From: Terriglobales bacterium
GTDB lineage: Bacteria > Acidobacteriota > Terriglobia > Terriglobales > Acidobacteriaceae
Direction: 5' to 3'
Assembly: GCA_035454605.1 (NCBI GenBank)
Contig: DATIGQ010000065.1
Location: forward strand, 1 to 41,125
Length of the DNA: 41,125 nt
How positions within the stretch are numbered: the first letter of the stretch is position 1; each line of letters begins with the position of its first letter. The translations under genes were made by a program, and so were the position numbers. Under the pieces are notes generated by a model that was not told where the DNA came from, made no database searches, and saw only the letters and a program-made list of their open reading frames with translations. Of the stretch, positions 1 to 41,125 are shown in pieces.

Positions 1-59
1 TCCGCATGCGGGCCGGAGCCCGGCGCCTGTTCGATTCCTTCGAGAAACATCGGCTTCAT
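1..59 (-). CDS. Partial unknown protein (N-terminus only)
   Basis: The first 19 codons of a gene that leaves the window (begins MKPMFLEGIEQ). Its ATG (59-57) overlaps the TGA of the preceding cytidylyltransferase gene as ATGA, and an AAAGGG sequence lies about 10 bases upstream inside that gene. Both point to a translationally coupled downstream gene. Too little is visible to name it; a molybdenum-hydroxylase maturation factor would fit the context, but that is only a guess. Confidence 0.55.
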   Translation of the reverse strand, partial: MKPMFLEGIEQAPGSGPHA

Positions 60-691
60 CGTGTTCTGCCCTTTCGTCCAGCCTTCCTGTCCTTCCGCGC
101 ATGATAGCGCATGTATTCCCGCACTCGGCGGCGGTAGGCGGCCGGCGTGTCGAAATCCAGCCAGATGGCCGAGGTGCGAACCGGCACGAATCGGATTCGC
201 GAAAGGTCGCGGTAGACGACCTCGCGCGCCGAATCGGCGGTTTCCAGTTCCTTGCGGACTTTTGCCGCGAAGATTACCGGGTGCCCCGCACGCCGTCGGA
301 AGCTGGGAGCGGCGATGGCCTGCGCCTTGTTTCGTCGCCGAAACCCGGCCACCAGGCGCCGAACTACCGCGGGGGTGAGCAGCGGGAAGTCCAGCGGATA
401 GAGCATGAAGTCGGCGTCGCGCGGCACGCGTCGCAGTCCGGCCAGCAGGGAAGTGGTTTGTCCCCGGCGCCAGCGGCGATTCACCTCCACGCTGGCCGTG
501 CGTGGCACAGCTTTCCGAAGGCGCGCCGCGTCATACCCCAGCACCACGATGGGTGGGGCCAGCCCGGCGCAGTTCTCCACCGCGATCTCGATCGCGGTTC
601 GATCGCCGAAGCGCGCTGTCGCTTTGGGGAATCCCAGGCGTGACGAACGGCCTGCCGCCAGAATGATGGGATGGATGGCCCTCTGGATCAT
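56..691 (-). CDS. MobA/MocA-like molybdenum cofactor nucleotidyltransferase
   Basis: A roughly 211-residue NTP-transferase of the MobA/MocA family. The nucleotide-binding signature LAAGRSSRLGFPK sits right at the N-terminus, and a central 'YPLDFPLLT' matches the metal-binding aspartate region of the family. MocA-type members attach CMP to molybdopterin to make the MCD cofactor used by xanthine-dehydrogenase-family enzymes. That fits the divergently transcribed molybdenum hydroxylase genes starting at 846, so the CTP-dependent role is inferred from context. The ATG at 691 is preferred because it places the signature about 10 residues in; an in-frame start three codons earlier (700) is possible. 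The C-terminal 20 residues are very rich in Arg and Lys. The stop overlaps the next gene. Confidence 0.8.
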   Translation of the reverse strand: MIQRAIHPIILAAGRSSRLGFPKATARFGDRTAIEIAVENCAGLAPPIVVLGYDAARLRKAVPRTASVEVNRRWRRGQTTSLLAGLRRVPRDADFMLYPLDFPLLTPAVVRRLVAGFRRRNKAQAIAAPSFRRRAGHPVIFAAKVRKELETADSAREVVYRDLSRIRFVPVRTSAIWLDFDTPAAYRRRVREYMRYHARKDRKAGRKGRTR

Positions 692-786
692 CGCTCCCAA
701 GCTAAATCATCGGCGTAGCCCTGTCATGGCCGCGAAAAAGTTCTCTCCTCACAGCACACTCTTGACTGGCTCTGGTACATTGTTGA

Positions 787-809
787 GCCCGGGTTCGCCA
801 GTCCCGGGC
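787..809. promoter_or_regulatory. Perfect 7-bp inverted repeat in the divergent mocA/coxM-like intergenic region
   Basis: GCCCGGG (787-793) and CCCGGGC (803-809) form a perfect inverted repeat with a 9-base spacer. It lies 37 bases before the FAD-subunit start, within the roughly 150-bp region between the divergent genes. It could be an operator or an mRNA hairpin in the leader. No convincing sigma70 promoter pair was found beside it; a TTGACT occurs at 765-770 without a good -10 at the right distance. Confidence 0.4.
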
Positions 810-845
810 GAATTCGGCCATCGGCCTCGCAGGAACCGGTATCCG

Positions 846-1742
846 ATGTATCCACGAGCCTTTCGCTATCACCGCGCAGCATCGCTACCCGAGGCGGTCT
901 CCATGCTTACCGACCTGGGCGAAGAAGCGAGGCTGCTGGCCGGCGGACAGAGCCTGATTCCCTTGATGAAGCTGCGTCTGGCCAGTCCCGCCCATCTGGT
1001 GGATCTGAATTTCGTCCCCGGCCTGGAATACGTCCGCGAGCTGGGGAACGAACTGCGAGTGGGCGCGCTCACTCGCCACGCCCAGATCGAGGAGTCGCAG
1101 GAGGCGTCGCGCATCCCCATCGTGCACGACTGCGCCGCGGGAATCGCGGACATCCAGGTGCGGAATCGCGGCACCCTGGGCGGCTCCCTGGCCGAAGCCG
1201 ATCCCACCGGGGACTGGGCGCCCGTTCTTCTGGTGCTGGGGACGGAAGTCGTCTGCCAGGGCACGGGCGGCGAGCGCACCGTGAAGCTGGAAGATTTCCT
1301 GGTGGATGCCTTCGTGACCACGCTGGCGCCCAATGAACTGGTGAAGGAAATCCGGATTGCAAAGCCGCCCAAGAAGAGCGGCGGCGCTTACATCGCCGCC
1401 AAGCGCTCGGCGCCGGTGTACGCCTCCGCCGGCGTGGCCGTGCAGCTCACCATGGAGGACTCCAACGTCTGCCGCGAGGCCGGCATTGCGCTGGGCGCGG
1501 TCGGGCTGACCGCCATCCGCCCGCGTGAGGCGGAGCAGGTGTTGCGCGGCAAGGCCGTGGATGCCAAGAGCATCGAGGCCGCCGCGGAAGCGGCCATGCA
1601 CGCCGCCGATCCGCAATCGGACATGCGCGGTTCGGCCGAATACAAGCGCGTCCTGGTGCGCGCCCTGGTCAAGCGCGCTCTGGATGCCGCCCTGCGCCGC
1701 AGTCGCGGCGAGCGAGTCGAGGTGAGCCACCTGTATGCCTGA
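846..1742 (+). CDS. Molybdenum hydroxylase FAD-binding subunit (CoxM/CutM family)
   Basis: A 298-residue FAD-binding subunit of a xanthine dehydrogenase/CO dehydrogenase family enzyme, which passes electrons from the 2Fe-2S subunit to an acceptor. The two FAD-binding signatures are present: AGGQSLIPLMKLRL at residues 32-45 and RNRGTLGGSLAEADPTGD at about 106-123. The C-terminal CO_deh_flav_C region follows. The reading frame is open from 405, but the ATG at 846 is chosen because the family begins at the 'FRYHRAASLPEAV' strand and an AGGA lies about 11 bases upstream. The last 8 bases overlap the 2Fe-2S subunit gene, so the two are coupled. The substrate cannot be read from this subunit. Confidence 0.92.
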   Translation: MYPRAFRYHRAASLPEAVSMLTDLGEEARLLAGGQSLIPLMKLRLASPAHLVDLNFVPGLEYVRELGNELRVGALTRHAQIEESQEASRIPIVHDCAAGIADIQVRNRGTLGGSLAEADPTGDWAPVLLVLGTEVVCQGTGGERTVKLEDFLVDAFVTTLAPNELVKEIRIAKPPKKSGGAYIAAKRSAPVYASAGVAVQLTMEDSNVCREAGIALGAVGLTAIRPREAEQVLRGKAVDAKSIEAAAEAAMHAADPQSDMRGSAEYKRVLVRALVKRALDAALRRSRGERVEVSHLYA

Positions 1743-2223
1743 AGAACTCCAGATGGTGCCCATCACCGTGACCGTCAACGGGCAGCGGCACTCGCTCTCC
1801 GTGGAGCCGCGCCTGCTGCTGGTGAGCTTGCTGCGGGAAACGTTGGGGCTCACGGGGACCCACATCGGCTGCGACACTACGTACTGTGGCGCCTGCACCG
1901 TGCTGCTGAACGGACGCAGCGTGAAGTCCTGCACCGTGTTCGCCGTGCAGGCCGACCAGGGCGAAGTGCGCACGGTCGAGGGCCTGGCCGAAGATTCCAA
2001 GCTCCACCCGGTGCAGCAGGCCTTCCTGGAGAGCCACGGGCTGCAATGCGGCTACTGCACGCCCGGCTTCCTGATGTCGGTCTGCCAACTGCTCGACAAG
2101 AATCCTGACCCGGACGAGAAAGCTATTCGCAAGGGCATTGCCGGCAACACCTGCCGCTGCACCGGCTATCAGAACATCTTCAAGGCGATCCATGCGGCCG
2201 CCGAATCCATGAAAGGGCGCTGA
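1735..2223 (+). CDS. Molybdenum hydroxylase 2Fe-2S subunit (CoxS/CutS family)
   Basis: A 162-residue iron-sulfur subunit with the complete family cysteine set. The plant-type cluster uses C46, C51, C54 and C66 (GCDTTYCGACTVLLNG...C). The second, helical-domain cluster uses C105, C108, C140 and C142 (QCGYCTPG and CRCTGY). Length and order match the family exactly. It relays electrons between the Mo site and FAD. It sits between the FAD subunit (8-base overlap) and the CoxG-like gene (one-base gap). A second possible start is the methionine at residue 7 (1753). Confidence 0.95.
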   Translation: MPEELQMVPITVTVNGQRHSLSVEPRLLLVSLLRETLGLTGTHIGCDTTYCGACTVLLNGRSVKSCTVFAVQADQGEVRTVEGLAEDSKLHPVQQAFLESHGLQCGYCTPGFLMSVCQLLDKNPDPDEKAIRKGIAGNTCRCTGYQNIFKAIHAAAESMKGR

Positions 2224-2224
2224 C

Positions 2225-2665
2225 ATGCCCATCAGTCTGGCGGGAGAATTCGAAGTCAAGAAGACGCCGGAGGAAGTCTACGACTTCCTCACCGACCCCA
2301 AGCGCTTCTGCCCGTTGCTGCCCGGCTACCAGGGTTCGACCATCGTGGACGACAAGAATTTCACGGTGAAAGTGAACGTCGGCGTTTCGCACATCCGCGG
2401 CACCGCCGAGGTGAAGCTCCGCCTGGCCGAAGCCGAGAAGCCCAAGCGCGCCCGCTATGAGGGCCAGGGGCGCATGGCCGGTTCCAACATGAGCCTCAAC
2501 GCCGGCTTCGACCTGAGCAACTCTTCCGGAGGCACCAAGGTCGCCTGGAAGGGCGAGTCGCAGATCTTCGGTGGGCTGGCCTCCATGGCCGGAGGCCTGC
2601 TCGAGCCTATGGCCAAGAAGAACATCCAGCAGGTCATCGACGGTCTACAGAAAGCCTTGAGCTGA
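2225..2665 (+). CDS. CoxG-like SRPBCC protein (molybdenum hydroxylase accessory)
   Basis: A 146-residue SRPBCC/START-fold protein of the CO dehydrogenase subunit G family (begins MPISLAGEFEVKKTPEEVYDFL; typical 'F...G...M..SNMSLNAGF' middle and amphipathic C-terminal helix). CoxG proteins bind the molybdenum hydroxylase and recruit it to the membrane or to quinone; the same role is inferred here from adjacency. It starts one base after the 2Fe-2S subunit stop and is the last gene of this plus-strand run. The large subunit lies about 2 kb further on, beyond two minus-strand genes. Confidence 0.88.
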   Translation: MPISLAGEFEVKKTPEEVYDFLTDPKRFCPLLPGYQGSTIVDDKNFTVKVNVGVSHIRGTAEVKLRLAEAEKPKRARYEGQGRMAGSNMSLNAGFDLSNSSGGTKVAWKGESQIFGGLASMAGGLLEPMAKKNIQQVIDGLQKALS

Positions 2666-2678
2666 GTCCGTTCCAGCC

Positions 2679-3557
2679 TCAGGGCATTAGGAACGAATCG
2701 TCGTAAACGTCCTCTTCCTTGATTCTTGCCGGCGGGTTCTGCCCATTCACGAGTTCAATGGCGGCCTTGCGAGCTTCAGCCGAAGCTCTCCCGTTTTCGG
2801 TGAAGCAGGCGCGGACCGCTTCGTAGGTCTTTTCGGCGATCTCCCTGCCGCCATCCAGCAGCAGCTCCAGCGCCGGCAGCACTTCGCCCGGAGACTCGTG
2901 GACGCTGCGTAGGCTGGAACGCAACGCTGCGACCATCCTTCGGACCAGTGCCGGCTGTTCGCGGATGGTTTCTTCCGAAACTGCCAATCCGGTGGTGGGA
3001 ATCCGAATCTCGTCGCCGAAGAAGGCGACCCTTGCCAGGCCCAGCGACTGTGCCTTGGCCGGTGGGACGGCGGAGCTCAGCACCGCGGCCTCGACGTTGC
3101 CCGATCGCAGCAGGCCAAGCCGTGCCGCATCATCGCGGGCCGCTTCCAATTGCACGTCCCGGTCGGGATTCAAGCCGCGCCGGCTCAGGATGGCGCGGTG
3201 CAGCAGCCAGGGGGGAGAGGCGGGCGGATAGGTTGCGGTGCGGGTTCCTCGCAAGTGCTCCAGCTTCGTGATTCCGGCGCGAGCGTAGATCCAGAACATG
3301 GGATGCTCGGTGGCGACAAGCACCACTTTTCGACGCGCCCCGGCCATCCTGCCCAGCAGCGTGGAACCACAGGCTACGCTGAACACGTGCGACTCGAGCT
3401 TCTCTTCCGGAGTGAACGTGATGTCTCGCAGGCGGACAGCCAGCCCTTCCCGCTGGTAGTGGCCCTGGCGTTCCGCGACGAAATGGAGCAGCAGCTCATG
3501 CAGATCGAAAGCCTTGAAGCCAAGGACAAGGAGTTCGGGAGCGGCTGTTTTCGACAA
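2679..3557 (-). CDS. NMT1/THI5-like substrate-binding protein without signal peptide
   Basis: A 292-residue periplasmic-binding-protein-like domain of the SsuA/THI5/NMT1 kind (start of 'LLVLGFKAFDLHELLLHFVAERQGHYQREGLAV', later 'HLRGTRTATYPPASPPWLLHRAILSRRGLNPDRDV'). Such domains usually feed ABC importers for sulfonates, nitrate, pyrimidine precursors or aromatic acids. The start is taken as TTG (3557-3555) because GAGGAG lies 6-7 bases upstream and the only upstream reading is through the preceding gene. With this start there is no signal peptide or lipobox, so the protein would be cytoplasmic or exported in some other way. No permease or ATPase gene is nearby. It follows the LLM oxidoreductase gene after 29 bases, in one operon. 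Confidence 0.72.
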   Translation of the reverse strand: MSKTAAPELLVLGFKAFDLHELLLHFVAERQGHYQREGLAVRLRDITFTPEEKLESHVFSVACGSTLLGRMAGARRKVVLVATEHPMFWIYARAGITKLEHLRGTRTATYPPASPPWLLHRAILSRRGLNPDRDVQLEAARDDAARLGLLRSGNVEAAVLSSAVPPAKAQSLGLARVAFFGDEIRIPTTGLAVSEETIREQPALVRRMVAALRSSLRSVHESPGEVLPALELLLDGGREIAEKTYEAVRACFTENGRASAEARKAAIELVNGQNPPARIKEEDVYDDSFLMP

Positions 3558-3586
3558 GTTACACTCCTCTGCCCATCCGCAGGCCG

Positions 3587-4624
3587 TCAGGTGAGTTGCG
3601 GGATCACTTCCTCGGCCAGGGTTCGCAGCAGTGCAGCCGGCTCCCGCGTGGTGAGCGGAATCACCACACGATCCACGCCCACTCCAAGAATGGCGCGAAA
3701 CCTGGGAATCACTTCTTCCGGCGTGCCGGCCACCACCATCGCTTCCACGATCCGGTCCGTCACCAGATCGCCGTGGCTGGCTTGCTGGTTGACGTGCTGA
3801 TAGTAGTTGTAGTGCTCCTGCAATCGCTTCAAGTCTGCTGCCAGATCCGGCGGCAGTGTGTCCTCCGGGTTGGATTGGAAAACAGTTTCCGCGGCTGCCG
3901 CGGCGTAGGGTCGAGCTTCCTCGAGTGCGGCCTGCCGGTCGTGGGAGACCGAGCACCCGAGCCGGACGCAAAGCTTCACGTCCTTGGGGTCTCGCCCTGC
4001 CTCCCGCGCTCCCGCGTGCACTCGTTCGATCGCCTGCCGCACCAGGGCAGGCTCAGAGCCTACCTGGAACAACACGCCATCGGCGATGCGTCCCGCCAGG
4101 TGCAGGGACTTCGGACCTGAAGCCGCGAAGTAGATGGGTACCGAGCGCGCAGGCCAGGTCATGCGGATCTCCTTGCCTGCATAGACGGCGGGCTGGCAGG
4201 CCATCAACGCGCGCAGGGTGTGCGTTGCCTCTTCCAGAGACTTGAGGGAAGCCGGCTTGAGGCCGAGCGTTCGCACGGCACTGAAGCCGGTACCGATGCC
4301 GAGAACGGCGCGTCCCCCGGACATCTCATCGATGGTGGCGATGCTGCACGCGATGGCGGCCGGGTGGCGCGTCACCGGATTCGTCACTCCCGTGGCCAGC
4401 ATCAGGCGGCGCGTGCGCAGCGCTCCCAAAGCCAGTGTCACATACGCGTCTCGGAAGATGGACTGGGAATCGGCCACCCAGACTCCGCCAAAGCCCAATT
4501 CCTCCGCCGCCGCCATGAGCTGCACGCTTTCCTCTACCGCGCCCTGCGGCAGCACGCCGATGTCGAACTGAGTCTTCACGCCCTCGCCTTTCTCGCCCGA
4601 CCACGCCGGGTCGTGCCTCATCAT
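3587..4624 (-). CDS. LLM-class flavin-dependent oxidoreductase (luciferase-like), copy 1
   Basis: A roughly 345-residue bacterial-luciferase-fold oxidoreductase of the F420/FMN-dependent kind. Visible family features are 'AEELGFGGVWVADSQ', 'LATGVTNPVTRHPAAIACSIATIDEMSGGRAVLGIGTG', 'PIYFAASGPKSLHLAGRIADGVLF' and the C-terminal 'VAGTPEEVIPRFRAILGVGVDRVVIP'. These enzymes use reduced F420 or FMN for hydride transfer or monooxygenation; substrate and cofactor cannot be told here. The ATG pair at 4624 has AAGG a few bases upstream; a GTG at 4579 is an alternative that begins closer to the conserved first strand. It lies inside the molybdenum hydroxylase locus on the opposite strand. A second, distant LLM gene is at 13966. 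Confidence 0.85.
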   Translation of the reverse strand: MMRHDPAWSGEKGEGVKTQFDIGVLPQGAVEESVQLMAAAEELGFGGVWVADSQSIFRDAYVTLALGALRTRRLMLATGVTNPVTRHPAAIACSIATIDEMSGGRAVLGIGTGFSAVRTLGLKPASLKSLEEATHTLRALMACQPAVYAGKEIRMTWPARSVPIYFAASGPKSLHLAGRIADGVLFQVGSEPALVRQAIERVHAGAREAGRDPKDVKLCVRLGCSVSHDRQAALEEARPYAAAAAETVFQSNPEDTLPPDLAADLKRLQEHYNYYQHVNQQASHGDLVTDRIVEAMVVAGTPEEVIPRFRAILGVGVDRVVIPLTTREPAALLRTLAEEVIPQLT

Positions 4625-4673
4625 AATGCCTTGCCGCGTTCCGCATCACAGCGCGACCCTGGTAGAGGTGCGG

Positions 4674-4679
4674 TATACT
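4674..4679 (+). promoter_or_regulatory. Possible -10 element (TATACT) for the Mo-hydroxylase large subunit gene
   Basis: TATACT differs from the sigma70 -10 consensus by one base and lies 47 bases before the GTG start at 4726, in the divergent gap. No good -35 is visible 16-18 bases upstream, so this is a weak call. Confidence 0.3.
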
Positions 4680-4725
4680 CGCACGTCTCGCCGGACACCG
4701 AAATCGCCGATCAGGAGACCTGAAC

Positions 4726-7248
4726 GTGGCCAGGAAACACAAAGCCGGCAAGTCCAAGCCAGCTGCGAAGGGAAACGGGGCCCACTGGGTGGGCAAGTCC
4801 ATACCGCGCAAGGAGGAAGACCGCCTTCTCCGCGGACGCGGGAAGTTTGTGGACGATTACAAGCTTACGGGCATGCTGTACCTGCGTTTTGTGCGTTCTC
4901 CCTACGCCCATGCCCGCATCACCGGCATCGATGTATCTGAGGCTGAGGCCCATCCCGGCGTAGTGTGCACGCTGACCGGCCCGGAAGTGGCCCAGATGTG
5001 CAAGCAGCCGTTCCCGGAGATCGGCCCGCCGCCGGGCGCCGATATCAAGGATTTCCCCATGGCCGTGGACAAGGTCCGCTACCAGGGTGAACCCGTCGTG
5101 GCCGTCGTCGCCGAAACGCAGTTGGCCGCCGAGGATGCGGCCGAACTGGTTCGCGTGGACTACGACGCGCTCGATCCCGTCATCGACTCCGAGGAAGCCT
5201 TGTTGGACAAGAGCATCCTGCACGACTCGGCGGGAACCAACCTCGTGTATCGCGGCACCTTCGACTACGGCGATGTGGACAAGGCTTTCAAGCAGGCTGC
5301 CTATGTCGTGCACATCGACAAGATGCACTTCCACCGCTTTTCTTCCACGCCGCTGGAGTGCCAGGCCGTCATTGCCAAGTGGGATGCCGGCGATGACTTC
5401 ATCCAATACATCTGCAACAACCAGTTCCCGATGTTCGCCATCCAGTTCCTGTCACCGGTGCTGGGCGTACCCATCGACCGCATTCACTGCACCACGCACG
5501 ACATCGGCGGCGGCTTCGGCATCAAGATTGCCAGCTATCCGCAGATGGCCGTGTGCGCCCTGGCCTCGCGCAAGGCCGGCGGGCGTCCGGTGAAGTGGGT
5601 CGAGACCCGCACCGAGCACATGATTGCCAGCGCCCACGGCAACGAACGCACGTTCCGTGATACGCGCGTGGCGCTGGACAAGGACGGGCGCATCCTCGCC
5701 ATCGAGTCCCGCCACATCGACGACTGCGGCGCTTATCCCCGCTACGAGCCGCTGGGCTGCATCATATGGGCCCAGGTTCTGCCCGGCGCCTATCGCTTCC
5801 GCAACTTCCGCGTGGATTTTTGCCAGGTGGTTACGACCAAGTGTCCTGTGGCGCCCAACCGCGGATACTCGCGCATGCAGCATCTCTGGTTCCTGGAGCG
5901 TATTGTCGATCTCTGCGCGCACGAGCTCGGTATTCCCGCCGACGAGATGCGTTTGCGCAATTACATCCAGGCCAAGGATTTTCCCTACACCACGCCCAAC
6001 GGCTGCGTGTACGACTCCGGCGACTACCCGCGCATGCTGCAAATCGCCAAGCAGAAGATTGGCTGGGACGACTGGAAGCGCCAGCAGGCGGAGGCCCGTC
6101 GGCAGGGACGCTGGCTGGGCATCGGCATCGGCACCACCCTGGATTCCGGCACCAACAACTTCGGGCAATCCCGCCTGCTGAATCCCCACGCTCCCTTTTC
6201 CGGAAATTCCCAGGCCGCCATCTGCAAGCTCGACGTCTACGGCGAGTTGGTGGTTTCGGTGGGCTCCGTCCCCCAGGGGCAGGGCCACGAGACGGTTACG
6301 GCGCAGGTGGTGGCCGATGTGTTCGGGCTGACTCCGGATATGGTCGGCGTCAGCGTCGGTTTCGACACCGATCGCAATGCTCATACCGGCACCTCCGGCA
6401 CCTATGCCAGCCAGTTCGCGGTCTCCGGCCTTTCGGCCGTTCAGGGCGCCGCCTTGAAGTTAAAAAAGGAAGTCAGCCGCGTGGCGGCCTTCGCCCTCAA
6501 GGCGAAAGAAAGCGAACTGGAGTTCGGCGTGGGCCAGCAGGGCCCGGAGGTCCGGGTTCGCGGCAAGAAGGACCGTTCCGTGAACTACTGGCGCATCGCC
6601 AATCTGGTTCATGTCAACGGTGCCGAACTACCCGAGAAGCTGCGCGACGTCACCCTGAACTGCCGCCACGTCTACCGCCCGCCTTTCGAGGTTCCCGATA
6701 TCAAGCGCAAGTACGGCAACCTCACCCTTACGTACGCCGCACAGCTTCACATCTGCGTGATCGAGGTGGACCGCGAAACCTATCAGCCCAAGATCCTCGA
6801 TTACGCTTCCGTAGATGACTGCGGCCGCGTGGTGAATCCGGCCATCGTTGAAGGACAGGTGATGGGCGCCACGGCCCATGGCATCGGCGCGGCCCTGATG
6901 GAGAGCTGCGTCTACGATCCGGCCTCCGGCAACATGCTCACCGCCACCTTCAGCGACTACACGCCCATCACCGCCGTGAACATGCCCATGGTGAAATACG
7001 GGCACATCGAGAGCCCGTCACCGTTCACCTTCGCCGGCACCAAGGGGATGGGCGAAGGCGGAGCCGCGCCGCTGCACACGGTGTGCGCCGCGCTGCAGGA
7101 CGCGCTCTACTCCGCGGGCGTTTACGTGGACGATTCGCACAATAATGCCGACAGCATCTTCCGCCGCTTGCAGGCCATTGCCTCCGGCCAGCGCGAAACC
7201 AACGTGCGCGTGGAGCAGCGTCAGCCGGCTCGCGCCCACCGTCGATGA
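4726..7248 (+). CDS. Molybdenum hydroxylase large (molybdopterin-binding) subunit, CoxL/CutL family
   Basis: An 840-residue Mo-binding catalytic subunit of the xanthine dehydrogenase family, slightly longer than usual because of a Lys-rich N-terminal 20 residues. Visible landmarks: 'GGGFGIK' (261-267) contacting the cofactor, the active-site loop APNRGYSRMQ (376-385), and GTKGMGEGGAAP with the catalytic base expected at Glu777. The loop has no cysteine in the AYRCSFR position of true CO dehydrogenase, so this is a hydroxylase of an unknown, probably heterocyclic or aromatic, substrate rather than a form I CO dehydrogenase. The start is GTG at 4726 with AGGAG 8 bases upstream. It is separated from its partner subunit genes by two minus-strand genes. 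Confidence 0.92.
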   Translation: MARKHKAGKSKPAAKGNGAHWVGKSIPRKEEDRLLRGRGKFVDDYKLTGMLYLRFVRSPYAHARITGIDVSEAEAHPGVVCTLTGPEVAQMCKQPFPEIGPPPGADIKDFPMAVDKVRYQGEPVVAVVAETQLAAEDAAELVRVDYDALDPVIDSEEALLDKSILHDSAGTNLVYRGTFDYGDVDKAFKQAAYVVHIDKMHFHRFSSTPLECQAVIAKWDAGDDFIQYICNNQFPMFAIQFLSPVLGVPIDRIHCTTHDIGGGFGIKIASYPQMAVCALASRKAGGRPVKWVETRTEHMIASAHGNERTFRDTRVALDKDGRILAIESRHIDDCGAYPRYEPLGCIIWAQVLPGAYRFRNFRVDFCQVVTTKCPVAPNRGYSRMQHLWFLERIVDLCAHELGIPADEMRLRNYIQAKDFPYTTPNGCVYDSGDYPRMLQIAKQKIGWDDWKRQQAEARRQGRWLGIGIGTTLDSGTNNFGQSRLLNPHAPFSGNSQAAICKLDVYGELVVSVGSVPQGQGHETVTAQVVADVFGLTPDMVGVSVGFDTDRNAHTGTSGTYASQFAVSGLSAVQGAALKLKKEVSRVAAFALKAKESELEFGVGQQGPEVRVRGKKDRSVNYWRIANLVHVNGAELPEKLRDVTLNCRHVYRPPFEVPDIKRKYGNLTLTYAAQLHICVIEVDRETYQPKILDYASVDDCGRVVNPAIVEGQVMGATAHGIGAALMESCVYDPASGNMLTATFSDYTPITAVNMPMVKYGHIESPSPFTFAGTKGMGEGGAAPLHTVCAALQDALYSAGVYVDDSHNNADSIFRRLQAIASGQRETNVRVEQRQPARAHRR

Positions 7249-7255
7249 GCGCACC

Positions 7256-7283
7256 AGCCACTAGCCACGGGCCACGGGCCACT
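7256..7283. repeat. 7-bp tandem repeat, four units
   Basis: Four consecutive heptamers fill most of the gap between the Mo large subunit and the first PanE-like gene. The units are AGCCACT (7256), AGCCACG (7263), GGCCACG (7270) and GGCCACT (7277). The period is exactly 7. The following gene has no recognisable Shine-Dalgarno sequence. Confidence 0.85.
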
Positions 7284-7291
7284 GCTCTTGC

Positions 7292-8239
7292 ATGAAGCGG
7301 ATCTGCATCGTCGGCGCCGGTTCCATCGGCAGTCTGTACGCTGCGCATCTGGCCCGCGTCGCTGAGGTATGGTGCTTCGTCCGCCGTCCTGAGCACGCCC
7401 GCGTGCTGAACGAGCAGGGCTTGCGGGTCTCCGGCGGGCACGATTTTCACGTCCGCCTCCGGGCCACGCACGACCCCGCCGAGCTTCCCGATTTCGATTT
7501 CGGCATCGTGGCCACCAAGGCCACGCAGACCGCGGAGGCCTTCGCGCCCGTGGGCCGCCATTTCGACCAAGGCGCCGTGCTCTCGGCGCAGAATGGGCTG
7601 GGCAGCGAGGAGATCCTGGTACAGCACACGCGCGGCTACATCATCCGCGGCACGACCTTCATGAGCGGCACCCGCCACAGTGACACGCACGTGCAGTACG
7701 AGCTGGATACGCCTACCTGGATGGGTCCCTTCGAGCCCACCAACACGCCGCTGGAGACAGTGAAGGAACTCGCCGACCTCATCGTGGCCGGCGGCCTTAA
7801 GGCAGAAGCCCTTGCAGATGCCAAGCCGTCACAGTGGTCCAAGCTGATCTTCAACGCGTCGGTGAACAGCGTCTCGGCGCTCGCCGGGCTGCCGCACTGC
7901 CCGGAGTTCGCTCACGAGCACCGGTTCTCCGACCTCGGCCACCTGCTCCACGACTTGATCAACGAGGGCAAGGCCGTGGCCGCGGCGCTCGGCATCCAAC
8001 TGCATGAAGACCCATGGGAGATGAACAAGATCGGCGCCCAGACCGACCACCCCACCTCCATGCTCTATGATGTTCGTCACCGGCTCCCGACCGAGGTGGA
8101 CTTCCTCGGCGGCGCCATCGCCCGCGAGGCCGCGCGGGCCGCCGTTCCCGCGCCCCTGCACACGGCGCTCTACCGGCTGATCAAGGGTTTGGAATTATCC
8201 TGGACTCGCGAAACGCGAAACGAGAAACGGGAGACCTGA
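7292..8239 (+). CDS. Ketopantoate reductase-like (PanE/ApbA family) oxidoreductase, copy 1
   Basis: A 315-residue NADP-dependent 2-ketoacid reductase-like protein. The Rossmann motif GAGSIGS is at residues 8-14; 'GIVATKATQT', 'AQNGLGSEE' and 'IRGTTF' follow. The catalytic lysine is in QWSKLIFNASVNSV, and the substrate-binding glutamate is in PTEVDFLGG. PanE reduces ketopantoate in CoA synthesis, but two paralogs inside a catabolic locus suggest reduction of another 2-oxo acid. It shares 'GPFEPTNTP' and many other stretches with the copy at 12920. The last dozen residues (TRETRNEKRET) are encoded by a heptamer repeat and are probably not part of the fold. Confidence 0.85.
   Translation: MKRICIVGAGSIGSLYAAHLARVAEVWCFVRRPEHARVLNEQGLRVSGGHDFHVRLRATHDPAELPDFDFGIVATKATQTAEAFAPVGRHFDQGAVLSAQNGLGSEEILVQHTRGYIIRGTTFMSGTRHSDTHVQYELDTPTWMGPFEPTNTPLETVKELADLIVAGGLKAEALADAKPSQWSKLIFNASVNSVSALAGLPHCPEFAHEHRFSDLGHLLHDLINEGKAVAAALGIQLHEDPWEMNKIGAQTDHPTSMLYDVRHRLPTEVDFLGGAIAREAARAAVPAPLHTALYRLIKGLELSWTRETRNEKRET
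8208..8235. repeat. 7-bp tandem repeat inside the 3' end of the PanE-like gene
   Basis: Four heptamers: GCGAAAC (8208), GCGAAAC (8215), GAGAAAC (8222) and GGGAGAC (8229). They are translated as the charged C-terminal tail of copy 1 and stop just before its TGA. The last unit also supplies the purine-rich leader of the next gene. Confidence 0.85.
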
Positions 8240-8245
8240 AGCGAA

Positions 8246-9433
8246 ATGGCCTGGCCCCTGGATGCACCCAAACTCGACCGCGTCCGCGCGCTGATGAAGG
8301 CGCAGGACCTCTCCGCCATGGTCTGCCGCGCGCCGGACAACATCCTCTACCTCACCAACTACTGGTGCATGAAGGGATACGACGCGGTGGTCTTCCCGCG
8401 CGAAGGCGAGCCCACGCTCATCACCCTGGAACCGCAGTTGAAGGACGCCCAGCGCAACTCCTGGACGAAAGATCTTCGTTTATTCAAGGGATACCACGAG
8501 CGCGACCCGCGCCCGCCCAACTTCCGCGCTCTGGATATTGCGCTGGAGGTGCTCAAGGAACGGGGATTGACGGACAAGGTCGGCATCGAGCTCACCAACT
8601 CGTCGCAGGCCGCCGATCGCATGGTGGGCGAGCCCACCGTCTACTCCCAGCCCTACTTCGACGCCTTCCGCAAGGTTTCCGGGCAGGTGGTGGACGCCAT
8701 GCCCCTGCTCATCGAAGCCCGCGCCATCAAGACGCCGCAGGAGATCGAGCGCATGCGCCTGGCCAACGAACTGGCCGCGCTCGCCATGGAACACGTCCGG
8801 CAGAACATGCGGCCCGGCATGAAAGAAAGCGAAGTCGGAGCCATGTTCGAAGGCTTCGTGCACGGCGTCGGAGTCGGCTACCAGGGCAAAGTGGAGATGG
8901 CGCGCGCCTTCACCCTGGTCTGGTCCGGACCCGGCATCGCCACTTTTACCGCCACCGGCGACCGTCCCATTCAGGAACACGAGCCCACCCTGTTCGAGAT
9001 CTGGGTCTGCGTGGACGGCTACTGGAACGACCTCACCAAGAACCTCAGCCCCGGCAAGCTCACTCCGCGCTATGAGAAACTGCTCGACCTTTTGCTCGCA
9101 GTGTTCAACGAAGGCGTCGCCTTCGCCCGCGATGGCGCCAGCTTCCCCGAACTCGACCGCCTCATCCGCGCCCGCATCGCCGAAGGCGGCTATCCCGGCC
9201 AGCCGTCGCATCCCGTCTGCCACGGCGTGGGGGCTCGCGCCCATGAGCCGCCCTATGCCCATCAGGCCGGTACCGGCACCATCCGCCAGAACATGGTGCT
9301 GGCTATTGAACCGGGGATTTATTGGGAAGGCGGCGGCGGATTGCGGCTGGAGGACGACTTCCTCATCACCGCCACCGGCAACGAGAAGCTCTGCACGTTC
9401 CCCGACGACTTTCGCACGCTGATTCCGTCGTGA
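8246..9433 (+). CDS. M24-family metallohydrolase (Xaa-Pro aminopeptidase/prolidase-like)
   Basis: A 395-residue two-domain protein: an N-terminal creatinase-like domain (about 1-160) and a C-terminal M24 'pita-bread' domain. The five canonical dinuclear metal ligands are largely present. The DxG...D pair reads FEIWVCVDGYWNDLTKN, so the first Asp appears as Glu and the second (ND) is kept. The histidine is in CHGVGARAHEPP, and the two glutamates are in IEPGIYW and LEDDF. Such enzymes cleave X-Pro bonds or other amide/amidine C-N bonds. It follows copy 1 of the PanE-like gene by 6 bases and precedes an M20 hydrolase and a second M24 protein, so an amide or peptide-like intermediate is likely. 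Confidence 0.85.
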   Translation: MAWPLDAPKLDRVRALMKAQDLSAMVCRAPDNILYLTNYWCMKGYDAVVFPREGEPTLITLEPQLKDAQRNSWTKDLRLFKGYHERDPRPPNFRALDIALEVLKERGLTDKVGIELTNSSQAADRMVGEPTVYSQPYFDAFRKVSGQVVDAMPLLIEARAIKTPQEIERMRLANELAALAMEHVRQNMRPGMKESEVGAMFEGFVHGVGVGYQGKVEMARAFTLVWSGPGIATFTATGDRPIQEHEPTLFEIWVCVDGYWNDLTKNLSPGKLTPRYEKLLDLLLAVFNEGVAFARDGASFPELDRLIRARIAEGGYPGQPSHPVCHGVGARAHEPPYAHQAGTGTIRQNMVLAIEPGIYWEGGGGLRLEDDFLITATGNEKLCTFPDDFRTLIPS

Positions 9434-9504
9434 TTGCACGTGACGCCATGCGGGCTGAAGGAGTAGATTCTTTCTTCACCTCCTGAGGCCTGACGCCACC
9501 GAAC

Positions 9505-10767
9505 ATGCCCAAGTCCGTCGCAAAAAAGAAAAAGCCCGACCTGGCCCATTCCATCCTTGCCCACATCGACGAAGAGGCCCTCATCACCATGGCCTGCGAT
9601 GTGGTGAACATCCCCAGCCCCACCGGCGAAGAGCAGGCCATGGCGGAATACATGGCCCAGACCTTTGAGCGCATGGGCCTGGAAGTGGCCTGGCAGGAAG
9701 TGGAAACCGGCCGCGCCAACGTGATTGGCCGCTTGCCGGGTGCGGGTAACGGCAAGACGCTGATGTTCAACGGCCACATGGATACCTCCAACACCGGCCG
9801 CGAGCCGTTTCTCACCGGAATCGGCTACAAGCCCCATGCCATCATCCGCAACGAGATGATCTACGGCCTCGGCATCTACAACATGAAGGGCGCGCTGGTC
9901 TGCTACACCCATGCGGTGCGTGCGTTGCAGGCCGCTGGCGTCCGCCTGGAAGGCGACGTGGTCATCGCCGCCGTCGCCGGCGAGATTGAAAAGTCGCAGG
10001 TCGGGGAGTACCAGGGCCGGGAATTCCGCGGCTACGGTTGCGGCACGCACTACCTGGTGAACCACGGGACGCTCCCGGACATGTGCATCCTGGGCGAGCC
10101 CACGGATATGCAGCTCGTTCTCGGTCACTACGGTTCCATGTGGGTCCGTCTTTCGACCGCCGGGCTCTACGTGCACACCGCCTTCGGGCCCGGTCGGGAA
10201 GGCGAGAACTCCTTGCGGCGCATGCACCAGGTCATGGCCGATCTGATGAAGTGGATTCCTGGCTGGCAGGAGCGCAGCGCCTACGGCAACAAGAAGGGCT
10301 TCGTGAACCTGGGCGGCATCCACGGCGGCCATGCCTGGCGCGCCAGCCGCACCCCTGAACGCACCGAGCTCTATCTCGACGTCCGTGTTCCGCCCACCAT
10401 GCCCATGGCCGAGGCGCGCCGCGACTTCAAGCGGTTCTTTCTTGACCTGCGCCAGCGGCACCCGGACTGGGGCCTCGAATTCGAAACCTATGTTTCCGTG
10501 CCCGGCGCCGAGATCGCCGCCGACCACGCGATGATCCGCGCCATCGAGAAGAACCATCGCCGCATCGTGGGTCAGCCGCCCAAGCGCGATACCGTGCTCT
10601 GGTCTTCCGACGCCAGTGTGCTCACCCGCTATGGCGTGCCGACGGTGAACTACGGGCCGTCCAGCGGTCCCCGCGACAAGGAAGGCGAGAAGGTGCGCAT
10701 CAAGACGCTCGTGGACATGACCCGCATCTACGCCCTTATCGCGGCGGACCTCTGCGGGGCGCAATAA
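9505..10767 (+). CDS. M20-family hydrolase (ArgE/DapE-like) with altered metal site
   Basis: A 420-residue M20 metallopeptidase-fold protein. The first metal motif is intact (FNGHMDT, H91 and D93). The next canonical position, the bridging aspartate of 'G.G..DMKG', is asparagine here (YGLGIYNMKGA, N126; codon AAC at 9880-9882). A glutamate-rich stretch GEIEKS (159-164) and GEPTD (E198) supply possible catalytic base and ligand. The usual C-terminal metal histidine is not obvious (YGPSSGPRDKEGE). M20 enzymes hydrolyse N-acyl amino acids, carbamoyl groups or peptides. The changes suggest an altered or mononuclear site; activity is uncertain. It lies 71 bases after the M24 gene, in line with the same operon. 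Confidence 0.8.
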   Translation: MPKSVAKKKKPDLAHSILAHIDEEALITMACDVVNIPSPTGEEQAMAEYMAQTFERMGLEVAWQEVETGRANVIGRLPGAGNGKTLMFNGHMDTSNTGREPFLTGIGYKPHAIIRNEMIYGLGIYNMKGALVCYTHAVRALQAAGVRLEGDVVIAAVAGEIEKSQVGEYQGREFRGYGCGTHYLVNHGTLPDMCILGEPTDMQLVLGHYGSMWVRLSTAGLYVHTAFGPGREGENSLRRMHQVMADLMKWIPGWQERSAYGNKKGFVNLGGIHGGHAWRASRTPERTELYLDVRVPPTMPMAEARRDFKRFFLDLRQRHPDWGLEFETYVSVPGAEIAADHAMIRAIEKNHRRIVGQPPKRDTVLWSSDASVLTRYGVPTVNYGPSSGPRDKEGEKVRIKTLVDMTRIYALIAADLCGAQ

Positions 10768-10770
10768 TGT

Positions 10771-10817
10771 TGTCATCCTGAGCGAGACGCTGTTGCTCTC
10801 TGTCGAGCGAAGGATCT
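10771..10817. repeat. Dispersed intergenic repeat, GTCATCCTGAGCG...AAGGATCT type
   Basis: The two ends of this stretch match the repeat at 12844-12869. ATCCT (10775-10779) and AGGAT (10811-10815) can pair. It fills the start of the 117-bp gap after the M20 gene. I recall this motif as a widespread intergenic element in Acidobacteriota and some other phyla; here it is unlikely to code. Confidence 0.6.
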
Positions 10818-10884
10818 GGGCGCGCCGATTCGCGCCAAGTGCGCGAAAGGCGCGCATCCTTATAGGAGACCTGAGACCCTAAGC

Positions 10885-12009
10885 ATGCCATCCCCCGCCG
10901 AACTCGCTCGCCGTTACGCCAACATCCGTCGCGCCATGCAGGCCGAGAATGTGGACGCCCTCATCGTTTGCGGCAACCAGTACGCCGGCTTCGAAGGCGC
11001 GGTCCGCTACGTTTCCGGCTTTGAGATCGTGCACCGCTACTGCTATGTGCTCATTCCGATGGAAGGGGATCTGACGCTCATCTTCCCCGCGGAAGCCCGT
11101 TGGATCGGCGACAAATCCAAGCCCTGGGTGCGCGACCACGTCTGGCCCGCCATCCCCGGTCAATGGATCGCCGCGCGCGCTCAAGAACGGAAGTGGAAGC
11201 GCCTCGGCGTCTACGGCCTCAAGCACGTCATGGCGGTCGTCGATTACCAGGCGCTGGTGTCGGCGGGCCTGGAGCTCGTGGACTTCGATTTCGCTTTCGA
11301 CATGGCCCGCGCGGTCAAGAGCGAAGAAGAGATGAAAGAGATCCGCGAGGCCATGGACATCGTGGTCGAGGGCTTCCATGCCCTGGTGAAGAGCTACGCT
11401 CCCGGCAAGACCGAAGCCGAGATCATGGCGCCCGCCGTCGAGGTCTATTTCGCGCGCGGCGCCGGCCCGCGCATGATGAACATCGTGCTCTCCGGCACCC
11501 ACGGCACCGCCGAAGCATCGTTCAAAGTTCCCGGCCACCGCGTGGTGAATCCCGACGACCTCATGCTCTACTCCCTGGAGGTCACCAACTCGGAGGGCTA
11601 CTGGGTGGAGTTCTCCCGCGCCATCATCGAGGGCAAGCTCGACCCGGTTACCGAGCGCATGAGGCAGGCCTACCCCACCGCGATGGAGGAGGCGCGCAAG
11701 CGCCTGCGCGAAGGCGAACTTGCCTCCAGCGTCCACCGCGCCATCACCGACGTTTTCAAGGAGCACGGCTTCTCCCTCGGCCACCTCTCCGGTCACGGCA
11801 TCGGCGCCACCATGCTGGAGTACCCCGCCGTGGGTTCGTCGAGTGACGTCGTCCTGAAGGAAAACATGGTGCTCTCCGTTCATCCCCAGGTGGTGGATCA
11901 GGATGGCAAGGTCTGCCTCTACACGCAGGACACCTATCGCGTGGGCAAGAGCGAGGGCGAGAACCTCTGTGACGTTCCCTGGCGCCTCTACCGCGGCGGC
12001 GACGTTTAG
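10885..12009 (+). CDS. Creatinase-like M24 'pita-bread' hydrolase lacking metal ligands
   Basis: A 374-residue creatinase/prolidase-fold protein with an N-terminal domain (about 1-150) and a C-terminal M24 domain. The metal site is degenerate. The two aspartate positions read as glutamates (LEVTNSEGYWVEFSRA). The catalytic-region histidine is kept (SGHGIGATMLEYP). The glutamate of the 'EPG' motif is replaced (SVHPQVV), and the final glutamate is Gln (YTQDTYRV). Creatinase is the known metal-free member of this fold and hydrolyses C-N bonds in amidino compounds; that is a better model than a peptidase. It is the second M24 gene of the locus and is not a close copy of the first. Confidence 0.82.
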   Translation: MPSPAELARRYANIRRAMQAENVDALIVCGNQYAGFEGAVRYVSGFEIVHRYCYVLIPMEGDLTLIFPAEARWIGDKSKPWVRDHVWPAIPGQWIAARAQERKWKRLGVYGLKHVMAVVDYQALVSAGLELVDFDFAFDMARAVKSEEEMKEIREAMDIVVEGFHALVKSYAPGKTEAEIMAPAVEVYFARGAGPRMMNIVLSGTHGTAEASFKVPGHRVVNPDDLMLYSLEVTNSEGYWVEFSRAIIEGKLDPVTERMRQAYPTAMEEARKRLREGELASSVHRAITDVFKEHGFSLGHLSGHGIGATMLEYPAVGSSSDVVLKENMVLSVHPQVVDQDGKVCLYTQDTYRVGKSEGENLCDVPWRLYRGGDV

Positions 12010-12031
12010 CGCCGGCGCCCCGCCGACTGTC

Positions 12032-12052
12032 GCGCGGGCCTCCTGCCCGCGC
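12032..12052. other. Strong stem-loop (8-bp stem, 5-base loop)
   Basis: GCGCGGGC (12032-12039) and GCCCGCGC (12045-12052) form a perfect stem 22 bases after the stop of the creatinase-like gene. The following bases (ATTCTTGTTCTTCTT) are T-rich on the plus strand, so it could act as a rho-independent terminator or attenuator, or be a small REP-like palindrome. The rest of 12053-12138 holds a motif resembling dispersed 'TTCGTGTCCTTNGTGGTGAA' elements and no gene. Confidence 0.5.
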
Positions 12053-12138
12053 ATTCTTGTTCTTCTTCGTGTCCTTGGTGGTGAAAATCCGTTCCGTCGC
12101 TTCCTGCGTAACTCGTACGACAGACTGGTTGTTTTTCT

Positions 12139-12180
12139 GAGAATTGGGAACTGAGAACTAGCCACTGATCCCTGATGACT
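12139..12180. repeat. 7-bp tandem repeat that contains the next start codon
   Basis: Six heptamers in register: GAGAATT (12139), GGGAACT (12146), GAGAACT (12153), AGCCACT (12160), GATCCCT (12167) and GATGACT (12174). The last unit contains the ATG (12175) of the following gene. Confidence 0.8.
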
Positions 12181-12834
12181 GTCTTCCTCACTGGCTCCAC
12201 CGGCTACATGGGACACGCGCTGGTCCCGCGCCTCCTTGCCCGCGGCCATCGCCTGAAGGCCCTGGCGCGTCCCGGCTCGGAGCGCAAGCTGGGGCCGGGC
12301 TGTGAGCTGGTTTCCGGCAACGCCCTGGACGCAACCAGCTATCGCGATAACATCGCCCCTGCGGACACCTTCGTCCATCTGGTCGGCGTGCCCCATCCCG
12401 CGCCGTGGAAGGGAGCGCGGTTCCGTGCCGTGGACTTGGTCTCTATCCGGGAAGCCGTTCCGGCGGCGGTGGCTGCGGGCATCCGTCACTTCGTTTACCT
12501 CAGCGTGGCCCAGCCTGCGCCCATCATGAAGGCTTACCTCGAAGTGCGCGCCGAAGGCGAGCGCCTGCTGCGCGAGAGCGGCGTGAACGCCACGTTTCTG
12601 CGGCCCTGGTACGTGCTCGGTCCCGGGCACTACTGGCCGTATCTGTTGCTTCCCGGATACTGGTTGGGCGAACTGCTTCCGCCCACGCGGGAGAGCGCGC
12701 GTCGTCTGGGTCTCGTTTCCCTCAACCAGATGCTTGCCGCTTTGGTCTCCGCCGTAGAGAATCCTCCTGCGGGCATTCGGGTCGTCGAAGTGCCCGCCAT
12801 CCGCAAAAGTCGGATTGATTTGTCCGCCATTTAG
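12175..12834 (+). CDS. NAD(P)-dependent epimerase/NmrA-like Rossmann protein
   Basis: A 219-residue short, atypical SDR-type protein. The nucleotide-binding loop GSTGYMGHAL is at residues 7-16, followed by 'LLARGHRLKALARPGSERKL', 'FVHLVGVPHPAPW' and 'FVYLSVAQPAPIMKAYLEVRAEGERLL', in which the usual YxxxK becomes YLEVR. Proteins of this size act as NAD-binding sensors or reductases. No specific reaction can be assigned. The start codon lies inside a heptamer repeat and has no Shine-Dalgarno sequence, so the ATG is chosen only because the Rossmann strand starts directly after it. Confidence 0.72.
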   Translation: MTVFLTGSTGYMGHALVPRLLARGHRLKALARPGSERKLGPGCELVSGNALDATSYRDNIAPADTFVHLVGVPHPAPWKGARFRAVDLVSIREAVPAAVAAGIRHFVYLSVAQPAPIMKAYLEVRAEGERLLRESGVNATFLRPWYVLGPGHYWPYLLLPGYWLGELLPPTRESARRLGLVSLNQMLAALVSAVENPPAGIRVVEVPAIRKSRIDLSAI

Positions 12835-12843
12835 CAGGTGCTT

Positions 12844-12869
12844 GTCATCCCGAGCGCAGCGAGGGATCT
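12844..12869. repeat. Second dispersed intergenic repeat, GTCATCCCGAGCG...GGGATCT type
   Basis: ATCCC (12847-12851) pairs with GGGAT (12863-12867) around an 11-base loop. It shares its ends with 10771-10817, with compensating C/G changes in the stem relative to that copy (ATCCT/AGGAT), which supports a structured element. Confidence 0.6.
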
Positions 12870-12877
12870 GCTTTTTC

Positions 12878-12905
12878 TGGCAACTGGCAACTCGGTACGG
12901 GCAAC
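12878..12905. repeat. 7-bp tandem repeat, four units
   Basis: TGGCAAC at 12878 and 12885, TCGGTAC at 12892 and GGGCAAC at 12899. It directly precedes the Shine-Dalgarno sequence (AAAGGG) of the second PanE-like gene. Confidence 0.8.
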
Positions 12906-12919
12906 TTGAAAGGGTCAAA

Positions 12920-13846
12920 ATGAAGAAACGAATCTGTGTCGTCGGATGTGGAGCGGTGGGCAGCTTGTTCGCGGCTCACCTGGCGCAAAAGGGTGAGGCC
13001 GAGGTCTTCGCCTATGACGTCTCCCGCGAGCACGTGAATGCCATCAACGGCAGTGGTCTGCGTCTCTCGGGGGAGGCCGAATTCACTGCCCGCCTGCGCG
13101 CCGCCTACGATGCCAAGGAACTGCCCCGCTGCGACTATGGCATTGTGGCCACCAAGAGTGTCCACACGCGCGGCGCCATGCAGCAGGTCGCGCGTCTCTT
13201 CGATGAGAAGAGCGCGGTCTGCTCGGTGCAGAACGGCGTGGGCAACGAGGAGATCATTGCCGAACACGTGAAGTACGTCATCCGCGGCACCACCTTCCCC
13301 GCCGGCCACATCCTCGCCCCCGGTCACGTCGGGTACGACATCAAGGGCGACACCTGGATCGGCCCTTTCGAGCCTACCAACACGCCCATGTCCATGGTGG
13401 AAGAGCTGGCAGGGCTCATGACCCGCTCCGGCATGAACACCATCGCCATGCAGGACGCGCGCGGCGCCCAGTGGACCAAGCTGATTTTCAACGCCGGCAC
13501 CAATCCCGTGGGCGCGCTCACCGGACTGCATCACAGCGCGGCTTCGTTCTTCCAGCCTACCGGCGAACTTTTTGACGCGCTCATCGACGAGGGGCTGGCC
13601 GTCGCTCGCGCCCTGGGCATCGAGCTGCATAACGATCCCAAGGCGCTCGTGCTCAAGGCGGCCAACGCGCCCGGCAAGCACAAGGCTTCCATGCTGCAGG
13701 ACGCCGAGGCCCGCCGCCAGACCGAAGTCGACTTCATGAACGGCGCCATCGTGGAGTGGGGCAAGAAGACCGGCGTCCCCACGCCCCTGAACAAGGCTAT
13801 CTGGGAGCTGGTGAAGGGACTGGAGCACTCCTGGACGAATCCGTAA
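12920..13846 (+). CDS. Ketopantoate reductase-like (PanE/ApbA family) oxidoreductase, copy 2
   Basis: A 308-residue paralog of the protein at 7292. It has the Rossmann motif GCGAVGS (residues 9-15), 'GIVATKSVHTRG', 'VQNGVGNEE', 'VIRGTTF' and 'WIGPFEPTNTP'. The catalytic lysine lies in QWTKLIFNAGTNPVGAL and the glutamate in QTEVDFMNGAI. Unlike copy 1 its C-terminus ends cleanly after 'LVKGLEHSWTNP'. The ATG at 12920 is preferred over upstream in-frame codons because AAAGGG lies about 5 bases ahead and the Rossmann strand begins at once. Two divergent copies in one locus suggest two different 2-oxo acid substrates or a heteromer. Confidence 0.85.
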   Translation: MKKRICVVGCGAVGSLFAAHLAQKGEAEVFAYDVSREHVNAINGSGLRLSGEAEFTARLRAAYDAKELPRCDYGIVATKSVHTRGAMQQVARLFDEKSAVCSVQNGVGNEEIIAEHVKYVIRGTTFPAGHILAPGHVGYDIKGDTWIGPFEPTNTPMSMVEELAGLMTRSGMNTIAMQDARGAQWTKLIFNAGTNPVGALTGLHHSAASFFQPTGELFDALIDEGLAVARALGIELHNDPKALVLKAANAPGKHKASMLQDAEARRQTEVDFMNGAIVEWGKKTGVPTPLNKAIWELVKGLEHSWTNP

Positions 13847-13853
13847 GACACCC

Positions 13854-13881
13854 GTTTCCAGTTTCGAGTTTCCAGTCAGAA
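13854..13881. repeat. 7-bp tandem repeat in inverted orientation
   Basis: GTTTCCA (13854), GTTTCGA (13861), GTTTCCA (13868) and GTCAGAA (13875). GTTTCCA is the exact reverse complement of TGGAAAC, the unit at 13931-13958, so the two arrays can pair across about 50 bases. Confidence 0.85.
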
Positions 13882-13930
13882 TCACTGACGAAATCGCTAA
13901 GGTCATTTATCATGACTGCCGCTTCCTTGC

Positions 13931-13958
13931 TGGAAACTTGAAACAGAAAGCTGGAAAC
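13931..13958. repeat. 7-bp tandem repeat upstream of the second LLM gene
   Basis: TGGAAAC (13931), TTGAAAC (13938), AGAAAGC (13945) and TGGAAAC (13952). A further 7 bases (TGCCCTC) lead in register to the ATG at 13966. The array is inverted relative to 13854-13881. Confidence 0.85.
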
Positions 13959-13965
13959 TGCCCTC

Positions 13966-15042
13966 ATGCCTCCTTTCAAGATCGGCGTCCTGCAACTCTC
14001 CATGGAGCCTCTCGGCGAAACTGTCGCCATGGCCAAGGCCTGCGAGCAGGCCGGCTTTGACGTTTTCTGGCTGGCCGAGGCTTATCCCTGGTGGCGCAAG
14101 CACTCCTACGAAGCCCGCTCTTCGACCGCCATCACCGCCATCATTGCGCGCGAGACCAAGCGGATCGCGGTGGGCTGGGGCATCATCTCGCCCTACACGC
14201 GTCATCCCGTGCAGATCGCCATGGAAGCCCGTGTCATGCAGGACGCGGCCGGCGATGGCCGCTTTCTGCTCGGCCTCGGCGCCTCCAAGATCTTCATGAA
14301 GGAGATCGGCGAGGGCGAGAAAGGTAAAGAGGTCGGTCCCGCCGTCGTGATGCGCGAGAGCCTGGAGATCATCCAGGCCGTGCTCGCCGGCGGGGAGGTG
14401 CGCTATGAGGGAAAAGCGTTCAGCGCCTTCGCGCCACCGCTCAAGCCGGACGCCCACGTCTCCCGCGCCCGAGTGCCCGTGTATTTTGCCGGGACCGGTC
14501 CGGTACTGCAGAAGCTCGCCGGGCAGATCACCGATGGCTTGCTCACCGCTTCCATCACCACGCCCGAGTTCGTGAAGTATTCACGCAAGAACATGGAAGA
14601 AGGCGCGCGCAAGGCCGGCCGCGACCCCGCCGCAATCGATCTCGGCTCCGTCATCGTGGGCAGTGTGCACCGCGACGGAAAGAAGGGCAGGGAAGGGGCG
14701 CGCGAGATGGCCGCCATGTATCTCGCCAACAAGGTGCAGAACATCCGCGGCACCGCGGACACCCTTCTGGAATGCGCCCAGTTGAGCATGGAAGAGATCC
14801 GTCCCATTGCCGAGGCCATGGAACAGGGCGGGCGCAAGGCCGCAGCCCGCGCCGTGACCGATGGGATCCTGGATAAAGTGCATGCCATCGCCGGCACGCC
14901 CGACGACTGCATCGCACGGCTCGAGGAATATCGCGCCGCCGGCTGCACCCAGATCATGCTCGAGCTTTGGGGTGACGACCGCCTCGAGCAGGCCAAGCTC
15001 TTCGGCGAGGCCGTCCTGCCGCACTTCAAGAAAGCTCGGTAG
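13966..15042 (+). CDS. LLM-class flavin-dependent oxidoreductase (luciferase-like), copy 2
   Basis: A 358-residue luciferase-fold oxidoreductase. Family marks are 'ACEQAGFDVFWLAEAYPWW', 'IAVGWGIISPYTRHPVQIAMEARVMQDAAGDGRFLLGLGAS', 'PVYFAGTGPVLQKLAGQITDGLL' and the C-terminal 'IAGTPDDCIARLEEYRAAGCTQIMLELWG'. The first part resembles F420-dependent methylenetetrahydromethanopterin-reductase-like enzymes; the cofactor is not certain. It is distinct from copy 1 (3587-4624) and closes the plus-strand catabolic run. Its stop lies 3 bases from the convergent kinase gene. No strong Shine-Dalgarno sequence is visible because the leader is heptamer repeat. Confidence 0.87.
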   Translation: MPPFKIGVLQLSMEPLGETVAMAKACEQAGFDVFWLAEAYPWWRKHSYEARSSTAITAIIARETKRIAVGWGIISPYTRHPVQIAMEARVMQDAAGDGRFLLGLGASKIFMKEIGEGEKGKEVGPAVVMRESLEIIQAVLAGGEVRYEGKAFSAFAPPLKPDAHVSRARVPVYFAGTGPVLQKLAGQITDGLLTASITTPEFVKYSRKNMEEGARKAGRDPAAIDLGSVIVGSVHRDGKKGREGAREMAAMYLANKVQNIRGTADTLLECAQLSMEEIRPIAEAMEQGGRKAAARAVTDGILDKVHAIAGTPDDCIARLEEYRAAGCTQIMLELWGDDRLEQAKLFGEAVLPHFKKAR

Positions 15043-15045
15043 CGC

Positions 15046-17472
15046 CTACCCCTTGCGCTGCGTGCGGTACTCCAGGAACTTCTTCTGGCAGGCTTCCGCC
15101 GTGCTGCGCAGTTCGGCGAACTCAGGCTTGTCGCGCAGTTTGGCCAGCAGAGGATCACGCTGCAGCGCTTCCTGCGCACAGTAGTTCTTCTCGATGGCGC
15201 TGCGGATCAGGCGTACCGCCAGCTCATCCTTCCCGCAATGGGCGAGGATCGCGCCCTGATAGTACTTGAATTCGGGATCGATCTGGGCCAGCAGCGCCGG
15301 CTCGGTCCTGCGAACTACTTCGTCCAGGGGCGTGGAGGACGGCGCCTGCAGGCAGGATTCGATCACGCTCCGGAACCAGGGCGCTCCAGCGGACATGTTG
15401 CTCAGGGCCTTGCGAGCCTCATCCGCCTTTCCCTGGCGCAGCAGCAAGGCCGGCAGCACGCTGTTGGTCCACTCGGAGCCGGCGTCCAGTTGCAAGTAGT
15501 CCATCGCCCGCTGGGGGTTTCCGGCCTCGAGGAACGCGAAGGCACAGGACCGGAAGTTGGCATTGGCCGGATCGAGACCGAGGGCCACGTCGCACTCGCG
15601 CGTGGCGTCGGCCAGCAGGCCGGCATAGCGCAGCACGTAGGCCAACGTGAAGTGCGCCGTGGCGCTCTCCGGGCGCCGGCGGATGAGTGCTTCCGCGTCC
15701 TGGTACGCGCGGTTCAGCTCGCCCTGTTCCACGTGGTGGCGGACCAGGCGCGCCGCCGCGGAGATCAAGTTTGGATCCAGCTTCAGCGCGCGTTCCAGCG
15801 CCTCCTGCGACCTACGAAAGCCGGCCGGGCCTCCGCTCCCGTAGGAAGCGTCGTAATTGTGGCGGATTCCCAACTGCTCCCATGCCGGAGCGAACGTCGG
15901 TTCCAGCTCCACCACGTGCTCCAGTACCGTGATGGCGTCCCGATTGGGCAAGGCATCGTGAGGCAGCGCGGTCGCCCGCAGGTAGAGGTCATACGCTTCC
16001 TGGTTCTGCGGGCGGCTTCCGCTCTCGAATGCGCTTGCAGCACCGCCCAGCGCCGGCAGCAGTTCCTGGCGCACCTGGTTACCCAGCGCCTGCTGCATGG
16101 AGACCATGTCGCGCACGGCCACGTTTAGCGTGCCTTGCCAGACTAGGCGGTTGGTATGCACGTCGATGGCTTCCCAGGTGACGCGCAGTTTCTCTCCCTC
16201 ACGCAGGTAGTGTCCGGTAAGGATGGTGCCGACGCGCAACTCCTTGCCGGCTTGCTGCAGGTCCGGGGCCGGGCCGGAATATTTCTGCGTGGAAGATACC
16301 GGGCGAACCTCGAGGGAGCGCGTGTAGGTGAGGGCGCGCGCGATCTCATCCGCCAACGCGAAACGCAGGAAGTCAGTCTCAGCGTCCGAAGAAATGTTCT
16401 GGAACGGCAGCACAGCAATAGTCGTGTTGGCGGCTGCCGTAGTCGCAGGGCGATGCCGCTTCGTCCACAAGAGAAAGCCCGCTGCCAGTAGCATAGCCAG
16501 CACAACTACCGCTGCCAGTTGCACCCACAGCCGCTGCCACCACAGCCGCCGGAAGGTACGGGTGGTGGAGCGCACGGCGGCGCTGCCCACCACGGTCTTC
16601 AGGGTGGAGTCGGTCTCGCGCTTGAGCTCCGTCAAGTCGGCCTTGAGTTCGGAGGCGGTCTGGTAGCGCTGGTCCCGCTCTTTTTCCAGCGCCTTGCCCA
16701 GGATGTTCTCCATGTTCGGCGGCAGCGTGGGATTCAGGGTCCGCGGCGAGACCGGCTTGTGATGCAGGATGGAGTACAGCGTGGTCACGACGTTGTTGCC
16801 GGTGAACGGCCGCTTGCCGGTGGCCAGTTCGTAGAGCACCGCGCCGAAGGAGAACAGGTCGCTGCGCCCGTCCAGTTCCTCGCCCCGCGCCTGCTCCGGC
16901 GACATGTACACGGCCGTGCCGGGAATCACTCCCAATGCGGTCAGCGATTCCTCCAGCAACTGGGTCTCGGCTTCGGTGCTCTCCGGGATGACGGGTTGCT
17001 GCGGGGTGAGCTTGGCCAGCCCGAAGTCGAGGATCTTGGCCTGGCCGCGCGAGGTGATCCAGATGTTGGCCGGCTTGATGTCGCGGTGCACGATGCCTTT
17101 GTTGTGCGCCGCGTCCAGCGCGTCGGCCACCTGCACCGCCATGTCGAGCACTTCGTCGAACTGAAGCTTCTGCTCCTGCATGCGCTGCTTGAGGGTCGAG
17201 CCCTCCAGCAGCTCCATGACGATGAAGGGATGCCCGTTCTGTTCCTCGATTTCGTGGATGGTGCAGATGCCGGGATGATTGAGTTGCGAGGCAGCGCGCG
17301 CTTCACGGCGGAAGCGCTCCAGCGCTTTGCTGTCGCCGGCGAGGTGTTCGGGGACGAACTTGACCGCCACCCGGCGTCCCAGGCGGAGGTCTTCAGCCTC
17401 GTAGACCACGCCCATGCCGCCGCCGCCGAGCTTCCCCAGCACGCGATAGTGGGAAATCGTCTGGCCGACCAC
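15046..17472 (-). CDS. Membrane Ser/Thr protein kinase with TolB-like and TPR domains
   Basis: A roughly 808-residue Hanks-type kinase. The kinase domain (about 9-285) has the glycine loop [12 protein letters not shown] (13-24), Lys38 in AVKF, catalytic HRDIKPAN (Asp131), DFG (Asp149) and [14 protein letters not shown] in the activation segment. One transmembrane helix follows at about 317-336. Outside the membrane are a TolB/FlgO-like domain ('[30 protein letters not shown]') and several TPR-like helices to the C-terminus. The GTG at 17472 is chosen because GGGGAG lies 7 bases upstream and the protein then begins MVGQTISHY; a GTG five codons earlier lacks such a site. It sits divergent to the histidine kinase gene. 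This architecture is abundant in Acidobacteriota. Confidence 0.92.
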
Positions 17473-17691
17473 GGTCGAGCTCCCCACTCCAGCAGGCCCG
17501 CCATGTTAGGCACCAGCTATCACCCAAGTCAACGCCAGCCGTGAGTTCCTGGGAGCCTGCGCCTTTCTTCCCACCGGAGGCCCCGCTTTTCCCTCGCCCG
17601 GTCCCACCTTTCCCAGCTCCATTGTCGTCGGTGGCCGCGCCGGTTAGCGTCCAGGAGCGCGCTGTCTGCGTCTGCATTACCATTACTCTGC
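17473..17691. other. Divergent gap between Ser/Thr kinase and histidine kinase genes
   Basis: About 220 bases that must hold promoters for both directions. I see no convincing -35/-10 pair, operator or gene in it. An AT-richer patch (ATTACCATTACT, 17676-17687) lies just before the histidine kinase start. Confidence 0.4.
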
Positions 17692-18855
17692 TTGGCTTCC
17701 GAACTCCCAATCCGATGGGCCCGGGTTTTCATCGCCTGGATGCTGCTCGGCCTGCTCTTCGTGGGCCGTAACTACATCGCCTACGCCGCCTGGGGCGAGC
17801 CCTTTCCGTGGGATCGTGCCTTCCTGGTAGAGATGGAATTCTCCTTCTCCTGGGCCCTGCTGACGCCGCTGGTCATCGCGCTGGCCCGTCGTTTTCCTAT
17901 CGAGCGCGGACGGCTGCGCTTCGTTCTGCCCCTGCACTTGGTCTTCGGCTGCCTGCTGGCGCCCATCAGCGCCGTCATGAGCTGGTCGTTCTTCTTCCTG
18001 ACCATGGCGATCACGAAGAACTTCGCTTGGGCGGAGTTTGCCATGCGTTTTCGCAGCAGCGCGCCCTTCGTCATCTACATCGGCACCGCGGGCTTCTGGA
18101 TGTACTGGGTGATCCTGGGCGCCTACTTCGGACTTTCCTACTATCGCCTGTACCGCGAACAGAAGCTGGAGGCGGCGGAGCTGGAAGTGCGGGCCTCGCG
18201 CCTGCAGGAGCAACTGGCGCGGGCGCAACTGGACGCGCTGAAGATGCGCCTCCACCCGCACTTCCTTTTCAACACCTTAAACACCATCTCCGTGCTCATG
18301 CAGGAGGACGTGGAGCGCGCCAACCGCATGCTCATCCGTTTGAGCGAGTTGCTGCGCATCGCGCTCGACCACCAGGGCGCCGACCAGGTGCCGTTGCGCG
18401 ATGAGATCAGCTTCCTGGAGCGCTATCTCGAGATCCAGCAGATCCGCTTCGAAGACCGCCTGTCGGTGCGTTTCGACGTCGAGGGCGCGGCCCTGGAGGC
18501 TTGCGTCCCGGCGCTCATCCTGCAGCCGCTGGTGGAGAATGCGGTACGCCACGGGGTGGCCCGGCGAGCCGAGCCCGGCCGCGTCGAAGTCCGCGCTCGC
18601 GCCGTCGATGGGCGTCTGCTCCTGGAGGTATGGAACGACGGTCCCGGGCTTTCCGAGGGAGGGGAGGGCGCCGCCAATGGCTCCGGCTACGGGCTGGCCA
18701 ACACCCGCGCCCGCCTCGATCAGCACTACGGAGCGGCGCAGCGCTTTGCCGTGGAGAATGCCCGCAGTGGGGTGCTGGCTTCCATCGAGATCCCGTTCGT
18801 CGCCGCAAATGCCGCCGAGGAGGTCCATGCCGAAGATTCGCGCGCTGATCGTTGA
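17692..18855 (+). CDS. LytS/YehU-type sensor histidine kinase
   Basis: A 387-residue sensor kinase. Four transmembrane segments span roughly residues 12-32, 50-65, 78-105 and 124-150. A coiled-coil linker (about 155-182) follows. The His_kinase box HPHFLFNTLN has the phosphorylatable histidine at 188 or 190, and the ATPase boxes read LVENAVRHG, NDGPGL and GYGLANTRARL. It has no periplasmic sensor domain, so the membrane segments probably sense the signal. The start is TTG at 17692, the first start after an in-frame stop, with no clear Shine-Dalgarno sequence; ATG at 17740 would cut into the first membrane helix. Its last 29 bases overlap the response regulator gene. Confidence 0.9.
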   Translation: MASELPIRWARVFIAWMLLGLLFVGRNYIAYAAWGEPFPWDRAFLVEMEFSFSWALLTPLVIALARRFPIERGRLRFVLPLHLVFGCLLAPISAVMSWSFFFLTMAITKNFAWAEFAMRFRSSAPFVIYIGTAGFWMYWVILGAYFGLSYYRLYREQKLEAAELEVRASRLQEQLARAQLDALKMRLHPHFLFNTLNTISVLMQEDVERANRMLIRLSELLRIALDHQGADQVPLRDEISFLERYLEIQQIRFEDRLSVRFDVEGAALEACVPALILQPLVENAVRHGVARRAEPGRVEVRARAVDGRLLLEVWNDGPGLSEGGEGAANGSGYGLANTRARLDQHYGAAQRFAVENARSGVLASIEIPFVAANAAEEVHAEDSRADR

Positions 18856-19612
18856 CGACGAGCCCATCGCCCGCCGCGGCATCCGCCTCCTGTTGCGCGA
18901 CTTCCCGGAAGTCGATGTGCTCCGCGAGTGTCCCAACGGGCGCGACGCCGTCAAGGCCATCCGCGAGCTTGCCCCCGATCTGGTCTTTCTTGATGTGCAG
19001 ATGCCGGAACTCGACGGCTTTCAGGTGGTGGAGCAGGTAGGCGCCGCCCACATGCCCGCCGTCGTCTTCGTCACGGCGTACGACCAGTACGCGCTCAAGG
19101 CCTTCGAGGTGCACGCGCTCGACTACGTGCTGAAGCCGATCGAGAAGGAGCGATTCCGCCAGGCTTTTCGCCAGGCCGTGCGCTGGCTCGAACGCGACCG
19201 CATCGTCGGCCTCGCCGAGCGCCTGGAAGCGATGCTGGGCTCGCTCGACCACGGCGCGCGCGCCAGCAAGCCGCAGGCGCCGCAGCGCATCGTGGTGAAA
19301 GACGCCGGCCGCATCTTTTTTCTCGACCCGCGCGACGTCGACTGGATCGATTCCGCCGGCAACTACCTGCAGTTGCACGTCGGCAAGACCGTGCACCTGC
19401 TGCGCGAGACCATGAACGAGATGGAGCGCAAGCTGGAACCGCAGGAGTTCGTACGCATCCGCCGCTCCACCCTGGTCAACGTGCGCCGCATCCGCGAATT
19501 CCGCCCGCTGTTCAAAGGCTCCTATGCGGTCCTGCTGCGCGATGGGACCGAACTCACTTCCAGCCGCCGCTACCGCTCCAGCCTGGACGCCTTCTTCCGC
19601 GGCCGCCGCTGA
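18827..19612 (+). CDS. LytTR-family response regulator
   Basis: A 261-residue DNA-binding response regulator. The receiver domain (1-120) has acidic residues D11/D12, phosphoacceptor Asp56 (FLDVQMP), Thr83 and Lys103 (LKPIEK). The LytTR DNA-binding domain occupies about 152-258 ('IVVKDAGRIFFLDPRDVDWIDSAGNYLQLH', 'FVRIRRSTLVNVRRI'). The ATG at 18827 has GAGGAGG 4-5 bases upstream and lies inside the end of the kinase gene, which ensures coupled synthesis. It presumably forms a two-component pair with that kinase. The targets cannot be read from this window. Confidence 0.93.
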   Translation: MPKIRALIVDDEPIARRGIRLLLRDFPEVDVLRECPNGRDAVKAIRELAPDLVFLDVQMPELDGFQVVEQVGAAHMPAVVFVTAYDQYALKAFEVHALDYVLKPIEKERFRQAFRQAVRWLERDRIVGLAERLEAMLGSLDHGARASKPQAPQRIVVKDAGRIFFLDPRDVDWIDSAGNYLQLHVGKTVHLLRETMNEMERKLEPQEFVRIRRSTLVNVRRIREFRPLFKGSYAVLLRDGTELTSSRRYRSSLDAFFRGRR

Positions 19613-19726
19613 CCCAGGTTCCGTTTTCCCCTGCGGAGCGCCGCTCGTCCCAGCCTTGTCCGCAGGCTTCCCGCGCGCGTTGTTCCGCTCCTGCCGCATC
19701 CCTAGCATCGTCTGCAGGAGGGAGAT

Positions 19727-20011
19727 ATGCCGTTCCTGCTCGTACCGAACATCCACATCCAATCGCGCCTCGCCTATGCGTTGGTCGGGGTGGCGCTCCT
19801 GATGATGGGCTGGCTCATCCCCTTCAGCAACGCCCTGGATCGCCGCATCGTGCTGCTGGCCGGGAGCTCCGGCTTGTTCTCTGCGGCCTCGGGTTTCTGC
19901 GTGATGTGCTGGGTCTCGGACCTGTTCGAATCTCCGGCCGAAGGTAGGGCTCCAAGGCAGCGGAATGGGTCGGAGGAGGTCGCACCCTCCGCTCAGGATG
20001 GCAATGCGTGA
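19727..20011 (+). CDS. Small membrane protein (YgaP/DUF2892-like)
   Basis: A 94-residue protein with two hydrophobic segments (about 14-32 and 41-63) separated by a short charged loop (LDRRI), then a hydrophilic C-terminal tail. The layout, including 'RLAYALVGVALLMMGWL' and the Cys pair in GFCVMCWV, resembles the YgaP-transmembrane/DUF2892 group. The start is firm: GGAGGGAG lies just before the ATG. It stands 114 bases after the response regulator gene; the gap shows no other feature. Function unknown. Confidence 0.7.
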   Translation: MPFLLVPNIHIQSRLAYALVGVALLMMGWLIPFSNALDRRIVLLAGSSGLFSAASGFCVMCWVSDLFESPAEGRAPRQRNGSEEVAPSAQDGNA

Positions 20012-20014
20012 AGC

Positions 20015-21205
20015 TCAGTCGGCTGCGGTGGAAGAAGTAACGCGGGCCACGATCTGGCGAAACTCATCGTCGGTCACCAGGCCGCGCTTTTCCGTGCCGC
20101 GCTGCTTCACCGCGGCCAGCACGGCCGCGCGCTTGTCGGCGGGTACGGAGAGGCCCAGTTCTTTTGCCTTGAGGTCGATGTTGTCCAGCCCGCTCTTTTT
20201 TCCCAACACAATGCGGCGTTCGGCGCCCACCAGGTCGGCCGAGAAGGGCTCGATGGCTTCCGGGATGTGGAACTGGCTGGCCACCGCGCCCGACTCGCGG
20301 GTGAACAGGTTCTCGCCCACCAGCGGCTTCCAGGCGTCCACTTCGTAGCCGGCGGCACGCCGCACGACCCCCGAGACTTCGCGCACTTTGGCCAGGTTCA
20401 TCTCCACCGGAACGCCATAGAGGCATTGCAGGGCCAGGGCGATCTCGCTGATATCGGCGTTGCCCGCCCGCTCGCCCATGCCGTTGATCGTGCCCTGGAT
20501 CCAGGTGGCTCCGGCGCGGACCGCGGCAATCGCACAGGCGGTAGCCAGACCGAAATCGTTGTGCCCGTGGAAATGCACCGGAACTTTCGGTCCCACCCAT
20601 TCGCAGGCCTTGCTCACCAGCGACTCGACCGCTTCCGGACCGCAGGCGCCGATGGTATCCACCACGACGATCTCTTTCGCGCCCGCGCTGAGCGCCTCCA
20701 TGTACACCCGCTTCAGGAAGTCGAGGTCGGTGCGCGAGCCGTCCACGGCGAAAAAAGCCACGGTCACGCCCTGGTGGGCGGCGTGCTTTACGGCTTCCAC
20801 GACGCGCCGCACGGCTTCATCGCGGGCGATGCCGTAGGCTTCCAGCTTGATGCTGCTGGTGGGCGTTTCGATGATGGTGTGGCGCGCACCCAGGCGCAGC
20901 ACTTCGTCCACGTCGGCCTTGACGGCGCGGGCAAAGCCCCAGATCTCGGCCTTCAGCCCTTCGTTGACGATCAGGCGCAGGGCTTCAGCGTCATCCGGCG
21001 AGACGCGCGGGAAGCCGGCTTCGATGCGCCCCACGCCCAACTCGTCCAGCTTGCGGGCGATGGCCACCTTCTGCTCCGGCGTCAGCACCACGCCCACGGT
21101 CTGCTCGCCGTCGCGCAGCGTGGTGTCGTAGAAGCGCACCGGGCCGCGAGCAGGCAGGCGTTCGTTAAGTTCGCTGACCCAAACCTTGTCGTTGGACGGG
21201 CTCAT
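20015..21205 (-). CDS. Homocitrate synthase/2-isopropylmalate synthase-like (DRE-TIM) enzyme
   Basis: A 396-residue DRE-TIM metallolyase-family enzyme that condenses acetyl-CoA with a 2-oxo acid. The signature FYDTTLRDGEQ is at residues 25-35 and HFHGHNDFGLA at 211-221 supplies metal histidines H211 and H213; NGMGERAGN follows. It lacks the roughly 110-residue LeuA regulatory domain, so it is closer in size to NifV/homocitrate synthase or related enzymes than to classical LeuA. The exact 2-oxo acid is uncertain. It follows the FAH-family gene on the same strand after 52 bases, so the two are probably co-transcribed. Confidence 0.85.
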   Translation of the reverse strand: MSPSNDKVWVSELNERLPARGPVRFYDTTLRDGEQTVGVVLTPEQKVAIARKLDELGVGRIEAGFPRVSPDDAEALRLIVNEGLKAEIWGFARAVKADVDEVLRLGARHTIIETPTSSIKLEAYGIARDEAVRRVVEAVKHAAHQGVTVAFFAVDGSRTDLDFLKRVYMEALSAGAKEIVVVDTIGACGPEAVESLVSKACEWVGPKVPVHFHGHNDFGLATACAIAAVRAGATWIQGTINGMGERAGNADISEIALALQCLYGVPVEMNLAKVREVSGVVRRAAGYEVDAWKPLVGENLFTRESGAVASQFHIPEAIEPFSADLVGAERRIVLGKKSGLDNIDLKAKELGLSVPADKRAAVLAAVKQRGTEKRGLVTDDEFRQIVARVTSSTAAD

Positions 21206-21257
21206 GGCTTCTTAAGGATACCCTTCTCCTCTGCCGCCGTGGTTGGGAAGCCGGAGG

Positions 21258-22271
21258 CTAGGCCGTCTTCGGCGGCGGACCTCCATGCGCCTCTTCCCAG
21301 GTGATGACCTTGTTGCGCAGGACCCCAACCTTCTCAATTTCGCACTCCATTACGTCACCAGGCTTGAGGTACCAGGCCTTGGGGTCGCCCGAGAAGGCGG
21401 CCACACCGGAGACGGTGCCGGTCGAGACCACGTCGCCGGCGCTGTAGCCCATGGCGGAGTAGTGCGCCAGGATCTGGGGAATCGTCACGCTCATCTTGCT
21501 GGAATGCGAGCGCTGGCGGGACTCGCCGTTGACGCGCAGCTCCATGGCCAGGTTGTGCGGGTCGGGGATCTCGTCGGCGGTGACGATCCAGGGGCCGAGC
21601 GGGCAGAAAGTATCGATGCCCTTGCAGAAACTGAACACTCCCGATTTCATCTCCCGCCGCTGAATGTCGCGCGCCGTGACGTCATTGAAGATGACGTAGC
21701 CGCCGATGTAATCCTTCGCTTCCTCGGCAGTGAAATGCTTGCCGGCTTTTTTCACCACGATGGCCAGTTCCAGCTCGTAGTCCAGCTCTTCGGTCAGGTG
21801 ACGCGGATAGACCACGGGCTGGTCGTGGCCGATGATGGCGTCCACGTTCTGAAAAAAGACGATCCAGGGCAGCACGGGATGGGAGAAGCCCGACTTCTGC
21901 GCTTCCTCGTGGTGCTCGCGGAAATTTCCGGCGGTGTGAAAGAACTTTTTGGGGATGATGGGAGCCCTGAGGCGCACCTGGTCGCGGCCATAGACGACCG
22001 GCTCCCCCGAAGGCCCGGTGATTTTCCCGCCTTTTTCCGCCACGTACTTCACCGCCTGGCGCGCGGCGTCCAGGCTGCGGTCGCCGCCCGCGAACAGCGC
22101 CCGCATGGACGTGGGAACGCGTGCCCGGGCCAGGCGGTAATGCGCCTCTTCATGCTCCACGTCACGCGCGTACAAGGCGTAGGCGGTGTTGAGGTCCACG
22201 ATGCGGTCATCGGTGGTCAGAGCTCCGGTTCGCTTTCGTCCGGTGCCGTCTTCAAAGGTGATCAAGCGCAT
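21258..22271 (-). CDS. Fumarylacetoacetate hydrolase family protein
   Basis: A 337-residue FAH-family enzyme, which cleaves C-C bonds in acylpyruvate-type compounds or acts as a decarboxylase/hydratase in aromatic catabolism. The metal ligands are visible: the two glutamates in LDYELELAIV and the aspartate in VIFNDVTARDIQ. The active-site region 'KFFHTAGNFREHHEEA' and 'GTVSGVAAFSGDPKAWYLKPGDVMECEIEKVG' match the fold. ATG at 22271 (MRLITFEDG) is preferred over a GTG ten codons upstream, since the family starts with this strand and GGAGA lies ahead of it. Confidence 0.88.
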   Translation of the reverse strand: MRLITFEDGTGRKRTGALTTDDRIVDLNTAYALYARDVEHEEAHYRLARARVPTSMRALFAGGDRSLDAARQAVKYVAEKGGKITGPSGEPVVYGRDQVRLRAPIIPKKFFHTAGNFREHHEEAQKSGFSHPVLPWIVFFQNVDAIIGHDQPVVYPRHLTEELDYELELAIVVKKAGKHFTAEEAKDYIGGYVIFNDVTARDIQRREMKSGVFSFCKGIDTFCPLGPWIVTADEIPDPHNLAMELRVNGESRQRSHSSKMSVTIPQILAHYSAMGYSAGDVVSTGTVSGVAAFSGDPKAWYLKPGDVMECEIEKVGVLRNKVITWEEAHGGPPPKTA

Positions 22272-22391
22272 GATTCGCCGGTTCTCCGTTAGCCGAAACA
22301 CGTCAGTCTATTGATTACGGATGCAGATTGTCCACACGCTGCTTTCCCGCGACCGGTGTTCACGGTACCATCGTGCCTTCGTCCCGTGACC
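22272..22391. other. Divergent gap upstream of the glycosylation locus
   Basis: About 120 bases between the FAH-family gene and the first GT22-like gene. No clear promoter pair or structured element is visible. The GT22-like start at 22392 lacks a good Shine-Dalgarno sequence. Confidence 0.35.
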
Positions 22392-23873
22392 ATGGAAGAT
22401 CTGTCCGCCCCGGTTGGCCGCGAACCTGAGGTTCGGCCCGCGGACGCCACGCACCCCCGCTTGCTCTTGGTGATCCTGCTGGCCGCGTTCGCGCTGCGCT
22501 TCGGCGCCGCCCTGCTCTCGCCGAACATGTTCTGGCCGGACGAGATCTTTCAGACGCTCGAGCCCGCCCACCGGCTGGCGTATGGCTATGGCATGGTGAC
22601 TTGGGAGTTCCGCGTGGGTGCGCGCTCCTGGGTGCTGCCCGCGGTTCTGGCAGGCGTGATGCGCCTGACCGACTGGCTGGGCCCGGGTTCCGAGGGATAC
22701 CTGGCAGGAATCGCGTTCTTCCTCTCGCTGCTGGCGACCGTGCCGGTCTATGTAGCCTGGCTGTGGGGCTCGCGCGTGGGCGGCACGCGCGCTGGCGTCG
22801 TGGCTGCGCTGGTCTGCGCGACCTGGCCGGACCTGGTTTACTTTTCGCCCAAGGCGCTCACCGAAGTCATTGCCGCACACCTGTTGCTGCCCGGCCTCTA
22901 CCTGGCGGTGGGATCGGAAGAAAAATCGCGCCGCACGCTGTTCCTGGCCGGATTGTTATGCGGGCTCGCGGCCGCCATCCGCATTCTCCTGGCGCCGGCG
23001 GTCCTCCTGGCCATGGCTTGGGCTTGCCGGCGCGAATTTCGGGCGCGCTGGCTTCCCATGGGAACCGGCGTCCTGCTTCCCCTGCTGTTCTTCGGACTGG
23101 TTGACGCCACGACCTGGGGCTATCCCTTTTACTCCTATTGGATGTTCTACTGGCAGAACCTCGTCGTGGGGAAGTCCCCGCAATCCGGGCTGGTTCCCTG
23201 GTACGGATACTGGAAAATGATGGGGCTGATCTGGGGATGGGCACGCCTGCCGTTCCTGGGCCTGGCTGCCCTGGGGGTGCGCCGCAGCGGATTCCTGGGC
23301 TGCATGGCGCTGCTGATCGTGTTCCAGCATTCCCTGATTCCACACAAGGAGTACCGCTACATCTTTCCCGCTGTCCTCCTGCTATGCGTGCTGGCGGGCT
23401 TCGGACTTTCCCTGCTCCGAGACTTCTTCCGACGCCGCTGGCAGCGCCTCTCGGTCCTGACGACGTCCGTCCTGCTGGCTTTCTGGCTGCTTCTCGCCGG
23501 CTACTTCGCCTATCGCCATGGCCCGTTCTTCCAGCAGCTTTCCGGGTACCTGCGTGCCATGTCCCAGGTCAGCCGCAGTTCGGACGCTTGTGGCGTGGGC
23601 TGGTGGAATGTTTCCTGGGCGGTGACCGGCGGGTACACGTACCTGCATCGCGACATCCCCGTCTATCAGGCGTGGGATGCAAAGGCGGAGGAGGTGCAAC
23701 GCTCCAGTTCGCTGGTGAATTACATCGTCACCCCCGACCCCCCGCCGGGAAAAATTCCCGGCTTCGAAGTGCTGTGGTGCCGGGATTACGCCTGCCTGCT
23801 GAAGCGGGAAGGCGCATGCGTGGCCCTCCCCGGCTACCACATCAATCGCATACTTGAGGAGCAGGGATTCTGA
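22392..23873 (+). CDS. GT22-like (Alg9/PIG-B type) polytopic mannosyltransferase, copy 1
   Basis: A 493-residue GT-C fold membrane glycosyltransferase with many transmembrane helices. The first lumen-facing loop carries the catalytic acidic pair and family signature in FWPDEIFQTLEPAHRLAYG followed by TWEF and RSW. HKEYRYIFP (about residue 318) matches the conserved 'HKE.RF' motif of GT22. Known GT22 enzymes use dolichol/polyprenol-phosphate mannose. The C-terminal, non-membrane part has spaced cysteines (DACGVGWW, WCRDYACLLKREGAC) and ends in GYHIN. A paralog of equal length lies at 29529. The ATG at 22392 is chosen from the position of the first helix. Confidence 0.82.
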   Translation: MEDLSAPVGREPEVRPADATHPRLLLVILLAAFALRFGAALLSPNMFWPDEIFQTLEPAHRLAYGYGMVTWEFRVGARSWVLPAVLAGVMRLTDWLGPGSEGYLAGIAFFLSLLATVPVYVAWLWGSRVGGTRAGVVAALVCATWPDLVYFSPKALTEVIAAHLLLPGLYLAVGSEEKSRRTLFLAGLLCGLAAAIRILLAPAVLLAMAWACRREFRARWLPMGTGVLLPLLFFGLVDATTWGYPFYSYWMFYWQNLVVGKSPQSGLVPWYGYWKMMGLIWGWARLPFLGLAALGVRRSGFLGCMALLIVFQHSLIPHKEYRYIFPAVLLLCVLAGFGLSLLRDFFRRRWQRLSVLTTSVLLAFWLLLAGYFAYRHGPFFQQLSGYLRAMSQVSRSSDACGVGWWNVSWAVTGGYTYLHRDIPVYQAWDAKAEEVQRSSSLVNYIVTPDPPPGKIPGFEVLWCRDYACLLKREGACVALPGYHINRILEEQGF

Positions 23874-23924
23874 GACGCACTCTCGGCCGCGGAGGAAAAG
23901 TGACGCGGCGCCGGAACCCTGCGA

Positions 23925-23930
23925 TATAAC
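23925..23930 (+). promoter_or_regulatory. Possible -10 element (TATAAC)
   Basis: TATAAC lies 15 bases before position 23940, where the next gene's coding frame could begin. No clear -35 is seen. If used, the transcript would begin at or near the coding sequence. Confidence 0.3.
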
Positions 23931-23993
23931 ATCAGGCCACTGGAATCCCCGCGCTCCATTTCGTGGCGGCCGGCGTCGGTAGCACTGCTGGGG

Positions 23994-25403
23994 TTGCTGG
24001 TCATGGCTCTGGTTGCGCCCGTGTGGATGGTGCCGCATCCACCTCTGGTGGATTATCCCAACCATCTGGCGCGCGCCTACGTCCTCGCCCACCTGGATGA
24101 TTCCGGCTTCGCGGAGTATTACGCCGCCGACTGGGGACTTCGCCAGTATCTGCTGATGGACCTGGTGCTGGTGGCGTTGCAGAAGGTCGTCAGCATCGAC
24201 GTGGCGGGACGCTTATTGCTGACTGTCGTGCTGCTGGCTCTGCCTCCGGCGGTCTGGTTCTTCCTGCGCGTCGCCAGTCCCGGACACGAGAGCTTGGCCG
24301 CCTGGTCGCTGCTGCTCTGCCACAATTTCTTCTTCCTCACCGGGCTGGTGAATCTGCAACTGAGCCTGGCACTGTGTTTCCTGGTATTGGGATTGTGGCT
24401 GCGCTATGTGGCCGCGCCACGGCCGGCGCGATGGGCGTGGCTCGCGATTTGCGCGTCGCTGCTCTACTTCACCCACGTCGTGGGGTTCGGCGTCGCCGCT
24501 CTGGCCGCGGCCTGGCTGGCCCTGCGTGTGCGCTGGGACCGCCGCGTGGTGGCGCGGGCCGCGGCGGCATTCCTGCCCGGCCTCCTGTTGTTCGTTGCCG
24601 CCAGTTCGGGCTCCGCAGCGTCGGCGGTGGAGTTCGGAAGTCTGGGGAGCAAGCCGCTCGTCCCGCTCATCGCCATCGAGGCCTACTCCCAGCCGCTCGA
24701 CTACGCGACTTTCGCCGTGATGGTCGCGGCCCTCTTCCTGGTCTGGTGGAAGAATCCAGAGTTCCGTTGGAACGGGCCCTGGCTGGAAATCTGCCTGCTG
24801 CTGTATCTGTTGTATTGGATCCTTCCGGTGCGCCTGTGGACGGGCACCTATGTCTACCTGCGGCTGGTGCCGTTTTACTGGGTGGCGGGGCTGGCTGCCG
24901 CGCGGCTGGGCCGGCGCGCTCGCTGGCTGCTGCCCGTGGCGCTGCTGCTGTTTGCGGTGCGCACCGTGCACCTCACCCGTCATTGGACCGCCCAACAGCC
25001 TTTCCTCGCTTCGCTCGCGCGCTCTTTCGATTCCGTACCCGAGCACGCTCGCGTACTGCCGCTGGTCCAGTGGCGCGGCGAGCAGAAACAGGTGCTGCTC
25101 GACTACTCCCACTTTTGGGCTTATGGAGTGATCGAGAAGCGCTGGCTCGTCCCCTATCTCTTCCACGATCCGGGGGTGCATCCGTTGCGAATCTCCCCAG
25201 CCGAATATGTGCCTGAGGCGGGTGCGTATCCACCCATGATCTATCGCGCACCGCCGGACTGGGAACAAGTGCGCCGCGACTACGACTACGTTTGGGCTTT
25301 CCATGTGCCGGAGTTCGAGGCGGAGCTGGCACCGATGGGCGCCGTGGCCTACGAGGGCGGCGACCTGAAGGTGTACCGCCTGCAGCGCGGAGGAGAGCGA
25401 TGA
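23994..25403 (+). CDS. Polytopic membrane protein, probable GT-C-like glycosyltransferase
   Basis: A protein of about 469 residues with around ten hydrophobic helices and a hydrophilic C-terminal domain (about 340-469). The loop after the first helix, PPLVDYPNHLARAYVLAHLDD, holds acidic residues where GT-C enzymes place their catalytic Asp, but I do not recognise a named family. The annotated TTG (23994) cuts into the first membrane helix. The frame stays open to 23904, and the helix would be complete if translation began near 23940 (a CTG), so the true N-terminus is uncertain. The stop overlaps the next start as ATGA, so it is coupled to the GT87-like gene. Confidence 0.65.
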   Translation: MLVMALVAPVWMVPHPPLVDYPNHLARAYVLAHLDDSGFAEYYAADWGLRQYLLMDLVLVALQKVVSIDVAGRLLLTVVLLALPPAVWFFLRVASPGHESLAAWSLLLCHNFFFLTGLVNLQLSLALCFLVLGLWLRYVAAPRPARWAWLAICASLLYFTHVVGFGVAALAAAWLALRVRWDRRVVARAAAAFLPGLLLFVAASSGSAASAVEFGSLGSKPLVPLIAIEAYSQPLDYATFAVMVAALFLVWWKNPEFRWNGPWLEICLLLYLLYWILPVRLWTGTYVYLRLVPFYWVAGLAAARLGRRARWLLPVALLLFAVRTVHLTRHWTAQQPFLASLARSFDSVPEHARVLPLVQWRGEQKQVLLDYSHFWAYGVIEKRWLVPYLFHDPGVHPLRISPAEYVPEAGAYPPMIYRAPPDWEQVRRDYDYVWAFHVPEFEAELAPMGAVAYEGGDLKVYRLQRGGER

Positions 25404-26635
25404 AAGTCCCGCGCCTCTTGCTCTGGTCGGCAGCAGCCCTGGTGCTCGCCTCCTATGCGATGTTCCTGTACAGGTCCAGAGAGCATGTGCGGCTCGGGTG
25501 GGTGGATTTCCGCAGCATGTACACCGCGGCATGGATGGTCCGAGACGGCGCGGGAGAGAGTCTCTACCAGGTTCCGGCGCAATCGGAGGCGTTCCGGCGC
25601 TACTCGCCCAATCCCATGCCACTTTGGTTCAATCACCCGCCATTCGAAGTGCCGCTCTTCCTGCCCTTCACCTACCTGACTTTTGGCCGTGCCTATGTTG
25701 CGTGGCTGGCGCTGAGCGTCGTACTGGTCGCGGCCTTGGCAGGAATTCTCGCGCGATTTTCGCTGGCGCCTTCCGGCCTGTCCAGTTTCGCCGTGACAGT
25801 CGCTTGTTTCACTTTCTTTCCCGTTTGGTACATGTTTCACGAAGGGCAGGATTCCATCTTTATCGCGCTCGCCTACACCCTGGCCTATGCAGCGTTGGTG
25901 AGGAATCGTGAGACTTGGGCCGGATTCCTGATGGGGTTGGGCTTGTATCGCTTCCACCTGGTGCTGCCGGTGATATTCGTCTTCCTGTTGCTGCGCCGGT
26001 GGCGGGTGCTGGGAGGATTTGCCGGTGCCTGCATCCTGCTGGGGCTGATCTCGCTGGCCGTGGTGGGATGGGAAGGGACGCTGCGCTATCCACAATTCCT
26101 GCTGGAGCTCAACCGCCATGACTCCTATGGAGTGATTGTGCCGTACCACATGCCCAACCTGCGGGGCCAGGCGTTGACTTTTGCAGCCTGGCGCATCCCT
26201 TCGGTGTGGATCGACGTGGGAGTGGCGCTGGTCTCACTGGCTGTCCTCCTGTGGGTGGCGGGAAGGTGGAAGCGGGCCGAGGCGCAGCATGCCACGACGT
26301 CTGGCCTGCTGATGGCGCTTACGCTCACGGTGACGCTGGTGTTGAGCTACCACCTGAATCTGCAGGACCTGGTGGTCCTGTTGTTGCCTCTTTCGCTCGT
26401 GGCTCAGCACCTATGGCAGACCAGGGACAGGAAGGGTCCGGCGCACCGGGCGCTGCAGATGTCCGCGGCCGCACTGTTCCTGCCCCCGGTGTACGAGATC
26501 CCGGAATGGCCTGACCGGACGCTGGTGCTGTTCTGCCTGCTGGTGTTGTTTGCTGCAGCCATCGCGGCGGAGGTCTCGGCCGAAGAAAAGGTCGCCGTGG
26601 CTGGCGAGCTCAAGCACGAGGATGGCATAGCGTGA
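25400..26635 (+). CDS. GT87-like polyprenol-phosphate-mannose-dependent mannosyltransferase, copy 1
   Basis: A 411-residue polytopic GT-C enzyme of the DUF2029/GT87 type (the PimE family). After helix 1 the sequence WVDFRSMYTAAWMVRDGAGESLY places an Asp in the catalytic position; FNHPPFEVPLFLPF and 'FHEGQDSIFIAL' are further family marks. In mycobacteria such enzymes transfer mannose from polyprenol-phosphate mannose on the outer face of the membrane. GGAGGAGAG precedes the ATG, which overlaps the upstream stop by 4 bases. The next gene starts inside its stop codon (GTGA). A divergent paralog is at 28197. Confidence 0.82.
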   Translation: MKVPRLLLWSAAALVLASYAMFLYRSREHVRLGWVDFRSMYTAAWMVRDGAGESLYQVPAQSEAFRRYSPNPMPLWFNHPPFEVPLFLPFTYLTFGRAYVAWLALSVVLVAALAGILARFSLAPSGLSSFAVTVACFTFFPVWYMFHEGQDSIFIALAYTLAYAALVRNRETWAGFLMGLGLYRFHLVLPVIFVFLLLRRWRVLGGFAGACILLGLISLAVVGWEGTLRYPQFLLELNRHDSYGVIVPYHMPNLRGQALTFAAWRIPSVWIDVGVALVSLAVLLWVAGRWKRAEAQHATTSGLLMALTLTVTLVLSYHLNLQDLVVLLLPLSLVAQHLWQTRDRKGPAHRALQMSAAALFLPPVYEIPEWPDRTLVLFCLLVLFAAAIAAEVSAEEKVAVAGELKHEDGIA

Positions 26636-28209
26636 ACGCCGGCCGCGACTTCGTGATCGCGTTGTCGTTCGCGAATCTGTGGTTCGGTCGTCTATGGCTG
26701 ACGCTGCTGAGCGACGAACTAGTCTATCCGCGCAAAGGCTCAATCGTTCCGAACCGAGTGGCGCTGCTGCTGAACGTACTGTTGATGGCGGCGATGTGCT
26801 GGCTGGCCATGCGTGTGGTGCGGCAGTCCGGAAGTGCGCGGGGGCTGAAGGCGGCGCGCTTCGCGGTGGTGCTGTTGTTACTCGCGAGCCTGCGTCCAGT
26901 CGAGATGGAAGCACCACTGGTGGAGTGGATGGGGAGATCGGCGATGGTTCTGATCCCCGGATTAATCTTGCTGCTGGCATGGGCCTGTGCCCAACGGCCA
27001 CGTGCGGCGCACGCGACGGCCATCCTGCTGTTGGTGCTCAGTCCGTTCGTCGCCGTGACCTTCGGGCGAGTCGTCCTCTCGATGTTCACGGCGGATCCCG
27101 CTCGCGTGGCCGACCGGCCCGCGGCGCCGCCCGTGCCACCTCGACCGGAGTACCCGAAGGTGGTCTGGGTGATTTTCGACGAGCTGGATGAGGCGCTGGC
27201 GTTCGATAAGCGCCCGCCCTCGGTGGCGTTGCCCGAGTTCGACCGTTTGCGCGCCCAGACCCTGGCCGCCAGCCAGGCATTTCCTCCCTCGCAAAGCACA
27301 GTGAGTTCGCTTCCGGCATTGCTGACTGGCAGGCTGGTGGCTCAGGGCTACTTTCATGGACCGGACGAGCTGTTGATCGATTTCCACGGGGCGGACGGCA
27401 AGGTGAAGTGGAGCGCTCAGCCTTCGCTGTTTTCGGTCGCGCGCGCCATGGGGATCAACGGCGCTGTCGTCGGGTGGTATCACCCCTACTGCCGCGTGTT
27501 GGCCTCCCAGTTCACCTCGTGTTTCTGGGATGAACTCATGGACTCGACCTTCGTCCTGCCGGAGACGCTGGCGGGCAGAATGCTGTTTCAAGCAGCTACC
27601 ATCCTGGAGGAGACGACACGTATAGGAAACCTCCGGCTGGTGGAATTCGACTGGGTCACGCAGCGGCAACGGAACGACAAGCGCCGGCAGCACCAGGTGC
27701 TGATGGAGCAAGCGCGCATCGCTCTGCAGCGCCCGGAACTGGGGCTGGTGCTGGTCCATCTTTCTGTTCCGCATCCGCCGGCGATCTACGACCGGGTAAA
27801 GGGAGACTACGCCCTCCGAAGCGGCCTGAGCTATCTGGACAACCTCGTGCTTGCCGATCGCGCCTTGGGCGAACTGCGGCGAGCGCTGGAGGAAAGCGGA
27901 ACCTGGGAGCGCTCGGTGGTGCTCGTCACTGCCGATCACGGCTGGCGGCGGCGGACCTGGGAGCGGCGGCGAGACTGGTCTGACGAGGATGAGCAGTGGT
28001 CCCATCGCGCCGGTTATCGTGTGCCCTTTCTGCTGAAGATGCCGGGCCAGGCTGCCCCTGTGTCCTACGATCAGCCGTTCAACACGGTGCTGACGTCCGG
28101 GCTGTTGCTGGCTGTCCTGCGGGGAGAGGTGGACGACGCAACAGCGGCCGCCACATGGCTCGATGGCCACCGCAGCCTCGGCCGCAGCCCGTACATTCAC
28201 GATCCGTGA
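26632..28209 (+). CDS. Membrane-anchored alkaline-phosphatase-superfamily protein (sulfatase/phosphoethanolamine-transferase-like)
   Basis: A 525-residue protein with about four N-terminal helices (within residues 5-152) and a C-terminal periplasmic sulfatase/phosphatase-fold domain. Metal-binding aspartates are in VIFDELDE (180-187). The nucleophile region is PPSQSTVSSLPALLTG with Thr223 as candidate; there is no CxPSR, so it is not a formylglycine sulfatase. The second metal site is in VTADHGW at about 432-438. Such architecture is shared by EptA-type phosphoethanolamine and LTA-type phosphoglycerol transferases and by the GPI ethanolamine-phosphate transferases. It begins at GTG 26632, overlapping the GT87 stop. 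Its stop overlaps the convergent GT87 paralog by 13 bases. Confidence 0.78.
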   Translation: MNAGRDFVIALSFANLWFGRLWLTLLSDELVYPRKGSIVPNRVALLLNVLLMAAMCWLAMRVVRQSGSARGLKAARFAVVLLLLASLRPVEMEAPLVEWMGRSAMVLIPGLILLLAWACAQRPRAAHATAILLLVLSPFVAVTFGRVVLSMFTADPARVADRPAAPPVPPRPEYPKVVWVIFDELDEALAFDKRPPSVALPEFDRLRAQTLAASQAFPPSQSTVSSLPALLTGRLVAQGYFHGPDELLIDFHGADGKVKWSAQPSLFSVARAMGINGAVVGWYHPYCRVLASQFTSCFWDELMDSTFVLPETLAGRMLFQAATILEETTRIGNLRLVEFDWVTQRQRNDKRRQHQVLMEQARIALQRPELGLVLVHLSVPHPPAIYDRVKGDYALRSGLSYLDNLVLADRALGELRRALEESGTWERSVVLVTADHGWRRRTWERRRDWSDEDEQWSHRAGYRVPFLLKMPGQAAPVSYDQPFNTVLTSGLLLAVLRGEVDDATAAATWLDGHRSLGRSPYIHDP

Positions 28210-29420
28210 GGTTGGTTCGTCTCTTGAGGGCGCTGGCGCGAAGTTTCCGCTGCCAGTCCGATCGTCAACAGCAGCAGCAACCAGAACATGGGATGCGGCA
28301 GCCGCATGCCTTCGGGCACGTAAAGCGTGGGCACGTACAAGACGACCATGGACGCCAGCAGCGCGGTGCGCGACCACCGGCGCTCGCCCCGCGTTGCCGC
28401 CAGATGCTGCGCCACCAGCGCCATCGCCAGGAAAAGCAGCGCGAGGTCGTGCGGATTCAGGTGGTAGCTCACCAGTAGGCTCACCATCAGGTTCAGCGCG
28501 AAAGCCAGGTCCAGCCGCGCGTCCGCCGCGTCTTCCGCCCGCGGCCACTTCCGCGCTGCTAGTATGAGCAACAGCAGTGACAGCGATGCGATCAGCACCG
28601 TCGGCCAGGGCGCCGGTAGCACGGTGCCTACGGACATCGTGACCGCTCCTCGCACATTGGGCATCGCCACCGGCCGGATGGCTCCGTAGGCCAGGCTCTG
28701 ATTGATTCCCTGCAGAAACTCGACGTATCGCCAAAGCCCAGTCCACCCCACCAGAAGCGCCGAAACTGCCGCCAACGCCGCGCCTGTCAGAACGAAGCCC
28801 CTCACCGCCGGCCACATCCTGCGCACGATGAGCGCGACCATGAAGGGAACTACCAACTGGAACTTGAACAGGCCCAACGCCAGAAAGCATCCGGCGCGGA
28901 ATGGTTGACCGCGGCGCAGAGCGATCCACGCCAGTGCGAACAACAGCAACAGCGGAATGGAGTCCTGTCCCTGCATCATGGCCCAGGCCACAGGGAACAA
29001 GGCGGCTGCCGCCACCAGCGTCGGCAGGCCGCGCAGGTAAGGAAACTGCCTTGTATAGGGATGTCGCAGGCAGGCCAGCCACACCAGCAACGCCAGGTTC
29101 ACTCCCATCCACGCAGCGTATGCATGAGGAAAAGGAAGCCACGCCAGGGGGAGCAGCAGGACCAGCTCGAATGGCGGATGGTTGAACAGCAGCGGCGTCT
29201 GCCTTCCCGCAAAGTTGCGCTGGTATTCCGCTTGTACGCGGGCGTCATAGAGGTCCGCGCCGCGTCCGTCGGCTACCAGGCGCGCGCCCGTGTAAAAAGC
29301 GGTGAAGTCCATTCTCCCTTCGAGAATTTTCTGCCGCAGACCGGCAACCATCCACAGGTAGGCAGCGAGCACGCTAACCAGTGCCAGCCACCACAGCGGC
29401 CTGAACCGGGAGTTCTTCAT
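28197..29420 (-). CDS. GT87-like polyprenol-phosphate-mannose-dependent mannosyltransferase, copy 2
   Basis: A 407-residue paralog of the protein at 25400, on the opposite strand. It shares 'MDFTAFYTGARLVADGRGADLY' (catalytic-position Asp), FNHPPFELVLLLPLAW, MMQGQDSIPLLLL, 'PNVRG' and SYHLNPHDLALL. The ATG at 29420 is preferred: it gives a short cytoplasmic lead into helix 1, while the longer in-frame extension would run through the divergent promoter region of the next gene. It is the only minus-strand gene in the glycosylation locus, which suggests an insertion or inversion of a duplicated gene. Confidence 0.82.
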   Translation of the reverse strand: MKNSRFRPLWWLALVSVLAAYLWMVAGLRQKILEGRMDFTAFYTGARLVADGRGADLYDARVQAEYQRNFAGRQTPLLFNHPPFELVLLLPLAWLPFPHAYAAWMGVNLALLVWLACLRHPYTRQFPYLRGLPTLVAAAALFPVAWAMMQGQDSIPLLLLFALAWIALRRGQPFRAGCFLALGLFKFQLVVPFMVALIVRRMWPAVRGFVLTGAALAAVSALLVGWTGLWRYVEFLQGINQSLAYGAIRPVAMPNVRGAVTMSVGTVLPAPWPTVLIASLSLLLLILAARKWPRAEDAADARLDLAFALNLMVSLLVSYHLNPHDLALLFLAMALVAQHLAATRGERRWSRTALLASMVVLYVPTLYVPEGMRLPHPMFWLLLLLTIGLAAETSRQRPQETNQPHGS

Positions 29421-29473
29421 CGCTGCCGGCAAGAGTATGGCACGGGCGCTCAACTGGCGGACCACACTGTTTC

Positions 29474-29504
29474 TTGACGGCGCAGCCTCTGATTCCACTA
29501 CAGT
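29474..29504 (+). promoter_or_regulatory. Possible promoter for the second GT22-like gene
   Basis: TTGACG (29474-29479) and TACAGT (29499-29504) are separated by 19 bases, longer than the optimal 17. They lie 25 bases before the GTG start at 29529, in the gap between divergent genes. Confidence 0.35.
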
Positions 29505-29528
29505 GGTTCGGCGGAACCAGGGGGAGGA

Positions 29529-31007
29529 GTGCACCAGAGACCCAGGGAGACAACCGAACCGGTTCCCGCTTCCCCTGCAACCCCGGCGAAGTCACGGCGG
29601 ATCGCTCTTCTGCTGGGATTGATCGTAGCCCTCGCGTTCTTCCTGCGGCTGGGCGCAGCCCTCGAGTTCCGTAGCCTTTTCTGGTCGGATGAAGTCTTCC
29701 AGACCCTGGAGCCTGCCCACAAACTTGCCTACGGCTACGGCATCACGACCTGGGAATGGCGCGAGGGCACGCGCTCTTGGGTAATGCCCGCGGTGTTGGC
29801 CGGCGTCATGCGGCTTTCCGAGGGGCTCGGTCCGGGTGCCAGCGGCTACCTGCTTGCCATCACCATCTGCCTCTGCCTCCTCTCACTTTCGCCCGTCCTG
29901 TTCGCATATTCTTGGGCAGCCCGCGTGGGACGGCCGGGGACCGGCCTGCTGGCGGCGGCCTTGTGCGCCGTGTGGTTCGAGCTCATCTTCTTCGCACCCA
30001 AGGCGTTCGCAGAGGTGATCGCTGCCCACGTATTCCTGCCCGGCCTGTTGTTTGCGGCCCAGGAGGAGCAGCGCCATAAGCGATGGTGCCTCTTCGCGGC
30101 GGGGATTCTGTTCGGCATCACGGTGGCGCTGCGCGTTCCTTATGTACCCGTCGTAGGTTTCGCCGCGATTTATCTCTGCCGCAATCATGTGCGGCAAAAG
30201 TGGCTGCCGCTGGCGCTGGGCCTGGCCCTTTCCCTCATCGCTTTTGGCGTAGTGGATGCCGTCACCTGGGGGTCTCCATTCCAAACGTTGTGGAAGGGGG
30301 TCTGGAGCAACGTGGCGCAGGCGAAGAGCGTGCAGTTTGGGGCCGCGCCCTGGTACGCCTACTTCGGATCGCTGGTTTGGGTCTGGTCCTGGGGATTTCC
30401 CCTGATCGCGTATTTCGCGGCGCTGGGGGCCAAACGCAGTCCATTGCTCTTCTGGCTGGTAGCGGTCTTGTTTCTCTCCCACTCCCTGCTCGCCCACAAG
30501 GAGTATCGCTTTCTTTACCTGCTGATTCCGCTTACTTGCGTGCTCGTGGCCTTGGGAATATCGGAGAAGATCGCGCGCTTTCCCAGACATCCGACCGCGG
30601 CGCTCACCGGCATGCTGGTGGCCTGGTGCCTGGGCTCGGCCCTGCTCGCCTGGAACTTCCGCCCCTACTGGACGGTGTACTCCGGCAACCTGCGCGCCTT
30701 TGAGCAGATGAGCCGTTCCCCGGATACCTGTGGCGTGGGTCTGCTCGGCGTACCCTGGAGCTGGACCGGCGGGTACACATACCTGCATCGCGACCTGCCC
30801 ATCCTGCAACTGGAGTTGCCGGGCGATCCCGAGCGCCTGAGCTCGCACTTCAACTACCTGCTGGCCTCGGATCGCGCCTCTTCCATACCGGCAGGCTTTG
30901 CGCGTCAATGGTGCTGGCGCGGTTCTTGCCTGTTCAAGCGGCCCGGCGACTGCACGCCGATGCCCGGCTATCACATCAATCAGGTTCTGCAGCAAAGAGG
31001 ACAGTGA
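29529..31007 (+). CDS. GT22-like (Alg9/PIG-B type) polytopic mannosyltransferase, copy 2
   Basis: A 492-residue paralog of the protein at 22392, with FWSDEVFQTLEPAHKLAYG, TTWEW, RSWVMPAVLAGVM and AHKEYRFLYLL in the same places. The C-terminal region repeats the pattern of copy 1: DTCGVG, TGGYTYLHRD, then WCWRGSCLFKRPGDC and GYHIN, so four cysteines are conserved between the copies and may form disulfides outside the membrane. Translation probably starts at GTG 29529, preceded by a GGGGGAGGA stretch. It presumably adds a hexose from a polyprenol-phosphate donor. Confidence 0.83.
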   Translation: MHQRPRETTEPVPASPATPAKSRRIALLLGLIVALAFFLRLGAALEFRSLFWSDEVFQTLEPAHKLAYGYGITTWEWREGTRSWVMPAVLAGVMRLSEGLGPGASGYLLAITICLCLLSLSPVLFAYSWAARVGRPGTGLLAAALCAVWFELIFFAPKAFAEVIAAHVFLPGLLFAAQEEQRHKRWCLFAAGILFGITVALRVPYVPVVGFAAIYLCRNHVRQKWLPLALGLALSLIAFGVVDAVTWGSPFQTLWKGVWSNVAQAKSVQFGAAPWYAYFGSLVWVWSWGFPLIAYFAALGAKRSPLLFWLVAVLFLSHSLLAHKEYRFLYLLIPLTCVLVALGISEKIARFPRHPTAALTGMLVAWCLGSALLAWNFRPYWTVYSGNLRAFEQMSRSPDTCGVGLLGVPWSWTGGYTYLHRDLPILQLELPGDPERLSSHFNYLLASDRASSIPAGFARQWCWRGSCLFKRPGDCTPMPGYHINQVLQQRGQ

Positions 31008-31023
31008 GCTCCGTCATGCGCCC

Positions 31024-33390
31024 ATGGGCCGTGTCGGTAAGAAAAAGATTTGCCCGGTGCCCGGAGATGCCGGAGAATCACTCGATGGAACGGGGAAGCG
31101 AGGTTTGAGCAACACCACTTCCGCCGCCAACCTCGCCGCGGCGCGGGCCAGCGGACTGGGCCCGCGCGCCGACCTGTTTCTGGTCAGCTTCCTGGTTCTG
31201 TTTCTCGAGCTGGCCTGCATCCGTTGGTTCCCGGCCCACGTCCTCTACCTTACGTTTTTCACCAACACGGTGTTGATGGCGTGTTTTCTGGGCATGTCGG
31301 TGGGATGCCTGGCGGCATCGCGCTCGCGCAACTACCTCATGGGCACGCCGGTGCTGTTGCTGGTCGCGGTTGCAGGCGGACAACTGGTGGAATACGCGCG
31401 GCACTCGATCGAGCGTGTGGTGGTCGTCGGCAACCAAGCCTCTCCGCAGCTGGTCTACTTCGGCACCGAGTACCGGGTGCAGGACCTGGCGCGCTTCGTG
31501 GTGCCCATCGAGGCCCTGGGCGGTGCGTTCTTCTTGGTACTGGCATTGGTCCTATTGGGTCCGGGACAGGAATTGGGCCGCTGCCTGGATAGGGTGCCGG
31601 ACCGGATTCAGGCCTACACCCTGAATATTCTGGGCAGCCTGGCGGGCATCGTTGCGTTCGCGTTGAGTTCCTGGTGGCAGCTTTCGCCGCTTGCCTGGTT
31701 TCTGGTCGTGGCCGCCTGCATGGCGTATCTCCTGCGCCGGCACTGCACGCGGCGGGCGCTGGTCGTGCGCGGCTCACTGCTGGTTCTGATTGCGTTCCTG
31801 GCCAGCCTTAGTGTCGCCGATTACCGCCGCACCGTCGAAGTCTTCTGGTCACCCTACTACCGCATTGACTACCAGTATCAACGGCGCCAGATCGTGGTGA
31901 ACCAGATCGGCCATCAGGGCATGGTGGCCAGCGGGGATGACCGTGCTCCCGCGTTCGCCTATTCACTGCCCCATCTGCTGCGGCGGGATTCCGGCGGGCC
32001 ACCCTTCGGCGACGTGCTCATCATCGGCGCCGGTTCCGGCAACGATGTGGCCCATGCGCTGCGTTGGGGCGCTCGCCATGTGGACGCGGTGGAGATCGAT
32101 CCGGTCATCAACCGGCTCGGCCGCCTGCATCATCCGGACCGTCCCTACGACGATCCGCGCGTGACCATCCACCTGGACGATGGCCGCAACCTCCTGCGTT
32201 CTACCTCGCGTCGCTACGATCTCATCATCTACGCCCTGGTCGACTCACTCGTCCTGCACAGCAGCTACAGCAACCTCCGCCTGGAGAGCTACCTGTTCAC
32301 ACGCGAGGCGTTCGCGGATGTGCATCGCCTGCTCAAGCCCGGCGGCGTCTTCGCCATGTACAACTACTTCCGGCAAGGCTGGATCGTGGCCCGGCTCGCG
32401 CAGGGTGTGGAGGAAACCTTCGGCGAACACCCCCTGATCCTGGCTCTGCCTTACAAGGAGCGTGTGCAGGAAACCCGCAGCGGTGGCTTCACCATGCTGC
32501 TGGCCGGCAACATCGCGCCGCTCCAGCAAGCCTTCCAGCAGCAGCCCGAATACTGGCTGCCAAGCGACCAGGCGCCGCGGCCGGATTCCCCGTCCGGCTT
32601 CCAGAACCGGCCGGACCCGGCAGCGCCCGATCGCTGGCTCCGCTTTGGCCTGGCCACGCTCGTTCCACCCGCCGACTTGCGCAGCGCTACCGACGAATGG
32701 CCTTTCCTCTACTTGCGTCGTCCTCTGATCCCGGACGTCGCTTGGCGGGGCATGCTCATCATGGGAGCGATTGCGCTGGTGTTGATCCTGCTCTTCCGGC
32801 CGCGCGAAACCGGGTCCGTTGCAGGCGGGCCCCGCTTCGACGGGCAGATGTTCTTTCTGGGCGCAGGCTTCCTGCTGATCGAAACCAAGGCCGTGGTGCA
32901 AATGGCGCTGCTGTTTGGAAGCACTTGGATGGTCAACAGCGTCGTGTTCTTCGCCGTGTTGGTGATGATCCTGCTGGCGAATCTGTTCGTGCTGCGGGTA
33001 CGACCTGCGCATTTGTGGCCGTACTACGCCTGCCTGCTGGCGGCGCTGGCTCTCAACTGCGTCGTCCCGCTGAACTGGTTCCTGGGCATGGACCGTACGT
33101 TGCAGGTGCTGGCTTCCTGTGCGCTCGTCTTTACTCCTATTCTGTTTGCGGGGATTGTCTTCGCCACCTGCTTCGCTCGCGTGCGCATGCCGGACCTGGC
33201 CTTCGGGGCCAACATTGCCGGCGCTATCCTGGGTGGCCTCTCCGAGTACACTTCCATGTTGATCGGATTCCGCTATCTGATGTTGTTGGCCATCCTCTTC
33301 TATGTGCTTTCGGCCCTGCTCCGGCCGCAGCCGTTCGTGGCGCCGGAGCCCGGGTCCGATGTCGCGGCCGCCGGATCCGCAGCCGCATGA
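31024..33390 (+). CDS. Polytopic membrane protein with spermidine-synthase-like SAM-binding domain
   Basis: A 788-residue protein of three parts: an N-terminal bundle of about seven or eight helices, a cytoplasmic Rossmann domain (about 320-470), and a C-terminal bundle of about six helices. The middle domain has GAGSGNDVAHAL (about 333-344), an acidic strand end VDAVEIDP, DDGRNLL and YDLIIYALVD, all typical of spermidine synthase/SAM methyltransferase folds. Membrane-fused versions are common in bacteria and usually of unknown function, so polyamine synthesis should not be assumed. ATG 31024 is used; TTG 31105 (in 'GLSNTT') is an alternative with GGGGAAG ahead. The stop overlaps the next start (ATGA). 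Confidence 0.75.
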   Translation: MGRVGKKKICPVPGDAGESLDGTGKRGLSNTTSAANLAAARASGLGPRADLFLVSFLVLFLELACIRWFPAHVLYLTFFTNTVLMACFLGMSVGCLAASRSRNYLMGTPVLLLVAVAGGQLVEYARHSIERVVVVGNQASPQLVYFGTEYRVQDLARFVVPIEALGGAFFLVLALVLLGPGQELGRCLDRVPDRIQAYTLNILGSLAGIVAFALSSWWQLSPLAWFLVVAACMAYLLRRHCTRRALVVRGSLLVLIAFLASLSVADYRRTVEVFWSPYYRIDYQYQRRQIVVNQIGHQGMVASGDDRAPAFAYSLPHLLRRDSGGPPFGDVLIIGAGSGNDVAHALRWGARHVDAVEIDPVINRLGRLHHPDRPYDDPRVTIHLDDGRNLLRSTSRRYDLIIYALVDSLVLHSSYSNLRLESYLFTREAFADVHRLLKPGGVFAMYNYFRQGWIVARLAQGVEETFGEHPLILALPYKERVQETRSGGFTMLLAGNIAPLQQAFQQQPEYWLPSDQAPRPDSPSGFQNRPDPAAPDRWLRFGLATLVPPADLRSATDEWPFLYLRRPLIPDVAWRGMLIMGAIALVLILLFRPRETGSVAGGPRFDGQMFFLGAGFLLIETKAVVQMALLFGSTWMVNSVVFFAVLVMILLANLFVLRVRPAHLWPYYACLLAALALNCVVPLNWFLGMDRTLQVLASCALVFTPILFAGIVFATCFARVRMPDLAFGANIAGAILGGLSEYTSMLIGFRYLMLLAILFYVLSALLRPQPFVAPEPGSDVAAAGSAAA

Positions 33391-34124
33391 CGCCCCATCC
33401 TCCTGTTCGCTTCTCGCTGGTGTTGCCCACCTACAACGAAGCGGCCAACATCGAGCGCATGGTGCCCTCGCTTCAGGAGGTATTCAGCGCGGCCAAGCTC
33501 GCGGACTATGAGATTGTCATCGTGGATGACGACAGTCCGGACGGAACGGGCTCCATCGCCGATTCGTTAGCCGCAGCCTCCGCCGGCCGCGTCCGTTCGC
33601 TGCGCCGCAAGGGGGAGCGCGGACTAGCCACGGCAGTCGTCGCCGGCTGGAAGACCACAAAGGCGCCGGTGCTGGCGGTGATGGATGCCGATGGCCAGCA
33701 TCCCCCGGAAGTGGTCCCACGCCTTCTCCAGGCTCTGGACCGCGGCGCGGACGTCGCCGTCGCCAGCCGCTACACCGCTGGCGGCGACATCCCCCGCTGG
33801 AACGTGGTCCGCCGGCTGGGGTCGAAGTTCGCCACCCTCCTCGTGCGCCTCGCTCTTCCCGCCGGCGTCCGCCACCTCCGCGACCCGCTCTCCGGATGTT
33901 TCGCCCTGCGGCGGGAAGTGATTGAAGGCGTGGAGCTGAAGCCTCTCGGCTTCAAGATTCTGCTGGAAGTGTTGCTCCGCGGGCGCGTGCACCGGCTGGA
34001 GGAAGTGCCCTACGTCTTTGCCCCGCGCACGGGAGGCAAGAGCAAGCTCGGCGCGCGCGTGGCCATCCTGGACGCCGTCCAGTTGCTGCGTTCTTCCTGG
34101 CAGAGCCGCCGGGGGCGGCCGTAG
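33387..34124 (+). CDS. Polyprenol-phosphate mannosyltransferase (DPM1-like GT2)
   Basis: A 245-residue GT2 glycosyltransferase without transmembrane helices, as in Dpm1/Ppm1 catalytic domains. It has LPTYNEAANIERMV near the start, DDDSPDGT (about 47-54), the DxD-like metal site MDADGQHPPE (about 99-108), SRYTAGGDIPRW, RDPLSGCFALRR and GFKILLEVLLRG. Such enzymes move a hexose (usually mannose) from GDP-sugar to polyprenol phosphate at the inner face. That is the donor GT22 and GT87 enzymes need, so this gene closes a self-sufficient locus. It overlaps the preceding stop by 4 bases and ends 3 bases from a convergent gene. Confidence 0.88.
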   Translation: MTPHPPVRFSLVLPTYNEAANIERMVPSLQEVFSAAKLADYEIVIVDDDSPDGTGSIADSLAAASAGRVRSLRRKGERGLATAVVAGWKTTKAPVLAVMDADGQHPPEVVPRLLQALDRGADVAVASRYTAGGDIPRWNVVRRLGSKFATLLVRLALPAGVRHLRDPLSGCFALRREVIEGVELKPLGFKILLEVLLRGRVHRLEEVPYVFAPRTGGKSKLGARVAILDAVQLLRSSWQSRRGRP

Positions 34125-34127
34125 CCA

Positions 34128-36242
34128 CTACTTGGTTCCTACCGAGAAGCCCAGCAGCGCATCCACCTCGATCACTTCGTTGCCGCGCAAGACGGGGCGG
34201 AAGCGCCAGTCCTTCAGTGCCGCCATCACTTTGACGGCTACCTCCTGCGAGGAAGTGCTGACCACGCGCAGGTCTCTGAGGAATCCCGAGCGGTCGAGCA
34301 CGCACCCGATGATCACCCGCGTCATGGGCGTGCCGGGAGGGAAGTCGGCGCGCAGTGGTTCCGGCGCAGTGAGGTCGCTTTGGAAGCCGCTGATGTCCTG
34401 TGGCCGCTCGGAGTACTGCAGCACGCCCGTGCCTAATCGCGTCTGGATGTAGATGCTGTAGACACGCGGGCCTTTCAACAATCCATAGGTGGGGAGCGCT
34501 CCACCGGAGCGCGGCGTCGCGATCACGGTGACCGTGGGCACATGCCGGCCCTCGGTGGGGGTGCGACCCGGCGGGGCTGGGGCCCCGGCGGTGGCAAAGC
34601 TCGGCAGATTGACTACCCCGCCGCGAATGGTGACGCCGGCCAGTCCGCTGCGGCTGGTGCCGCTACCGCTGCCGCCCGGCCCCGGTCCCGGCGAGATCCC
34701 GCCGCGCGCTCCGGCGTCGGCGCCGAACCCTGTTCCCGAGTCGGCCGCGCCCGGTCCCGTACCGTGGGTCCCGCTGCCGGGTCCGGTTCCAACTCCGATT
34801 CCTGTGCCGCCTCCGGAGCCACCGGCCCCGGTCGTACCCGACCCCGCAGGCGACATGGCCAGCGTGCCGGCGCTTGCCCCGGGCACACCGACCGCATCGC
34901 CCGGATTGGTCGAGATCACCACTCCACTAGCTTCCGCAGTGCCATCCGGAGAGCCTTCGGGATCGGTGCCCACGCCGTGTGCGTTCGCCACCTGCCCCTC
35001 GGGTCTCCCATTCGGATCGTCGGATGCCACATCAGGCCCGGAAGCCGCGGTACCCGTGCCCTCGGGCGTTCCCGCCGAAGCTACTTCTGGGATGGCGGAC
35101 GCGCCGGGAAGATTGCCTGCGATTTCGCGCACGCTCCGCCGACCCACGGAAGGCGCCGCCAGCGTGGGCAAGGGGACGGCCAGCTTCGGGTCAGCCACCG
35201 TAGCTTGCGGCACGCGAATGTCGGGCGGAGGGGGCACGACTATCGTCGGCATTTGGGGAACATTGAGTGACGCGGCGGACCGTCGCGGAACCGGCGCCGG
35301 AGCCACAACCCTGGGTTCGGGCATGCTCACGCCCAGCTTCGTGCCGCGCGCGGCGGCCGCCATGGGGAGCGGTGGCGGCGGAGCCGCGGCCACCGCCACC
35401 AGATTCGCCACGGCATCGTTGCGCTGGGGCAGGTTCAATTTGGGTGCATCGGCCACGCGCTCCACCAGTCGCGGCCCGCGCGAGATGCGGATCACCTGCG
35501 TCGGGTGGAATGCCTCGCGCCCTCCCGAGCGTCCCGACCGGCCCGCTTCCGCTCCGCCCACATCTTCCATGCGTGGCAGGTCGGGCGAAGGCTGCAGCAC
35601 CACCTGCACCTCGGGCGGTGGTTCCGGCTTCTTCGGCTCCGGTTTGCGCACTTCACGCGGATTCGGCTTCGGCTGCCGGGCTTGTCGCGCTCGCGCTTCG
35701 GCCAGTTCCCTTGGCGTCAGCACTCGCCCGCGGGGCTGGGCCAGGATGGGCGGCGAGTAAATGATTGACTCCAGAGGGAGCAGGGCGACGTGCTGTCGCT
35801 CGGCCGCCGGCGCCATCCGCCACGCCAATAGCGTGGCGAACGCCAGCGCCGCCGTGAGCGCGGCAACCGCACCCAGCAACCCGCGCCCCGTCAGCGGCAG
35901 ATGATCGCATTCCCCGGCTAGGCGTTTAGCCGAGGGCTTGAGCGCCGGTCCGACGCCTGCGGCAAAGTAGCTCCAGGCGCCCTCCCAGTTCACCAGCAGC
36001 GCCGGCTGGGAATCTTCGAAGTAGTAGGCGGGCAGTTCCGGAACGTGGGCCAGCGCCGTCCCCAGCGACGAAAAGCCCGAGAGAGGGCGATCCCAGTCCA
36101 CCAGCAAGGCCGGCGCGCCCCCGGTCCGATGAAAATAGCCCACGGGCAGTTCCGGAGCACGCTGCAGCGCGGGACCGAGGGACGTGGTGAAGTTCCGCCA
36201 GCGCGGCTCCCAGTCCACCAGAAGCTTGGGCACATCGCTCAT
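34128..36242 (-). CDS. Large TonB-like protein with three cytoplasmic N-terminal repeats
   Basis: A 704-residue protein. Residues 1-110 hold three repeats of about 36-39 residues, each starting LLV(D/N)W (at 7, 46 and 82) and the first two ending in APELPVGYF/VPELPAYYF. A single transmembrane helix (121-141) follows, so the repeats face the cytoplasm. Next come a charged, Pro-rich stretch (about 185-215, KPEPKKPEPPPE), a long Gly/Ser/Thr/Pro-rich low-complexity region (about 390-545), and a TonB C-terminal-like domain (634-704, 'VIIGCVLDRSGFLRDLRVV...ALKDWRFRP'). It could transmit force or span the periplasm for the Tad apparatus encoded upstream. No ExbB/ExbD genes are visible. Its start overlaps the DUF192 stop. 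Confidence 0.75.
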   Translation of the reverse strand: MSDVPKLLVDWEPRWRNFTTSLGPALQRAPELPVGYFHRTGGAPALLVDWDRPLSGFSSLGTALAHVPELPAYYFEDSQPALLVNWEGAWSYFAAGVGPALKPSAKRLAGECDHLPLTGRGLLGAVAALTAALAFATLLAWRMAPAAERQHVALLPLESIIYSPPILAQPRGRVLTPRELAEARARQARQPKPNPREVRKPEPKKPEPPPEVQVVLQPSPDLPRMEDVGGAEAGRSGRSGGREAFHPTQVIRISRGPRLVERVADAPKLNLPQRNDAVANLVAVAAAPPPPLPMAAAARGTKLGVSMPEPRVVAPAPVPRRSAASLNVPQMPTIVVPPPPDIRVPQATVADPKLAVPLPTLAAPSVGRRSVREIAGNLPGASAIPEVASAGTPEGTGTAASGPDVASDDPNGRPEGQVANAHGVGTDPEGSPDGTAEASGVVISTNPGDAVGVPGASAGTLAMSPAGSGTTGAGGSGGGTGIGVGTGPGSGTHGTGPGAADSGTGFGADAGARGGISPGPGPGGSGSGTSRSGLAGVTIRGGVVNLPSFATAGAPAPPGRTPTEGRHVPTVTVIATPRSGGALPTYGLLKGPRVYSIYIQTRLGTGVLQYSERPQDISGFQSDLTAPEPLRADFPPGTPMTRVIIGCVLDRSGFLRDLRVVSTSSQEVAVKVMAALKDWRFRPVLRGNEVIEVDALLGFSVGTK

Positions 36243-36649
36243 GGGGTGGGCTGGTGGTTCCGTTCGCGGACTATCTCCAGTTGATCGCCCACGCTGGTGC
36301 CGGTGTTAAAGATGGTGTGCGGCGGTAACTCCAGCACCGTGGCGGCCTCCATGACCATCGGCGTCATGCGCCACGGGCGGACGTTTTCTTCCAGGCCCAC
36401 TACGATCTGGTCGGCGTCCAGATACACCACGTCGATGGGGAAACGCATGGCCATGGTGTGCACGCCATGGCAGGGAATGATCCACAGCCCCGATCCCGGC
36501 GGGAAACTCTCCCGCCTGCGGCCCATCAGTCCACGCAGTCGTCCCGCGTGCGTATCCGCGACGCGCAGTTCGCTGGCCAGGAAGGCCTGTCGCGTGCGGT
36601 TGTATGCGTATCCGCGCCGATGGGAGTTGGCATTCGGCGGCTCCGGCAT
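36239..36649 (-). CDS. DUF192 family protein
   Basis: A 136-residue protein of the DUF192 family: 'LRVADTHAGRLRGLMGRR', 'GLWIIPCHGVHTMAMRFPIDVVYLD', 'VVGLEENVRPWRM', 'VLELP...F.TGTSVGDQLEI'. DUF192 proteins are small beta-rich domains often found beside envelope and Tad/secretion genes; the molecular role is unknown. There is no signal peptide. It starts 3 bases after a 24-residue peptide gene and overlaps the TonB-like gene as ATGA, so it belongs to the Tad operon transcript. Confidence 0.85.
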   Translation of the reverse strand: MPEPPNANSHRRGYAYNRTRQAFLASELRVADTHAGRLRGLMGRRRESFPPGSGLWIIPCHGVHTMAMRFPIDVVYLDADQIVVGLEENVRPWRMTPMVMEAATVLELPPHTIFNTGTSVGDQLEIVRERNHQPTP

Positions 36650-36652
36650 GGT

Positions 36653-36727
36653 TTACGCCCGCTTCCCCTTGCGGTTGTACACCACCAGCCCTAGGAGGAG
36701 CACCACGGCTAAGATCGCGTATTCCAT
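36653..36727 (-). CDS. 24-residue single-pass membrane peptide
   Basis: A short open frame encoding 24 residues: a start MEYAILAVVLLLGLVVYN of which nearly all is hydrophobic, then the positively charged end RKGKRA. It fits exactly between tadC and the DUF192 gene. The tadC stop lies 9 bases before its ATG, an AGAGGA ribosome site overlaps that stop with 6 bases of spacing, and the next gene starts 3 bases after its TAA. The tight fit and good ribosome site argue that it is translated. By the positive-inside rule the C-terminus would be cytoplasmic. Function unknown; possibly a small Tad-associated subunit. Confidence 0.7.
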   Translation of the reverse strand: MEYAILAVVLLLGLVVYNRKGKRA

Positions 36728-36736
36728 GTCGTTCCT

Positions 36737-37645
36737 CTACCTCAGCGCCGGCATCAGGTTCCGGATCAGCTGGATGGCCGCCGGACCCAGGCTGACGAAG
36801 AACATGGACGGGAAAATGAAGAACACCAGCACCGGCACCATCTTGATGGTGGTCTTGGCCGCGGCTTCCTCGGCCCGCTGCCGCCGCTCGGTGCGCAAGG
36901 CGTCGGAGTGCACTCGCAGCGCGGTGGCGATGCTGGTGCCGAACCGGTCGGTCTGGATGAGCACCGCCACCAGCGCCCGCATGTCATCCACGCCCGTGCG
37001 CACCGCCAGGTTGCGCAGTGCTTCCGCGCGCGGCTTGCCGGCCCGCATCTCCAGGTTCACCAGGCCGAATTCTTCGCTCAAATCCTTGTGGACGTGCCGC
37101 ATCTCATCGCCCACCCGCTGCACCGCCTGGTCCAGGCCCAGTCCTGCCTCCACGCAGATCACGGCCAGGTCCAGCGCATCGGGCAGTCCCAGGCGCAGGG
37201 CCATCTGCCGCGCCTTCACCTTCTGCCGCAGCAGCATGCTTGGGAACACATAGCCTAGCCCTATCAAACCCACCGCGAACATGGGGTCGCGCAGGAAGAG
37301 GTTTGTGCTTACCACCAGAATCACCGCCGCTCCCAGCAGCACCACACGCGAGCCGAAGTAGATGGTGGCGTGCCGCGGTTCGCGGAATCCCGCCTGCACC
37401 AGCATCAGCCGTGCCCGTGAAAGTTCTGCCGGGGACGTCGGCAGCGCCTTGGCCAGCGGCGATAGGGCCTGCTCCAGGCGTTCCTGCACCCCCGGCTTTT
37501 TCTCCTCGATGCGCACCCCGGTCAACGCCCGCAGGCGCGCGCCCAGCAGCGAAGCCGGCGACAGGGCCGCTGCCATCAGGAAAAAGAACGCCGCCGCCAG
37601 CGTAATGAACATCGCTGCCGCGATCAGTAGATTAGTCAGCGCCAT
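36737..37645 (-). CDS. tadC: Tad pilus inner-membrane platform protein TadC
   Basis: A 302-residue type II secretion system F-domain protein. Helices lie at about 4-28, 100-140 (two) and 272-298. The F domain between is marked by 'LPDALDLAVICVEAGLGLDQAVQRVGDEM' and 'LNLAVRTGVDDMRALVAVLIQTDRFGTSIATALRVHSDALR', and 'ERRQRAEEAAAKTTIKMVPVLVFFIFPSMF' closes it, as in TadC. With TadB it forms the membrane platform for the TadA motor. It starts 4 bases after the TadB stop. Confidence 0.92.
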   Translation of the reverse strand: MALTNLLIAAAMFITLAAAFFFLMAAALSPASLLGARLRALTGVRIEEKKPGVQERLEQALSPLAKALPTSPAELSRARLMLVQAGFREPRHATIYFGSRVVLLGAAVILVVSTNLFLRDPMFAVGLIGLGYVFPSMLLRQKVKARQMALRLGLPDALDLAVICVEAGLGLDQAVQRVGDEMRHVHKDLSEEFGLVNLEMRAGKPRAEALRNLAVRTGVDDMRALVAVLIQTDRFGTSIATALRVHSDALRTERRQRAEEAAAKTTIKMVPVLVFFIFPSMFFVSLGPAAIQLIRNLMPALR

Positions 37646-37649
37646 ATCC

Positions 37650-38618
37650 TCACACCCGGATCCGAATGATCCTGCGGATCAGAAAGAAGCCCATGGTTTG
37701 CATCACGACGCCCGCCGCGATCAGCCCGTGCCCGATCGGGTCCTTCCACAGCGGCTCGATGAACTTGTAGTCCATCCACGCCATCATGGCCACCACGCTG
37801 GGCGGCAGCAACATCAGGATAAGCAGCGTCAGCCGGCCCTGCGCCGTGTACACCCGCACCTGTCGCAGGATCTTGAAGCGCTCCCGGATCAGATAGGAAA
37901 GCTTGTCCAGGATTTCCGCCAGGTTTCCACCCGTTTCGCGCTGCAGCATCACCGTGGTGACGAAGAACTTCACGTCCACCAGGGGGACGCGCTCACCCAG
38001 GTTCAGCAGCGCATCGCGTACCGGCAAACCGTACTTCTGTTCCTCGAACAGCTTGCGGAATTCTCCCGATACCGGCTCGCCCAGTTCATTCCCGATCAGC
38101 TCGATGGCCGTGGTGAAAGCGTGGCCCGCTCGCGTGGCCCGGGCCAGCAGTTCGATGGCCTCCGGGAACATCTCTTCGAATTTCTGGAAGCGCCGCGCCC
38201 GTTTGTAGGAGTAAAAAAAGTAGGGCATCAATCCGCCCAGCGCGGCCATGGCTACCGCCAGGGGTGCGATGTTCGACCACTCCATGGTCAGCGCCCCGAA
38301 GACCATCGCCAGCGCGACTGAGACCATCAGGAACTTGCCGGCCCGTGTGCCGGTGTCTGCCTGGTCCAGAAAGTGTTGAATTTGCTTGACCCGCGGGGAC
38401 TGTTGCAGCACCCGGTTCAGGGCCGGAATCTCGCTCAGGATCTCGTCGCGCAGCAGCGCCAGTTCTTCGGAGTGGCCCCGATCCTGCGCCCGCTCCAAAG
38501 AGAGCAGCCGCTCGCGCATCGACCGCGCCCGCGCATCCCGCTCTTCGAAGGCCCCGGCCACCGTGAAGACCAGGATCACTATGAGGGTGAACAGCCCCAG
38601 GACGACGATATAGACCAT
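37650..38618 (-). CDS. tadB: Tad pilus inner-membrane platform protein TadB
   Basis: A 322-residue type II secretion F-domain protein. One N-terminal helix (2-23) precedes a charged cytoplasmic stretch. Two helices follow (about 95-137), then the F domain ('[41 protein letters not shown]', '[35 protein letters not shown]'), and two helices close it (about 265-317). It lies between tadA (27-base gap) and tadC (4-base gap). Confidence 0.92.
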
Positions 38619-38645
38619 GTACGCCTCTTCCTCTCGATGTCGGTC

Positions 38646-39941
38646 CTACACCACCACTTCGGTCTCAAACAGCGAAGAGGGCAGCCGATACCCGGCGGCG
38701 TTCAACCGGTCGGTGAACTTCGGTCGGATGCCCGTGGCCTTGAACGCTCCCCGCACCTTGCCGCGTTCATCCAGTCCTCGCCGCTCGAAGGTGAAAATCT
38801 CCTGCATGGTCACCACTTCGCCTTCCATGCCGGTGAGTTCGGCGATGCTGATCACCTTGCGGCTGCCGTCCGTCAGGCGCTGCACCTGCACAATGGCATG
38901 CAGCGCGGAAGCAATCTGCTGCCGGATGGAGCGGTCCGGGATGTTCAGGTTGGCCATCGAGACCATGTTCTCCACGCGGGAGAGCGCGTCGCGCGGCGTG
39001 TTGGCGTGCACCGTGGTCATCGAGCCCTCGTGGCCCGTGTTCATGGCCTGCAGCATGTCGAAGGCCTCGTCGCCGCGCACCTCGCCCACCACGATCCGGT
39101 CGGGACGCATGCGCAGCGCGTTGATCACCAGTTGTCTTTGCCGCACCGCCCCTTTGCCCTCGATGTTGGGTGGCCGGGTCTCCAGCCGCACCACGTGCTC
39201 CTGCTTCAACTGCAACTCGGCCGCGTCCTCGATGGTCACAATGCGCTCGGTCGAGGGGATGTAGCCCGACATCACGTTCAGCAGCGTGGTCTTGCCGGCG
39301 CCCGTTCCGCCCGAGATCAGGATGTTCAGCTTGCCCTTCACCATCGCCTTCAGAAGCTCCAGCATCGGTTCGGTGATGGATTTGTTGGCGACGAAGTCCT
39401 TGTCGGTCAGCGGGTCGCGCCCGAATCGGCGGATGGAGAGCGACGGCCCGTCAATGGCCAGCGGCGGGATGATGGCGTTCACACGCGAGCCGTCCATCAG
39501 GCGCGCGTCCACCAGCGGCGACGACTCGTCGATGCGCCGTCCCACCCGCGACACGATGCGGTCGATGATCTGCATCAGGTGGGCGTCGTCTTTGAAGCTC
39601 AGGTTGGTCTTCTCCAGCTTGCCCGCCCGTTCGATGTACACGTTGGCGTGCCCGTTCACCAGGATGTCGCTGATGGACGGATCCTTCAGCAGCGGCTCCA
39701 ACGGCCCCAGCCCGAAGATTTCGTCCAGGATCTCCCGCGCCAGGCGCTCGCGCTCGGCAAAGCTGAGCGGCACGGCTTCCGCGCTGACGGAATCCCGGAT
39801 GACCGCCAGCACCTCCTCCCGCGCCGTGTCGCTGGGCGCCTTGCCCAGCTTCTCCAGGTTCAGACGGTCCAGGATCTTGCGGTGCAGCGTGGACTTCACC
39901 TGCTGGTATTCGGTTCGCTCGAAGAAGGTTTGCAGTTCCAA
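38646..39941 (-). CDS. tadA: Tad pilus assembly ATPase TadA (CpaF)
   Basis: A 431-residue secretion ATPase that drives Flp pilin assembly. The N-terminal domain (about 40-180) has '[22 protein letters not shown]', and the RecA-like domain has Walker [10 protein letters not shown] (211-219), the Asp box '[14 protein letters not shown]', Walker B-region [12 protein letters not shown] (282-293) and the His box [15 protein letters not shown] (302-316). All catalytic motifs are intact. It follows tadZ after 16 bases. Confidence 0.95.
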
Positions 39942-39957
39942 CTAGTCTCTCCTCAGA

Positions 39958-41121
39958 TCAGCGGAATGGGGTCCAGCTCTTGGGCTTGGAAGCCGCGCCC
40001 TGCGTCAGCGCCGTCGCCAAGCCCTGGAAGGCGCGCGAGACTTCGGAGTGGTTCGTCTGCAACACCGGCACGCCCCGGTCGATGGCGTTGGAGATGGCCG
40101 CGTAGTTGTTGGGGATCTTCCACAGCAACTTGGTGTGCGTGGCCGCCTCGGCGTCGGCGTCCGTGAAGCCCGAGATCTTCCGGTACCGGTTCAGCACCAG
40201 GCGCAGCCGTTCCCGGCCGCTCCCGTCGTTCAGGAAGTTCTGCACCTTGTTGGCGCTCCACAGCGACGCCACGTCCGCGTGCGCCACCAGCAGCACCGTG
40301 TCGGAAAGGTCGCTCACCATGCGCGTGATGGCGTCCAGCCGCGAGGAAGCATCCACCACCACGGTCCGGTAGTGGCTCACCAGCATGTCGAACAGGCGCG
40401 CGAACTCCGCGTGTGAGGGCTCCACGGTCAGCGGTTCTTGCACCCCCGCCAGCAGGTGGATGCCGCGGTCGTCGCGCGTCATGAAGCCTTCCAGCAGCGC
40501 CCCGTCCAGCCGGTGCAGGTTGCGGATGGCGTCCACCACCGTGAATTGCGGCTTCACGTTCAGGTGCAGCGCCGCGTGCCCCAGTGGCGCCAGGTCCACC
40601 AGCGCCACCCCGCCTTGGATGCCCTGCAGGGCTGCCGCCACCTGCACCGCGATGGTGGTGGCGCCGCTCCCGCCCTTGGCGTTCACCACCGTGAACACCC
40701 GGCCGCGCACCCCGTCGGTGCGCGTCTTGCGTTGCGCGGAAGTCAGCCGCGCCAGCGCTTCCAGCAGGTGGTTGGTTCCCACCGGGCGCTCCAGGAACTC
40801 AGAGGCCCCACCCCGCATGGCGGCTACGATTACCTGCGGTTGCGCCATCTCGCCCACCGCGAACACCGCCGCGGCCGGCAGCTCGGAGTGCAGCAGCTCG
40901 ATGGCCCGCAGCCCCGGTGTGGGATCGTGCGAGGGAATATCCACCAGCAGCACGTCCGGCCGGGCTTCGTGGATGCGCCGGATGATGGGGTCTGTGGATC
41001 CGACCGGGTAGCCGGGAACCGCATGCGTGGTGCGGGCGATGGCGGTCCCATCCACCAGCATCTTCAGGATGGTCCGCTGTTCCTCGTCCAGCGCCAGAAT
41101 GACTACCGTCAACGCAGGCAT
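39958..41121 (-). CDS. tadZ: Tad pilus localization protein TadZ (CpaE)
   Basis: A 387-residue protein with a receiver-like N-terminal domain (1-125; an Asp at 61 occupies the phosphoacceptor-like place in LLVDIPSHD) and a MinD/ParA-type ATPase domain (about 140-375) with the deviant P-loop NAKGGSGATT (147-156). TadZ/CpaE proteins position the Tad assembly site, often at a cell pole. It heads the visible tad genes. The ATG lies 4 bases from the window edge, so any ribosome site or upstream gene is outside the window and an earlier start cannot be excluded. Confidence 0.88.
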   Translation of the reverse strand: MPALTVVILALDEEQRTILKMLVDGTAIARTTHAVPGYPVGSTDPIIRRIHEARPDVLLVDIPSHDPTPGLRAIELLHSELPAAAVFAVGEMAQPQVIVAAMRGGASEFLERPVGTNHLLEALARLTSAQRKTRTDGVRGRVFTVVNAKGGSGATTIAVQVAAALQGIQGGVALVDLAPLGHAALHLNVKPQFTVVDAIRNLHRLDGALLEGFMTRDDRGIHLLAGVQEPLTVEPSHAEFARLFDMLVSHYRTVVVDASSRLDAITRMVSDLSDTVLLVAHADVASLWSANKVQNFLNDGSGRERLRLVLNRYRKISGFTDADAEAATHTKLLWKIPNNYAAISNAIDRGVPVLQTNHSEVSRAFQGLATALTQGAASKPKSWTPFR

Positions 41122-41125
41122 GCTT

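What the first reader, a model, noticed from the sequence alone, without database searches (positions are those of the whole stretch)
22392..34124. Self-contained polyprenol-phosphate-mannose glycosylation locus with a GPI-like parts list
A DPM1-like donor synthase, two GT22-like proteins, two GT87-like proteins, a further polytopic protein and a membrane alkaline-phosphatase-superfamily protein lie together. In eukaryotes GPI assembly uses Dol-P-Man, GT22-type mannosyltransferases (PIG-B/PIG-Z) and alkaline-phosphatase-superfamily ethanolamine-phosphate transferases (PIG-N/PIG-O/PIG-G). A bacterial locus with all three classes could build a phosphorylated mannan-like lipid or protein glycan on the outer face of the membrane. 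The added spermidine-synthase-like membrane protein could modify it or the polyprenol.
Basis: partly seen in the sequence, partly recalled or inferred. Interest (0 to 1): 0.75.

Follow-up and report, generated by a model that had tools for sequence, protein, structure and literature searches.

The report
Bacterial mannose-lipid glycosylation gene cluster
A soil-type bacterium carries a genuine cluster of genes that probably make a mannose-carrying lipid and use it to add mannose on the outer face of its inner membrane, with enzymes related to those that build sugar chains in our own cells, but the suggested resemblance to the GPI protein anchor rests on one gene that is not a fixed part of the cluster.

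Summary
The gene inventory is real. P0008 (33387-34124) is a very good polyprenyl-phosphate-mannose synthase: 48% identical to the solved Pyrococcus enzyme, 15 of 16 mapped active-site residues kept. P0001 and P0006 are true GT22 proteins whose family profile matches ALG9 and a second solved GT22 mannosyltransferase. P0003 and P0005 are GT87, the PimE family. P0004 is a membrane protein of the alkaline-phosphatase superfamily with a threonine nucleophile. Best reading: a polyprenyl-phosphate-mannose-fed module that mannosylates an unidentified lipid or glycan outside the cytoplasmic membrane. GT22 is rare here (6 of 199 phylum genomes, 0 of 14 controls), but GT22 beside a DPM/GtrB-like synthase or beside GT87 recurs in distant bacteria. 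The GPI-like part fails: P0004 and P0005 are missing from the sister species' locus, no P0004 relative lies near any of about 76 other GT22 loci, and P0004's relatives often pair with a methyltransferase. P0007 is a decayed remnant in the sister species. The locus is not self-contained: GDP-mannose synthesis, four more GT87 genes and other GT-C genes lie elsewhere, and no flippase gene was recognised. Acceptor unknown; structure predictions failed.

The parts
22392..23873 (+). P0001, GT22 (ALG9/ALG12/PIG-B-type) membrane mannosyltransferase; orthologue 89% in sister species
   Evidence: Pfam PF03901 107 bits; GT22 invariants D50 Q54 E57, W71 E72, R78, H318 K319 E320; profile hits solved ALG9 and a second GT22 mannosyltransferase
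23994..25403 (+). P0002, polytopic membrane protein without Pfam match; conserved motif just after the first hydrophobic segment (VDYPNHLAR); GT-C-like by inference only; true start may lie a little upstream
   Evidence: homologues in 16 of 151 class genomes, none next to GT22/GT87 in the neighbourhoods listed; predicted structure too poor to use
25400..26635 (+). P0003, GT87 (PimE-family) mannosyltransferase; start overlaps the stop of P0002
   Evidence: PF09594 79 bits; GT87 profile hits PimE 9dm5; orthologue 67% in sister species
26632..28209 (+). P0004, membrane protein with alkaline-phosphatase-superfamily domain, Thr nucleophile (T223), ligands D183, D435, H436; accessory, not a conserved part of the locus
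28197..29420 (-). P0005, second GT87 protein, convergent with P0004, absent from sister-species locus
29529..31007 (+). P0006, second GT22 protein; orthologue 75% in sister species
   Evidence: PF03901 124 bits
31105..33390 (+). P0007, membrane protein with spermidine-synthase/methyltransferase-like Rossmann domain, lacking the DSSDP-type aminopropyltransferase signature; remnant in sister species
33387..34124 (+). P0008, DPM1-like polyprenyl-phosphate-mannose synthase, no TM segment
   Evidence: PfDPMS 5mlz E 8e-61, 48% identity, 15 of 16 mapped active-site residues conserved

Best explanation
A polyprenyl-phosphate-mannose-dependent extracytoplasmic mannosylation locus. P0008 transfers mannose from GDP-mannose to a polyprenyl phosphate on the cytoplasmic side. 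A flippase not encoded here turns the lipid over. The GT-C enzymes P0001 and P0006 (GT22), P0003 and P0005 (GT87) and perhaps P0002 then transfer mannose on the periplasmic face to a lipid or lipid-linked glycan, giving a short branched mannan or a mannosylated envelope lipid. The donor-synthase assignment is strongly supported by sequence. The mannose specificity of the GT22/GT87 enzymes follows from their characterised relatives. Flipping, acceptor and linkage are inferred or unknown. P0004 and P0007 are accessory at most.
For: P0008 keeps E12, D39, L69, D89, D91, Q93, H94, R117, G122, R131, S135, F177, K178, R202 and K208 of PfDPMS (residue roles PMC5526996) and matches PfDPMS far better than GtrB or ArnC (E 8e-61 against 2e-10 and 4e-14). 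GT22 signature residues are invariant across 31 sequences; the profile hits 9s6t (E 2e-18) and ALG9 9s6s (E 1e-12). The GT87 profile hits PimE (E 7e-6). The core P0001-P0002-P0003-P0006-P0008 is conserved in order in the sister species. Of nine GT22 loci outside the genus with a DPM/GtrB-like synthase in the flanks, seven have it within 250 bases of GT22 (P about 5e-9 by a simple position model; about 3e-5 counting four of six lineages). GT22-GT87 adjacency recurs in three alphaproteobacterial loci. A mannose-1-phosphate guanylyltransferase gene is present in the sister species and, cut by a contig end, in this genome.
Against: No bacterial GT22 with a tested activity was found in the literature searched. 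Most of the 76 GT22 loci have no DPM-like gene nearby. The neighbouring synthases are often GtrB-like proteins fused to GtrA whose sugar could be glucose or another hexose; L009's protein has DADLSH where DPMS has DADLQH. No flippase or acceptor gene was recognised in the locus. P0002 homologues elsewhere lie in other contexts. The PimE match covers positions 84-315 of the GT87 profile and so does not include its catalytic Asp.
Confidence: 0.68

Rival explanations
1. GPI-like phosphoglycan: the cluster builds a mannose chain that P0004 decorates with phosphoethanolamine or a similar phospho-substituent, as PIG-N/PIG-O do.
For: P0004 has membrane segments and an AP-superfamily domain with Thr nucleophile and metal ligands conserved in 12 homologues; the Thr sits where an S1 sulfatase has formylglycine; its start overlaps the end of P0003 by 4 bases, suggesting co-transcription.
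Against: Absent from the locus of the sister species, which keeps only two more distant paralogues elsewhere; absent from all other GT22 loci sampled; three paralogues in this genome lie away from GT genes, and relatives often pair with a SAM methyltransferase-like gene; profile hits are sulfatases, LtaP and phosphodiesterases, with neither EptA nor a PIG protein among hits with E up to 0.001.
Confidence: 0.08
2. Lipid A (LPS) mannosylation: bacterial GT22 proteins, including these, transfer mannose from polyprenyl-phosphate-mannose to lipid A or core at the periplasmic face. This is a narrower form of the best explanation, with a named acceptor.
For: GT22 genes were found in Bradyrhizobium, Acetobacter and Komagataeibacter. 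Bradyrhizobium lipid A carries two mannoses at C-4' (PMC7663294), and the acetic acid bacterium Granulibacter carries terminal mannose at C-4' of a lipid A type also reported in Acetobacter (PMC8036547). In those genera GT22 stands alone, with no O-antigen cluster recognised around it.
Against: Taxonomic coincidence only; Sphingobium and Zymomonas also have GT22; no lipid A structure is known to me for this lineage; the acceptor may differ between GT22 clades.
Confidence: 0.15
3. The GT-C proteins use another lipid-linked hexose, or act independently of each other, and the cluster is a loose collection of envelope genes in one genus.
For: The full set is limited to two sister species; P0002, P0004 and P0007 each have other neighbours elsewhere; the genome has many other GT-C genes.
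Against: Bona fide DPMS residues; recurrent synthase-GT22 and GT22-GT87 pairs in distant phyla.
Confidence: 0.2

Closest known systems
Dolichyl-phosphate-mannose synthase, Pyrococcus furiosus DPMS (5mlz) / human DPM1
   Same: 48% identity over the catalytic domain, DADxQH motif, acceptor-phosphate residues R117/R131/S135, A-loop R202/K208
   Different: no C-terminal TM domain (human DPM1-like in that respect); E206 replaced by Lys; no DPM2/DPM3 seen
GT22 mannosyltransferases ALG9 (9s6s) and 9s6t, with PIG-B and PIG-Z in the same family
   Same: polytopic, DE..Q..E, WE.R..RS and HKE.R signatures, profile match
   Different: bacterial, no N-glycan or GPI pathway known; acceptor unknown; they fall among bacterial GT22 proteins with cyanobacterial and acidobacterial kin
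PimE (GT87, 9dm5), polyprenyl-phosphate-mannose-dependent mannosyltransferase of mycobacterial PIMs
   Same: GT87 profile match over about 230 residues
   Different: weak match (28.7 bits); the catalytic Asp region lies outside the aligned stretch
Three-component periplasmic glycosylation systems (GtrA/GtrB/Gtr*, PMC11127046)
   Same: polyprenyl-phosphate-sugar synthase next to GT-C enzymes
   Different: no flippase gene recognised in the locus; up to five GT-C candidates; GT22/GT87 instead of O-antigen Gtr or GT136 enzymes
AP-superfamily membrane transferases (LtaS/LtaP, EptA, PIG-N/PIG-O)
   Same: N-terminal membrane segments, Thr nucleophile, Asp/His metal ligands
   Different: belongs to a separate family often paired with a SAM methyltransferase-like gene; only weak, partial profile hits to solved members

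Membership tests
DPM synthase (DPM1) | GT2 catalytic domain with DPMS-specific donor and acceptor residues | tested here: met
   15 of 16 mapped residues conserved, 48% identity to PfDPMS
DPM synthase (DPM1) | uses GDP-mannose and polyprenyl phosphate | not testable with these tools
   needs an enzyme assay; a GDP-mannose pyrophosphorylase gene is present
GT22 | PF03901 above curated cut-off and HKE / DE / WE signatures | tested here: met
   107 and 124 bits against 23.8; invariants; profile hits ALG9 and 9s6t
GT22 | polyprenyl-phosphate-mannose-dependent mannosyl transfer | not testable with these tools
   no assay; no tested bacterial member found
GT87 | PF09594 above cut-off | tested here: met
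   79 and 89 bits against 25
GT87 | PimE catalytic residues D58, K195, H322 | tested here: inconclusive
   profile alignment to 9dm5 covers 84-315 only; an invariant D36 sits in the first loop
GPI ethanolamine-phosphate transferase (PIG-N/O/G) or EptA | AP-superfamily domain with Thr nucleophile and metal ligands in a membrane protein | tested here: met
   D183, T223, D435, H436 invariant in 12 homologues; hydrophobic segments within 45-149
GPI ethanolamine-phosphate transferase (PIG-N/O/G) or EptA | closest to PIG-N/O/G or EptA in sequence or structure | tested here: inconclusive
   profile hits with E up to 0.001 are sulfatases, LtaP and phosphodiesterases, no EptA or PIG protein; structure prediction unusable
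GPI biosynthesis pathway | conserved linkage of DPM, GT22 and AP-superfamily transferase | tested here: not met
   AP gene missing from the sister species' locus and from all other GT22 loci sampled
GPI biosynthesis pathway | GlcNAc-PI transferase, deacetylase, PIG-M-like enzyme, transamidase | not tested
   none noticed among the genes of the cluster; not searched genome-wide
Three-component polyprenyl-phosphate-sugar system | synthase, flippase and GT-C enzyme encoded together | tested here: not met
   synthase and GT-C present, no GtrA or other flippase domain found in the eight proteins
Spermidine synthase (SpeE) | GGGDGG and DSSDP-type aminopropyltransferase motifs and NCBIfam cut-off | tested here: not met
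   48 bits against cut-off 260; GAGSGND and ALVDSLV at these places (motif roles from own knowledge)

The most novel reading that the evidence does not exclude
The locus makes a phosphorylated mannose-bearing membrane lipid on the periplasmic face, a bacterial functional analogue of the GPI core, with P0004 adding a phospho-alcohol substituent and P0007 methylating the glycan or the polyprenol.
Probability: 0.06. Interest if true: 0.8.

Novelty: new variant of a known kind. Interest (0 to 1): 0.42.

Why it matters
A 2016 survey described the ER-lumen mannosyltransferases ALG3, ALG9 and ALG12 as apparently unique to eukaryotes, with mostly PMT or DUF2029 (now GT87) proteins as distant prokaryotic relatives (PMC4973528). 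Here a bacterial GT22 group spread over several phyla is tied, in recurrent gene pairs, to polyprenyl-phosphate-sugar synthases and to GT87. If confirmed, this gives simple bacterial systems in which GT22 chemistry and the origin of the ER-lumen mannosyltransferases can be tested, and it suggests candidate enzymes for the mannose on lipid A of Bradyrhizobium and acetic acid bacteria. That bacterial sequences are listed in CAZy GT22 is known to me from memory, so the family's presence in bacteria is not itself new.

Tried and rejected
I tested whether P0002 defines a conserved GT87 partner: its homologues in the class have varied neighbours. I tested whether P0007 is fixed to the locus: its closest relatives lie next to YfhO-like genes or alone; only Sphingobium L052 repeats GT22-GT2-P0007. 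Literature searches for tested bacterial GT22 proteins found none. GT22 neighbourhoods in Bradyrhizobium and Acetobacter show no lipid A genes that I could recognise from the sequences listed. No tree with eukaryotic GT22 was made, because PIG-B and PIG-Z sequences were not at hand.

Full report
What is there. The region 22392-34124 holds eight genes, seven on the plus strand and one (P0005) on the minus strand. Pfam gives GT22 for P0001 and P0006, GT87 for P0003 and P0005, Sulfatase/AP superfamily for P0004, a spermine-synthase domain for P0007, GT2 for P0008 and nothing for P0002. P0001/P0006 are 44% and P0003/P0005 37% identical. The window is contig C65 of a 3.29 Mb draft genome; gene content and the nearest GT22 relatives suggest Acidobacteriota (inference).

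Donor synthase. P0008 matches the solved Pyrococcus furiosus dolichyl-phosphate-mannose synthase with E 8e-61, far above GtrB (2e-10) and ArnC (4e-14). Mapping the residues described for PfDPMS (PMC5526996) shows E12, D39, L69, D89, D91, Q93, H94, R117, G122, R131, S135, F177, K178, R202 and K208 conserved and only E206 changed. P0008 has no TM segment, like human DPM1. It is the only gene of the genome matching at E below 1e-40. A mannose-1-phosphate guanylyltransferase gene is present in the sister species and, cut by a contig end, in this genome, so GDP-mannose is plausible.

GT-C enzymes. A profile of 31 bacterial GT22 proteins has invariant D50, Q54, E57, W71, E72, R78, R197, D238 and H318-K319-E320 and finds two solved mannosyltransferases, 9s6t (E 2e-18) and ALG9 9s6s (E 1e-12). 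The GT87 profile finds PimE (E 7e-6), though the alignment misses the catalytic Asp region. The characterised relatives use polyprenyl- or dolichyl-phosphate-mannose on the non-cytoplasmic face (PMC6801728; PMC12041525).

Conservation. In the sister species (same genus) the order P0001-P0002-P0003-P0006-[P0007 remnant]-P0008 is kept at 89, 80, 67, 75 and 86% identity, while P0004 and P0005 are missing between P0003 and P0006 and P0007 is reduced to fragments. Among 60 relatives only this genus and one distant class member (two tandem GT22 genes directly after a GT2 synthase, L009) gave a strong hit, with a third genome giving a weak one. GT22 occurs in 6 of 199 phylum genomes and none of 14 controls. 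A scan of one genome for each of about 85,000 species found 224 related stretches, of which 79 loci were kept, in Cyanobacteria, Acidobacteria, Alphaproteobacteria and others. In the tree the window pair falls with cyanobacterial and acidobacterial GT22 proteins (SH-aLRT 97), and P0001 and P0006 each pair with their sister-species orthologue, so the two copies predate the split of the two species.

Linkage. Nine GT22 loci outside the genus have a DPM/GtrB-like synthase in their flanks; in seven it lies within 250 bases of the GT22 gene, where a random position would give about 4% each (P about 5e-9 for loci, about 3e-5 for four of six lineages; the model is simple and related loci are not independent). 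GT87 genes directly follow GT22 in three alphaproteobacterial loci, twice as tandem pairs. Sphingobium L052 has GT22, GT2-GtrA and a P0007 homologue (35% over its length) in a row. P0004-like genes occur near none of these.

The AP-superfamily gene. P0004 keeps the nucleophile and metal ligands D183, T223, D435 and H436 in all 12 proteins aligned, and the Thr aligns with the formylglycine position of an S1 sulfatase, so it is probably a phospho-transferase or phosphodiesterase, not a sulfatase. Its family has three further members in this genome and homologues in 24 of the other 150 class genomes searched, and several of the closest lie beside a SAM methyltransferase-like gene. The sister species has only two more distant paralogues, neither in this locus. 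It is therefore not evidence for a conserved GPI-like assembly line, though a local role cannot be excluded.

Acceptor. Unknown. A candidate is lipid A: GT22 genes occur in Bradyrhizobium and acetic acid bacteria, where lipid A with mannose at C-4' has been described (PMC7663294; PMC8036547). This is a coincidence of distribution, not a test. Protein or polysaccharide acceptors are equally open for this organism.

Verdict. A real and fairly unusual polyprenyl-phosphate-mannose-fed glycosylation locus; the donor step is strongly supported, the GT-C mannosyl transfer follows from homology, and flippase, acceptor and product are unknown. The GPI analogy is not supported beyond the shared GT22 and DPM1 families.

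Noticed in passing
window 26632-28209; L130 8402-11487, L142 7208-10176, L145 8696-11700, L174 1468-4508: P0004's family forms a recurrent two-gene unit with a methyltransferase-domain protein beginning 'FRDPxG', of unknown function, in several genomes of the class; a better starting point for a study of P0004 than this locus.
   Followed up: partly
L065, L066, L068, L080, L081, L085-L087, L089 (Bradyrhizobium), L062, L072, L074 (acetic acid bacteria): Stand-alone or synthase-paired bacterial GT22 genes occur in groups where mannose on lipid A C-4' has been reported; candidates for a lipid A mannosyltransferase.
   Followed up: partly
L009 4848-7001: A membrane protein with TPR-like repeats, resembling eukaryotic TMTC O-mannosyltransferases in layout (by eye), directly follows two tandem GT22 genes and a GT2 synthase.
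   Followed up: no
window 31105-33390; L008 about 8000-8430 (-): The fused membrane/spermidine-synthase-like gene is intact here but decayed to fragments in the sister species; close relatives elsewhere lie next to YfhO-like membrane proteins.
   Followed up: partly
window 36737-41121 (-): Tad/CpaF-type pilus genes (two TadB/C-like, CpaF-like ATPase, CpaE-like) near the locus, by reading of the sequences.
   Followed up: no
window 405-7248: Molybdenum hydroxylase (CO/xanthine dehydrogenase-type) medium, small and large subunit genes with a CoxG-like gene, by reading of the sequences.
   Followed up: no
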